Positions 1-49,099 of a stretch of 49,099 nt of DNA are shown piece by piece. The stretch is from an uncultured Candidatus Poseidoniales archaeon. Its GTDB lineage: Archaea; Thermoplasmatota; Poseidoniia; Poseidoniales; Poseidoniaceae. The notes under the pieces are model-generated. The model saw only the letters and a list, made by a program, of their open reading frames with translations, did no database searches and had not been told where the DNA came from. The translations under genes and the position numbers were made by a program. Each line of letters opens with the position of its first letter. Within the stretch, counting starts at the first letter, position 1. Location: the NCBI GenBank assembly GCA_905181785.1, contig CAJIZC010000006.1, forward strand, positions 1-49,099, written 5' to 3'.

Positions 1-281
1 TAATTGAATACAATATGTTATGAAATGAATAAGTGGTTTAGCCCCGTTCACGAGGGGTATTCTGACCACCCCTGTACACAAGCAGTCTGTTGACGAGGAC
101 TTCGAGTGGGTCATGTTGGACCCTAGCGATGAATAGGACCCACTGCAAACCCACCGATTCAGTCAGTTTGAACACAAGGGTTTGAGCAGAGACCTTTGAA
201 TATTCTGTAAAGCGATTATTCCACAATTTATAGAACAATTACCGCCCATAGTTTCAATGCTCACACAAGCGACGACCAATT
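1..281. other. Gene-free AT-rich stretch at the window edge
   Basis: I see no convincing gene here. A 66-codon open frame on the minus strand (38-238) has no recognisable domain and no ribosome binding site. A short inverted repeat, CCCC at 42-45 and GGGG at 54-57, could be the end of a terminator for a gene outside the window. The stretch is clearly richer in A and T than the sequence after 1.3 kb. Confidence 0.5.
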
Positions 282-734
282 ATGTGGGGCACACTTGGCG
301 TAATTTTTCTCATCCTACTGCTTTCCTTCGGAGTTTGGTATTCCATTACCAATTCACTTCCATTTTTAATCGAGAAAGATATGTTTGACGGTGAAACGAA
401 AACATTCGTTTTCAAAAAGAATGGTAAAGAAAAAGCCCTCAAAATAAAAAAGGCTAACGATGCATTGAACTCTATCACCTCGACAAGAACTTCTTCTGGT
501 AGTATTTCCTTTGATCCAAAGCGAGAAGATGGACTTCATCTTGTTTTTTCGATGTGGGAAAGCGGAGGGGTTCATCACATGACAATCATTGAGATGGATG
601 GGGAAAAAGTCATTCAGGAAGATGAATATAATCTTGAAGAAAAAGGTCTCGTGCCTGCTGTTCACAGAATGATAGATCTGATAGAACGAATGAGTTCTAC
701 TTCCTCAGTTTGGGACGAGGTTTCTTCGGATTAG
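282..734 (+). CDS. Small membrane-anchored protein of unknown function
   Basis: This 150-residue protein has one N-terminal membrane segment (about residues 4-25) followed by a soluble region of about 120 residues rich in Lys, Glu and Ser. I recognise no domain family. The likely topology is a single N-terminal anchor with the soluble part outside or inside the membrane; the sequence does not decide which. Base use differs from the rest of the window: it is AT-rich with many AAA, ATT and GAA codons, while most neighbours prefer C or G in third position. This may mark a recently acquired gene. No ribosome binding site is obvious before the ATG. It has no close operon partner. Confidence 0.6.
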   Translation: MWGTLGVIFLILLLSFGVWYSITNSLPFLIEKDMFDGETKTFVFKKNGKEKALKIKKANDALNSITSTRTSSGSISFDPKREDGLHLVFSMWESGGVHHMTIIEMDGEKVIQEDEYNLEEKGLVPAVHRMIDLIERMSSTSSVWDEVSSD

Positions 735-868
735 ACATGGTGAATTATGCTTTAGTATTCACAAGGTGGACCCTCGTACATTCGGGCGACCACAACGGTA
801 GCGTCTGTATCGAGCCACTGCAAGCCCTTGCTATGACTGAAAGACACATACAACGTTTATTCGGTGAC

Positions 869-1150
869 TCACATTGACCAAATAACAGGTCCAGACCTTT
901 GTTCTGGTGGGGCAGTAAAGAACTCTGCAAAGCCACCCATTATTTCTACAACCAAAGGTGCTGCTTTCATGAAACTCTCTTCGGAATCATAGACTGCCAA
1001 ACCCACAGCTTCCCCCTCACTTGTTTGAACGAAGGTTACGGATTGGAGTCCAGGGAGTGCCTGCATTGCATCTCGTAGTTCATCCGCTCTTGCAACAAAA
1101 GCCTCTTTTTGTTCTGGATTGATCTGTGCTATGCTCACTCTGAAGTACAT
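869..1150 (-). CDS. ABM-like dimeric alpha-beta barrel protein
   Basis: This 93-residue protein resembles the antibiotic biosynthesis monooxygenase (ABM) or ferredoxin-like dimeric alpha-beta barrel group. It has an opening strand (YFRVSIAQI), a helix rich in Glu and Arg, then LPGLQSVTFVQT and AVGLAVYDSEESF, the usual order of strands and helices. Such small proteins may be haem-degrading or quinol oxygenases, or have no known activity; the substrate cannot be told here. I chose the ATG at 1150 because the open frame extends upstream without similarity. A GGAGGTGG sequence lies just before this ATG, and a TATA-like box lies about 25 nt upstream of it (1173-1179). If the TATA box is used the transcript would be nearly leaderless, so the two signals do not agree fully. 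Confidence 0.7.
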   Translation of the reverse strand: MYFRVSIAQINPEQKEAFVARADELRDAMQALPGLQSVTFVQTSEGEAVGLAVYDSEESFMKAAPLVVEIMGGFAEFFTAPPEQRSGPVIWSM

Positions 1151-1172
1151 ATTCCCACCTCCAACATCGGGG

Positions 1173-1179
1173 ATATAAT
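1173..1179 (-). promoter_or_regulatory. TATA-like box for the ABM-like gene
   Basis: On the minus strand the sequence reads GATTATATCC. It is centred about 26 nt upstream of the ATG at 1150, the spacing expected for an archaeal promoter whose transcript starts at or next to the start codon. Confidence 0.45.
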
Positions 1180-1359
1180 CTTTAGTCAAAGTTTCAATTG
1201 GTTTCAAGAGTGAGTTGTGAAGCAAAGGGTATCCAACCACACTGGTAAAAAATTGAGAGGCGATTTGGGAACGGAACGGCTGTAATCGGTATTGGGGCGG
1301 TCTAAACCCCTTTTTTGGTCGCCAAAACATTGATATTCTGTAACTTTTTAAATTAAATC

Positions 1360-4149
1360 ATGAACATGCGTACATCCGCACCAAGCCTCTTGCTGACCGC
1401 TCTCCTTTTGGCCGCCCTTGTCCCTGCTGGGCCTGTGGCTGCAACACCAACTGAAGCCTCCGAATTTTACTATGGTGTGGAATACGATTGGACCAGCGTC
1501 GACTCGGATCTCACCAACTTCACCGGCCTCGACATCCCAGAAATGCTCGGAGAAGTGATGGGCGCTGCAGACGATGCAGGACTAAACTTGGTTGTCGGCC
1601 AACTCCTCACCGGTTCTTCGAATGTGTACGTGCACCACTCAGAAGACATCACACCTCAAACCATTCAAGACATGGATGGCGAAGACGTGACCGTTTGGAG
1701 TCGAACCGATGAAGTCACACTTCGTCACGGCGTCTTGTTCGACGGCGTCTTGATGACCGATTGGATGGAACCTGCATCCTTCGGATCCAGCGATGATACA
1801 TCCTTCGACATCGACGCTTCGACAAGCGGCGAACAAGTGTTGACCGTGGACATTGGCTACACCGAATACCTCGATGAAGACTACAACCTTGTCGGAGCGG
1901 ACATGGCGTTCTCGATGGAAGTCTCCGTTTCAAACGACATTGAACTCGATGCTCTTTTCGAAGGTGGCGGTGAACAACTACCAATCGATTTCGACACCGG
2001 AATTTCGATGTCCTATGCCATCACAGAGTCGGCCACACAATGGCGCCTTGGATCCCCAAGCCCAATCTATGTTGAAATGTCGTCCAATGATTTCACCAAC
2101 TGGTACTGCATGGAAGAGTGGGAAATGGACATGGGTATGCAAGCTGAAGTCGACGACGATTCAGTGATCGACCATTGCGGCACGGTGTTCGGTACCTACA
2201 CCGGAGCGCTCGACTACTCCTTTTCCCTCACCGGTATCCCAACCGAAGACATCGGCCTTGATGCAGGTGAACTTGACATTGAATTGTCAGACTCGATCAC
2301 AGAATCTGGAACGTTTGATGACACCATCACTGGTGATGAAATGGAGTTCTCCATGGGCGAATCCCTTACTGTCGATCTCGGCGATGGAGCAGGCCTCACA
2401 ACATCAGTTACTTCATGCACAAACTGCCCACCCGGCAACCCCCTCATGTTCTTCATGATGGGTCAAGTGATTGGCGGAGCCAGCGAATCATTCGCAGAAT
2501 CAGTTGCAGAAGATGTGGCAGATGAACTCAGCGACAGCATCCTTGACATCTTTGAAAGCGATGAAGACGATGGCGAAAATTACGATGAACCTAGCGGCAA
2601 TCAATGGCAATGCGACAGCGGCGACCAATGGATCTACGAATGGGAAGTCAATGACGGCCGCGATGATTGCTACGACGGCTCTGATGAACCGGACATGTCC
2701 GGTTCCTGGGGCGGTTGGAGCGACAACATTTACATGATCGTCGAGTTAGATGACGAAATGCTTTCCTTCGATGAAGACGGTAAGATGTTCATGTGTGACG
2801 ACGGGATGGAAATCAGTTGGGATCAAGTGAACGACTGGTCCAATGATTGTGCAAACAGCGAAGACGAATACGAAGGCCGCGACGTTGATGACATGTTCAC
2901 CTGCGACGACGGCACCGAAATCGAGTGGGATGCAGTCAACGATTACAATTCAGATTGTACTACGGCAGAAGACGAAGGCGCAACGGGCCACTACATGGTC
3001 GAAGCAATTCTCACTGACGCTGTGGGCACCCCCCTCTCTCAGCAGCAAGCCACCATGTGTGATGCAAATGGATGCGCCTTGAACACGGAAGGTAACTTTG
3101 GCAGTTGGTATGTCGAAACAGAAACCCTCACTCCAACTGCATACGGAGAACACATCTACTGTGTGAGCGGTATGGTCACTGATTCGAGTGACGGGACCGT
3201 CGTCATGGAATTCTCAAGCATGTGCAACGACGAGTTCGTCGGTCCAGAAATGAATGGTTGGGTCGGCACAGATGGTATGAACGTCGAATTCGAGGCGAGT
3301 GTCTATGATTGGGAAGAAAATGGCAATGCAACACTCACAGTTTCCATTATCGACCCAAGCGGCAGCGAGTTGTTCCTAGATACGATGCCTATTGATGGCA
3401 CAGAGCAGGATTACAACTTTGCTGATGATGTCGATGTCTTGGAAGTTGGCGAATACTGCGTGGAAATGCACATGACCCAAACAGGGGCATCTGAACCTTA
3501 CCAAAGCTACACAGAGTGCGAACTCGTCGAAGAAGGCCAAGAACCAAGCGACAGAGTCGTTGCCATCGTTGAAGCAATGGCAGAATCCGATCTGGAAGAG
3601 GTTCTCGAACAGTTTGGAATGAACCTTGAAGACCGACTTTCAGATGTTGCACCAACAGAATTCCCATACAATGACGGCATGTGGGCTCCAATGTGGAGTT
3701 CCGAGCACGCTGCAATGGTCGGCGTCGGCGTCTATGCAATGGATGACGATGGTGCCTACATCATGGCGGGCCCAGCAACACAAGGCTACTCTGACGACGC
3801 ACCAGTCAAGATGAGCATCCGATACCTCACAGGCGTTCCAGCGAGCACCGCTGCTGATGAAGCAGAGGATGCAAACAGCATCGAAGACATCGTCAATGTT
3901 GAGGATCACGACCTTGGAGAAATTTCAGAAGCGCTCGAAGAAGCAGGTGTTGATACCAGCGAACTTGACTTCCCAGACTCGTTCACTGCCAATGAGACCG
4001 TCAACGAAGACACCCCGCCACAAACAGCCGAGGAACTTGCAGAAGACGCAGGTCTTGCCGGTGCTTTGCCGGCCTTGTCTCCAATTTCATTGATTGCAGT
4101 GATTTCCCTTGCGGGTATTGTGATTGGACGTCGAACCGAAGAGGCTTGA
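1360..4149 (+). CDS. Large acidic surface protein with LDL-receptor-A-like motifs
   Basis: This 929-residue protein has an N-terminal signal peptide (hydrophobic residues 9-28, ending VAA before TPTEAS) and a C-terminal membrane segment (about 900-922) followed by GRRTEEA. This is the layout of an anchored cell-surface protein. The body is very acidic, with many Asp, Glu, Met and Ser residues. Residues about 416-539 hold three copies of a Cys-containing motif. The best copy (2611-2688) runs Cys, Gly, Ile, Val-Asn-Asp-Gly, Asp-Asp-Cys, Asp-Gly-Ser-Asp-Glu, which matches the calcium-binding half of an LDL receptor class A repeat. Each copy keeps only two of the six usual Cys. The rest is unrecognised, probably beta-rich. 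It is probably transcribed alone; the next gene starts 31 nt downstream. Binding of calcium or of a polymer is possible but not shown. Confidence 0.75.
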   Translation: MNMRTSAPSLLLTALLLAALVPAGPVAATPTEASEFYYGVEYDWTSVDSDLTNFTGLDIPEMLGEVMGAADDAGLNLVVGQLLTGSSNVYVHHSEDITPQTIQDMDGEDVTVWSRTDEVTLRHGVLFDGVLMTDWMEPASFGSSDDTSFDIDASTSGEQVLTVDIGYTEYLDEDYNLVGADMAFSMEVSVSNDIELDALFEGGGEQLPIDFDTGISMSYAITESATQWRLGSPSPIYVEMSSNDFTNWYCMEEWEMDMGMQAEVDDDSVIDHCGTVFGTYTGALDYSFSLTGIPTEDIGLDAGELDIELSDSITESGTFDDTITGDEMEFSMGESLTVDLGDGAGLTTSVTSCTNCPPGNPLMFFMMGQVIGGASESFAESVAEDVADELSDSILDIFESDEDDGENYDEPSGNQWQCDSGDQWIYEWEVNDGRDDCYDGSDEPDMSGSWGGWSDNIYMIVELDDEMLSFDEDGKMFMCDDGMEISWDQVNDWSNDCANSEDEYEGRDVDDMFTCDDGTEIEWDAVNDYNSDCTTAEDEGATGHYMVEAILTDAVGTPLSQQQATMCDANGCALNTEGNFGSWYVETETLTPTAYGEHIYCVSGMVTDSSDGTVVMEFSSMCNDEFVGPEMNGWVGTDGMNVEFEASVYDWEENGNATLTVSIIDPSGSELFLDTMPIDGTEQDYNFADDVDVLEVGEYCVEMHMTQTGASEPYQSYTECELVEEGQEPSDRVVAIVEAMAESDLEEVLEQFGMNLEDRLSDVAPTEFPYNDGMWAPMWSSEHAAMVGVGVYAMDDDGAYIMAGPATQGYSDDAPVKMSIRYLTGVPASTAADEAEDANSIEDIVNVEDHDLGEISEALEEAGVDTSELDFPDSFTANETVNEDTPPQTAEELAEDAGLAGALPALSPISLIAVISLAGIVIGRRTEEA
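2605..2976 (+). repeat. Three LDLa-like half repeats within the surface protein
   Basis: The copies start at the Cys codons 2611, 2794 and 2902 and end at the Asp-Glu codons 2683-2688, 2863-2868 and 2971-2976. The shared pattern is Cys-Asp-x-Gly, an Ile six to eight residues later, Val-Asn-Asp, Asp-Cys, then an acidic Asp-Glu end. The copies are diverged at the DNA level, so this is an old duplication. Confidence 0.65.
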
Positions 4150-4180
4150 ATCGAGCCCTCAAGTACGATGAACGGCAGGC

Positions 4181-5089
4181 ATGGGCATGTCACTACGTCC
4201 GGCACCCTCTCATGTGGGTACCGCCGTACGTGGTGTTGCGACCATCTTGATTGTGATTCATATCTTGATGTCAGCATGGCTTGTTGTCCAATTTGATGGG
4301 CGATACACGGAAGGCAGACCTTCCCCGACCAACATTAAGGCAATCATCGCCGTCGATGACGACCAAACACTGATCGATATCAAGATGGAGAATTCCACTT
4401 CCTTTGTGCTTTACATGCTGGTTCGTGACTATGATGAACCAAAACAAAACGAGACAACACCATCAGAGCCATCGGAACAATCCTCTTCTTCAGACGAGGA
4501 TGAACCGCCGAAAGACCGCCTTAATCAAGCGCGATTGTTCACCAAGGCATGCCTAAGTTTGCTTGTCATCTCAGAGCTCGTTATGCTGTTTGGTCTTCGC
4601 CTACGAGCCACACTGCGAGGGGTCGTTTGGTCCAGCGTTTTGTTGTGCTTCCTGGTCCTCCTTCCTGGGGCGTACTTGAGCGACTTGGCTGGAGGCGAGG
4701 AAGGGGACGAGGAAAGCAAATCGTCGTCGAACGACAGCCTTGCCAATGAAACATTTGTCGCGCAAACAGAAGACGGGGCGATGGTCCACGGCACAAGTTC
4801 TGTCGATTTCTCCCTTGCCCCACTGGGCGTGCACGTGGACATGATGTTCAACGGGTACGACCTTGGCTTGGTTGAAAAGTCCAATCAATCAACCGTCAGA
4901 GCAGAAGTCCCGGCCGAGGGGAGCAAAGACGCTTCATCTTGGGTTCAATTTGAATCAAGGCTAACGGCAAAAGCAGGAAAAAACATACAATCGCTGTTTA
5001 TTCTTCCAGTGCTGTGGCTTGCCTTCCCAGCCGCAAGCCTGCGCCAAAAGACCGAACCCGAAGATCACCCTTCGGATGAAGAGGCGTGA
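4181..5089 (+). CDS. Multi-pass membrane protein, unknown
   Basis: This 302-residue protein has four likely membrane segments: about 18-37, 121-139, 147-166 and 269-284. Between the first two is a soluble part ending in a low-complexity acidic and Ser-rich linker (Ser-Glu-Pro and SSSSDEDEPP). Between the third and fourth is an outer domain of about 100 residues. The C-terminal tail is charged. No family is recognised. The gene follows the surface protein gene by 31 nt on the same strand and may be co-transcribed. However, AAGTAC lies 20 nt before this ATG, the same spacing as GAGTAC before two other starts in the window, so it may have its own promoter. The second in-frame Met (4187) is an alternative start. 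Confidence 0.65.
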   Translation: MGMSLRPAPSHVGTAVRGVATILIVIHILMSAWLVVQFDGRYTEGRPSPTNIKAIIAVDDDQTLIDIKMENSTSFVLYMLVRDYDEPKQNETTPSEPSEQSSSSDEDEPPKDRLNQARLFTKACLSLLVISELVMLFGLRLRATLRGVVWSSVLLCFLVLLPGAYLSDLAGGEEGDEESKSSSNDSLANETFVAQTEDGAMVHGTSSVDFSLAPLGVHVDMMFNGYDLGLVEKSNQSTVRAEVPAEGSKDASSWVQFESRLTAKAGKNIQSLFILPVLWLAFPAASLRQKTEPEDHPSDEEA

Positions 5090-5094
5090 CCCTC

Positions 5095-5688
5095 TCATTG
5101 AGCCTCTCGAGCCTTTCGACACACTTCCACGAAGTTGTCGAACATCTCTTTTCCAAATTCAGAATCGTTGACTTCCGGATGGAATTGCAGTCCGAAGCGA
5201 TCGCCTTTCTCATTCTCCATGCCTTGAACTTGGCAAGAATCGCTGCTTGCAGTGATGAAAAATCCATCAGGGACTTCGTGAACCTCGTCGTTATGAGATT
5301 CCCATACAGTTTGTGATTCTCCGGTTCCGGCAAAAATCATGCCTCCGCCATCATGAAGTTTGATTTGCATAGCACCGAATTCTGGTTCGGGAGATTCTCG
5401 AGCATCGCCGCCGTAGAACCTCGCCATGAATTGATGGCCAGCGCATATGCCGAGCACGGGCACATCGAGTTCGAGGTAAGCCCCACAGTTTCCAAGTTCG
5501 CCCGTGAGGCCGACGCGTGCTGCACCGCCCGATAGAATAATTCCATCAACCGCCCGAAGCTCTTCGACTGGCGTTGTGTTTTCGATGATTTTCGTGTCCA
5601 CTTTGAGGTAACGCAACATGCGCCACTCGCGGTGCGTCCACTGTCCGCCATTGTCAACTACGTCGATGATGAGAGGTCGTTCGTCCAT
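5095..5688 (-). CDS. guaA: GMP synthase, glutaminase subunit A
   Basis: This is the separate class I glutamine amidotransferase subunit of archaeal GMP synthase. It makes ammonia from glutamine for the ATP-pyrophosphatase subunit, which converts XMP to GMP in the cytoplasm. The 197-residue length fits the archaeal family (about 185-200). The N-terminus has the family pattern IIDVVDNGGQWTHR. The nucleophile elbow GICAGHQ places the catalytic Cys at residue 82, and HPEV near residue 170 supplies the catalytic His and Glu. The ATG at 5688 was chosen over upstream starts because homology begins there. The synthetase subunit is not in the window. The gene diverges from the FAD oxidoreductase across about 40 nt, so their promoters must overlap. 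It converges with the upstream membrane protein gene, five bases apart. Confidence 0.93.
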   Translation of the reverse strand: MDERPLIIDVVDNGGQWTHREWRMLRYLKVDTKIIENTTPVEELRAVDGIILSGGAARVGLTGELGNCGAYLELDVPVLGICAGHQFMARFYGGDARESPEPEFGAMQIKLHDGGGMIFAGTGESQTVWESHNDEVHEVPDGFFITASSDSCQVQGMENEKGDRFGLQFHPEVNDSEFGKEMFDNFVEVCRKAREAQ

Positions 5689-5729
5689 TGCACATCGCCT
5701 ATGATTTCTGCTGTGTAAGTCGAACAACC

Positions 5730-6926
5730 ATGAACATGCCGCACCGATTGAACCGTGAATGGGTTGATGATGGTATGCCAACTGGGCGTTGTATGGTCCG
5801 AGTCCTCGTTGTTGGTGGAGGGCTTGCAGGATTATCAGCGGCCCTCGAAGCCACCACTGCTGGCCACCATGTCGTGGCGCTGGAACGCAGCTCGAGAATT
5901 GGCGGTAGAGCAACAAGCCAGCCGCTCGATGGATTTGCCATCGGCTATGGCCCGCATCTTTTATTGAAAAACGGGCCACTTCACTCCATTGCAAAGCGGC
6001 TCAGTCGAGTGCGCCTTGCGGTGAGTCCACTGCGACCTCATCGGACCGAAGTTCTCGGCCACGGAATGATTCGGCCAACTGGGGATCTGCATCAAGCATC
6101 GCTCCACAAACGGGCGCTGAAGGCAAACGACACCGGTCATCCAATTGTGCAAGGAGCCAACCTCTTGGCCAACTGGGGCACCAACAACACCGCTCGTATG
6201 CAAGCGCTCAACAAGAGCCAATTGCTCGTGAGCAACGAAGGCTGGGCGGGTCTGGTCGGTCGCATGGCTGCAGCGCTGGATGAAGTGGGTGTGTTCATCG
6301 AATGCGGTTTAGAAGTCACTCGAATTGAACAGGGTACCGTCCACCTCTCAAACGGGCGAACCATCGAAACAGATGTGATCGTTCTTGCATGCGGCGCAAA
6401 AAAAGCGCGACGCCTCCTTTCGGATATCGATTCGACAGCGACAGAACAGCACTTCAGTCGCTTGAAACGCATAACAGCGTCAACCATCGAAGTTGCATTG
6501 GATGCGAAACCATTTGGTGACCGCCACGCCCTTGTCGACGTTGAACGGCAAATGAGCATCCTCGATTACATCGGAATCCAACCTAAACTTGGACCGAACG
6601 GCTCGCACCTTGCTGCCATTGCGGTTGGCGGTTTAGCCCATGACGCAGGGGCGACTCGCTTTGATTCAGCAGAACAACGCTTGGCGGCTCTCGAGGCCTT
6701 CTTGGACGAACGGGCGCTTGGCTGGCGAAATCACATTGTGCAAGATGGGCGCCAAGCCAACATCACGGTTCATGACGCAGGGGCCTTCAAAATCAACCCG
6801 CTTGCCTTCAAAGACCACGGGGTTGTGCTGGCTGGCGCATGGGTCGAAAACGAACATGAATTGGCAGACGGGGCCGTGTCTTCTGGCAGAAAAGCCGGTC
6901 GCCTGATTTCAAAAATCACGGGTTGA
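5730..6926 (+). CDS. FAD-dependent oxidoreductase, amine oxidase / phytoene desaturase type
   Basis: This protein of about 398 residues has an N-terminal Rossmann dinucleotide-binding motif, VLVVGGGLAGLSAA, then ALERSSRIGGRA, the signature of the amine oxidase and carotenoid desaturase superfamily. The C-terminal FAD-binding end, VVLAGAWVENEHELADGAVSSG, is also present. The substrate is unknown; isoprenoid desaturases and protoporphyrinogen oxidase belong to the same superfamily. Three starts are possible: 5730, 5775 and 5793. I chose 5730 because it lies in an AACCATG context seen at several other starts here. The 5793 start sits right at the Rossmann strand and is the conservative choice. 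The next gene, xth, follows after 32 nt on the same strand. Confidence 0.8.
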   Translation: MNMPHRLNREWVDDGMPTGRCMVRVLVVGGGLAGLSAALEATTAGHHVVALERSSRIGGRATSQPLDGFAIGYGPHLLLKNGPLHSIAKRLSRVRLAVSPLRPHRTEVLGHGMIRPTGDLHQASLHKRALKANDTGHPIVQGANLLANWGTNNTARMQALNKSQLLVSNEGWAGLVGRMAAALDEVGVFIECGLEVTRIEQGTVHLSNGRTIETDVIVLACGAKKARRLLSDIDSTATEQHFSRLKRITASTIEVALDAKPFGDRHALVDVERQMSILDYIGIQPKLGPNGSHLAAIAVGGLAHDAGATRFDSAEQRLAALEAFLDERALGWRNHIVQDGRQANITVHDAGAFKINPLAFKDHGVVLAGAWVENEHELADGAVSSGRKAGRLISKITG

Positions 6927-6958
6927 ACACTTATTCACCGGCGGGCCAACCGCCATTC

Positions 6959-7738
6959 ATGCGCTTCGTCTCATGGAACGTCAACGGGATCAGAGCCGCC
7001 ATCAGAAAGGGCATCGACGGCTATTTTGATTCCATTGATGCGGATGTTTGGATGCTCCAAGAAGTCCGCTGTTTACCAGAACAATTGCCCAAAGGATGGA
7101 CGTGGCCAGAAGGGTACGATGTTCACCTCCATTCCGCACAGAAGAAAGGTTACTCGGGTGTGACAACCCTCAGCCGACTTCCCATCACAAGCACCTCGAC
7201 AGGGATGGGCGGTCGCATCGATGAAAACGACACTGAAGGCCGAATTATTGTCTCGAACCATGAAGGCTTCACCTGCATCAACACCTACCTGCCAAGCGGC
7301 TCCAATAAAGAAGAACGCCAAGCGTTCAAGGAGGGCTGGATGGACGAATGGCGCACCTTCCTGAAGCCGTACCTTGACCTTTCAACCCCGGTCATCGTGT
7401 GCGGTGATCTCAACATTGCCCACACTGAAGATGACATTTGGAACCCAAAGGGGAATGCAAAATCCAGTGGCTTTCTTCCACATGAGCGAGCGTGGTTCAC
7501 CGACTTGTTGAGCGATGGCTGGCGCGATGTGTTCCGCGAACATGTTGGCGAAGGGGAGAAGATCTTCTCATGGTGGTCAAACCGAGGCCAAGCGAGAGCC
7601 AAAGACCGCGGATGGCGCATTGATTACTTCCTGCTCAACGAGGCAGCAGCGGCACGCTTTGAGTCAATTCGAATCGAGCGCCAAGGCGGGCTTGATGTTT
7701 CGGATCACGCACCGGTGATTTTGGATTTGAAGGATTGA
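6959..7738 (+). CDS. xth: Exonuclease III-type AP endonuclease
   Basis: This DNA repair enzyme of the exonuclease III / APE1 family cuts DNA at abasic sites. Its 259 residues match the family length. It starts with FVSWNVNGIRAA, has the metal ligand Glu in MLQEVR (residue 35), the catalytic GDLNIAH motif, and the C-terminal SDHAPV motif with the essential Asp-His. WRIDYFLLNE precedes the end, as is usual. All key residues seen in the family are present. The start at 6959 is set by homology; upstream in-frame codons add no recognisable sequence. The stop codon lies directly against the stop of pcc1 on the other strand, with no base between them. Confidence 0.94.
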   Translation: MRFVSWNVNGIRAAIRKGIDGYFDSIDADVWMLQEVRCLPEQLPKGWTWPEGYDVHLHSAQKKGYSGVTTLSRLPITSTSTGMGGRIDENDTEGRIIVSNHEGFTCINTYLPSGSNKEERQAFKEGWMDEWRTFLKPYLDLSTPVIVCGDLNIAHTEDDIWNPKGNAKSSGFLPHERAWFTDLLSDGWRDVFREHVGEGEKIFSWWSNRGQARAKDRGWRIDYFLLNEAAAARFESIRIERQGGLDVSDHAPVILDLKD

Positions 7739-7957
7739 TTATTCGCCTTCGATGTCCGCAAGCGAGACCATCAACTCGTCGACAATGTCCCGCAGTGTCT
7801 GCAATGAAGTGTGGTGAACTTGGACCGTGAGATGGGCTTTCCCTTCCCGCTCTGAGAGTTTGGCTTTGCAGTGCGGGCGCGAGGCAGCGGCAAGATAGAC
7901 GACGCCAAGCGCAGGGTCGCCTGACCATTCCACCGTGACGTGGTGCCCTTCGACCAT
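7739..7957 (-). CDS. pcc1: Probable KEOPS complex subunit Pcc1
   Basis: The 72-residue protein fits the small dimerising subunit Pcc1 of KEOPS, which helps make the t6A modification of tRNAs that read ANN codons. Evidence is the size and the C-terminal pattern: a strand (AHLTVQVHH), then SLQTLRDIVDELMVSLADIE, which matches the family's Asp/Thr-Leu-x-Ala-Leu-Arg helix. The N-terminal strand VEGHHVTVEWSGD also fits. The match is by pattern, so the call is likely but not certain. The gene diverges from hflX across 48 nt and ends against xth. Other KEOPS genes are not in the window. Confidence 0.65.
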   Translation of the reverse strand: MVEGHHVTVEWSGDPALGVVYLAAASRPHCKAKLSEREGKAHLTVQVHHTSLQTLRDIVDELMVSLADIEGE

Positions 7958-8005
7958 GAGGTGAGGTTGAGGTGGACTCTTATGACAATGACTCAACGCC
8001 CAACC

Positions 8006-9412
8006 ATGGCCAAGGATGACGCTGACCCGTTTATCTTGGCAGGAACAGGAGGCGTGACGCTTGGCGAAGCGCGAACCAACCACGAAGGAAGGAAAGCCAT
8101 CCTTTTGTTGCGAGGCTCAGAAGACGCCTCCGAATTCATTGCTCTGGTTGGCACCATGGGCATTCAGATTGTCGAAACGCTGCACCAACCGGGCAATGAA
8201 GACCCTCGCGGCTACTTTGGAAAAGGTCGACTGCAAGACGTTTCTGACGAACTTGCCTCGAGGCCAAAGGGGCATCCGTGGGTTGGTGTGGATCTGGTTT
8301 TGCTTCATACCAACGCCACGCCCCGGCAACTGGTCGGCGTCAGCGACGGCGTCAAGATCGAAGTATGGGACCGCGTTCGCTTGCTTTTGTCGCTGTTCAC
8401 TTCACATGCCGCTTCAATTGAGGCGCGTACGCAGGTTCGAATTGCTCGGCTGCAGTCGGATCGAACCGTGCTGCGGGAACTTGCCAACCGCTCCACAACC
8501 GGCGAGCGAGCGGGTTATGGTGGCGGCGGTATCACGGCTCTGGAAGCTTCAATCGCCAACATCAATCGAGAATTAACGCACCTGAGAAAGCGGCAACAAA
8601 AGCATGCAGGGGCCCAATCCGAGCGCCGCAGACAACGCTCCCGCAGTGGGGCAATGACGGTTGGTTTGGCGGGCTACACAAACGCCGGAAAATCGAGTCT
8701 GTTTCTCAACCTGTCAGGAAAAGAAGTCCTCGTCGAAGACAAGTTGTTTTCAACGCTTGAAACCACACTCGGCCGAATGGAAGCAAGCCCTCGGGTGCTG
8801 CTTGCCGACACGATTGGTTTCATCGATTCACTGCCTTCAGCGACGCTTGACGCCTTTCGAGCAACTCTTGCTGAGGCATTGGAAGCCGATCTTCTCTTGA
8901 TTTTGGCTGATGCGAGCGATCCCCCGATGGAACTCGAACGCAAACTCTTCACTTCTCGCCAAGAAGTCTTTACTCGCTTTTACGGCGAAGAAATCGATGA
9001 CGAATTCCCCTGGCAGCGGGACGCTGACTCGCTTAAGCACCACGTGCTGACCGTCCTCACCAAGGTTGATCAGGCAACTGAGCAACAAGTCGAGGAAGCC
9101 ATAGCCACAGTGGGCGCGCTTGGCTTGCCGGAGCCATATGTCATATCCGCTCACAGCGGCAAGGGGATGCAGGAACTCAAAAATGCAATTCTCTTTCATC
9201 TGTTTGGCCCTCAAGTTGAATTGATTTTGTTGCCCCCATCAGAACACAGCAAGCGGGGCATTGAAGGCTATGTTTCAGACGTGTACGATGCGGGGCTCGT
9301 CACCGAAACGGACCGTCAAGCCGACGGACTGATCGAGATGACCGTTTGGATCCATGAACAAGCCCTCTCGAGGCTTCTGGCCCACTCTGACGGGCGCATT
9401 GAGGTCAAGTAG
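8006..9412 (+). CDS. hflX: GTPase HflX
   Basis: HflX is a ribosome-associated GTPase that splits stalled or stressed ribosomes. The protein (468 residues) has the HflX N-terminal domain, including ETLHQPGNEDPRGYFGKGRL (strand exchange and glycine-rich region), a coiled-coil helical linker (about 150-215), then the G domain. G1 is GYTNAGKS (residues 223-230), G3 is DTIGF, and G4 is TKVD. A C-terminal domain of about 100 residues follows. The start at 8006 has the AACCATG context; 7982 and 7988 are in-frame alternatives. The length is slightly above the bacterial average. Confidence 0.93.
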   Translation: MAKDDADPFILAGTGGVTLGEARTNHEGRKAILLLRGSEDASEFIALVGTMGIQIVETLHQPGNEDPRGYFGKGRLQDVSDELASRPKGHPWVGVDLVLLHTNATPRQLVGVSDGVKIEVWDRVRLLLSLFTSHAASIEARTQVRIARLQSDRTVLRELANRSTTGERAGYGGGGITALEASIANINRELTHLRKRQQKHAGAQSERRRQRSRSGAMTVGLAGYTNAGKSSLFLNLSGKEVLVEDKLFSTLETTLGRMEASPRVLLADTIGFIDSLPSATLDAFRATLAEALEADLLLILADASDPPMELERKLFTSRQEVFTRFYGEEIDDEFPWQRDADSLKHHVLTVLTKVDQATEQQVEEAIATVGALGLPEPYVISAHSGKGMQELKNAILFHLFGPQVELILLPPSEHSKRGIEGYVSDVYDAGLVTETDRQADGLIEMTVWIHEQALSRLLAHSDGRIEVK

Positions 9413-9432
9413 GACCGCTCCATCCCACAACC

Positions 9433-10362
9433 ATGGGCGAAGAGGGAGAAGAGGCGCCCTTTGAACCGGTTGAAGAAAAAGACGACTACCTCGACGAACT
9501 GACAGGTTTACAAGAGCCTCAGTCAGCAATGATGTTCTCGTCATCAGAAGCGGTGTTGACCATTGAGGACCCAAACCTCCATCCGATGGGAAAAGCCATC
9601 GCCGTTTTTGTCATCTTCATTTGCTTGCTCGGGTTTCTCAACGGGCTTGATTACGCCTCAGCCGAGGACGGTCTTGTCCGGCCTGACGAATTTGTCTATC
9701 GGTTATCGTTGAACGCTCCCGATGAATCGGCCACATTCCGCGGTACGGTTTCCGACCACAACGGGGATGCCTTGGTCAACGCTACGGTGTATGTCTCTTG
9801 GGATGAAAATGGAATTTGGAATTATTCAGAAGTGTTCACTGATTCATCCGGTGCCTTTGAGTTTGAACATTTGGATCCGGGCTTGGCTCGCGTCGATATT
9901 ATCGTCGAGCGGGATGGAAAGCGCGACGTGCTTGCCAACAGAGTGCTGCTTTCACCGCCTGCGATGATTGAACCAATTGGTTTTACACAAATCGATTTCA
10001 CAGTGCCTTCAGAGGATGAATTCGCTCAAGCGCCGTGTTCAAACGGGGCTGAATCGTGTGAGATTCGAAACATCGATTTGACCCCGGGCCAAATGGAACA
10101 TCCGCTGATGGACCCTGGAGCAGCAGGCATCTACATCACCGTTGGATTCGGTTTCATGGGTCTTGCTCTGATCGCTGGTGGGTTCACCATCTGGGCGCTG
10201 AAGAGCGGTTCATTGCTCGTGCTGAGAACGGCAGCAGCCCTGTCCTTTTTCGGCATGGGCCACTATTACTCAGCCTGCTTGTTCGGCCTTGTTGCCTTCG
10301 GTCTAACCTTTGCAGTTCCACGCCCAAGGATCATCCTCACCGACCCTCGGCACGATGCCTAA
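9433..10362 (+). CDS. Membrane protein with carboxypeptidase-regulatory-like domain
   Basis: This 309-residue protein has an acidic N-terminal tail (residues 1-50), a membrane segment (about 54-72), an outer beta-sandwich domain (about 98-185), and a pair of C-terminal hydrophobic segments (about 233-257 and 264-296). The outer domain has the pattern ATFRGTVSDHNGDALVNATV followed by a Ser-Gly-Ala-Phe-Glu-Phe turn and a Leu-Asp-Pro-Gly turn. These are typical of the carboxypeptidase regulatory-like (CarboxypepD_reg) fold found in many surface proteins. Enzyme activity is not expected. The gene starts 20 nt after hflX with an AACCATG context. Confidence 0.7.
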   Translation: MGEEGEEAPFEPVEEKDDYLDELTGLQEPQSAMMFSSSEAVLTIEDPNLHPMGKAIAVFVIFICLLGFLNGLDYASAEDGLVRPDEFVYRLSLNAPDESATFRGTVSDHNGDALVNATVYVSWDENGIWNYSEVFTDSSGAFEFEHLDPGLARVDIIVERDGKRDVLANRVLLSPPAMIEPIGFTQIDFTVPSEDEFAQAPCSNGAESCEIRNIDLTPGQMEHPLMDPGAAGIYITVGFGFMGLALIAGGFTIWALKSGSLLVLRTAAALSFFGMGHYYSACLFGLVAFGLTFAVPRPRIILTDPRHDA

Positions 10363-10423
10363 CATCGCTTCTTCGACGCAAGTCGACCGTCCAAGTTAAG
10401 GCGACGCAGCATCACAGCCAACC

Positions 10424-11503
10424 ATGGACCTCCTCGCCTCTACGTGGATGACCCGTTCGCTCGGTGAAGCGGTTGCGTCCGTCGCTTTAGAAGCGGATGG
10501 CTCCGTCATTGTCGGGGGCTGGGATGGGGCGCTCAAACGCTGGAACAACCAGGGTGATTTGCTCTGGGCGACCAAACTCAACGATCGCGTCAATGAAGTC
10601 CAACGTCACGAAGATTGCTTGGTGGCAACCGCTGGCCTCCATGTTGTCTGCCTTGACCACGAGACTGGAGAAACACGTTGGTCACACGCTCTTGAAGGAA
10701 GTGCAGACGCTGTACTCATTCAGGGTGGCATTGTCTATGCCGTATCTTCCGTCTATGACATCGAGCATAATGACTTCATTGAATCAGCCGTTTGGTGCTA
10801 CGACCTTGACGGAGCAGAACGCTGGGTTCAACGCATGGACGAACGCCCTTGGACCATCATGTCATGCGAAGGCCAAGTGTGGCTTGGCCTTGGCCGGCCG
10901 AAGTGTGGTTTGGCCAAAGTAAATCCAGATGGAAGCATCCTTCACCTCCCGGGTCCCGTCGACTCCCCCGTGACCAGCGGTGCGTTCAACTCAACCAAAC
11001 TCTTGTTTGGCCACGCCGACGGAACGGTTTCCGACCGCTCTTCCAACGTTGTTCATGCCCTTCCAAGCGGCGTCGATTCTCTTGTGTGCCTCGAAAACGG
11101 GGCCGTTGTCGCTGAAGAAACGGGCGATCTTCATGCCTTTGCCAAGGGTGGAAAATCCATGTGGACACAGAAAGGGGATGCTATTGAATCGCATTGCGAT
11201 GGCTTCGAAGTCAACGGTAAACCCACCCACTGGATCGCCCGCTGGTCTGGCGTCAGTGGAACGCTTGTCGTCGCCGATCAGAGCAACGGAGCAACCCTTG
11301 CTGAAGCCCTCTCTTTGCATGTTAGATTTCTCAAATCCGCTGGTAATCGCGTGATAGCAGGGTGTGAAAACGGGGATGTTCACGTCTGGGAAATGGCTGT
11401 GCTTGAACGGCGAATGTCGGCCAAAAAGAGCGACGCTCATGCACCCGAAAACCCAAGGAAATCGGCATTACAAGATAAGCTTCGAAAGTTACGAGAACGC
11501 TGA
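10424..11503 (+). CDS. PQQ/WD-type beta-propeller protein
   Basis: This 359-residue protein has repeated units of about 40 residues that look like propeller blades: GSVIVGGWDGALKRWNNQG, LVATAGLHVVCLDHETGETR, LFGHADGTVSDRS, AVVAEETGDLHAF and AGCENGDVHVW. This places it with the quinoprotein/WD40-like propellers. No signal peptide or membrane segment is seen, so it is likely cytoplasmic and a scaffold rather than a dehydrogenase. The last 40 residues are charged and Lys/Arg-rich, ending in a helix. The ATG has the AACCATG context and a TATA-like AGTTAAGG lies about 23-30 nt upstream. Confidence 0.7.
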   Translation: MDLLASTWMTRSLGEAVASVALEADGSVIVGGWDGALKRWNNQGDLLWATKLNDRVNEVQRHEDCLVATAGLHVVCLDHETGETRWSHALEGSADAVLIQGGIVYAVSSVYDIEHNDFIESAVWCYDLDGAERWVQRMDERPWTIMSCEGQVWLGLGRPKCGLAKVNPDGSILHLPGPVDSPVTSGAFNSTKLLFGHADGTVSDRSSNVVHALPSGVDSLVCLENGAVVAEETGDLHAFAKGGKSMWTQKGDAIESHCDGFEVNGKPTHWIARWSGVSGTLVVADQSNGATLAEALSLHVRFLKSAGNRVIAGCENGDVHVWEMAVLERRMSAKKSDAHAPENPRKSALQDKLRKLRER

Positions 11504-11540
11504 GGGTGACCTTCAAATACCCTCAAATCATAAAGGGTTC

Positions 11541-11846
11541 ATGGAAAAAGCAACCATACCAGCCACAGAAGAAAACTTACAATTGGAAATTGACGACCAT
11601 CCCATGGCCACCCCGCGCCCAACTCAATTGTCCGAGCCGCACCCTGTCATCGTCGATGGCATCATTGGCACAGCAGCCGTCGGTTCAATGGGGGGCTACA
11701 GCACGAGGCTTTCGATTCAACTTGAAGCAGAGCATCCCGATTTTGGTGTTGATTTCGGCACCAAATACTTCCGGTTCTTGGAACCAGGCGTCGTTGAATG
11801 GGGCCATTATGGAAAACGCTTCACGGTTTTGAAAATAGTTGATTGA
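11541..11846 (+). CDS. Small protein of unknown function
   Basis: This 101-residue protein follows the propeller gene by 37 nt on the same strand. The C-terminal two thirds look like a compact beta-rich fold (VIVDGIIGTAAVGSMGGYST, then alternating hydrophobic strands ending FTVLKIVD). The N-terminal 25 residues look disordered. I recognise no family. A second possible start is the Met codon at 11604. It may be co-transcribed with the propeller gene. It converges with the polyprenol-kinase-like gene two bases away. Confidence 0.55.
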   Translation: MEKATIPATEENLQLEIDDHPMATPRPTQLSEPHPVIVDGIIGTAAVGSMGGYSTRLSIQLEAEHPDFGVDFGTKYFRFLEPGVVEWGHYGKRFTVLKIVD

Positions 11847-11848
11847 GC

Positions 11849-12529
11849 CTACAGAGGCCCGACGCTAAGGCCCAGCAGCAGCACGAGACTCGAGGCAACA
11901 ACGATCAGCACGTTGTCATCGATTGGTCCGAATTCATACCGCTCGACAAACGAAGCAACTGCGCCCGCAAGAACGCCCCACAGCGGAAGAGCGGGGCTTA
12001 ACGAGGCGCCGATGATGTAACCTGCCGGTAAGCAAACAACCGCCATGCCTAAATTCCCCCATGCGCTTTTTGTCCGTCGAGCAAACAGCTTGTTTCGAAT
12101 AATGCCAGTCACGCCATCGCCAAAGGCCATGAAGAACGCAGGAAGCACAGCCAGCCATGGTTCATCCGAATACGTCCACAAAGCGTAGACAGAAAGCCCA
12201 AGCATCAGGGAAAAAGTTGCGTCGTTCATGTTTTGTTTGGTTTGCATCCACCAAAGCCGTCGATCAAGAAGGTGCGTGCTCGCCAAGATCGCAGCACCGA
12301 TCAACCCTCCAAGGAGGGGCCACAACGGGTCTGTGAACACCAAGGGGGATGCAACAATTGGAACGCCTCCAGCAAGCATGTGAGCGATTTTTCTGTTGTA
12401 ATACACGGCGACCATGTCTTCGCAACCCTTGTTCATGAAGTAAGCGTGAAGCGGCTTGATGGCCATCACGATGGCCGCCGACCAAACACCAAGCCCGATA
12501 AACCACCAAACGTCCGTCATGACGACCAT
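11849..12529 (-). CDS. Dolichol/phytol kinase-like membrane protein (CTP-dependent type)
   Basis: This 226-residue protein has about seven membrane segments and the motifs of the dolichol kinase / phytol kinase / phosphatidate cytidylyltransferase superfamily. These are YNRKIAHMLAGG near residue 44, FMAFGDGVTGIIRNKL near residue 135, KSAWGNLGM, and a late VERYEFGPIDDNV motif. Family members phosphorylate polyprenols or phytol with CTP at the membrane. In an archaeon a role in recycling isoprenoid alcohols or in lipid synthesis is likely, but the substrate cannot be told. The start at 12529 has an ACCATG context; a second Met is at 12520. It lies head to head with the SDR gene. Confidence 0.78.
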   Translation of the reverse strand: MVVMTDVWWFIGLGVWSAAIVMAIKPLHAYFMNKGCEDMVAVYYNRKIAHMLAGGVPIVASPLVFTDPLWPLLGGLIGAAILASTHLLDRRLWWMQTKQNMNDATFSLMLGLSVYALWTYSDEPWLAVLPAFFMAFGDGVTGIIRNKLFARRTKSAWGNLGMAVVCLPAGYIIGASLSPALPLWGVLAGAVASFVERYEFGPIDDNVLIVVASSLVLLLGLSVGPL

Positions 12530-12627
12530 GGTCCGTGCTTCAGCAGATTGCGTTTAGGTCTGCTGATTCTTATGCGGAAGAAGGCGTCGTTTGTTCACCG
12601 ATGCCTTTCATCCATCCCAAACAGAAG

Positions 12628-12634
12628 TATAAAT
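12628..12634 (+). promoter_or_regulatory. TATA box of the SDR-Rieske pair
   Basis: The sequence AAGTATAAATGC is centred about 26 nt before the ATG at 12657. This is the classical spacing for a leaderless archaeal transcript; no ribosome binding site precedes this ATG. Confidence 0.65.
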
Positions 12635-12656
12635 GCTCAACTGAGAACTTGAGCCT

Positions 12657-13388
12657 ATGACAGCGTCCTATCTCATCGTTGGAGCAAGCAGCGATATCGC
12701 CCTCCTTCTCGGTCAACACCTCATTGACGACGGTCATTCAGTGACTCTTTTGGCACGAGATCATACCCGATGCGCAACCCTCGAACAACAAGGGGCGCAT
12801 GTCATTCAGGGCGACGCTCTTGATTCAGAAGCCGTAGGTCTAGCCGTTCAAACTGCAAAAGACAACGGAGAAGGTTCCATTGCAGGCGTCGCTCATTTGG
12901 TTGGCTCTTTGCTGATTCGCCCACCACACGCCGTAAAACTGGATGCGTTCAACGAAGTAATCCACACAAACCTTTCCAGTGCCTTTCTCACGCTATCCAC
13001 CGCTTGCAAGACAATGCTGCGAAGTGGCGGTGGTCGTTTGGTCTTCACATCAAGCGTTGCAGCGTCCCTCGGTCTCGTGAATCACGAAGCGATTGCTGCA
13101 GCAAAGGGCGGCATAGAGTCGATGGTTCGAACCGCAGCCGCCACCTACAGCCAACGCGGCATCCGCATCAACGCCGTCGCTCCCGGGCTGACAGAAACCA
13201 GGCTTGCAGAAACAATTCTCAAATCCGATGCCATGAAAGAAGCGGCGATTGGCATGATTCCAATCAAACGGATCAACCAGCCAGATGAAATCGCATCAAC
13301 GATGTATTGGCTATTAACCGGCGCACCAGACAACCTGACAGGCCAAGTGTTCCACCTTGACGGTGGCATGGCAAACGTACGAGTATGA
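12657..13388 (+). CDS. Short-chain dehydrogenase/reductase with altered catalytic motif
   Basis: This 243-residue protein has the classical SDR layout. It has an N-terminal Rossmann motif (YLIVGASSDIALLLG, a variant of TGxxxGIG), a central Asn (HTNLSSAF) and the Ser pair FTSS (131-133). It ends with the Pro-Gly (VAPGLTET) and Leu-Asp-Gly-Gly motifs of 3-oxoacyl-ACP reductase-type members. The active-site Tyr-x-x-x-Lys reads Ile-Ala-Ala-Ala-Lys here (146-150), so the catalytic Tyr is missing while Lys150 stays. It may bind NAD(P)H without classical activity or use another acid. The gene is transcribed from a TATA box at 12628. It is followed by the Rieske gene, whose start lies 10 nt after its stop, so the two form an operon. 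Confidence 0.82.
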   Translation: MTASYLIVGASSDIALLLGQHLIDDGHSVTLLARDHTRCATLEQQGAHVIQGDALDSEAVGLAVQTAKDNGEGSIAGVAHLVGSLLIRPPHAVKLDAFNEVIHTNLSSAFLTLSTACKTMLRSGGGRLVFTSSVAASLGLVNHEAIAAAKGGIESMVRTAAATYSQRGIRINAVAPGLTETRLAETILKSDAMKEAAIGMIPIKRINQPDEIASTMYWLLTGAPDNLTGQVFHLDGGMANVRV

Positions 13389-13398
13389 GGTGAAAGAA

Positions 13399-13764
13399 AT
13401 GGTATGGAAGAACGCGATTAAAACCAAGAAACTCAAACCAGGTAAAACCAAGATGGTGACCATCGGGCTGAAAACCCTCATGGTTGGTAACATCGAAGAC
13501 GAGTACATTGCCACGGAAGGGCTGTGCCGACACATGCGTTGGCCGCTTGCCTACGGTGGGAAAATCAAGGACGGTTGCATCCGATGCCCGCTTCATCAGA
13601 CGACGCACAAACTCGACGATGGCGAATTGGTTGAATGGTCGCCGTTCCCTATTTTCCCAGCTTATGGAAAACTTCTCGGTAAGATGTCGAAGAAAAAAGA
13701 CCTCCACATCTACCCAACCCGCATCGAGGGCGAATACCTACAAGTCGAAATCAAGGGCAAGTGA
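13399..13764 (+). CDS. Rieske-type [2Fe-2S] protein
   Basis: This 121-residue soluble Rieske ferredoxin carries the cluster-binding pattern Cys43-x-His45, then 17 residues, Cys63-x-x-His66 (CRH and CPLH). A further Cys at residue 60 may be structural. There is no membrane anchor or signal peptide. Such proteins pass electrons to oxygenases or reductases. A GAGGTGA ribosome binding site overlapping the SDR stop codon sets the start at 13399 and shows translational coupling. Pairing with the SDR suggests that the two act in one redox pathway. Confidence 0.88.
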   Translation: MVWKNAIKTKKLKPGKTKMVTIGLKTLMVGNIEDEYIATEGLCRHMRWPLAYGGKIKDGCIRCPLHQTTHKLDDGELVEWSPFPIFPAYGKLLGKMSKKKDLHIYPTRIEGEYLQVEIKGK

Positions 13765-13770
13765 AGTCAA

Positions 13771-15366
13771 TCAAATTTTCAGGTTTGCTTGGCGCGCCAA
13801 GAGAACGATGCGCATGCTGTGCTCAACCATAGCAGCGTTTGCCCATGCCTGATCCAAGTCGCGACCGACGGCGTATGCACCTCTTCCACGAACCACAACG
13901 CATCGCATGCCACCTTGTTGAAGTGCTTCTGCGATTTGTCGCAAGAAATCATCAGGGTTTGCGTCGTCAGGGTCAACGATGACAATTTTGCCAATGTTGC
14001 GCTTGCCAACATCGTCGATAGGTGCAACGACGACAAGGTCCTTCTCGCAACTTGCAGCGGTCGTGAAAGCGCCATGCGAATGAATCACTGCGGCGGGTCC
14101 ACCTGTGGCTAAACTTGCGGAAGCAAGCACCACTTCGAGGGTTCGCCAATCATCGGGTGCGAACTGAGGCGCATCCCCGCCAAGCGGAGCAGCGCACAAA
14201 CCACGTTCGTCCAATCGTGGCAACATGGTCATGTTGCGTGTCGAAATCATAACGCCTGGTTGATCGGGGTGCAGCATTGCAATGGTACCCATCGTTGCGC
14301 GAATCAGTTGTTCTCGGTCAAGTTGACGCGCAAGGCGAGCAAAATCTCCGACGATATGCGCTCCAATCACCATGTCCGGGAGGACAATAGGTGGCATTGG
14401 AGGCGTTTCCAATTCTTCGATTACTTCAGCAGCACCAGCCATGGATTGACGCAAGCGTGCCACCTCGGCAGACAGTCGCGCAACTTCAGCTTCTGCGGCG
14501 TCGGTGCGCGAAGAACCACCCTCGGGCGAACCGATTGGCATGTTCACGGTCTTTGTTTCTGGCATTTGCTGCATAATGTCGGGAACATCGTGTTCTTCCT
14601 CCGCTTCAGCAGGTGGCTCGGAAACAGCAGTGACGCTCGGCGGTGGGCCAGATGGCGAGGATGGTGGTGGGCCAGATGGCGATGATGGCGGTGGGCCAGA
14701 TGGCGATGATGGCGGTGGGCCAGATGGCGAGGATGGCGGTGGGCCAGATGGCGATTCCGCAGGTGCCTCTTCGTCCTGCTCAGCCAGATCATCTGCCGGT
14801 TCTTCAGCTGGAGGGTTTGCAGGAGGGGCTGATGGAGGGCTGGAAGGGGATTCACTTGGCGGTGGGCCGCTCGGTGAAGAGGGGAGCGTACTTTCTGCTG
14901 CCTCTTCCACTGCGCTTTCTTCCTGGTCTGGTGCAGCATCGGCTGAAGGGCCGCTTGGCGGGCCTGATGGCGGACTGGAGGGGGCCTTAGATGGAGGACC
15001 GCTTGGTGGGCCGCTTGGCGGGCCTGATGGTGGACTTGAGGGTGCTTTGGATGGAGGACCGCTTGGTGGGCCGCTCGGCGGGCCTGATGGTGAACCAGAA
15101 GGCGCATCGGAGGCAAGATCGGGAATGACTTCCTCTTCAGGAGACTCCGCTTCCACTGGGGCCTCTACGGGTTCTGGCGTTGCTTGAGGGGCTTCCTCTG
15201 CTTCGGAAGCCTCAACGGGTTCATTTTCAACTTCCAAAGCCATTTCTTCTTCTGGTGCGACTTGAAGTCCACTCACATCACCAAAAGCAGCATCGAGCAT
15301 GTTGCCGACCTTTGCTAACTTTTCGTCATCGCGTGTCTGTTCAACAGATGTTTTTTTTCCCGGCAT
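13771..15366 (-). CDS. Pro-rich protein with C-terminal class II aldolase/adducin-like domain
   Basis: This 531-residue protein has two parts. Residues about 1-310 are acidic and low in complexity. They include two tandem repeat arrays of Ser, Gly and Pro (units SGPPPSSP and a 20-residue Ser-Gly-Pro-Pro unit) and end in a predicted coiled coil (about 288-310). Residues about 325-531 match the class II aldolase/adducin fold. The His429-Ser-His431 pair fits two zinc ligands, and the end VGRDLDQAW with the following helix matches the family. The third ligand, normally in an Asn-His-Gly motif, is Arg495 (RGRG). A normal aldolase reaction is therefore doubtful; a structural or binding role, as in adducin, is possible. 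No signal peptide is seen. The gene shares its upstream region with tRNA-Asp. Confidence 0.72.
   Translation of the reverse strand: MPGKKTSVEQTRDDEKLAKVGNMLDAAFGDVSGLQVAPEEEMALEVENEPVEASEAEEAPQATPEPVEAPVEAESPEEEVIPDLASDAPSGSPSGPPSGPPSGPPSKAPSSPPSGPPSGPPSGPPSKAPSSPPSGPPSGPSADAAPDQEESAVEEAAESTLPSSPSGPPPSESPSSPPSAPPANPPAEEPADDLAEQDEEAPAESPSGPPPSSPSGPPPSSPSGPPPSSPSGPPPSSPSGPPPSVTAVSEPPAEAEEEHDVPDIMQQMPETKTVNMPIGSPEGGSSRTDAAEAEVARLSAEVARLRQSMAGAAEVIEELETPPMPPIVLPDMVIGAHIVGDFARLARQLDREQLIRATMGTIAMLHPDQPGVMISTRNMTMLPRLDERGLCAAPLGGDAPQFAPDDWRTLEVVLASASLATGGPAAVIHSHGAFTTAASCEKDLVVVAPIDDVGKRNIGKIVIVDPDDANPDDFLRQIAEALQQGGMRCVVVRGRGAYAVGRDLDQAWANAAMVEHSMRIVLLARQANLKI
14642..14755 (-). repeat. 24-bp coding tandem repeat, four full units and one partial
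   Basis: The units start at 14642, 14666, 14690, 14714 and 14738 (partial). They are almost identical, differing mainly by GAGGAT versus GATGAT and one final base. They encode SGPPPSSP. The near identity suggests recent expansion or homogenisation and a site of likely length variation between strains. Confidence 0.9.
14949..15094 (-). repeat. 60-bp coding tandem repeat, two full units and one partial
   Basis: The period is 60 bp (14951-15010, 15011-15070, then partial), with only a few base differences between units. It encodes a 20-residue unit built from Ser-Gly-Pro-Pro repeats followed by Ser-Lys-Ala-Pro-Ser-Ser-Pro-Pro. It is separate from the 24-bp array 200 bp away. Confidence 0.85.
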
Positions 15367-15398
15367 GGAGAACTCCCCATTCGGGCCACACGGCGCGG

Positions 15399-15406
15399 CT
15401 TAAATA
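15399..15406. promoter_or_regulatory. Near-palindromic TATA box between tRNA-Asp and the aldolase-fold gene
   Basis: CGGCTTAAATAGCCG (15396-15410) has palindromic flanks (CGGCT and AGCCG) around TAAAT. It reads as a TATA box on both strands. It lies about 30 nt upstream of the tRNA-Asp gene on the plus strand and about 35 nt upstream of the ATG at 15366 on the minus strand. Confidence 0.5.
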
Positions 15407-15434
15407 GCCGTTCCGTAACGGAGGGTTTGCATAA

Positions 15435-15509
15435 GCCCGCTTGGTGTAGAGGTTATCATGCAGGATTGTCATTCCTGCGACCCGGGTTCAATTCCCGGAG
15501 TGGGCGCCA
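15435..15509 (+). tRNA. tRNA-Asp (GTC), CCA encoded
   Basis: A full cloverleaf can be drawn. The acceptor stem is GCCCGCT with AGTGGGC. The anticodon stem CAGGA/TCCTG holds the loop TTGTCAT, giving anticodon GTC. The T stem CCGGG/CCCGG holds the loop TTCAATT. The discriminator base is G, as usual for tRNA-Asp, and CCA follows directly in the DNA (15507-15509). The D stem is weak (GTGT with TCAT) and the variable loop is four bases. There is no intron. Confidence 0.95.
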
Positions 15510-15515
15510 CACTTC

Positions 15516-15544
15516 CCCGATGGAGGCCCATCGGGTACGTTTTT
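15516..15544 (+). terminator. Hairpin terminator after tRNA-Asp
   Basis: CCCGATGG (15516-15523) and CCATCGGG (15528-15535) form a perfect 8-bp stem with the loop AGGC. A run of five T follows (15540-15544). It lies seven bases after the tRNA. Confidence 0.7.
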
Positions 15545-15569
15545 ATGCCATTTGGCCTAAACAGTTCTT

Positions 15570-15577
15570 GATATACT
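15570..15577 (+). promoter_or_regulatory. TATA box of the DUF523-DUF1722 gene
   Basis: GATATACT is centred about 24 nt before the ATG at 15597, consistent with a leaderless transcript starting at that ATG. No ribosome binding site is present. Confidence 0.5.
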
Positions 15578-15596
15578 GACGCCCAGCCATTCATGC

Positions 15597-16556
15597 ATGG
15601 TCAAGATGCCTAAACTCGGTGTTTCAGCGTGTTTACTGGGTCAAAAGGTTCGTTCCAATGGCGAGGCAGCAGAGTTCAGGAGCCTAACACGCTCTTGGTC
15701 TCACCACTTTGAGATGATTGGGGTATGCCCTGAAGTTGGCATTGGCATGGGGACTCCACGCCCGACCACTCGGCTCGTCAAAAAGGATGGAAAAATCAAC
15801 CTCCTCAATTCCGAAACCGATGAAAACTTCACTCAGCAAATGGTGGAATACGCCCAATTGCAATCTGATGCGCTGATCCAATCCGGAATTAGCGGTTTTG
15901 TGTTCAAGAACGACTCACCGAGTTGTGGACTTGAACGTGTGGAAGTCCACAGGGATGGGCAACTCCAATCAAGAGACGAGGCCATGGGGGTGTTCGCCAT
16001 GGTGTTCACCACCCTTAACCCGCACCTCCCTGTCATCGATGAAGCGCGGCTTAGCGACCCAGTCCAAGCTGAACACTTCCTCGCCAGGGTCGAATTCCTT
16101 TCGCTGTGGCTCGAAGAAGGCCGTAATGGATGGACTGCAGACAAGTTGATGCAGTTTCACAACACCAACAAATTGTTTTTATTGAGCCGTTCCCCCAGCG
16201 CTAAACGTTCGCTGGGGCGTCTTATTGCCAACGGCTTTGACCGTGGAGACCACCCCGAAAATGTCGCTCTCGAATACATGACTTCCGCCCAACAATCCCT
16301 CAACGTGCTCTCAAAGCCCGGCCCAATTGCTCACGCTATGGAGCGCGTTCTTGGCCGTGTGAGTTCGAAATTGTCAAGCAGAGAACGCCAAGAAACGCTT
16401 GATGTCATTCACGAATATCGCCGAGGTTCGCTGCCCCGCTCTGCCCCGCTCACCTTGCTTCGCCGTCTTGTGCGTCGCTGCGGGATGGAAAATGAAACAC
16501 ATTCACGGTTCATCTCACCCACCCCGCTCAGGCTTTCCCTCATGGCTAAAGTTTGA
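15597..16556 (+). CDS. DUF523-DUF1722 protein (TudS-type thiouracil desulfidase)
   Basis: This 319-residue protein is a fusion of DUF523 and DUF1722. DUF523 is the TudS family, in which characterised members use a [4Fe-4S] cluster to remove sulfur from 2-thiouracil. Three conserved Cys are visible: SACLLG (near residue 12), GVCPEVGIGMGTPR (near residue 45) and NDSPSCG (near residue 107). The DUF1722 half includes LMQFHNTNKLFLLSRSP. Both halves are common as one protein in bacteria. The function of DUF1722 is unknown. A second Met at 15606 is possible, but the TATA spacing favours 15597. The gene ends in its own terminator, so it is probably a single transcription unit, although it lies next to the ubiquitin-like gene. 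Confidence 0.85.
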   Translation: MVKMPKLGVSACLLGQKVRSNGEAAEFRSLTRSWSHHFEMIGVCPEVGIGMGTPRPTTRLVKKDGKINLLNSETDENFTQQMVEYAQLQSDALIQSGISGFVFKNDSPSCGLERVEVHRDGQLQSRDEAMGVFAMVFTTLNPHLPVIDEARLSDPVQAEHFLARVEFLSLWLEEGRNGWTADKLMQFHNTNKLFLLSRSPSAKRSLGRLIANGFDRGDHPENVALEYMTSAQQSLNVLSKPGPIAHAMERVLGRVSSKLSSRERQETLDVIHEYRRGSLPRSAPLTLLRRLVRRCGMENETHSRFISPTPLRLSLMAKV

Positions 16557-16576
16557 ATCAACCTCTAATCGTGCCT

Positions 16577-16602
16577 AAACCGCCGGTTTGGAAGTTTTTT
16601 TT
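16577..16602 (+). terminator. Hairpin and T-tract terminator
   Basis: AAACC (16577-16581) and GGTTT (16585-16589) form a short stem with the loop GCC. It is followed after five bases by a run of eight T (16595-16602). It lies 20 nt past the DUF1722 stop codon. Confidence 0.6.
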
Positions 16603-16607
16603 GGTTC

Positions 16608-16614
16608 TTTATAT
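16608..16614 (+). promoter_or_regulatory. TATA box of the tandem ubiquitin-like gene
   Basis: TTTATAT sits about 40 nt before the ATG at 16651. This predicts a short leader of about 12-15 nt that would hold the GAGGAT ribosome binding site. The box begins only six bases after the preceding T-tract. Confidence 0.5.
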
Positions 16615-16650
16615 CCTGTGGGGATGTTAAGGTTCCACAGAGGATTACAC

Positions 16651-17100
16651 ATGAGTGAAATTACGTACCAAGTGAAGATAGCAGATGCGACAGGCCATAC
16701 CGTCGCGCAAATGACCAAACCGGAGATCGTTGCCAAGGCAAACGCCTCCCAAGGAACATGGGTGTTCGTCAACGACCGCCTTGTTTCAGCAAGCGAACTC
16801 GCAGCCATGACGTTTGCAGATTCGGACCAGTTCAAGGTGATGCCAGGTCTCGTTGGCGGCGACGACAACGAAGACGAACCAACTTACGCCGTTGAAATCG
16901 CTGACAAGACCGGTCACAGCGTGGTTGAGATGACTCAAGGCGAGCTCGTCGAAAAGGCAACTGCAACCAACGCTGCATGGGTTTTTGTTGACAACACCAT
17001 GGTCGCAGCAACCGATCTCGAAGCGATGGACCTCAGCAGCGCTGAGAAAATCCGAATGGTCCCACAACTGGTGGGCGGCGCCCAAGAAGCATCGTGTTAA
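16651..17100 (+). CDS. Tandem ubiquitin-like (beta-grasp) di-domain protein with Gly-Gly ends
   Basis: This 149-residue protein has two head-to-tail copies of a 67-residue domain (residues 4-70 and 77-143). They align without gaps at about 31 of 67 identical positions and are joined by the linker DDNEDE. Each copy ends Leu-Val-Gly-Gly (Gly69-Gly70 and Gly142-Gly143); the second is followed by the tail AQEASC. The predicted order matches the ubiquitin/SAMP/ThiS beta-grasp: strand (YQVKIADATG), strand (HTVAQMT), helix, strand (WVFVNDRLV), short turn, final strand. The last 22 residues of copy 1 line up gaplessly with the last 22 of ubiquitin, sharing Leu and the Gly-Gly. The fold is inferred from pattern. 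If correct, the protein resembles a polyubiquitin precursor that needs cleavage. A GAGGAT site sets the start. rpo12 follows 87 nt downstream. No E1-like or JAMM gene is in the window. Confidence 0.7.
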   Translation: MSEITYQVKIADATGHTVAQMTKPEIVAKANASQGTWVFVNDRLVSASELAAMTFADSDQFKVMPGLVGGDDNEDEPTYAVEIADKTGHSVVEMTQGELVEKATATNAAWVFVDNTMVAATDLEAMDLSSAEKIRMVPQLVGGAQEASC

Positions 17101-17187
17101 TCGCGATATTTGGGCTTGAATTTGAAGTTCTCGCGACGGACAGGTTCAAGAATGGAATGCAGGTCGGATGAATTGGAGTCGAACATT

Positions 17188-17337
17188 ATGGTTGAACTCG
17201 TTGATTACAAATGTGCAGTTTGCGGCAGTCTCGAATCGTTCCACCGTGAGCGAAACGGAATCAGTTGTAAGGCATGCGGATCCCGCATTTTCATGAAACT
17301 CCGACGCAACGGGACCAAGCGTCTCGTCGCAGAGTGA
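17188..17337 (+). CDS. rpo12: RNA polymerase subunit Rpo12 (RpoP)
   Basis: This 49-residue zinc-ribbon subunit of archaeal RNA polymerase (RPB12/RpoP) helps assemble the Rpo3-Rpo10 platform. The zinc ligands are Cys9-x-x-Cys12 and Cys27-x-x-Cys30, followed by the typical basic end (GSRIFMKLRRNGTKRLVAE). The size fits the family. The ATG at 17188 is set by the conserved start of the ribbon; the frame is open upstream without similarity. It follows the tandem ubiquitin-like gene on the same strand and may be read through from it. Confidence 0.9.
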   Translation: MVELVDYKCAVCGSLESFHRERNGISCKACGSRIFMKLRRNGTKRLVAE

Positions 17338-17388
17338 AGTTTTCACCGCGCGCAGGGTTGAAAGACCGCTGACGACCAGTTGATTTTG

Positions 17389-18537
17389 ATGTCGAGTTGG
17401 CTTGTCACAAAAGCGCCAGTTCGATTTGATGAACTGTTGTACCCTGAATCGGTTTGTTCCACCATTGAACGAACAGCGGTTCAGGCCAATCCCCCACACC
17501 TCCTCCTCTCCGGTCCTTCGGGCGTCGGTAAAACAGCGACGTGGCGACTTATTGCGCGCCAAGTGCTTGGGCCTTCATGGAGCGCTCGGACCCACGTATT
17601 GCAAGCCAGAGATCTCGCTCGAACATCGGGGGCCATGACCAAATTCGAAGAATTTTTGCGCCCAGAAGGCTCCTCGTCCAGCGATACGCTTGCCGGACGA
17701 ACAAGCCTCGATGCCTATGACGCCTCCTTTTCCGGAATAACCTCGACCACACCCGCTCCTGCTGGCAAAGAATCAACGCCCGAACTCAACGAAGGGCGAG
17801 CTCCAGTCTCTCGATTGATTGTCATCGAAGACGCAGACCACCTCGGGACCATCCGCCAATCATACCTACGGCGAATGATGGAAAGTGCGAGCGGCAGCGC
17901 TCGGTTCATCTTTACGTCCCACACACCGTCGCGGGTCATTGAAGCACTGCGCAGCAGAACTCAACACATCCGCCTCCCCTCGCCACCCCGCAAGGACATC
18001 GAAGCCTGCATCGCAGCAATCGCCGAACAAGAAGGCCTCGAAACGGCCCGTGGTGTCTTGGGTGACATCGCCCATATCGCCAACGGCAACCTGCGCAAAG
18101 CGATTTTCGTGACTGAATTGCTCGGGCACAGAAACATGCTTGACGATCGCAAAAACCTCCAACATCTCATCGCTGCAACTTCTGTACGAGAAATGCAACA
18201 TGTGCTCGAAGAGGCGCTTCGCAACAGGGTGCATGATTGGCGTTGGGAGAAGAAGGGCATGAAGAACTCAAGGGTTCTCAAGGGCGCAATGGGCTCGCTC
18301 GATCAGGTCATGGGCGAGAACAATTTGGAGCCTGAAGACGTCGTGGTCCACTTCCATCGTTTGTTAACCGCCGGTCGAATGCAACTTGAGGAACACATGC
18401 TGGCAGAACTCCTTGTCGAACTCGCTGATTGCGATGTTGCGTTGCATAAGACCACACAAGGGCGAATCGAACTCGAACGATTTTTGCTAAAAGTCGCTCA
18501 AATTAGCGAACGGCATGCTCAGGCGAAAGCATCTTGA
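17389..18537 (+). CDS. Clamp-loader-like AAA+ ATPase (RFC small subunit family)
   Basis: This 382-residue AAA+ protein resembles the small subunit of replication factor C, which loads the PCNA clamp at primer ends. It has Walker A GPSGVGKT (about residues 42-49), Walker B LIVIEDAD, sensor 1 (FIFTSHTPS), and the RFC-like C-terminal collar helices. Three points are unusual. Between Walker A and Walker B lies a Ser/Thr/Pro-rich insert of about 50 residues. The Walker B acids are Glu-Asp rather than Asp-Glu. The Ser-Arg-Cys arginine-finger motif reads Ser-Arg-Thr (RSRTQHIRL). It could be a diverged second RFC subunit; a classical small subunit would be expected elsewhere. tRNA-Arg lies 23 nt downstream. 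Confidence 0.78.
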   Translation: MSSWLVTKAPVRFDELLYPESVCSTIERTAVQANPPHLLLSGPSGVGKTATWRLIARQVLGPSWSARTHVLQARDLARTSGAMTKFEEFLRPEGSSSSDTLAGRTSLDAYDASFSGITSTTPAPAGKESTPELNEGRAPVSRLIVIEDADHLGTIRQSYLRRMMESASGSARFIFTSHTPSRVIEALRSRTQHIRLPSPPRKDIEACIAAIAEQEGLETARGVLGDIAHIANGNLRKAIFVTELLGHRNMLDDRKNLQHLIAATSVREMQHVLEEALRNRVHDWRWEKKGMKNSRVLKGAMGSLDQVMGENNLEPEDVVVHFHRLLTAGRMQLEEHMLAELLVELADCDVALHKTTQGRIELERFLLKVAQISERHAQAKAS

Positions 18538-18560
18538 TTGAATGGCCAGCCCCACAGACT

Positions 18561-18634
18561 GGGCGTGTAGCATAGCTGGATAATGCGTTGGCCTCCTAAG
18601 CCGAAGATCCCGGGTTCAAATCCTGGCACGTCCG
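18561..18634 (+). tRNA. tRNA-Arg (CCT), CCA not encoded
   Basis: The cloverleaf has acceptor stem GGGCGTG with CACGTCC, D stem GCAT/ATGC, anticodon stem TTGGC/GCCGA with loop CTCCTAA (anticodon CCT, reading AGG), and T stem CCGGG/CCTGG. The base after the acceptor is G and the next bases are TCC, so CCA must be added after transcription, unlike the tRNA-Asp in this window. Pyrimidine-rich runs follow (18635-18648 and 18660-18668) and may end transcription. There is no intron. Confidence 0.94.
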
Positions 18635-18717
18635 TCCCTTCTTTTCTCAAGCACGAAAACTCCTTTTTTGACCCCCTTCATAGGCAAGAGCCAAATCGAA
18701 CGGCGCTGTGTCAATGG

Positions 18718-20256
18718 ATGGAGGCGAAGATTTTGAGCGGTACAAAATCCTCCGGCATCGGAAAAAAACTCTCCCTTCCAGACCCTTATGGCCAAGGGTT
18801 TGAGCATGCCGAAGACCCGCTCGAGCACACCAAGCAGCAGTGGGAAAAACTCGAACAACGCCGCCTCATTATTGGGCGTTTGTCGAGAAAACCTTCGCTC
18901 ATGTGGTGGCGTTCTTTGAACGGTTTTTTCCTGTCGCTTTTTGCCTTCATCAGTTTGCTTGAACCTTCTTTAATCGAATCAACCGGTGGCTGGATCTTTT
19001 TCTTACTCATTCCTGTCGTCGTTGCGGTCGCTCCAAGCGTGATTGCTGGTGAGGCGGCATGGCAAGCCATGCAAGCTCGCATTTCGCTTAGAGAACAAGG
19101 CGGTGTTGAAGCAGGAAAGCACCACGCGCTGCGAGCGCAGCCGGGCATGGATCGCATCCTCGAAAGCCTTCGAGATCAACGGCGAAACAACCTGATGGCC
19201 AGCGTTCTCTCCGGCGTGACGTTCGCTCTTTTGATCCTCGCTTCAGCATTTGAATCAGACTCATTGGCCTGGAATCTCGCTCTGCTTGTGGCAATGACGG
19301 GCGGTGTTGCTCAGACGTTCCACTCCGTCTTTTCATACGATTTCGTTCGTCAACAAGGCGACCCCTTTCCGTCGCTTGTGTTTCACGCCCCAACGCACCA
19401 CCCAACTCAACTTGGCAGCGTGTTAGGTGACTTACTGGTTGCGCATTTGGACCCAGACTTATCGCTTGAATGGGATGCATGGCGCCTTCAATTCAAGAAA
19501 TCCCTCATTCCCGGCCACATCTCGAAGCAGGCCCTTGAGCGATTGCTCTACATTCTTCACCTTCACATGGAGGAGGAAATAAGCGCTGATATGGCGCTCG
19601 AGGAACTTAGAGCGTTTTTGCTGCCAGATCGAATCGAGAAGTTGCTCTTGGGGGAAGAAAATCGCTTCAATTGGCGCAACCTCCAGCGTTTAATCGCGCA
19701 TGCTCGCGGCTGGCAACCTGGCGCCTTCCTGTTGTTGGACCGCTTGCAATATGACCTGTTGTCCGGAGCACCTCCGCTGCTGCGAGCAGAGTGGCGAATG
19801 GACGTGGCTCTTGACGAAACATGCTATGCAGGTTCGGGAAACCTGTTCATCGCCCTCAACAATCAAACGTTCAAGGAACGCCACGTTCGGGTTGAAGTTT
19901 TAACGCCAAATGGAGAACCAGAGAGTCGAGATCACCGGTTTGAACTCAGCCCTTGTCCACCGCCTCGACAAGCGGTCAACCTCTCGCATCCATCGGAGGA
20001 CGACGCACTCGACTGGATTCCAAGGTACCTTGAGCGCGGCGTCGTGCTCTGGATCAGTGTGGCATGGCCGAAGGAATTCACTGGCCCTGCGGACGTCCAA
20101 GTGATCCTTCGAAGCGATGACGGCATCGTATTGGAGTCACAAGTTGTCCGAACACAAATTATTCGCAGCGGCGGCAGTCAATCCAAGATTCGAACCCGCA
20201 ACCTCGAGCAAGCTCGGCGGAAGGGCGAACTGCCTTTGCCCAAGTTTTCAGTGTGA
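18718..20256 (+). CDS. Four-TM protein with a large soluble domain, unknown
   Basis: This 512-residue protein has two membrane hairpins (about 66-82 with 91-110, and 158-178 with 183-203). A soluble region of about 300 residues follows. Its first part is helical (LERLLYILHLHMEEEISADM and following). Its last part is beta-rich, with a Cys-containing strand pair, as in a small immunoglobulin-like or C2-like domain. No family is recognised. The open frame runs back into the tRNA gene, so the start must lie downstream; I chose the ATG at 18718, where a sequence of normal composition begins. It is probably anchored with the large domain in the cytoplasm. Confidence 0.65.
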   Translation: MEAKILSGTKSSGIGKKLSLPDPYGQGFEHAEDPLEHTKQQWEKLEQRRLIIGRLSRKPSLMWWRSLNGFFLSLFAFISLLEPSLIESTGGWIFFLLIPVVVAVAPSVIAGEAAWQAMQARISLREQGGVEAGKHHALRAQPGMDRILESLRDQRRNNLMASVLSGVTFALLILASAFESDSLAWNLALLVAMTGGVAQTFHSVFSYDFVRQQGDPFPSLVFHAPTHHPTQLGSVLGDLLVAHLDPDLSLEWDAWRLQFKKSLIPGHISKQALERLLYILHLHMEEEISADMALEELRAFLLPDRIEKLLLGEENRFNWRNLQRLIAHARGWQPGAFLLLDRLQYDLLSGAPPLLRAEWRMDVALDETCYAGSGNLFIALNNQTFKERHVRVEVLTPNGEPESRDHRFELSPCPPPRQAVNLSHPSEDDALDWIPRYLERGVVLWISVAWPKEFTGPADVQVILRSDDGIVLESQVVRTQIIRSGGSQSKIRTRNLEQARRKGELPLPKFSV

Positions 20257-20395
20257 GTTTGAGTCAATTTGAAGCGCCCTTTGGCGCTCTTCACAAGTTG
20301 GTTTGCACGCCTCACCTCCTTCTCTTGAGCAACCCATCGAAGCGCGCACCTTATGGACAAGTCATGCTTGGACCAATTTACCGGTTGTGGAGTTC

Positions 20396-22018
20396 ATGGA
20401 AGCATGGGACATCATTGTAGTAGGCGACGGACCAGCAGCACTTCGTGCAGCAGCAGCAGCGGCCAAGCAAGGCGCATCCACATTGATGGTTGCAGTCAAC
20501 GCATTAGGCAGCGTAAATAACGCTGGGCGAGAAGGCTTGGCAGCCTCCATTCAAGAATCAAACAACCGAGGTCACCGCGAAGACACCATTCGAAATGGCG
20601 CCTTCTTGAACGATCAAGACATTGTCGCCATGCGAACAGGAGAGGCGGTTCGAACCCTCGACCTCTTGGAACGCTGGGGCGTCAACTTCCGACGCGACGC
20701 GACAGGTCTGCCAGATGTCTCAAAAGCCATGAGTCACGGAAAACCACGTGTTGCAGATGCAGGCGACGCAACGGCGCGTGAAGTGCAGAAAACCCTCGAA
20801 GAACAATGCATGAGGCACGGCGTGGTTCGCCGAGGCGACCACCTTCCGCTCGGGCTCATTCATTCCAATCAAACCGTTCACGGTTTGACGGTCGCCGACA
20901 TGATCAACGGTCGAATTCTTTCGATTCAAGCAAAGGCAGTCATCCTCGCAGATGAGGGCTTTGAAGGCGTCATCACCCACGGCTCAATCGGCGTCGGAAT
21001 GGACCTTGCTCTTCGAGCAGGCATACCACTTCGCAACATGGAATTCCTCAACCGTTCACCTCTGGGCCTCGTTGACACAACCATGGTCTTACCAACGGGA
21101 CTGTTGAGCGCCGGTGCAACCCTTCACGAAGCAAACGGAAGCGACCTTGACCTCGGCGATGAAACAGTTGCGTCCGTGTGTGAAGCGGTACAGTCTGCCA
21201 AGCAGGCGGTCCTCGATGCCCGCCACTTAGGCGATTCATCTTCGTGGTGGTCCGGCGTGTTCCGCTCGGTCGCCCAGCGCACTGGGATTGACATGTCCAA
21301 GCAAACGGTCGGCATCGAAGTTCGACCAACCCTCTCCATTGGCGGTATTCCTGTCGATGAACACGGGCGGGCGATCAACGGCGCTTGGTCGCGCTGGTTC
21401 ACCGGAATGTACGCCGCAGGCGGCGCAGCATGCTCCGGCATCCACGGCACACAATCCATGCCAGGAAACCAACTGCTTGACGCTCTCTGTGGCGGTCACG
21501 CCGCAGGTGAACACGCAGGCGAATGGGTCCAAAACCGAAGCCTCGGTGGTTCGAGTTTGGCCGCCGAAGAAGAACAACGGGCGCAATCCGACTTCAGCGC
21601 CCTGTGTGGCCCCCATGATGGCGCAGTGGTCCGCATTGGGGCGGTCGCAACCAAACTTCAGGAAGCAGCAAAGGACGCCATGCTCGGCAGCCGGAACGCA
21701 GGGTCACTTGCCAACAGCATCGAAACCCTCGAATCTTTAGGGGTCATGGCTGAATCAATTCACTTGGATCAAGACTCCCTCATCGCAAACACGAATCTCG
21801 TTGAGATTTCACGCATCCAATCGGGCATTCGCCTCACCCTTGCAGCCGCACAATCAGCCCTCGTTCGTGAAGAAAGCCGTGGTTCGCATGTTCGCAGCGA
21901 TTTCCCCGAACAGGACGAAGCCTTCCTTCACCACACCACCGTAGACCAGATGGGCAGCACTTCCACCCTTGGTCTGCGCAAAGGCAGCACAGGGAACTGG
22001 GTTTTACCGCCTCAATGA
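20396..22018 (+). CDS. SdhA / L-aspartate oxidase family flavoprotein
   Basis: This 540-residue protein belongs to the succinate dehydrogenase/fumarate reductase flavoprotein superfamily. It has an N-terminal FAD motif (IIVVGDGPAALRAAAAAA), a substrate-domain strand PTLSIGGIPVDEHGRA, and the second FAD motif GMYAAGGAACSGIHGTQSMP followed by GNQLLDALCGGHAAGEHA. The region that carries the covalent-FAD His in SdhA reads VNNAGREGLAAS, without His. FAD is therefore probably bound non-covalently, as in L-aspartate oxidase. No iron-sulfur or membrane subunit gene is nearby, which argues for a soluble role or for partners elsewhere. Succinate dehydrogenase and aspartate oxidase remain alternatives. 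The start at 20396 is set by the Rossmann strand. Confidence 0.75.
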   Translation: MEAWDIIVVGDGPAALRAAAAAAKQGASTLMVAVNALGSVNNAGREGLAASIQESNNRGHREDTIRNGAFLNDQDIVAMRTGEAVRTLDLLERWGVNFRRDATGLPDVSKAMSHGKPRVADAGDATAREVQKTLEEQCMRHGVVRRGDHLPLGLIHSNQTVHGLTVADMINGRILSIQAKAVILADEGFEGVITHGSIGVGMDLALRAGIPLRNMEFLNRSPLGLVDTTMVLPTGLLSAGATLHEANGSDLDLGDETVASVCEAVQSAKQAVLDARHLGDSSSWWSGVFRSVAQRTGIDMSKQTVGIEVRPTLSIGGIPVDEHGRAINGAWSRWFTGMYAAGGAACSGIHGTQSMPGNQLLDALCGGHAAGEHAGEWVQNRSLGGSSLAAEEEQRAQSDFSALCGPHDGAVVRIGAVATKLQEAAKDAMLGSRNAGSLANSIETLESLGVMAESIHLDQDSLIANTNLVEISRIQSGIRLTLAAAQSALVREESRGSHVRSDFPEQDEAFLHHTTVDQMGSTSTLGLRKGSTGNWVLPPQ

Positions 22019-22075
22019 GCGCAGTTCCTCAAATCGCCGGTGTATCACTGAAAAGGAGTACGCCCTCCCATAACC

Positions 22076-22510
22076 ATGAGCGAACCCACCCTGTTTGAAT
22101 CAATTGTGTCGGGGGATGTTCCCTCTCACATGGTTTCAACAGGCGAAATGTGGTATGCTTTTCTTGACATTTACCCAAGAACTCCAGGCCACACCCTTGT
22201 TGTACCAAAGGTGGGTGTTCAACGGTTGGCAGATTTGACACAACAGCAACGCAGCGCCCTTTTTGAGGGGGTTGTTCAAGTGCAAGAACGGTTGTCTGTG
22301 CACTTCCAAACCAACGATTTCACCGTGTGCGTTCATGACGGTCCGCTTGCGGGCCAAGAGGTCCCTCACGTCCACGTGCATGTGCTTCCAAGGGTTCCCT
22401 CGGACGGCGGTAAAACACTGCAAGCCATGTGGCCAGATGCACCAGCCATGGGGGGCCCCATCGATCACGATGAACTCGGCCGGCTTGCAGGCGCACTGCG
22501 AGGGGAATAA
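22076..22510 (+). CDS. HIT-family nucleotide hydrolase
   Basis: This 144-residue protein of the histidine triad superfamily has the motif HVHVHVLPR, with His98, His100 and His102. It also has the usual upstream pattern AFLDIYPRTPGHTLVVPK and DFTVCVHDGPLAGQEVPHVH. Members of this Fhit/Hint-like group hydrolyse dinucleoside polyphosphates or nucleoside phosphoramidates. The start has the AACCATG context and a GAGTAC 20 nt upstream. The stop is followed after one base by the acyltransferase gene, so the two are co-transcribed. Confidence 0.9.
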   Translation: MSEPTLFESIVSGDVPSHMVSTGEMWYAFLDIYPRTPGHTLVVPKVGVQRLADLTQQQRSALFEGVVQVQERLSVHFQTNDFTVCVHDGPLAGQEVPHVHVHVLPRVPSDGGKTLQAMWPDAPAMGGPIDHDELGRLAGALRGE

Positions 22511-22511
22511 A

Positions 22512-24134
22512 ATGACATCTTCAGCCCAAGAACCGCCCTCCACGGACCACCGAGGTGATGCGCTTCCGGTGTTGTCAAAATCAGCAACGAAGATGAAAAT
22601 GGACAGGTTGCTCTCCACCCCTCTTCCAGACTGCAAAGGGTCAACACCGGGCTCCTTTTTTTGGACCCATGCTGCGTGGTTTATTTCACGGCGTGTGCGC
22701 GCAGCACAGTTTCGAACCCGTGAGGTGACGGGCAAAAGCACCCTCCCCGCCGACCGGGGGAATCTATGCTGTGCTTGGCACACCAACGGCTTACAGGATC
22801 CGTTGGCCATCGCCCTCAACCATCCTCGCTTCTTTGTCCTTGGCGCTCGCCACGACCTCGTCACACGTCCGCTGCTCAGTTGGTGGACGCGAAGAATGGC
22901 GGTCCAACCCGTCGTGCGGAAAGCTGAATTGTTGGCGGGGGGTTGTTCAGAAGAAGAAGCAACTCAAATCAACGGGCGCACGCTGCTCATGTTAGCAACA
23001 GGGATTTCCGAAGGATTTGGCTGCGTTCTGTTCCCTGAAGGGACCAGCCACAGCGATTCTTCCATGTTGCGATTTCGCACTGGCCCGATGCGGACCGTGC
23101 TTGCAGCAGGAGCGATTGCTAAATCGAAAGGGCTCCCGTTGCCAGCCGTCATTCCGATTGGCCTTCACTTTAGGAATCGAGAATTGTTCCGCACGGATGA
23201 ATGGGTGGAATACGGAACTCCGATTCAATTGACAGACGAAGACATCCCTGAAGATTTGGTGGAAGCCGTCAAAGACGGATTATGGAGCGAGCCCCCGGCG
23301 GAAAAAGTCACGGCTCTGCGGGATAAATTACGCTTGGATTTGGTGCCACTTACGCCAAACACATCCGACTGGTTGGAGTACGATGCGCTCCATTTGATCG
23401 GCCATGTCGAAGCGGCTCGTTCAAATCAACCCCTCAACTCTTGGCGAGAGGAGGTTCTTTCCGCTCGAGCGCTTCGAGATGCATTACAACCAGAGGAACT
23501 CGATTACATGGACACCACAGTGCCATCCATTGAACACCCGGCGCTGCCTCCTGCAACGGCTGCAGCTAACATGCTCAACGAACACGGGCTCGATGGAAGG
23601 GACCTCAATGCGAAAGGCACAGATGTCCGAACGTTCAACCCGATGAACGCTGTAATGCCGTTGCTTCGCCTGCCGGTTTCCTTGCTGATGTTGCCGGTTT
23701 GCCTGTATGCATTAGGGCTTCAAATCCTCATGGGGCGTGTGCTGGGCGACTTCACAGACGAAGGCTTAGACGCCCGCTCCTCCTATCATTTTCTTGCGGC
23801 AATGTTCGGCTCTCTCATGTTCTGGCCCTTCCTCACCGTGCTGCTGGTCTTGGGCATGCACCTCAATGCTGGGGCAATTACCGAAGCGATAGGGTTTGAT
23901 TGGCAGGCTGTGTTCGGCACCGGCGTGGCAGCGCGAAGATTGACCTATCTTTTGCTTGGGATCACCACCTTCCCGTTGTACTGGTTCAGCGGTCGAGTCG
24001 TTTCCAAGTTCTGGGATGACTGGGCCGACTTTAAGCGCGCAGTGGTCCGAATGAAGATTCGTGGTGCCCAGCGGCAAAACCTGCGCGGAGCCCTACGGAC
24101 GCTGCACGCCGAAATGGACAAAATGACCCTTTGA
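22512..24134 (+). CDS. PlsC-type glycerolipid acyltransferase with C-terminal membrane segments
   Basis: This 540-residue protein has the PlsC/LPLAT acyltransferase domain at about residues 85-270. The His-Asp motif is His90-Thr-Asn-Gly-Leu-Gln-Asp96, i.e. HX5D with Asn two residues after His and Pro after Asp. This resembles yeast Gat/Sct-type glycerol-3-phosphate acyltransferases more than bacterial PlsC (HX4D). The second motif is FPEGTS (174-179), and FRTGPMRT and VIPIGLHF follow. Hydrophobic segments lie near residues 380-405 and 420-490. Enzymes of this family add fatty acyl chains to glycerol-3-phosphate or DHAP, which is unusual for an archaeon with ether lipids. The ATG at 22512 follows the HIT stop by one base, with GAGGGG as ribosome binding site. 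Confidence 0.82.
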   Translation: MTSSAQEPPSTDHRGDALPVLSKSATKMKMDRLLSTPLPDCKGSTPGSFFWTHAAWFISRRVRAAQFRTREVTGKSTLPADRGNLCCAWHTNGLQDPLAIALNHPRFFVLGARHDLVTRPLLSWWTRRMAVQPVVRKAELLAGGCSEEEATQINGRTLLMLATGISEGFGCVLFPEGTSHSDSSMLRFRTGPMRTVLAAGAIAKSKGLPLPAVIPIGLHFRNRELFRTDEWVEYGTPIQLTDEDIPEDLVEAVKDGLWSEPPAEKVTALRDKLRLDLVPLTPNTSDWLEYDALHLIGHVEAARSNQPLNSWREEVLSARALRDALQPEELDYMDTTVPSIEHPALPPATAAANMLNEHGLDGRDLNAKGTDVRTFNPMNAVMPLLRLPVSLLMLPVCLYALGLQILMGRVLGDFTDEGLDARSSYHFLAAMFGSLMFWPFLTVLLVLGMHLNAGAITEAIGFDWQAVFGTGVAARRLTYLLLGITTFPLYWFSGRVVSKFWDDWADFKRAVVRMKIRGAQRQNLRGALRTLHAEMDKMTL

Positions 24135-24176
24135 ACGAGGGGTACGGTTCAAACGAGAGTACACCTTCCGCTAACC

Positions 24177-24824
24177 ATGAACCCCACCGCCGTCATCCAA
24201 CAGATTCAGGCTTGGATGAAAGAGGAGCGGTTGTCGGTTAAGGTTCAACAAGACCCTCGAGCAGAAGCTCACTTCCTCATCAAATACCCCGCTGGAAACC
24301 AAGGCCACATGTTTGCCGTCGTCGTGCCAAAGGGAAGGGACCTGGTTGCTATTTCAAGCATGACGCGAGTTGATGAGGGCCAACAAAAAGAAATGGCCAA
24401 GCACATGAAAGAGGATCATGATGAATGGCTTGAATGGGTTCATGAAGGCCGATTGCAACTCATTCGCTCCACGGTCGACTGGGGCATACACATGGGTCAC
24501 ACAGAGAAGGAAAAATCTGGCCCTCTTCAAGCGTTCAATGTCAGCCTTCCGATTTGGTTCGATGGCTTATCCAAGAACGAATTTATGCATTCGTTGCGCC
24601 GCCTTTGGCTCGCTAAACTCGGTGTTATTCACGAAATTAAGTACTCATACGGGCCTGGCGTTGGAAAACCCGGTCCCGTAGACGATTGGGCTAAAGCCAA
24701 AAACAACCCCTCCAACAAGAATTCCCCAGGTCCAGCTGCAAACGAATCAACAGCTGAACACGAAGTTGAGTTTGACGAGAAGATGTCGTTTGGCTCCGGC
24801 TTTGACCCAACCGAATGGGCTTGA
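24177..24824 (+). CDS. DUF2299-like archaeal protein
   Basis: This 215-residue soluble protein resembles the archaeal DUF2299 proteins. It has an N-terminal helix (VIQQIQAWMKEERLSVKV), then DPRAEAHFLIKYPAG, a strand pair and a long helical part. The function of that family is unknown, and the match is by pattern only. The last 60 residues (Asn/Pro/Ser-rich, then acidic) look disordered. The start has an AACCATG context with GAGTAC 20 nt upstream, nearly the same arrangement as at the HIT gene. Confidence 0.5.
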   Translation: MNPTAVIQQIQAWMKEERLSVKVQQDPRAEAHFLIKYPAGNQGHMFAVVVPKGRDLVAISSMTRVDEGQQKEMAKHMKEDHDEWLEWVHEGRLQLIRSTVDWGIHMGHTEKEKSGPLQAFNVSLPIWFDGLSKNEFMHSLRRLWLAKLGVIHEIKYSYGPGVGKPGPVDDWAKAKNNPSNKNSPGPAANESTAEHEVEFDEKMSFGSGFDPTEWA

Positions 24825-24840
24825 ATGGCTGTTTCAGCAT

Positions 24841-24854
24841 GCGCCCTTGGGCGC
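24841..24854. repeat. Short perfect inverted repeat downstream of the DUF2299-like gene
   Basis: GCGCCC and GGGCGC form a 6-bp stem with the loop TT. It lies 16 nt after the stop codon. No T run follows, so it is a weak terminator candidate at best. Confidence 0.35.
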
Positions 24855-24933
24855 TTGAAAAATGACATGTGGCAGGCGCGGTTAAGTACCATAAGGGGCA
24901 ACAAAAATCTGTCTTACCACTGGAAGTGAACAC

Positions 24934-27900
24934 ATGGGTCAAAAAATAAAGTCTGTTAGCCTTGTCTCAATCATGATGCTTTCGGTGCTGTCAACGCTGT
25001 TGATGGCAACCGTTACCGTATCTGCAAACACCGTCGTTATCACCGAAGCGATTCAAGTCGTCGATGGTGGAACTGCAGCCGATCAACAAGCAGCAGTTTC
25101 CTCCGACAGCGAAGGCAACGTCCACGTAGTTTGGACGAGAAACAGCCTCCACCTGTACTATTCGATGATTTCACCCCGAGGCGAGACCCTGATCGACACC
25201 ACTCAAATCACCAACCCAGGACTTCACAAGATTTGGCACCCGGACATGGTCATCGACGAAATGGATCGAGTCCACGTTGTTTGGACCGACAAATCCAGCC
25301 AACACAAAATCGTCTACACCGTCCTCAACCCGTGGGCAACTCCAATGGACGGATCCGCAAGCGATGACGGCACCATCAGCGCAATCGATGACCACATTGT
25401 TTCGATGCGTTCACAAAACCGCGACTGGCCAGCCATTGACTTGGACAGCCAAGGCAACGCTCACATTGTTTGGGAAGATTCCTACGATGAACTCTCGCGT
25501 TTCTTCAACCAACCTCAAATCTACTACACCATGCTTCAACCTGATGCATCCACTGGCTCGGTCGTCACCCTCTTCGATGACACCTTGCTGACTCCAATCA
25601 TCGGCCACAAGGGCCACCCAGACGTTGTCGTTGACGCCAACGATTACGTCCAAATTGCTTGGGACGACACTCGCGGTGGCAAGGTCGAACTTGCCTTCAT
25701 CGTCGACACCTCTGGGTCCATGTACTCAGAATGGGCAGACATCTGCACCGTTGTCTACGGAGGAAACTTCGCTTCTGGCGGCTACTTCCAAGGCATCAAG
25801 CCAATGCTCGAGACCGCAAACATGACTGTTTTCGAAACCATCTACGGCCTCGGTAACACCCTCCCTGGTGCTGCAAGTTCCGGAAACTGTGCTGGGTACA
25901 ACCAGAACGCAGGTCCACGAAACACCGCATTGGGGCAGTTCGAAGGCGACGACTCTGGCGGAATCCGCAAGTTGCCCGGTACTGTGTACAACGGCAACAC
26001 CTATTCCGGATACTCCGGTGAAGACTGGGGCCCTGGCTCCAACTGGGCTTGCCTTTCTTGGAAGGACGCATCAGGCTACGTTCCAGGAAACCCACCAACG
26101 CAAGACGACCACAAGTGGAACCCGAACGCAACAAAGATCGTCATCCCCGTTTCCGATGAAGGGCCAAAAGACGGCGATCCATCACAACAAGCGGATGACT
26201 TGACTTCAATCGAAGAAGCACACGACAACTGCCTGACTGCTGGCGTAATTCCAGTCGGTTTGTACGGTCAAGGCTACGGTGGCGCTGGAAACATCCAATC
26301 CCACTTCATGGACCTCGTGCAGTGCCCGAACGGCGTTGTTTCAACACAAACTCGAAACTGCCCAGGCAACACACTCCGTTCTTCTGACGCTGGTGGGCAA
26401 GCCTACGAGTTCCCATCCGGAACCGGCGGTGCAAACGCAATGGCGCTCCTCGTTGAAGCAATGGTCTACATCTCGACCAACAACTCTCGTGAAATTTACA
26501 TGTCCGTCTTGGATCCATACGGCAAGATGAACAACGACCCAACATGGGTTCCAGGTGGCACAGGCCACTCCGTTGTCCAAGGCAGCTATGCAGAAGACAC
26601 AGGACTCGGCTCTGAAGGCCACCTTGTTGTTGTCAACGACACTCGAGTCACCATTGACGACGCTTACTCGTTCCACCCATCAATTGGCGTGGACATGCAA
26701 GGCAACACCCACATCGCTTGGATGGACGGTCGAGACTATGGTTTCGAGAAGGCTGTCAATTACGAAGTCTATTACACCAAACTCCGCTTGCAAGGCGCAG
26801 GTGTGTGGGATGGTGCTGACCAAGGCCTCTCCACCTACGCCATCAAGAAGATTCAGGACACCCCAATCTCCAACGTTGAAGGCCAAGGCGGCATCTCTGG
26901 AAACGCACCGTTCAGCGGCAACTCAGTGTTCCCTGCTTTGCTCACCGACGATCAGAACAATGTTCACATCGCTTGGGTTGACTCAGGAAACACCAGCGCT
27001 GGAGAAGAAGTTCTCTACACTCGCCTCAATTCCACTGATTTGACAGGCGAGGGCGAAACGGCTCTGGATCCTTGGGAAATCGTTTCCATTACCACGTGGG
27101 CGAGCAACAAACTCGGCCCGAATGCAGGAAGCCAACCAAGCATCGGTATGCCTCCTGCTTTCGCCAACGACCTCGGAAGCGGCGCTCACGTCGCTTGGTC
27201 TGACACCAACAAGTGCAGTCAGGAAGCAAACAACAACCGCTTCACGATTTGCTACTCTCACGTCCTAACAGGTCAAGTTGATGTTGAATTCCAAGAGGGT
27301 GAGACGTTCTACCACGTGATTGAACCAGGTGAACAAACCATCTACAACATGTCGATGAACAACTCGACTCCAGGTCCAAAAGACCTCGTTGCCGATACCT
27401 TTGGTTTGAACCTCACCGGTGTGCCTCAAAACTGGACAGCAACCCTGTTCTTCGCTGACAACCACACTTCGATCATGCCAGACACACAAATCTTCCTCGA
27501 AGGTGGCGAAGACATCCGCTTCTATGTTCGAGTTCGAGCGCCATCGGTCTACCAGGCCAACGGCGACGAACTTGCTGACATCCGTGTGACAGCCAAGTCC
27601 TACAAGGACCCAGCCATTCAGTCAGACCTGACCACCCGTACCCTCATGGACGTGGTGCACGGCATCAACCTCGACACCTCTCACAGCATGGCTGACATTG
27701 AGCAAGGACAGACGGCAATCTTCTCGATCACCATCACCAACACTGGAAACGTCTTCGACCGCTTCCTCTTCTGGGACCCATACACCCTCGAAGGACAACA
27801 AGAATGGTTGCTTCCTTTCAACTGGGCCGTGAACTTCCCGACCAGCGTCGAACTCGATCCGGGTCAATCTGTGACGAAGAACCTCGAAGTTCTGGTTCCA

Positions 27901-30021
27901 ACTTCTGAAGATCCAGGTGCGTTTGTCATCTATCTGAAGGGTTGGTCCGAAGGGGAACCGATCAAGTCAATTGAGAAAGGCACGTATGACATTCTCGAAC
28001 TTGGCGTCTTTGTATCAATCCGTTCGACAGGAAACATTGTCATGGAAATCTTTGACACCAGCGAATACGTTGACCCAGGCGACTGTGTGACCTACCCAAT
28101 CGACGTCACCAAGAACTTCGATTCCGGCAACCTCGTGTTCACCACACCCGGTGCACCAGACGTCAAGCCAGACACCATCTCAATGGATGCATGGCGCCAA
28201 GACAACTGGGTTGTCAACATCGACTTCTCCAACGCACCCGGTGGCAACAGTGTCCCTATGGACACCCCACGGGCTTGGAACATACCAAACGGTGACGACT
28301 ACGTCACCTACGAAGTCGGCGTCGAGGTTTGTTCCCCAACGCTTGCTTCGGCAGGACTCGGACCAGCTGTTGTGTTGAAGGCCTACCTCGAAGGTTACCC
28401 AAGAATCTCGGCTTCGAAGATCCTCTCAACCAACGTGAATCACGTGTATTCTCTTGGTGCTGATGCTGATATCGATGAAGACGACATGATGACGGTCAAC
28501 GGCCAAGAGGTTGTTGCGGTGAACCCTGGACAAGAATTGGTCTTGCCAACCACCGTAACCAACTACGGAAATGGCCCAGACCGCTTCGATTACCGCCTTG
28601 CTCGAGTCACCGACCCAGCAGGCGTTGACGTGATTTGGGACATCCAGATTCCTCGTGAAAGCCTCGATGAATTATCTCGAGATACAGAACAATTGTTCAA
28701 TGTAGAAATCAACGTTCCAGATCAGGTGGAAGCCGGTACCTACACCGTTGTGTTCCAGACCTTCTCCGAAGAATCCTACCCAGACGCCAGCGGCCGCTTA
28801 ACCCGTCTGCGTTACACACAGGAAATCCCAGTGTACGTTCAGGAGTTCTATGACATGCAAATCTCAATGGACGAAACCGTCGACAATGCAGTCAAGACTT
28901 CTGCACCTGGTCGAATTGTTCGCTTTGAAGTGAACATCACCAACAACGGAAACGTCCCTGATTGGGCTCGATTGGACAACCACACTTCGCAACGAGACGG
29001 TGAATCCCTCATCTGGTCTGAACTGCCAGGTATGGGTGCCCTAAGCGGCTGGAACGTCGAATGGCGCATGGTCAAGCAACTGGGAACCGACCTCACCACA
29101 GAGGAATCATGCCAGATCATCGAATCGGTACCAATTGAAACTGGAAACGAAGATGCTGCGCTCAACCCTGATGTTGTGTTTGCAGATGCGATTGGTAACC
29201 AGTGCATCTACGTCGAATCGCTTGACAGTTACTACATGCCAATGATGGCACCGTACACAACCCACCAAATGGTGGCTATTGTGACCGTTGCTCCATCGGC
29301 TAAACTTGACACCCGAAGCATCGGCCTCAAGGTGGTTTCCAAGATGGGCAACATGAACGAAGGTGGCGATCACGATGACTCGCCAGCATGGGACGGTGCC
29401 TCGTATGATACAAACGAATTCATCCTGACGCTGCGCCTGCGTGCTCCTAACTTGGACATCACCGAAGTGTCAGTCAAGAACAGTCAGGCTGCTGTGGGCG
29501 AGACCATCCCGATCAAGATCGTTCTTGAGAACAATGGAAACACCCACGCAACCGATATTGAAATCATTCTCTGCGAGTATCCAAATCAAGATGCTGAAAC
29601 GGAAAACGAGATCAAGAAGAACGGCTGCGATGAAGATCGAATCGTCATGCGACAAGTGATTGGTGCTCTGCTTGCACCAGATGCGTCTGAAGAATCCAAG
29701 TCGATTGAATTGTACCTGCTCTACCCCGTGAGCGCTGGAAGCCACGGCGTCTATGTCGTGGTCGATCCACTCAATGAAATCGTGGAAACAAGCGAGCGCG
29801 ACAACGTGCAAGCTGTCTCGTCCAACCTTGGTTCCGAGAATCCATTCCTCGATGTTGCAGGCGAAGTGGTCGGTAAGACCGCTCTACCGTTTGCTGTGAT
29901 TGTGCTGACCTTTGCTCTGCTCGGTGTCGTTTACCTTGTTGGTAAGGGCCGCCGCGATGACGTGAACAAGCGACTTGCTGAGCAATCTTCGCTCATCTCG
30001 GTCCTCGGAAACGAAGACTGA
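24934..30021 (+). CDS. Giant surface protein: propeller-like repeats with inserted VWA domain and C-terminal CARDB
   Basis: This 1695-residue secreted protein has an N-terminal signal peptide (about 1-32) and one C-terminal membrane segment (about 1650-1670) followed by a basic cytoplasmic tail. Residues about 35-250 hold propeller-type repeats with the pattern Asp-x-x-Gly-Asn-Val-His-Val-Val-Trp. At about 252-516 a von Willebrand factor A domain is present: FIVDTSGSM (MIDAS Asp258, Ser260, Ser262), then KIVIPVSDEGPKDGD and AGVIPVGLYGQG. The propeller repeats resume after it (EIYMSVLDP, then GNTHIAWMDGRD and NVHIAWVDSG). Residues about 780-1490 carry several beta-sandwich repeats. Residues about 1503-1630 resemble a CARDB adhesion domain. 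Adhesion or cell-surface binding through metal is likely. A GGAAGTGA site precedes the ATG. Confidence 0.82.
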   Translation: MGQKIKSVSLVSIMMLSVLSTLLMATVTVSANTVVITEAIQVVDGGTAADQQAAVSSDSEGNVHVVWTRNSLHLYYSMISPRGETLIDTTQITNPGLHKIWHPDMVIDEMDRVHVVWTDKSSQHKIVYTVLNPWATPMDGSASDDGTISAIDDHIVSMRSQNRDWPAIDLDSQGNAHIVWEDSYDELSRFFNQPQIYYTMLQPDASTGSVVTLFDDTLLTPIIGHKGHPDVVVDANDYVQIAWDDTRGGKVELAFIVDTSGSMYSEWADICTVVYGGNFASGGYFQGIKPMLETANMTVFETIYGLGNTLPGAASSGNCAGYNQNAGPRNTALGQFEGDDSGGIRKLPGTVYNGNTYSGYSGEDWGPGSNWACLSWKDASGYVPGNPPTQDDHKWNPNATKIVIPVSDEGPKDGDPSQQADDLTSIEEAHDNCLTAGVIPVGLYGQGYGGAGNIQSHFMDLVQCPNGVVSTQTRNCPGNTLRSSDAGGQAYEFPSGTGGANAMALLVEAMVYISTNNSREIYMSVLDPYGKMNNDPTWVPGGTGHSVVQGSYAEDTGLGSEGHLVVVNDTRVTIDDAYSFHPSIGVDMQGNTHIAWMDGRDYGFEKAVNYEVYYTKLRLQGAGVWDGADQGLSTYAIKKIQDTPISNVEGQGGISGNAPFSGNSVFPALLTDDQNNVHIAWVDSGNTSAGEEVLYTRLNSTDLTGEGETALDPWEIVSITTWASNKLGPNAGSQPSIGMPPAFANDLGSGAHVAWSDTNKCSQEANNNRFTICYSHVLTGQVDVEFQEGETFYHVIEPGEQTIYNMSMNNSTPGPKDLVADTFGLNLTGVPQNWTATLFFADNHTSIMPDTQIFLEGGEDIRFYVRVRAPSVYQANGDELADIRVTAKSYKDPAIQSDLTTRTLMDVVHGINLDTSHSMADIEQGQTAIFSITITNTGNVFDRFLFWDPYTLEGQQEWLLPFNWAVNFPTSVELDPGQSVTKNLEVLVPTSEDPGAFVIYLKGWSEGEPIKSIEKGTYDILELGVFVSIRSTGNIVMEIFDTSEYVDPGDCVTYPIDVTKNFDSGNLVFTTPGAPDVKPDTISMDAWRQDNWVVNIDFSNAPGGNSVPMDTPRAWNIPNGDDYVTYEVGVEVCSPTLASAGLGPAVVLKAYLEGYPRISASKILSTNVNHVYSLGADADIDEDDMMTVNGQEVVAVNPGQELVLPTTVTNYGNGPDRFDYRLARVTDPAGVDVIWDIQIPRESLDELSRDTEQLFNVEINVPDQVEAGTYTVVFQTFSEESYPDASGRLTRLRYTQEIPVYVQEFYDMQISMDETVDNAVKTSAPGRIVRFEVNITNNGNVPDWARLDNHTSQRDGESLIWSELPGMGALSGWNVEWRMVKQLGTDLTTEESCQIIESVPIETGNEDAALNPDVVFADAIGNQCIYVESLDSYYMPMMAPYTTHQMVAIVTVAPSAKLDTRSIGLKVVSKMGNMNEGGDHDDSPAWDGASYDTNEFILTLRLRAPNLDITEVSVKNSQAAVGETIPIKIVLENNGNTHATDIEIILCEYPNQDAETENEIKKNGCDEDRIVMRQVIGALLAPDASEESKSIELYLLYPVSAGSHGVYVVVDPLNEIVETSERDNVQAVSSNLGSENPFLDVAGEVVGKTALPFAVIVLTFALLGVVYLVGKGRRDDVNKRLAEQSSLISVLGNED

Positions 30022-30055
30022 GGCGTGCTTGGGGCTGGTAAGGAAGCGGAAGGGA

Positions 30056-30796
30056 CTACAAATTCCCGAGCCAATACCGGAAATCCCTGTCGTTCGAAGA
30101 GGCCACGATGTGGCCCGCCCGCTCGCCAAGTTGACGCTCAAGCCGCTGTTTCACAACCTTCAGGAGCGAGTCCATCTCTGCTTTGCCGAGTTGGAACTCT
30201 TGTGCCATGGCGTTGAGGTCAAATCGCGTTCGTGGAGCATCCAAGAGGTTGTGAACAACGCTGCGCTGCTCGTAATGATCAAAGTCTGATTCCACTGCTG
30301 CCGATACACGGCTCCGGATGTGCTGGTGTAAGGAAATCAGAGCGTCTCGCTTTCTGTCGAGTTCTTCGAGCACTTCATTCACTTGCTGGATGTGAGTGAG
30401 CCCCTCGCCGACGGATATTTTCTTGCGCCCACTGATGGTGTTCACCACATTTTCAACGCCCTTCGGAAGGCGATTGGAAAGACGCATCGGACCTCCGGCA
30501 GGAAGGGTTCGTTGTTCACATGAGAACAGGTCTGGCCCGAGATCAATTCGCAGCGAGATGGATTGTTGAACGCTGTAAATGGTGCGAGGTGGCCCACCTT
30601 TCTCACTTGGAACCTTCATCTTCATGACAAAATTTCCACGTTCAAGTTCCTTGAGGTGCTTGACAATTGCCTGTTGGCTTACATCCAGAATTTCAGCCAG
30701 TTGCATTGCGTAATGCGGTTCACGAACCAGGCGCTCAAGGATCTGGCGCCTGAGTTTGTTTTGGAGCAAAGTAAGAACGGTATCCAGATCGGTCAT
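30056..30796 (-). CDS. ArsR-like winged-helix transcriptional regulator
   Basis: This 246-residue protein has an N-terminal winged helix-turn-helix. LQNKLRRQILERLVREPHY, LAEILDVSQQAIVKHLKELE (recognition helix) and a wing ending RTIYSV are typical of archaeal ArsR-like regulators. The middle region is Gly/Arg-rich. The C-terminal half includes a helical, coiled-coil-like stretch (about 130-165) and another small helical domain ending RYWLGNL. No Cys-based metal site is seen. The ATG at 30796 has an ACCATG context and a TAGTTAAC sequence about 20 nt upstream. The target genes are unknown; the neighbouring operon of topo VI and membrane proteins is one candidate. Confidence 0.82.
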   Translation of the reverse strand: MTDLDTVLTLLQNKLRRQILERLVREPHYAMQLAEILDVSQQAIVKHLKELERGNFVMKMKVPSEKGGPPRTIYSVQQSISLRIDLGPDLFSCEQRTLPAGGPMRLSNRLPKGVENVVNTISGRKKISVGEGLTHIQQVNEVLEELDRKRDALISLHQHIRSRVSAAVESDFDHYEQRSVVHNLLDAPRTRFDLNAMAQEFQLGKAEMDSLLKVVKQRLERQLGERAGHIVASSNDRDFRYWLGNL

Positions 30797-30871
30797 GGTG
30801 CTCAACCTGAGGTTAACTAGACGCGGCCCCCATTTGAAGGCGTCGCTGCATTCAAGGTCGAAGGTTTCTAT

Positions 30872-31468
30872 CTAAGGGCGATTAAAAAGGGCGAAAGCGG
30901 TGCTCACACCAGCTTTGCCCATCAAGGCCAAGCCACAGAGCAAACCGCCGACAACAACCAACCCCCACGAGGTGGATTGAGGAAGTGATGCTTCGAAGTT
31001 CCAAGTGACATCAAATTGCTGCAATGACTGCACATCATCACCTCCAGCAACGAAGCGATAGTCGCCGCTGCTGGCGTTCCATGTGAATTGCCCGTTCGAA
31101 TTCTCACCACCAGCCACCAAATCAATAGCGCCTTTTTCACATTGATAATAGCCGTCTTTTTCGGTGCATTTCGAGGCTTCGGAAGCCTCGGCTATGCCGA
31201 TCCAAACGCCGCTCTTTATCCAGCTGATGTCCACGAGAACCGTTGCTAAATCCACCTCTTTATCGAGTTCAAGGATTTCTGCAGACATTCCCCAATAGCA
31301 CGTTACCTCGTCGTCTTGCACGAACGGAAGGCCCTCCTCTACGTCGCATGGGGGGAGCATGGCTTCCTGTGTTGCACCATCGGTAAAACCCTCAGATCCG
31401 ATGAAGGAACCAACAATCAGGGCCACGCCAATCAATGCACAGGCGATACGAAGAACACGTTCCATCAT
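30872..31468 (-). CDS. Two-TM membrane protein, distant relative of its neighbour
   Basis: This 198-residue protein has an N-terminal membrane segment (about 5-23), an outer beta-rich domain with Cys (CDVEEG, TCYWGMS, CTEKDGYYQCE), and a C-terminal membrane segment (about 167-190). The layout is the same as in the first half of the 353-residue protein upstream, which suggests the two are paralogues. No family is recognised. A GAGGTG ribosome binding site overlaps the end of the upstream gene, nine bases away, so the two are translated from one message. Confidence 0.7.
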   Translation of the reverse strand: MMERVLRIACALIGVALIVGSFIGSEGFTDGATQEAMLPPCDVEEGLPFVQDDEVTCYWGMSAEILELDKEVDLATVLVDISWIKSGVWIGIAEASEASKCTEKDGYYQCEKGAIDLVAGGENSNGQFTWNASSGDYRFVAGGDDVQSLQQFDVTWNFEASLPQSTSWGLVVVGGLLCGLALMGKAGVSTAFALFNRP

Positions 31469-31477
31469 GGAAGCACC

Positions 31478-32539
31478 TCAGATGTCATCCCAAGATTTCC
31501 AATCCGCATCGCTTTGTTGTTTTTCTTTGGCGGGCATCAGCGGCTGTACCTTTTGTCGGTCGCCTCGCGGTGGGGACGGTTTTGTGTCCGGGTTAACGCC
31601 CTCATCCCACGAAGTGATTGTCTTGGTGTTTGGATCTTTCACAGGCCCCTGGTTTTTCGGTGCATTTGGCTCACTAAATGCGGTCTTGAAGGGGTCTGGG
31701 ACCTGCTGTGTTGCCTGTTCAACATCGCCTCGCATCAGCGCATAGACCTGTTCTGTTGTCAACAGGTTTCCACTCATCACGCTCTGCTTGCCATCGACGA
31801 AGGTTTCTTTCTCGGCTGGATTTTGCTCAGCAAGCCCAGTGTCGGCAAACGGTGCGTCAACTTTTGGCTGGAGTGGGTTTTCACCACGGGCAAAGGCTGC
31901 CATCATTTCTGGTGTGATCTCTTTGGCTTGCGACATGGTGCCATCAGGGTTCATCATCACCACAGAAGTGGCGTTTTTCCCCACACGAGAAAGCCACATC
32001 ACAACGCCGGCAAGTGGCAACAGCAACAAGCCGCTGCAACACGAAGCGATGCCAAACAGGAAAGCAGGACTCTCGAAGACGGCGTACTGGTAGGTGTTGG
32101 TGTGGACCAAGTACACGCTGTCATTGGTGCAAGTTTTATCCGCTTGGCATGTGGTGTCAAGGGCGTAATCAGCGCCTTCTTCAACGCTCCATCCGCTGGT
32201 AATGATGAATGCAGTTCCGTCCGTCGCCATCGGGATCCAATCCGAGGCGCAAATTTTGTTTTCAAGAGGCGCATCGACTCGCGCCGAACCCTCAATTTTC
32301 GTCAAGTTCACTTCGACGTTGTTCGCACCCTCGATGGTCAGCGCATAATAGCAACCAACAGCGAGGGTTCCAACTTCACCGGAGGAACCTGTAGTTTCCA
32401 TGATTGCAACTTCACGCGGGTCATACGCTTGATCGATCGCGTCGCCTTGAGAATTAACTAAAAACGCCCCAAGGAGCAGGAAAACAGCACCTGCTATGGC
32501 CAATCGAACAGGCCATGGATTGCGCGGGGCTGTTTCCAT
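31478..32539 (-). CDS. Two-TM membrane protein with long cytoplasmic tail
   Basis: This 353-residue protein has a membrane segment at about 12-30, an outer beta-rich domain with four Cys (CYY, KICASD, TTCQAD, KTCTND), a second membrane segment at about 158-184, then a tail of about 170 residues. The tail starts MMNPDGTMSQAKEITPEMMA and is otherwise low in order and rich in Pro, Asp and Gln. No family is recognised. It lies 37 nt after top6A on the same strand and is probably in the same operon. A signalling or envelope role is possible but there is no direct evidence. Confidence 0.7.
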   Translation of the reverse strand: METAPRNPWPVRLAIAGAVFLLLGAFLVNSQGDAIDQAYDPREVAIMETTGSSGEVGTLAVGCYYALTIEGANNVEVNLTKIEGSARVDAPLENKICASDWIPMATDGTAFIITSGWSVEEGADYALDTTCQADKTCTNDSVYLVHTNTYQYAVFESPAFLFGIASCCSGLLLLPLAGVVMWLSRVGKNATSVVMMNPDGTMSQAKEITPEMMAAFARGENPLQPKVDAPFADTGLAEQNPAEKETFVDGKQSVMSGNLLTTEQVYALMRGDVEQATQQVPDPFKTAFSEPNAPKNQGPVKDPNTKTITSWDEGVNPDTKPSPPRGDRQKVQPLMPAKEKQQSDADWKSWDDI

Positions 32540-32576
32540 GGCTCAACCTTCCACTCTTCCCAAATGAATCCTCGCT

Positions 32577-33674
32577 TCAAGCCAAACCGAGTTCTGCGAG
32601 TTTTTCAGGCAGGTATGTTTCGGTGACGAAATCAAGACCGTACTTTGCCAGGGATTGCTGTTCGGCCTTTTTGCCGAGTTCGAGCATCATGTTGATTTGT
32701 TCTTGCCACCATCCATCAGCAAACCGAGGATCGGAAAGTTCAGCCTTCAGCGCTTCAATGTCCTTCTTTGAGAGGTCATCGTTCGGTAGGTCATAGGCTA
32801 CGATATCATCAGCTGTGATGCCGAGGTAGGTTGCCGTTGGTGTGGCGAGGTACTCGGAAATGTGAGCGGTCTTGATGGCACCATAAGCGATTGAAGCAAA
32901 GATTCGGAACGACCACGGATCACCGTCCAAAAAGACGACAACAGGAAGATCCCATTCTTCGCTCATCCGCTTCATAATTCGGCGAGTGGAACGAGCGGGC
33001 TGCCCCTTCAGATGCAGGAGACCACAGCGGTATTCTTCATCGAAACCGTTTTCGATCAGTCGGTCAAACATACCACCGGTCTCGATGGCCATGATGAAAT
33101 CAATATCGTGTTCTAGAAGTTCAATTTTCTCCGACTCAACGTTGTACGGCACGCCATAACCAGAATCGCCAACATCGTCACGAGCGTTGATTCGCATCCA
33201 TTCACCGCGTCGGTTTCGTTCCCGGAGGGTAAGGTTTCCAATCATCCGAGCGCCGTCTTCTTCAGGGCGGAGTTTGAAATCTTCTCTCAAGCATTTTGTG
33301 ACAATTTCCAAGTCTTCTGCAAGGTTGTTTGATTCATTCTGACTCCCGAATTTCCCAAGCCCCCAGGCTTCTGAGATGTAATACATCTCTCTCAGGGTTG
33401 AGGATTTCCCCGCAACGAGCATTTCCTCGATAAATTCGACCACGTGGAGGGCTCTGAGCAGTTGTTTTGCTGAACCAAGGCTTGTAGCGTCACGGATGGA
33501 TTGCTTTTTGCCGTATTTGTAGACGCCCAGTTTTTTGTCAAACCCAATGTTGTTCTTCGTTCGCACGGGCAGCGTCATGGTTGGGGGTTCGCCCTTGACA
33601 ATTCGGTCGTACATTTCACCGACGATCACGTGCATTGCTTCTTTCGTTTCTTCTGGTGTGTGTCGTCGTGTCAT
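32577..33674 (-). CDS. top6A: DNA topoisomerase VI subunit A
   Basis: This 365-residue catalytic subunit of the type IIB topoisomerase is related to Spo11. It cuts and rejoins both strands to relax or untangle DNA. The active-site Tyr pair is in [10 protein letters not shown] (Tyr98-Tyr99; the second corresponds to the catalytic Tyr of the family). The Toprim metal site is formed by Glu in MAIETGG and the Asp pair in FLDGDPWSF. The ATG at 33674 shares one base with the top6B stop codon (TGATG), with GGAGGTGA just upstream, so the subunits are translationally coupled and made in balance. Confidence 0.96.
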
Positions 33675-35734
33675 CAAGCCTCACCTCCAAACAATGTTGT
33701 TTGACCCGTTGGGGCGGCCACGGAAGGCTCCCCTATTGGCTCTTCAGCCTCGGGTTCGTCTCGTTCTTGTTCGGGTTCGTTCATTTCGCTCAACGCTCGC
33801 TCTTGCCTTCGGATTTCTTCGAGGAACTTTTCATCCATCTTGCTGGCACCGATCACGTCTTGTGAACCGCGGAAGAAGATATCAGTTTCAGTCCAATCGC
33901 CTTTCTCAAGCCCGCCAAGGCTGTAGGAGAGGACGGTTTTCTCACCCGGTTGCAATGAATCCAATTTCCAAGCCCACACGCCGGTGGCTTCCTTGCGCCC
34001 TCCTGTGTCGTTGTTGACCATCGCAGCTCCTGCCTTTTCCGGCCAGGTTGCGAGAATGGTGTAAGCACGCACCCGAGTGGTGTAGTTGAACAACGTGATG
34101 GAGACGTCAGTTTGCTTTGTTTCCTTGTTCCAAACGGTCTCGGTTTCTGAAATTACGGCCGACATAATCTTCGTAATTGATTGCGCCAAATCAGGAACGG
34201 GTTTGCCAAGAATGTCCGCGGATTTTTTAGCGATAGCGGGCAAGATGTCGTTGATGAGTTCGAACTTTTCTTTTGTCTTGGCCATTTTCTTTTTCTTTTC
34301 CAAGTGCTTTCGCAAACCTCTGCCCATTTCGAGCATTGCTTTGCGCGCTTCTTCGATGACTTCGCCGTTGTCAGCAAGCGCTTCTTTGGCTTCGGAGGTG
34401 AATTGCACGTTGGTGCTTGCCAGGTGAACCAAGATGGCGGCAGGTCCCTTTGGAACGCCCTTAGCACCGGGTTGGTCAAGGCCGTATTGGCGCCAATCCA
34501 CACTTTCGATTGCTTTGGTCAACAAACAACCACCTTGCTGATACATTAGGGGCACTCTGTTGGCGAAGCGTAGAATTTCCACTGGCTTATCCGCAGGCAT
34601 GTTGCCACCGAAAATAAGACCAACTTCGACCTGGTATGGATTGCCTTGAGTGACCTCAGGCGCTCGGGTGAGTGTGGCGATGAACCGGGAATCGATGGTT
34701 TTGGATAACCCTTTCTTGATGAGCAATTCTTCAATTGGGGACAAACAATTTGTTGGCGGATTGAGCAGTTTCACTGGCTTTCCGTTGATCAGTCGCTCAC
34801 CTTGGAACGATTCCAAAAGGGCGCGGATTTGGTCTGGATTCATCTTGGTTGGTTTTGTTTTTTCATCAATTTCTGCGGCAACGCAGAGTTCCTTGCTCGC
34901 CCGTGCAGAGACGCCGGAGAAATTCATTCTCAAAAAGACGGTCATGCGAGAATCGGTTGATTCTGATGCCATCCGTTGCAGTTGCCCAAGTTCGATCCCG
35001 TGAGGGTGGGGCTTGATCGCTTCGACCTTGGTTGGTAAGCGCTCTGTGACCCTTGGCCAATGATGCATCTCGCCGTCAGGGTCGGTGAAGGTAATCTCTG
35101 CGTGAGGGTTGACGATGCTTGTCATGCGGAGGTACTGCCAAACGCTTTGGCGCCCCTTCTGGTACTTTGCTTTCATTTGCGCTGTGACTTCCGTCCCGTG
35201 ATCTTTGGAACTCCCGTCAGGATTGTACCAAATTTCTCGACCTTGATTCGATTTCGTAGCCTTATTTTTCCTTGTGTCGAGGCCAATATCGACAACAGCA
35301 GCCGTTGGTTCGCTGGCAATCTTTGAGCGAACGTGCGTCGTTCGCCCAGTGGTCAATTGGCAGTACATCACGACACCAGTGATTCCAATACCTTGCTGCC
35401 CTCTTGACTGGCGAATGGCGTGAAACCTTGACCCGAACAGCAATTGTCCGAACACCTTCTCGATGCTTTTCTGAGGTATGCCTGGACCGTTATCCTCGAC
35501 AATGAGTTTGATGATGTCCTTCTTTGCGTCGACTTTTTCGATGGCCACCTTGATGGTTGGTAGAATCCTTGCCTCTTCACACGCATCCAACGCGTTATCG
35601 ACTGCTTCTTTCACTGCGGTGATGAGGGATCTAGCAAGGGAATCGAATCCCAAAAAGTGCTTATTTTTCTCGAAAAATTCGGAGATGGCAACTTGCTTTT
35701 GATTTGATGCGAGTTTCTCTGCGATTCCAGTCAT
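33674..35734 (-). CDS. top6B: DNA topoisomerase VI subunit B
   Basis: This 686-residue GHKL ATPase subunit binds ATP to clamp and pass the second DNA segment. The N box is EAVDNALDA (43-51), the G1 box is EDNGPGIP, and the G2 lid is GQQGIGITG. The transducer domain and a C-terminal beta-rich domain follow. The last 60 residues are a highly charged Glu/Arg/Pro tail. The length is in the upper range for the family. The ATG at 35734 was chosen because homology starts with IAEKLASNQ and a GGAGGATT site lies before it. An AATTAAGTACC sequence about 80 nt upstream may be the TATA box of the operon. Confidence 0.96.
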
Positions 35735-35919
35735 GAGGCCAATCCTCCACCACGGTCCTCCTTCGTCCTGATGACGAAGGGCCAATGATATCCTCAGTGG
35801 TTCTCCGACGGTACTTAATTCCTAAGCCACAGCCCGATTGAACCCACGCCTTTCTAACCGCTTGACAAAATCCCCGAACGAGCGCCAAAGTTTTTCTAGC
35901 ACATTGCTCTAAGAAAACT

Positions 35920-36183
35920 ATGGAGCCACAACAAATGCAACCTGGAATGATGCAAATGCAACAAATGCAATCCGACAAGAACTGGGTGGTCGTGCTGTTG
36001 CTTGGCTTGCTCGGTTTGATTGGAATTGCAGGCATTGACCGATTTTACACCGGTTCAATTCTTTTGGGCATCCTCAAGCTCATCACGTTTGGCGGCTTGG
36101 GCTTGTGGACTATTATCGATGTGATTCTGATCGTTATAGGCAGTTACAAGGACGGAAACGGCCACGTTGTCGTTGTCGATTAA
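35920..36183 (+). CDS. TM2-domain membrane protein
   Basis: This 87-residue protein has a Met/Gln-rich N-terminus (residues 1-18) and a TM2 domain. The first membrane helix is VVVLLLGLLGLIGIAGIDRFY, then the family's Asp-Arg-Phe-Tyr turn, Gly-Ile-Leu-Lys-Leu-Ile, and a second helix ending in WTIIDVILI with the conserved Trp and Asp. TM2 proteins are small membrane proteins of unknown detailed role. A weak TATA-like TTTTTCTA lies about 26 nt upstream. The gene diverges from top6B and converges with the aconitase-family gene. Confidence 0.87.
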   Translation: MEPQQMQPGMMQMQQMQSDKNWVVVLLLGLLGLIGIAGIDRFYTGSILLGILKLITFGGLGLWTIIDVILIVIGSYKDGNGHVVVVD

Positions 36184-36279
36184 TCGGTCGTAGTTTTGGC
36201 GTATCGCCGTTTACAACCCGACTTTTTGATCTTTGGGAACAAATGGAATTGCAATACATTGGCAGTGCGTACGGACTGC

Positions 36280-38277
36280 TCAAGCGAACAGCCCATCACG
36301 CCACGACGTAATCACGCCGGTGAACGCAGATGCAGCGACCGTGAGTGGACTCGCCAAGTACAGTTTGCCTGGCCCAGATCGCCCCTGAAAGTTTCGATTG
36401 ATCGCTGAAACAGTGACTTGTTCAGGCGTAATTGAGACGCCCGGCCCAGCGCCAATGCATGCGCCACAGCCCGGATCAATCAGCTTGACACCAACTCGCC
36501 CAAACAGATCATGCCAGCCTTTTGTAACCGCTAATTGCTTGACGGGTCCCGAGCCGTATTGGATGAAGAATTCGACGCCATCTTTGACCACCAAACCCGC
36601 GTCTTCTGCAGCTTGGCACACTTGCGCATAATATGCGATGTCGTCCTCTTTGCCAGCGGTGCATGATCCACCGTAAGCGATGTCGATTGTGACTTGTCCA
36701 ATGTCGGCAATGTCCGCGCCGTTGGTTGGGTCGCTTGGAATGCCTTCGTCAGGGTTGCCCGGATGGGCGACCATTGGCTTGATCTCATTGAGGTTGATGA
36801 CGTGAACGCCCCCCTTGTATTCTGCACCCTCATCAGGCGCGACTGCGAGTGATTTCTGGGTGGCTCTGTCGAGGTGGGGTTGGGCTTTGAGCATCCAATC
36901 GAACAGCAGTTCATCCGCCTCACAAATACCAGTTCGGCCCGAGCATTCAGTGGCCATGTTGCACAATGTAGCGCGCTCATCGACCGACAGACTTGCAAGA
37001 CCTGATCCGCCGAATTCCATGCTTCGGTTAAGGGTTAATTCTTCACGAGCGTGGTCCGCTAAAATGTACAAGATGACGTCTTTTGCGGTGCAGCCGTCTT
37101 CGAGGTTGCCGACAAGTTCGAACCGTATTGATTCAGGTACCTTGACAAACGTAAATCCAGCGCTGACAAGGTTGGCGTATTCTGTCGCACCAACACCCCA
37201 TGTAAGGGCGTTTGAAGCACCACCCATGCAGGTGTGAGAGTCAGTGGCTTGGATGAAATCCCCAACTTCGATAAATTCCTCTCGTGCAACTTGGTGGCAG
37301 ATGCCAGGCGAAACGCCATCTTTGGCGGAATAATCCCGCACACCCGTGTGCTTTTGGAATGCGACTTGCAAATCTCGCAAGGTCTGAACCTTGTCCATGA
37401 ATGGGACAAATTTTGGATTGTGATGCGCATAGAGCAAGTGGTCTTCGAAGACGGCAAACTTGCTTGGGTTGGGCAGCGTGTAGGCTTCACCGTACTCTTC
37501 GCCAAGGAAAGTATGAACCTGTGCCGTTGTGAATTCGTGAGAATAACCACCTTGGACCTGAGCGATTACCGGGTCGTCGGGTTTGACGCATTGGCCTTCT
37601 GCTTGGCCGACCAAGTTTCGAGCAATGATTTTCTCAGCCATGGTCATTGGGCGTGGCGGAGTGTTCATCGGTGGCAGTTCAATCTCGCCGCTCTTGAGTG
37701 CTTTTGCAAACGGAAACAATCCGCCTTTTTCAAGGATAATTTGAGTGACGTCATCGTATTGAGTGGTGAATGAATCCAATGGAATCTCTTCCCCGTTTTG
37801 CAGCCTTTCAAGCATGGCGTGGTCGCCCATTAGCTGGCCTAAATTGATGTTGTTGCGTTCGTGAATTGGAGCGAATGAGGCGGCAATAACGATGTTGATG
37901 CCAGCCCAGCGTTCGCACTGCGCGGCAGTTTCTCTGGAAGATCCCGTGCCCTTTCGTTGGCCTGAAACGATGACTTCGAAATTTCCGTTCTTCAGTGCGT
38001 TTTCATTGAAAACCCTCAATCCATTGTGCATCAGTCCAGCGTATGCGTTTTTGGCAATTTCCGCAGGATCGTGATCGAAACATACCCACGCCGGAGTCAT
38101 GACGTCGGTGTTGATGTCATCCAAAAGATCGTCAACGGTGAGATCTTCCATTCTTAGATCCAAACCATCGTAGAGTTGTTGCTTGATGAGGCTGAGGTCC
38201 TTGGTTAGGAATAAAACCCGCTTTTCTGGAGATAAAGCGACTTTTTGAGGGGGCCATTCTGTTCGCATCTTCCCCAT
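36280..38277 (-). CDS. Aconitase-family hydro-lyase with N-terminal swivel domain
   Basis: This 665-residue protein joins two parts that are often separate subunits. The N-terminal part (about 1-200) looks like the small-subunit swivel domain (LeuD-like): DDINTDVMTPAW and the GTGSSRE substrate loop. The C-terminal part (about 230-665) is the iron-sulfur catalytic part: ATDSHTCMGGASNALTWGVG, with [4Fe-4S] ligands Cys539 (GGSCTAGK), Cys604 and Cys607 (GCGACIGAG). Swivel-first order is known from aconitase B-type enzymes, but here without a HEAT domain. It could act on citrate, homocitrate or isopropylmalate; the sequence does not decide. The ATG at 38277 is about 28 nt from a TATA box, so the message is probably leaderless. 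Confidence 0.85.
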   Translation of the reverse strand: MGKMRTEWPPQKVALSPEKRVLFLTKDLSLIKQQLYDGLDLRMEDLTVDDLLDDINTDVMTPAWVCFDHDPAEIAKNAYAGLMHNGLRVFNENALKNGNFEVIVSGQRKGTGSSRETAAQCERWAGINIVIAASFAPIHERNNINLGQLMGDHAMLERLQNGEEIPLDSFTTQYDDVTQIILEKGGLFPFAKALKSGEIELPPMNTPPRPMTMAEKIIARNLVGQAEGQCVKPDDPVIAQVQGGYSHEFTTAQVHTFLGEEYGEAYTLPNPSKFAVFEDHLLYAHHNPKFVPFMDKVQTLRDLQVAFQKHTGVRDYSAKDGVSPGICHQVAREEFIEVGDFIQATDSHTCMGGASNALTWGVGATEYANLVSAGFTFVKVPESIRFELVGNLEDGCTAKDVILYILADHAREELTLNRSMEFGGSGLASLSVDERATLCNMATECSGRTGICEADELLFDWMLKAQPHLDRATQKSLAVAPDEGAEYKGGVHVINLNEIKPMVAHPGNPDEGIPSDPTNGADIADIGQVTIDIAYGGSCTAGKEDDIAYYAQVCQAAEDAGLVVKDGVEFFIQYGSGPVKQLAVTKGWHDLFGRVGVKLIDPGCGACIGAGPGVSITPEQVTVSAINRNFQGRSGPGKLYLASPLTVAASAFTGVITSWRDGLFA

Positions 38278-38300
38278 CAAATCCCTTCATGAGCCAAGCG

Positions 38301-38308
38301 GATATAAT
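38301..38308 (-). promoter_or_regulatory. TATA box of the aconitase-family gene
   Basis: On the minus strand the sequence reads CGATTATATCCG, centred about 28 nt upstream of the ATG at 38277. The 243-nt spacer 38278-38520 between this gene and tfb otherwise holds only the tfb promoter and leader. Confidence 0.6.
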
Positions 38309-38430
38309 CGGTTCGGGCGCATACAATGCGCTTTGAACTGCACAGCGGCCCTCTTTTTAGTAAAGAATCCGCCCTTTTATGATGTGAATGTGGAAGAATC
38401 AAAATGAATTAGAAAACATGATTCAGTCAA

Positions 38431-38440
38431 AGTTTAAATA
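38431..38440 (+). promoter_or_regulatory. TATA box of tfb, with long leader
   Basis: AAAGTTTAAATACAA is a strong TATA box. Transcription from it would start near 38462 and give a leader of nearly 60 nt before the ATG at 38521. A second TATA-like sequence (CTATATC, near 38456) would give a shorter leader. A GAGG lies 10 nt before the ATG. Confidence 0.5.
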
Positions 38441-38520
38441 CAATCGTCAAGGCGACTATATCAAGGTTCCCTAAAGAGTTGGGCATTGGGCTCGGCAAGG
38501 GGACAAAATGAGGGATACAT

Positions 38521-39447
38521 ATGGATGAACAGCAAGTAGAAGATATTGTGAAGTGCGGCGACTGCGGAAGTCGCAGCTTAACCCGCGACGAAACCCGTGG
38601 CGAAGTGGTCTGCGACGACTGTGGATTGGTGTTGGAAGACAACGTCATTGACCAGGGCGCAGAATGGCGAGTGTTCTCGCCAGAACAAGGCGATCAACGG
38701 GCCCGAACCGGTGCGCCAATGACCGTCATGCTCCACGACAAAGGATTGTCCACTGACATCGATTGGCAAAACAAAGACTACTCTGGAAAAACCATCAATT
38801 CCCGTTACAGATCTCAATTCTACCGAATGAGGAAGTGGCAGAAGCGAAGCCGAGTGAGCAACGCAACCGAACGCAACCTCGCCATGGCTTTGGCAGAACT
38901 TGACCGAATGGCAAGCCGCCTCGAATTGCCAAAATCTGTTCGTGAAGCAGCCGCTGTGAATTACAAGAAAGCCGTCGACAAGCGCCTCATCCGAGGCCGT
39001 TCAATCGAAGGTGTCGCTGCAGCATCCCTGTACGCTGCTTGCCGCCAATGCGGTGTGCCTCGTACCCTTGACGAAATTGGTCAAGCATCGAGAACCGGCC
39101 GCAAGGAGATCGGCCGCACCTACCGATTCATGGTCCGAGAACTGAAGATGAAAATCATGCCAACCGGCCCTGAAGATTACATCTCCAGATTCTGCTCGGG
39201 TCTTGGATTGGATGCTGAAGTTGAAGCAAAGGCATACGAATTGATCAAGGCAGCTCAAGAAAAGGAACTCACGAGCGGGCGCGGTCCAACCGGAATCGCA
39301 GCCTCAATCATCTACATCGCTTCTGTGTTGTGCGGAAAGCGCCGCACTCAGCGAGAAGTTGCTGAAGTGGCTGGCGTGACTGAGGTTACCATCCGAAATC
39401 GATACAAGGAACTGATTCAGAACCTGAACATCGAACTCGATATTTGA
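38521..39447 (+). CDS. tfb: Transcription initiation factor TFB
   Basis: This 308-residue archaeal TFIIB homologue bridges TBP-bound promoters and RNA polymerase. The N-terminal zinc ribbon uses Cys12-x-x-Cys15 and Cys31-x-x-Cys34. The B-reader/linker region (about 45-105) follows, then two cyclin folds (about 110-205 and 210-305) with the typical [16 protein letters not shown] and [16 protein letters not shown] helices, and the helix-turn-helix [19 protein letters not shown] at the end. All parts are complete. Some archaea have several TFBs; only one is seen here. Its long leader sets it apart from the leaderless genes around it. Confidence 0.96.
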
Positions 39448-39483
39448 GGCGAATGCACACCACCTTAACTTGGAGGCTGAGTC

Positions 39484-40944
39484 ATGAGTAAACCGCGTAA
39501 TCGCTTGTCAGAATCCGCCTATGAGGCTGTAGAAAAGGGGCTCGTTGCCGCGTTGGAACGCGGCACCCAATCGTGGCCCTTGCCCGCCCCTCCGATCTCC
39601 GATCCAGATTTCCCGGCGCGCCCACCAAGTTCTCCCCAAACAATCATCGAGCAGGGCGTGGGTCTTCTTCAAGTCGATCGAGGTATGTTTGAACGCAACC
39701 TCAACACCGTTGTTGACCTGATTGTCCCTCATCGGATGAACCTCAGCGACGACCCGTATGAAGTCCATGAACGCTGGCTCAACAAGCGCGTCCCTCAAGT
39801 CGCTGAGCGACTGTTGTTCGCTATTGCCACCGACTGGTTGGCCCAGGCATTTGATCAACAAGCACCGAACGTTGACCGTTGGTGGCTTGCGGTCGCTCTT
39901 GTTGACGGGCTTGCCGTTGAACCGCGCGGTCAATCGGTGCACCAAGGGTACCACTTGGTCGAATCAATTGCTTTGGCAGAACGCCCCGGCACTTGGCACA
40001 CCCAACCCGATGCAGGGCCTCACCAGATGGAGTGGAACCCTCATGCTGTGTTGCCTCGCCAAGGGGGCGTTGTCACCCATGACGTTGGTGTGAATGCGGC
40101 AGTTTGGTTGCTCACCCGCCTTGAAAACGGCTCACTTGAGCGCCGTTTGCTGTTGATGGAATGGGCGCGTCTTTTGCTTGAACGCCCCAACCTCGTTGAG
40201 CCGTTGCACATCGATCAAATTCTCATGCGCCGGGCGCTTGATCCTGAACAAGAAGTTGCTTCACGCGTTTGCTTGTGCCTCGCCAAGGCCATTGAATACG
40301 ACCGTGATGCGGGCCTTGCACTTGCTCAACGGCTCCACACCCGAACAGAACTGCTGATTCGCAGAGGCATGGCCGATGTGCTGACCCGGCTGTTCAGGCG
40401 ATTGACATGGGACGCAGTACCGTTTCTCGAAGCCATGCTCAAAGACGAAGACGAGGGTGTTTTGGCAGCCGCCAGCTCAACGGTGGGCGATCTCCGCTTC
40501 CTCGATGCCGAACTTTGGGCAGACACCATGGCAGAATTGTCAAGCCATCCACTGCCGGTTGTGCGCCGCAACTTAGTGCCCTTCTTGCGCGACTACCTCG
40601 AGCAATTCCCTGACGACAAGCGCCGGCTTTTGCCCATGCTCTGGGTCGACGGCGACGAGGTTGTTCGAACAAGGATGCGCGAATTGCTGATGCGTATGGA
40701 AGAGGTTGCCCCCGATCATTTCGCCGCTCGACTGGCGGACTTTATTGAGCAGGGTTGCAATCTCGAGCCGCTATGGACGCCACTCGGTTTGCGCCGACCA
40801 GAACGCTTGGCTGCTTGGCAAGCCTACCTCGCAGGAGAAGCGGAGCAACCGACCATTCCTGAGCGCCCTCCGGTGGAGAATCTATTGGACGGCGACATCA
40901 ACGGAGAAGGAGAAATCGATCAGGAACTTGGCTTCCTTGATTGA
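39484..40944 (+). CDS. Helical-repeat (HEAT-like) protein, unknown
   Basis: This 486-residue soluble protein consists mostly of paired helices. From about residue 215 to 430 the pairs repeat about every 38-40 residues (LRRALDPEQEVASRVCLC-like, then LKDEDEGVLAAASSTVGDLR, then LSSHPLPVVRRNLVPFL, then VDGDEVVRTRMRELL), like HEAT repeats that form protein-binding solenoids. The N-terminal 50 residues are Pro-rich and the C-terminus is acidic. No enzyme motif is seen. It starts 36 nt after tfb with a GGAGG ribosome binding site and may be co-transcribed with it. It converges with the next gene two bases away. Confidence 0.7.
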   Translation: MSKPRNRLSESAYEAVEKGLVAALERGTQSWPLPAPPISDPDFPARPPSSPQTIIEQGVGLLQVDRGMFERNLNTVVDLIVPHRMNLSDDPYEVHERWLNKRVPQVAERLLFAIATDWLAQAFDQQAPNVDRWWLAVALVDGLAVEPRGQSVHQGYHLVESIALAERPGTWHTQPDAGPHQMEWNPHAVLPRQGGVVTHDVGVNAAVWLLTRLENGSLERRLLLMEWARLLLERPNLVEPLHIDQILMRRALDPEQEVASRVCLCLAKAIEYDRDAGLALAQRLHTRTELLIRRGMADVLTRLFRRLTWDAVPFLEAMLKDEDEGVLAAASSTVGDLRFLDAELWADTMAELSSHPLPVVRRNLVPFLRDYLEQFPDDKRRLLPMLWVDGDEVVRTRMRELLMRMEEVAPDHFAARLADFIEQGCNLEPLWTPLGLRRPERLAAWQAYLAGEAEQPTIPERPPVENLLDGDINGEGEIDQELGFLD

Positions 40945-40946
40945 AG

Positions 40947-41366
40947 TCATTCCTCTTCTTCAATTCGAAACGGCCCTCGCACGACAAGGCCGACGTAGGT
41001 CCCATTGAGCACAGCCAAGCTCCCAACAAGCATCCCCAACAGGCCGGTCGGCTCTGGAAGGTAGGCATCAACTCCAAGCCATGCTGCGATGTTCACAGCG
41101 AGCATGCACCCAACGCCAAAACCAATCACCAGAGGCCAACTCTTGTCAGGTGCTTTCCAACGATTCATCGTTGGCGCCACGCCATTGATGTCAAACGTGT
41201 ACCTGAACCAAGCCAAGTAAAGGCAAACCATGCCGCATAGGCCGATTACGCCTCGAGTAAACGAGGCTGAATCCCAAGGCCCAGGGGGGGCAACGTCGAC
41301 AAAACCCTGTGCGACACCAAGGACGCCGAGTCCGGCTAGCCAGCGCCAGGGGTGAGTCCGCTCCAT
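40947..41366 (-). CDS. Four-TM membrane protein, unknown
   Basis: This 139-residue protein has about four hydrophobic segments: near 8-24, 36-54, 75-97 and 105-128. A short loop (FDINGVAPTMNRWKAPDKSW) and an acidic C-terminus (RIEEEE) are present. No family is recognised. It diverges from the galU-like gene; the start codons are 53 nt apart. Confidence 0.65.
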   Translation of the reverse strand: MERTHPWRWLAGLGVLGVAQGFVDVAPPGPWDSASFTRGVIGLCGMVCLYLAWFRYTFDINGVAPTMNRWKAPDKSWPLVIGFGVGCMLAVNIAAWLGVDAYLPEPTGLLGMLVGSLAVLNGTYVGLVVRGPFRIEEEE

Positions 41367-41419
41367 GACTCAGCGTAGGAGGGCCACGCTTGAAAGCCTG
41401 TGCCACCCACCCACCTGAT

Positions 41420-42286
41420 ATGGCGGCAATTCAAGATGCGCTCTTGGTAGCGGGTGGCCTCGGCACCAGAATGCTCCCAACCAGCGCCTCTGTCCCAAAA
41501 GAAGCGCTTCCACTCGTCGACGTGCCGGCCCTTGTCCACCTTGCCCGCGAAGCACAGGCAGCTGGTGTCAAAAGACTGCATATTGTGACTTCACCGCGCA
41601 AGGACCTCTCAAATCTTCTTGGCGACCACTCATGGCTCAAGGAAAAGCGCCCAGACCTTGACACCGCACTTCTGGCCCCTTTCGCTGACGTCGAAGTTTT
41701 GATCCATGTTCAACAAACTCCACTTGGGTTAGGCAACGCCATCCAGAGCGCTCTTCATGCAATCGACGGTCCTTTTCTCGTCTTGCTTGGTGATAATTTA
41801 CTGATTGACACCCACGCTACACTTGACAACTTTGTCCCCTCAAATGCAAGCGCAACCCTTGTCGCCGCTTTCGAACAGCACGGCCGCCCGTGCGCAGCGT
41901 TGCTTCCTGTTGAGGCAGACGAGGTGTGCAATTACGGCGTGGTGCGACTTGAGGGTTCGAAGATCGTAGAAATTGTCGAGAAGCCACCAGTCGATGAGGC
42001 GCCCTCCAACCTGGTGTTGTGTGGGCGGTACGTGTTCACTTCCGACGCCTCAGCGTTGCTTGACACGTATGATGTCGAAACCCATGGAGAGTTACAATCC
42101 ATCGCTCTCCAGCAACATTGGATGGACAACGGTGGTATGTACGGTGTGGAATTGAACGGGTACCAGTGGTATGATTCAGGCAAACCGCTCCCCTGGTTGA
42201 AAGCCCAAGTTGACCACGCCCTTCGGCGCCAAGACTTGAATTCCGATTTCAGGGCATGGTTGGAGCAACGGCTGGCTCAACGCTGA
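41420..42286 (+). CDS. galU: UTP-glucose-1-phosphate uridylyltransferase-like enzyme
   Basis: This 288-residue nucleotidyltransferase forms sugar nucleotides such as UDP-glucose from UTP and glucose-1-phosphate. The N-terminal nucleotide-binding loop reads LLVAGGLGTRMLPTSASVPKEALPL, close to the GalU consensus, with the Lys after Pro. The HVQQTPLGLGNAI motif and the metal-binding LLGDNLLID follow, and IVEKP is the usual GalU-family turn. The length fits GalU. Glucose-1-phosphate thymidylyltransferase is a less likely alternative. Its 3' end overlaps rnhA on the other strand by 10 bases. UDP-glucose made here could feed the UDP-glucose dehydrogenase at the end of the window. Confidence 0.85.
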   Translation: MAAIQDALLVAGGLGTRMLPTSASVPKEALPLVDVPALVHLAREAQAAGVKRLHIVTSPRKDLSNLLGDHSWLKEKRPDLDTALLAPFADVEVLIHVQQTPLGLGNAIQSALHAIDGPFLVLLGDNLLIDTHATLDNFVPSNASATLVAAFEQHGRPCAALLPVEADEVCNYGVVRLEGSKIVEIVEKPPVDEAPSNLVLCGRYVFTSDASALLDTYDVETHGELQSIALQQHWMDNGGMYGVELNGYQWYDSGKPLPWLKAQVDHALRRQDLNSDFRAWLEQRLAQR

Positions 42287-42822
42287 CCAGGTTTCCAGAA
42301 TGACAGCGGGGCCGGGGCTTCGTTCTGTGCCTTACGAAGGGCCAAGTGATCTGCGCGTTCGTTCCATCGGTGGCCCCGGTGGGCGCGCACATGTTCCCAC
42401 GACAACGGACGCAAGCCACTCACGGTCGTCCATAATTCCTGAACATGAGCGACGAGCGCTCGGTTTGCTTTCGCTTTCCAAGCACCCGACGCGAGGTTGC
42501 CAGCGTATTGGGAATCGGCTCGTATGATTGCTTCATTGCCTCCGCCTTCGGTCAGCAGCCATCGCAGGGCTTCAGCAATGGCGGTCAATTCCGCAGTGTT
42601 GTTGGAACCAACTTCGGCTCCAATGAAATTTGCAACGCCGGACTGAGTGATCACATGCCCAGCGAACTCTTCGACCAGCGAACCATTGCCTCTGCCAAGC
42701 CCACTGTCGCCACTGACAACCACGACAGCCCAAGCGGCTGGAGTATCAGCGTCAACGTTTTGATTGCCTAAGCACGAACCATCGACGTAGATGGTCCACG
42801 GCCCAGTCATCAAGAGGGTCAC
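42277..42822 (-). CDS. rnhA: Ribonuclease HI
   Basis: This protein of up to 181 residues removes RNA from RNA-DNA hybrids. The four catalytic acids are visible: Asp in IYVDGSC, Glu in NNTAELTAI, Asp in RADSQYA, and Asp in NERADHLA after the HVRAHRGHRWNERAD loop. Two starts are possible. A GTG at 42822 overlaps the gcvH stop by four bases (GTGA); an ATG at 42810 lies at MTGPWTIYVDG. The overlap suggests translational coupling, so I give the GTG, but the ATG fits the family length as well. The basic loop near the middle is present, as in bacterial enzymes. Confidence 0.92.
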   Translation of the reverse strand: MTLLMTGPWTIYVDGSCLGNQNVDADTPAAWAVVVVSGDSGLGRGNGSLVEEFAGHVITQSGVANFIGAEVGSNNTAELTAIAEALRWLLTEGGGNEAIIRADSQYAGNLASGAWKAKANRALVAHVQELWTTVSGLRPLSWEHVRAHRGHRWNERADHLALRKAQNEAPAPLSFWKPGQR

Positions 42823-43202
42823 TCGCCAATTTCAGCCTTGTAGTCTGCAGCGCTCATCATGGCGGTGATTGCCTCAGGAGCATCCAACTTCATTCGAACA
42901 ATCCAGCCTTCACCGTATGGATCGGTGTTCATCAATTCGGGGGCGTCTTCCAGTGCTTCGTTGACTGCCACGACGGTGCCCGCAAGCGGAGCAAAAATAG
43001 GAGAGGCCGATTTGACCGACTCGACAATTGCAAATTCACCCATGTCCTCCATCACTTCGCCTTCTGCAGGGAGTTCAATGTAGACAATATCTGTCAAAGC
43101 CTCTTGTGCGTAATCTGTAATGCCGATGACGATTTCATCCCCTTCAACGCGCATCCATTCGTGTTCTTTTGTGTAATACAGTTCTTCAGGAATTTGACTC
43201 AT
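42819..43202 (-). CDS. gcvH: Glycine cleavage system H protein
   Basis: This 127-residue lipoyl carrier of the glycine cleavage system shuttles the aminomethyl group between the P, T and L proteins. It begins YYTKEHEWMRVEGDEIVIGI, a typical H-protein start, and carries the lipoylation motif ESVKSAS with the target Lys. It ends YGEGWIVRMKL, also typical. No gcvP, gcvT or lpd gene is in the window. The H protein also serves as a lipoate store in some organisms. The gene overlaps rnhA, so the two form an operon with no obvious functional link. Confidence 0.95.
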   Translation of the reverse strand: MSQIPEELYYTKEHEWMRVEGDEIVIGITDYAQEALTDIVYIELPAEGEVMEDMGEFAIVESVKSASPIFAPLAGTVVAVNEALEDAPELMNTDPYGEGWIVRMKLDAPEAITAMMSAADYKAEIGE

Positions 43203-43288
43203 GTCTTTCCACCCAATACAATCGACGGGCTTGCCTTAGATGAAGTCACCGCTCTTTGAGCGATACAAAAACCAATGACAAGAAGCGT

Positions 43289-43630
43289 TTATTCCTCTTG
43301 CGACAACTCTTGTTCAAGCACGTTCGCTTCAAGTACAGCCCAAGCAGATCCAACGCTTGCATCTTTGATCGAGGTGTTGATGTCGTTTCGGACGCGCACT
43401 GCAAGTTGTTCAGCGCTTTCATCTGGAAAGGCTTGTGAAAGGGGGCCTGAATTGCGATCAAGGGTTTTTCCAAGCCCGAGAGAAATCAGTCCGAGAAGAA
43501 CAAAAAGCCAGCCAAGGCTGAGCCCATCTACGCTCATTCGTTGTTCAATCAAGCCAAAGCCAGCAATCAACAACAATCCAATCCCGGTGCCGAGCAACAA
43601 CTTGGATGCAGCATCCCCTGGATTGGCCAT
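43289..43630 (-). CDS. Two-TM small membrane protein, unknown
   Basis: This 113-residue protein has two membrane segments (about 9-27 and 37-54) linked by a short loop, then a soluble tail of about 55 residues with Glu, Asp and Ser. No family is recognised. The ATG at 43630 lies 65 nt past the stop codon of the THEP1 gene on the same strand, so it may be read from that message. Confidence 0.6.
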   Translation of the reverse strand: MANPGDAASKLLLGTGIGLLLIAGFGLIEQRMSVDGLSLGWLFVLLGLISLGLGKTLDRNSGPLSQAFPDESAEQLAVRVRNDINTSIKDASVGSAWAVLEANVLEQELSQEE

Positions 43631-43695
43631 GTGATGCCCTGCGGACGGATACGGATGAAACCAGCGGCTCGATGATAGGAGAAGCGGGCGAAACT

Positions 43696-44277
43696 TCAGT
43701 AGGTTTCTCGCATCAACTTGTGAATCTTGTAAGGCAACAACGCTCGGTTCACAGGCGTCACTTCGAGGATGCGACCATCGTCGCGTCGACGAATGTCTTG
43801 AAGCAGCGGGTGACGGCTCTTTTTGTGAAGGGTGAGCAAGGTTGGTTTGTCCACTTCAAGCGCACTTCGAACCACGTTAACAAAATTCTCGCTTTCGACA
43901 GCAAACTTTCCAATTTCATCGATGACGAGCACTTCGCATTCATCCCGGGCGTATTCAATAGCAGGAATTGCAACGCGCTCAAGCGCTTCAATATCAATGC
44001 CGTAACCAAGCACTCGCAACCTTGAATCGATGTTCTTGTGAGCCATAATAGCCTCTTCTTTAGTGACGATGTTGATCACTTTGTAGCCAAGCCGTTCACT
44101 TCCATCCATGATGGGAAGCGTTTGCATGCCGCCGATGATCGGTGCATCAGAGAGGCTTCCTCGGAGGAGGATCTCTCGCTTGCGCTCGTCGACGAGCATT
44201 TCGAGAACTTTTTCCATCACAGCGGATTTCCCGCTGCGCGGTAAGCCGGTGATACCTATCTTTGGATGAACGCCCAC
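43696..44277 (-). CDS. THEP1-type nucleoside triphosphatase
   Basis: This 193-residue P-loop NTPase of the THEP1 (NTPase_1) family hydrolyses ATP or GTP in a role that is not well defined. Walker A is GLPRSGKS near the N-terminus. The Walker B motif is LVIDEIGKF, with the family's Asp-Glu-Ile-Gly. The central YGIDIEALERVAIPAIEYA and the end KPTLLTLHKKSRHPLLQDIR match the family. The start codon is GTG at 44277, with AGGTGAT just upstream. No ATG fits better, since the P-loop begins eight residues later. Confidence 0.88.
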   Translation of the reverse strand: MGVHPKIGITGLPRSGKSAVMEKVLEMLVDERKREILLRGSLSDAPIIGGMQTLPIMDGSERLGYKVINIVTKEEAIMAHKNIDSRLRVLGYGIDIEALERVAIPAIEYARDECEVLVIDEIGKFAVESENFVNVVRSALEVDKPTLLTLHKKSRHPLLQDIRRRDDGRILEVTPVNRALLPYKIHKLMRETY

Positions 44278-44399
44278 AATATCACCTAGGCTAAACCCTA
44301 ATGGTCAATCCAGCGGCTTGTCATAAATAAACCATGTTCCTCATGTTCCGCGCATCGTGCGCTTAGATATCCGGAGAAATCCAGCCAGAAATTGTCGGA

Positions 44400-46394
44400 T
44401 TATCGAATAAGGGGCACTAATTCCGGAATTTCACTGTTCACATCAAGCGGCAGCATTTCCAATTCATAGTTGTTGACGTTGTTGTTCGCAGACCAGGCTC
44501 GAGCCCATTCATCAAGGTCTTCATCGTTCAACAAATTGCACATCCACTGGAGAGCGGTTTCAAGCGATCCATGTAGGGTGATCAAACGGTCTTGGATTTC
44601 GGGGTGAAGCTCGATGTGGTTCACGCTGTTGCCCAGCACGCATCCTGCTGGGATGACGGCCCATCGCAAGCGGCGCTCTTGGTGAGCATTGACGATCGCT
44701 TGGCACGCCAGGCGAGGTCCAAATTTCGGTTCTGTAGCGCCGCACCACATGGCGAGTTGACGCTCATTGGCCCTTGAAGGAATGTCAGTTCGGAAGGCTG
44801 GATGGCGCACGAACACTCCACCATCGGCGTCTTCAGAAAAGTGAACGCCGCGAATAAACGGCCTTGATGTGCGCCCTTTCGTCCATGTTTCAATGCTCTT
44901 TGAATGTGCAGTTTGGTCGATTTCACCAACACGAACTCGCACGGTGTGACCGCTCGTTGCCAAAGCATGTTGCTCATCGCCAAGGCGAGGGAGCAGTGCG
45001 AGCCGGTCCAACACAGCAAGCGTTTGCTTGCGCTCGATGCGGTCTCGAGGGAGCCGAGGTATGGCCCAAGTGTCCTTGGCCCAAGCGACCCAACGCCCGG
45101 GGGCCATCTCAAACGAGGGCACCCTGTTGGAGAGTCCGTTTTGGTCACGGCGCAAATCCGCTCGACTGATTGGACCGTGCATCAACAACTGATCGACAGC
45201 CATTTTTGCAGTAATGCCCAACACGGCCACGCCTTGAGTCATGCCAGGGAAAAGGTGGTTTGCTTCTTCAATAGCCCAGATGTCAGACCATCCGTGTTCT
45301 TCAACGAGCAGTGTGCGCAATGGGTGTGAGGATTGCTCTCGAAGGATGCTATCAGGTGCGATCAATCGAAGCCGGCCGCCTTGTTCGAGGATTTGCAAAC
45401 TGCGTTCGATGAACAAGCGGTAGAGGTTGACGTTCCCTCTCATGGTTGAGAAGCGCGGCTTACCGTTGTCAGTGAGGGCGCGAAGGTGTTCGCCAAGTTC
45501 CCTGCGTAATTTACTTCCATCTTCCATGCCTCGGAAACGGTCCTTGATTCGCAGCCATGGCGGGTTGGTGACCACAAGTTGAGGTTCCGCTGTCCATGGC
45601 CATTCGCCTTGGAGGGTATCGCCTTGTTGGACTGCCTTTTCAAGCAACATTTCTGCTTCCTTTCGACCCAAGCACCCCGGCTTGTCTGCCTTCAGACTCA
45701 CAAGGCCGAAACGAATGCATTCAAGCAACAATCTACGGCGGGTTGAGGCGACGACAAGAGCATCGACATCGAGCAACTGGAATGCGGTGAGCAACAACCG
45801 TGTGTCCTTGATTCGACGTTCTTCGGTGCTGTCTTCATGGTGTTCAGAATGGCGACGAATAAGACGGGCGTGGAAGATGCCACCGCCACATGATGTGTCC
45901 GCAATCGGCAACGGTATGCCACTCAAGGTTCGCCGTCCTGCTTCAACACGCTTCAGTTCCACTTCATCATCGATTTCCGTTTCCTGGCTGTGCTGTGGGA
46001 GGTTCAGTTTCTCGATGTGCTGTCGGAAACCGGGGGGGAGGTTGCTTAGGTGCATGGTCGAAGATTTCACAGGCGTTTTTGGGCGAGTGAGGCTTTCGAG
46101 CAATTCAGAGGCAATCACAGCATCTGCCAAACGAGGCGGCGTGGGGTGGGCGCCTCGAGGCGAGCGTCCATCGGTTTCGGCGTCATGGCGGGCGAGAAGG
46201 TGATCGAGCACATGGCCCGGGTCTGTGAGAAGGTTTGCTGGCAGGGTCGGCCAGTCTTCGGGAAGAAGCGCCGCTATGGGTTGGTGAACTCGAAGGGATT
46301 GTTCCCATGCTTGGAGCCAGATTTCAATCTGTTCAGGTCGATTTTCAAGGCATCGATCCAATCGTGCATACCAGCCGCTAACTCCGCTTTGCAT
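44400..46394 (-). CDS. N6-adenine DNA methyltransferase (Eco57I/TaqI-like)
   Basis: This 664-residue protein has the order of a gamma-type N6-adenine methyltransferase. A HPTPPRLADAVI motif lies near residue 83. Motif I is ADTSCGGG (about 165-172), with the Gly-rich SAM loop, and motif IV is NPPW (277-280) with VVTNPPWLRIKDR. A C-terminal target-recognition part of about 300 residues follows, ending with LNDEDLDEWARAW and NNYELEMLPL, as in the TaqI-like group. About 60 residues between the first motif and motif I are low in similarity. No endonuclease motif (PD-(D/E)XK) or restriction gene is seen next to it, so it may be a solitary modification enzyme. The ATG at 46394 is the first in frame; GGTGGGGTT precedes it. 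Confidence 0.85.
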   Translation of the reverse strand: MQSGVSGWYARLDRCLENRPEQIEIWLQAWEQSLRVHQPIAALLPEDWPTLPANLLTDPGHVLDHLLARHDAETDGRSPRGAHPTPPRLADAVIASELLESLTRPKTPVKSSTMHLSNLPPGFRQHIEKLNLPQHSQETEIDDEVELKRVEAGRRTLSGIPLPIADTSCGGGIFHARLIRRHSEHHEDSTEERRIKDTRLLLTAFQLLDVDALVVASTRRRLLLECIRFGLVSLKADKPGCLGRKEAEMLLEKAVQQGDTLQGEWPWTAEPQLVVTNPPWLRIKDRFRGMEDGSKLRRELGEHLRALTDNGKPRFSTMRGNVNLYRLFIERSLQILEQGGRLRLIAPDSILREQSSHPLRTLLVEEHGWSDIWAIEEANHLFPGMTQGVAVLGITAKMAVDQLLMHGPISRADLRRDQNGLSNRVPSFEMAPGRWVAWAKDTWAIPRLPRDRIERKQTLAVLDRLALLPRLGDEQHALATSGHTVRVRVGEIDQTAHSKSIETWTKGRTSRPFIRGVHFSEDADGGVFVRHPAFRTDIPSRANERQLAMWCGATEPKFGPRLACQAIVNAHQERRLRWAVIPAGCVLGNSVNHIELHPEIQDRLITLHGSLETALQWMCNLLNDEDLDEWARAWSANNNVNNYELEMLPLDVNSEIPELVPLIR

Positions 46395-46483
46395 AACCCC
46401 ACCCAACCTTGCCGGTTGGTCCGATTGGTTTGAATGTGACCCTTGTGAAGAGGGTCCTAAAAAGACAGGTTAAGCAGGTAAAA

Positions 46484-46909
46484 TCAAACTAAACCGAGAT
46501 GGTCGAAACTCTGGATATGCCACTCCCAGCCAGCTTTTACCCATTCAAACAAAGCGGAGAGTTGAGATTTCTTTACACCTGCTGCTTTTGCGATTTGCTT
46601 GATGATTTTAATCTCCTCCGAATCGTATTCCCCATCAACGGCAGCGACCAGAATTGCATCGCGCAATGCGACTTTGAGAACAATCGGTGTCAGCCGTTCG
46701 AGCACCAACTTCAATTGAGGGGGCTTTTCGAGCATGTTTCTCAAATCCACGCGCATTTCTGGATGCATCATGGCCCGCCCCATCATCGCCTCGATGATGG
46801 CGAGTTCTTCTTTGACAAGCGCTCCATCAGCGGATGCAACAATGATCATCAGTTGGGCGTAGCCTTTGACTTCATCGGGAGTAAAATCAACCGTAAGGTC
46901 GACGTACAC
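46484..46909 (-). CDS. TerB-like helical protein, second copy
   Basis: This 141-residue protein belongs to the TerB-like superfamily (tellurite resistance B/DjlA-like). The two acidic metal-binding loops are ASADGALVKEELAII and AVDGEYDSEEIKIIKQIAKAAG, each with the Asp-Gly and Glu pattern. It starts at a GTG (46909), six bases after the stop of the paralogue, so the two are in one operon. Function is unknown; tellurite resistance is not implied. TerB-like domains often bind metals or membranes. Confidence 0.8.
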   Translation of the reverse strand: MYVDLTVDFTPDEVKGYAQLMIIVASADGALVKEELAIIEAMMGRAMMHPEMRVDLRNMLEKPPQLKLVLERLTPIVLKVALRDAILVAAVDGEYDSEEIKIIKQIAKAAGVKKSQLSALFEWVKAGWEWHIQSFDHLGLV

Positions 46910-46915
46910 TTGCCT

Positions 46916-47347
46916 TCACTCCGCTAAGGTGTTGAGCAGGTCATACCCTTCCTGCATCCACATGGTACCTTTGACGGTCCAGTTTAGGAGGCGTTCGACC
47001 GAATCATCAGCAAGTTCGAGGTGTTCTACAATTGTTTGCAACACATCGCGTTCGTCTTCATCGACTGTGCCATCTGCAGCCGCCATCAGCGTTGCGTCTC
47101 GAAGGGCCAATCGGCCTGCTTCGGGACCTAGGCCGCTCAAGCATTCTTCCAGTGTTGGCGGCGTCTTGAGGGCACTGCGAATCATTTGTCGTTGATTTGG
47201 AGACAAAAGAGCCGTACCAAGCCGTTGTTCAAACATTGCCATTTCATCGACGGTGAGTTCGTTGTCAACTCGCGCCATGAAGGCGAGCAAGCGAGCGTAA
47301 GCGTAGCGTTCTTCTCGTGGAAGTTTGTGAACTGTATCTGGGAGCAT
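46916..47347 (-). CDS. TerB-like helical protein, first copy
   Basis: This 143-residue paralogue of the next gene has the matching loops MARVDNELTVDEMAMFEQRLG and AAADGTVDEDERDVLQTIVEHL. In the first loop the Asp-Gly is replaced by Asp-Asn, so that loop may be weakened. The two proteins share length and the whole helix order, which fits a tandem duplication and a possible heterodimer. The ATG is at 47347. Confidence 0.8.
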   Translation of the reverse strand: MLPDTVHKLPREERYAYARLLAFMARVDNELTVDEMAMFEQRLGTALLSPNQRQMIRSALKTPPTLEECLSGLGPEAGRLALRDATLMAAADGTVDEDERDVLQTIVEHLELADDSVERLLNWTVKGTMWMQEGYDLLNTLAE

Positions 47348-47469
47348 GAATCATCGGTGAGCGACCTCACCTTAGAACCCAACGCCGCCAAGAACCCGTC
47401 AGCCGGTTGTTTGGATGACCGTTTCGAAATCGGACAAGCCTTCTTGTGCATCGGCGTGGTGCAGGGACC

Positions 47470-47832
47470 ATGTTCCCCAGCCTCAACGTGCTTGGCCAAC
47501 CCCTCGACACCTGTTCGTGCGACCCTATGACAGGGTGGTACAGGGACGGAAAATGCAACACAGACGAAAACGATCGAGGCTCACACACAGTATGCTGCGT
47601 TGTCACCGAGAAGTTTCTTGAATTTGCCCGCAGCCAAGGCAACGACCTCATTACACCCGCTCCTCATCATGGATTTCCGGGTCTCAAGCCAGGGGATTCT
47701 TGGTGCGTTTGTGCCCGAACGTGGCTGGCTGCGCTCCACGCCGGTTCCGGCTGTCCACTCGATCTCGAAGCAACCCATGAAGCGGCGCTTGAAATTATAC
47801 CTCTTACTCTGATGGAAACCCATGCAGTGTGA
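47470..47832 (+). CDS. DUF2237 family protein
   Basis: This 120-residue protein matches the bacterial and marine DUF2237 family very closely. Examples are SLNVLGQPLDTCSCDPMTG, YRDGKCNTDENDRGSHTVCC, FLEFARSQGNDLITPAP and FPGLKPGDSWCVCARTW. It is rich in conserved Cys and Gly. Function is unknown. The start at 47470 has an ACCATG context; a GTG at 47446 is also open. It converges with the gtrA gene, stop against stop. Confidence 0.88.
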   Translation: MFPSLNVLGQPLDTCSCDPMTGWYRDGKCNTDENDRGSHTVCCVVTEKFLEFARSQGNDLITPAPHHGFPGLKPGDSWCVCARTWLAALHAGSGCPLDLEATHEAALEIIPLTLMETHAV

Positions 47833-48264
47833 TTATTCTTCTTCAGTTTTGGTGTAACCAAACACAAGCCAGCGCATGCTCGCCCACGTGAATAAGCCCC
47901 ACGCTGCGATGTTGATGAAGAACAACAGTCGAATGGGGAGATGGTCGAACATCGTTAGCATCGTGTCGAAGGTGAGCGTTGATCCCATCATGCCAACTGC
48001 GTAGACAGAAACAGCGCCGAGCACAGTCGTTCGAAGGTTTCTGCGGCCATCAAAAGTAAACACACGGTGAACGAAATGGGCGATGATGCTCGACCCCAAC
48101 CACGCAAGGGACCAAAGCAGCGTTTCATTGGAATCTCCGTACAGAGGCGTAAGCCTCAGCAGCTCCCAGAGCACCCAGAAAAGGAAGGTGTTGAAGCCAC
48201 CTGCAATTCCAAATCGCTGAAGCGTACCCCGCGGTAACACTTCAGAAATTGTTGGCTTTGACAT
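47833..48264 (-). CDS. GtrA-like membrane protein
   Basis: This 143-residue protein has four membrane segments and the GtrA pattern: LQRFGIAGGFNTFLFWVLWELL at the start, a middle AHFVHRVFTFDG (the family's Asn/His-Phe-x-x-x-Arg-x-x-Val/Thr-Phe), and ASMRWLVFGY at the end. GtrA proteins are thought to move lipid-linked sugars across membranes or support polysaccharide export. The ATG at 48264 has AAGGAATTGGG before it. It follows the UDP-glucose dehydrogenase stop by ten bases, so the two are in an operon for surface sugar use. An upstream ATG at 48282 would overlap that gene. Confidence 0.85.
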   Translation of the reverse strand: MSKPTISEVLPRGTLQRFGIAGGFNTFLFWVLWELLRLTPLYGDSNETLLWSLAWLGSSIIAHFVHRVFTFDGRRNLRTTVLGAVSVYAVGMMGSTLTFDTMLTMFDHLPIRLLFFINIAAWGLFTWASMRWLVFGYTKTEEE

Positions 48265-48274
48265 CCCAATTCCT

Positions 48275-49099
48275 TCAATCATCGTTGGTGACCACGTCGC
48301 TTGGTTTGCCTGTGAGGGTGCCGCGAAGCGCTGCGTTATCGGTTTGAATCGCATCAAAGAGGTTGTACTTCACGCCGTGCTCTTCTGCAAGAACGCCGAG
48401 TGCCAGCGAATCTTTTGGCAGGCATTTCCCACCAAAACCACGGTGCAGGCCGAAGATTGGGTCGAGGTGCGAAGGGCCGATGGGTTGTGCTTGTTCCGCC
48501 GTGATCATGTCGCGAATGGTGTACCAGTCTTGGCCCATGGCTTCGCAAATGTCGTACATTTGGTTGGCGAAAATCACCTTCATGGCGTAGAATGTGTTCT
48601 TTGTGTACTTGACCAACTCGGCTTGAGTTGGCGTAACATGATAGAGATTTTCGCGGCGAAGGACGCCTGCTTGACGGTGCTGTTCGAACACCCGTTCGGC
48701 CACATCAGCGTGATGCGTGCCACACACCAGTAGATCTTGGTTGGCAAAATCTTCGAGGCGTTGCCGTTCGACTAAAAACTCCGGAGAATAGGCGATTTTC
48801 AGATTTGGATACCGTTCGTGGTACAGTTCGGTCGTACCAGGTACAACAGTCGATTTGATGACGGCGGTGAATCCATCAGGCAGTGCATCAAGGATCCCTT
48901 CAACGATGCGAGTGTCGCAAGCGCCAGTCTCAGGGTGAGGTGGGGTTGGGACGGCGATGTAGGCGAAATCGACGTGGTCGGTGACATCGCTCAACTCAGT
49001 GCCCCGTGCAGGGTCGTGAACGAACAATTCGTGCGCATGGCCAAAGCATTCTTCGATGGCCCCGCCGACCATCCCTGCTCCAATGATTCCGACCTTCAT
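48275..49099 (-). CDS. Short UDP-glucose/GDP-mannose dehydrogenase, lacking the C-terminal domain
   Basis: This 274-residue enzyme of the UDP-glucose/GDP-mannose dehydrogenase family oxidises sugar nucleotides to uronic acids. The N-terminal NAD motif is [22 protein letters not shown] and [10 protein letters not shown] lie in the middle, and the catalytic Cys226 is in [10 protein letters not shown]. The usual third domain, about 120 residues that bind UDP, is absent: the protein stops after NAALRG and a short tail. The start codon sits exactly at the window edge, but the sequence starts where the family does, so it is likely complete. Whether a separate protein supplies the missing domain is unknown. 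Confidence 0.85.

What the first reader, a model, noticed from the sequence alone, without database searches (positions are those of the whole stretch)
16651..17100. Tandem ubiquitin-like protein with Gly-Gly at the end of both domains
Seen: two 67-residue copies align without gaps, about 31 identical positions. Each ends Leu-Val-Gly-Gly. The first is followed by an acidic linker DDNEDE and the second by AQEASC. The last 22 residues of copy 1 match the last 22 of ubiquitin in spacing. Known: SAMPs, Urm1, MoaD and ThiS end in Gly-Gly and serve as protein tags or sulfur carriers; polyubiquitin genes encode fused copies cut after Gly-Gly. Inference: this could be an archaeal polyubiquitin-like precursor needing a protease to free each unit. 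No activating enzyme or protease gene is in the window.
Basis: partly seen in the sequence, partly recalled or inferred. Interest (0 to 1): 0.9.

Follow-up and report, generated by a model that had tools for sequence, protein, structure and literature searches.

The report
Archaeal poly-ubiquitin-like precursor with processing enzymes
A marine archaeon encodes a ubiquitin-like tag as fused copies, and its genome also carries a matching activating enzyme and a matching ubiquitin-type protease, which suggests a protein-tagging system not yet described in this group.

Summary
In detail: 16651..17100 (+) encodes 149 aa with two 67-residue units (31/67 identical), each ending LVGG, then a 6-aa tail. 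An AlphaFold2 model of unit 1 (pLDDT 86) has the ubiquitin beta-grasp order; a profile of 47 units puts ubiquitin first among solved structures, Gly-Gly in register. By its relatives the genome is Poseidoniales (Marine Group II). Relatives carry 1 to 4 units; the last residue is Gly in 155 of 155 distinct units (GG 126, AG 28, FG 1). Ubl, E1 and JAMM are together in 83 of 193 genomes; 93 have none. An unnamed family with an invariant cysteine is in 90 of 90 Ubl genomes (and 7 of those 93). Best reading: a poly-Ubl precursor cut by JAMM and activated by the E1 to modify proteins. Bacterial polyUbl operons and a one-unit archaeal ubiquitin precursor are published, so this is a new variant of a known kind. 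Cleavage and conjugation are inferred; no E2 was recognised.

The parts
16651..17100 (+). poly-Ubl precursor gene, 149 aa plus stop
   Evidence: intact ORF; relatives in 94 of 193 genomes of the order at E<=0.01
16660..16860 (+). Ubl unit 1 (67 residues, ends PGLVGG)
   Evidence: AF2 mean pLDDT 86.3 (five models 78-86), order beta-beta-alpha-beta-beta-helix-beta
16861..16878 (+). acidic linker DDNEDE between the two Gly-Gly-ended units
   Evidence: linkers of relatives are 3-11 aa between profile units
16879..17079 (+). Ubl unit 2 (67 residues, ends PQLVGG)
17080..17097 (+). C-terminal tail AQEASC after the last Gly-Gly, predicted to be removed
   Evidence: tail length and sequence vary in relatives while the last Gly does not
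17188..17337 (+). rpoP (RNA polymerase subunit P), directly downstream on the same strand; conserved neighbour in family f1
   Evidence: Pfam RPAB4 over cut-off; rpoP in 73 of 106 Ubl loci (the set has duplicates and cut loci), 76 of 76 Ubl-rpoP pairs on one strand, gaps 35-683 bp

Best explanation
The gene makes a precursor of two fused ubiquitin-like modifiers. A JAMM metalloprotease from an unlinked E1-JAMM operon of the same genome cuts after each Gly-Gly and frees two tags, each with a bare Gly-Gly. The small E1-like enzyme of that operon adenylates the Gly and takes it on an invariant cysteine, and the tag is passed to proteins. The invariant-cysteine partner family is the likeliest helper in transfer or target choice. 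JAMM also removes the tag. Shown: gene, repeats, predicted fold, Gly conservation, intact E1 and JAMM motifs, co-occurrence, fusion and operon linkage in relatives. Inferred: cleavage, activation, conjugation, role of the cysteine family, targets.
For: Fold and register. Last residue Gly in 155 of 155 distinct units; internal units keep it as strictly as terminal ones (75 of 75 and 56 of 56). Unit number 1-4; in 8 of 55 distinct tandem genes the C-terminal halves of the last two units are identical in protein and 0.94-1.00 in DNA while the N-terminal halves are 0.61-0.83 in DNA, as in polyubiquitin genes. E1 in the same genome, Pfam ThiF 2.4e-19; its subfamily keeps GxGGIG, two Asp, a Lys and a Cys in 48 of 48 rows, the Cys aligning with that of the genome's own UbaA/MoeB-type enzyme. 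JAMM motif E..HxH..SxxD invariant in 18 of 18. Ubl-Ubl-E1 fused in G124, G095, G027. Co-occurrence: all three in 83 of 193 genomes, none in 93. A separate ThiS-family protein ending exactly at Gly-Gly and a UbaA/MoeB-type E1 are also present, so this is a second system.
Against: No E2 or E3 was recognised (UQ_con: 0 of 10 genomes over cut-off, one weak match 0.225). Ala-Gly replaces Gly-Gly in some clades. In the window's clade the two units have diverged and keep separate identities across species, so they may not be interchangeable; most tandem genes (47 of 55) lack the clear half-gene conversion sign. Foldseek found no match at E<=0.001 (best 0.023; TM over the query 0.39-0.63 in the 50 listed of 564). 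Pfam has no model for the unit, and JAMM is under Prok-JAB's cut-off. Fisher values ignore shared ancestry. Five strict Ubl genomes lack the E1 and five the JAMM, 7 have the E1 and 10 the JAMM without Ubl. In G000 the Ubl is unlinked from E1-JAMM.
Confidence: 0.72

Rival explanations
1. Sulfur carrier: JAMM frees the Gly-Gly end, the E1 activates it, and it becomes a thiocarboxylate that donates sulfur in a biosynthetic pathway, as published for JAB/E1/Ubl siderophore operons.
For: Same three parts as the JAB/E1/ThiS-like operons tabulated in PMC1779556; Foldseek hits include MoaD, ThiS and a sulfurtransferase chain; archaeal Urm1 has both jobs (PMC11354881 passage). A radical-SAM gene lies beside the fusion locus of G124 and of G027 (by eye).
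Against: I recognised no sulfur-pathway gene as a constant neighbour in the loci read (by eye); the E1 frame has no rhodanese match; the genome already has a ThiS-family protein and a UbaA/MoeB-type E1 with a rhodanese match; tandem copies are not known to me for sulfur carriers (recalled).
Confidence: 0.14
2. An uncut di-Ubl modifier like ISG15: only the last Gly-Gly is used, and the inner one is inert.
For: In the window's clade units 1 and 2 are each conserved separately; linkers of 3-11 aa separate the units; ISG15 is among the fold hits.
Against: Inner units keep Gly in 75 of 75 cases with the same GG/AG pattern as terminal ones; single-unit relatives exist; in 8 of 55 genes exactly the Gly-bearing halves are homogenised.
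Confidence: 0.16
3. An antiviral conjugation system of the Bil or CBASS kind.
For: The E1 resembles PADLOC's E1-E2 models (best 1.8e-12) and weakly BilD (2.9e-4); divergent copies sit beside a T7-like RNA polymerase in a few genomes.
Against: The main gene has a fixed place beside rpoP in family f1; no E2 or effector gene was recognised; PADLOC has no match for the Ubl, JAMM or cysteine proteins tested. A fixed place does not exclude defence.
Confidence: 0.1

Closest known systems
Eukaryotic polyubiquitin genes
   Same: Head-to-tail Ubl units, each with a C-terminal Gly-Gly, a short extra tail, copy number variation and, in some genes, homogenised units
   Different: Units here are 67 aa, separated by 3-11 residue linkers, 46% identical in the window; no E2/E3 recognised
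Bacterial polyUbl operons (row 6e of Iyer et al. 2006, PMC1779556, section 14 read)
   Same: One to three Ubl units with an E1 and a JAB, plus a metal-binding protein
   Different: No match to a bacterial multi-Ubl model of Pfam; there JAB is N-terminal to the E1, here it follows the E1 in the fused frames of family f2; archaeal; in family f1 the gene lies beside rpoP
PRTRC cassette of bacterial plasmids (row 6d by my reading)
   Same: Its ThiF is the nearest named relative of this E1 (NCBIfam TIGR03736 7.9e-17; hhalign P 1e-16 with the Cys aligned)
   Different: Far under the family's cut-off (61 against 144.75 bits); its Ubl (Prok_Ub) and E2 (Prok-E2_D) have no detectable counterpart here
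Caldiarchaeum subterraneum ubiquitin system (PMC6043591, passages)
   Same: Archaeal Ubl precursor with a tail after Gly-Gly, cut by a JAMM enzyme
   Different: That one is a single unit, with E2 and RING genes in the operon (PMC11354881 passage)
SAMP/UbaA/JAMM of Haloferax
   Same: Archaeal Ubl, E1 and JAMM without E2
   Different: A ThiS-family protein ending at Gly-Gly without a tail exists beside this system in the same genome; the Poseidoniales unit has no ThiS match over cut-off

Membership tests
Ubiquitin-like beta-grasp superfamily | beta-grasp fold (beta-beta-alpha-beta-beta-beta) | tested here: met
   model pLDDT 86.3 with this order; the 50 listed Foldseek hits are mostly Ubl folds or SUMO fusions, but weak (best E 0.023)
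Ubiquitin-like beta-grasp superfamily | C-terminal Gly at the end of the last strand | tested here: met
   155 of 155 distinct units; Gly-Gly 126 of 155
Ubiquitin-like beta-grasp superfamily | sequence profile match to known members | tested here: inconclusive
   wild-type single ubiquitin E 0.49, variants 0.04 up; concatemers down to 1e-17 by summing repeats; P 7.7e-4, reversed 0.34; Pfam ThiS in 2 of 47 members, best 0.017
Polyubiquitin | tandem units cut after each Gly-Gly | not testable with these tools
   tandem shown; cleavage needs the bench
Polyubiquitin | (near-)identical units | tested here: not met
   46% in the window; identical C-terminal halves in 8 of 55 tandem genes, both halves in one (L053)
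SAMP/ThiS/MoaD carriers | Pfam ThiS match and protein ending at Gly-Gly | tested here: not met
   a tail in the window and in 90 of 94 distinct proteins, two of the other four being cut by a contig end
Bacterial polyUbl (6e) | match to the bacterial poly-Ubl family | tested here: not met
   no such Pfam family among 47 units at E<=0.1; that Pfam holds such a model (Multi_ubiq) is recalled
PRTRC | Prok_Ub, Prok-E2_D, ParB and ThiF of the cassette | tested here: not met
   ThiF related only; Ubl and cysteine partner gave no support; no ParB gene recognised by eye in the loci read
ThiF/E1 superfamily (partner gene) | Pfam ThiF over cut-off, ATP loop, catalytic Cys | tested here: met
   catalytic role of the Cys inferred
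JAMM/MPN+ metalloprotease (partner gene) | E..H[ST]H x7 S xx D | tested here: met
   18 of 18 (x6 or x7 spacing); AMSH-type hits E 0.003 over about 32 residues round the motif
E2 (cysteine partner family) | homology to E2/UBC folds | tested here: not met
   no support, no better than reversed controls; no structure was predicted for it here

The most novel reading that the evidence does not exclude
Poseidoniales run a complete protein-tagging system of their own: a poly-Ubl precursor, a PRTRC-like E1, a JAMM, and a new, multi-paralogue family of zinc-knuckle proteins with an invariant cysteine that does the work of E2 and E3, aimed at the transcription machinery (rpoP beside the main gene, TFB-like genes beside others, a T7-like RNA polymerase beside the mobile ones).
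Probability: 0.25. Interest if true: 0.93.

Novelty: new variant of a known kind. Interest (0 to 1): 0.82.

Why it matters
Marine Group II archaea are among the commonest archaea of the surface ocean (recalled), and I found no described ubiquitin-like conjugation system for them. A poly-Ubl gene in archaea, in some genes with homogenised units, would show that the polyubiquitin gene plan is not confined to eukaryotes and the known bacterial operons. The three-part set (Ubl, E1, JAMM) is small enough to rebuild in vitro, and the cysteine family with the same phylogenetic profile is a concrete candidate for an unknown class of transfer enzyme.

Tried and rejected
Single-sequence comparison with ubiquitin was not significant; Pfam gave only weak matches under cut-off for the precursor (best 0.0075) and its units. 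Weak NCBIfam hits of the precursor (SocA 1.1e-4, others >=0.025, all far under cut-off) were taken as chance. Viral contigs: 55 and 9 pattern matches for E1 and JAMM, none a relative by tblastn; no match of the precursor in phages. That the invariant-cysteine family is an E2 was suggested to me by its motif (I-C-I-D ... P-x-G-D); the tests did not support it (PDB and Pfam; hhalign against recalled E2s; against one Prok-E2_D protein). The small 80-aa operon protein gave no useful match (best 0.02 to a designed protein). Papers: 'ubiquitin-like'+'Poseidoniales' 0 papers; 'ubiquitin-like'+'archaea'+'Marine Group II' 3 papers, of which I saw passages of one, which reports a UCH and RING genes in one MG-II single-cell genome, not this gene; 'polyUbl' 2 papers; one search listed 12 of 32 papers, none by title or opening on this gene.

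Full report
WHAT IS THERE. ORF 16651..17100 (+) encodes 149 aa with two 67-residue units, 31 of 67 identical, each ending LVGG, with linker DDNEDE and tail AQEASC. The alignment score of 173 far exceeds the best of 2000 shuffles (45). The window is contig C6 of an unnamed 1.66 Mb, 80% complete assembly; the named loci found by similarity are Candidatus Poseidoniales, Poseidoniaceae, Poseidonia and Euryarchaeota MAGs (16 loci, 97% to 48% identity).

IS IT UBIQUITIN-LIKE? On its own the sequence does not prove it: single-sequence comparison with ubiquitin (recalled) was not significant, and Pfam gave only matches under cut-off (best 0.0075). With relatives the case is good. AlphaFold2 on 26 aligned units (window and related-loci loci) gave mean pLDDT 86.3 (five models 78-86), pTM 0.73 and the order strand 6-10, strand 17-21, helix 23-32, strand 37-40, strand 43-45, helix 47-52, strand 61-64, the ubiquitin order. 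Foldseek's 50 listed hits (of 564 at E<=10) are mostly Ubl folds or SUMO fusions (MTH1743, SUMO, MoaD, ThiS, ISG15 and others), but none reaches E 0.001: best 0.023, TM over the query 0.39-0.63. A profile of 47 diverse units searched against PDB sequences puts ubiquitin chains on top, aligning its positions 30-67 with ubiquitin 39-76, Gly-Gly on Gly-Gly. The low E-values (1e-17 to 4e-8) come from long concatemers, whose repeats are summed; single chains score 0.04 (variants) to 0.49 (wild type). hhalign gives P 7.7e-4 against 0.34 for reversed ubiquitin.

THE FAMILY. 94 of 193 genomes of the order match at E<=0.01. Of 94 distinct proteins collected, 38 have one unit, 38 two, 17 three, one four (some are cut by contig ends, and 6 continue into a longer C-terminal part). 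All 155 distinct units end in Gly: 126 GG, 28 AG, 1 FG. Internal units keep it too: 75 of 75 (61 GG, 14 AG); terminal 56 of 56 (42 GG, 14 AG); single 38 of 38 (34 GG, 3 AG, 1 FG). After the last Gly there is usually a short variable tail (1 residue in 40, 2 in 14, 3 in 14 of 94); of the 4 with none, two end at a stop (L100, L101) and two at a contig end (L029, L076). In 8 of 55 distinct tandem genes (seven of genus g2, one from a named Poseidonia MAG, L042) the C-terminal halves of the last two units are identical in protein and 94-100% in DNA, while the N-terminal halves are 61-83% identical in DNA, as recent conversion would leave them; in L053 both halves are identical in protein. The other 46 do not show this so clearly. 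In the window's own clade the units have drifted apart and are kept apart (unit 1 76-82% between species, 39-49% to unit 2).

THE ENZYMES. The genome has two ThiF-family genes. One is a UbaA/MoeB-type protein with a rhodanese match (395-codon frame). The other, C29:46073-46717 (-), is a short E1 (Pfam ThiF 2.4e-19), followed, with overlapping frames, by an ORF with the motif HTHPGFDAYWSGTD. The same E1 subfamily is fused behind two Ubl units in G124, G095 and G027; in several family-f2 genomes with single Ubls, E1 and JAMM are one frame. In 25 of the 85 genomes with both Ubl and E1, the two are fused or within about 5 kb (my reading). The E1 keeps GxGGIG, two Asp, a Lys and a Cys in 48 of 48 rows; the Cys aligns with that of the UbaA-type protein and of a PRTRC ThiF. 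Its nearest named family is PRTRC_ThiF (NCBIfam 7.9e-17, far under cut-off; 4 of the 5 listed of 132 plasmid records). JAMM keeps E, HxH, S and D in 18 of 18 and its profile finds AMSH, STAMBP and an Rpn11-like protein at E 0.003-0.03, mostly over about 30 residues round the motif; Pfam scores it under cut-off.

CO-OCCURRENCE. Ubl (strict, 90 genomes), E1 at E<1e-20 (92; 140 match at 1e-3, the rest much weaker) and JAMM (95) among 193 genomes: all three in 83, any in 100, none in 93; pairwise Fisher 1e-36 to 1e-46, not corrected for ancestry. With all 94 Ubl genomes kept, Ubl-E1 is 85 together, 9 and 7 apart (2.7e-35). Exceptions on the strict count: 5 Ubl genomes without E1, 5 without JAMM, 7 with E1 and 10 with JAMM but no Ubl. 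Listed genomes are 70-97% complete. No genome of genus g4 is among the positives. Over 389 genomes of the phylum the E1 profile's matches at E<=1.3e-55 all lie inside the order; the best outside is 3.5e-19.

A FOURTH FAMILY. Next in the E1-JAMM operon of this genome come a small protein of about 80 aa and a 319-aa protein. The latter belongs to a fast-changing family, often with CxxC pairs near the N-terminus (by eye), with a Cys invariant in 38 of 38 domain rows. A member is fused to a Ubl in G093 (weak at first, 0.004; 2.6e-21 with a profile that includes it). The profile finds the family in 105 of 193 genomes: 90 of 90 strict Ubl genomes, and 7 of the 93 genomes without Ubl, E1 and JAMM. 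There are 1-5 matches per genome. Pfam and PDB gave nothing beyond weak, scattered matches. Its motif looked E2-like to me, but no test supported that.

HOW IT MOST LIKELY WORKS. JAMM cuts after each Gly-Gly, E1 activates the freed end through adenylate and probably thioester, and the tag goes to proteins, perhaps with the cysteine family. CsRpn11 shows that an archaeal JAMM enzyme can process a Ubl precursor exactly after Gly-Gly (PMC6043591, passages). The genome's ordinary ThiS-family protein (83 aa, ends ...PPVSGG) is separate. E2: UQ_con over cut-off in 0 of 10 genomes.

SURROUNDINGS. rpoP follows on the same strand, a link seen in 73 of 106 Ubl loci (duplicates and cut loci included). 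In genus g18 a TFB-like and a CYTH-like protein (both under Pfam's cut-offs) sit by the Ubl. That an archaeal Ubl system can act on transcription factors has a precedent (TBP2, PMC4895103; only the start of the abstract seen). This is a lead, not evidence.

NOVELTY. Bacterial polyUbl operons with E1 and JAB have been known since 2006 (PMC1779556, section 14 read), and a one-unit archaeal ubiquitin precursor is published (PMC6043591). I found no description in Poseidoniales in the searches listed. Hence a new variant of a known kind, with one unnamed component.

Noticed in passing
L112 (G130:C20) 3377..10481 -, L113 (G176:C6), L107 (G124:C4) 1426..9280 +, L221 (G181:C27) 1472..7885 +: A T7-like single-subunit RNA polymerase (PF00940) occurs in 10 of 193 Poseidoniales genomes and in 4 of the 10 lies within about 4 kb of a divergent Ubl copy; in a fifth (L223) a fragment resembling the cysteine family follows it (by eye). 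Possibly a virus or mobile element carrying its own Ubl system.
   Followed up: partly
L103, L105, L106 (genus g18), L107, L119, L126: TFB-like or zinc-ribbon genes lie beside Ubl-E1-JAMM operons; Pfam TFIIB zinc-binding, below cut-off, in two of the three tested.
   Followed up: partly
L129 6324..7280 -, L195 2541..4955 +, L200 1663..4764 -: Unnamed protein family with CxxC pairs and an invariant Cys, 261 to 1034 residue frames, several paralogues per genome, sharing the system's phylogenetic profile.
   Followed up: partly
L101 (G076:C198) 1-8000: One contig holds two Ubl genes, three cysteine-family frames and an E1, a dense cluster of the system.
   Followed up: no
L107 9283..10395 -, L109 10882..11949 -: A radical-SAM gene (Cys-rich CxxxCxYC motif, by eye) lies beside the Ubl-Ubl-E1/JAMM locus of G124 and of G027.
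   Followed up: no
window 13771..15366 -: 531-aa protein with long Ser-Gly-Pro-Pro type repeats and an acidic N-terminus; function not looked at.
   Followed up: no
window 15597..16556 +: Gene directly upstream is a 2-thiouracil desulfurase-DUF1722 fusion.
   Followed up: no
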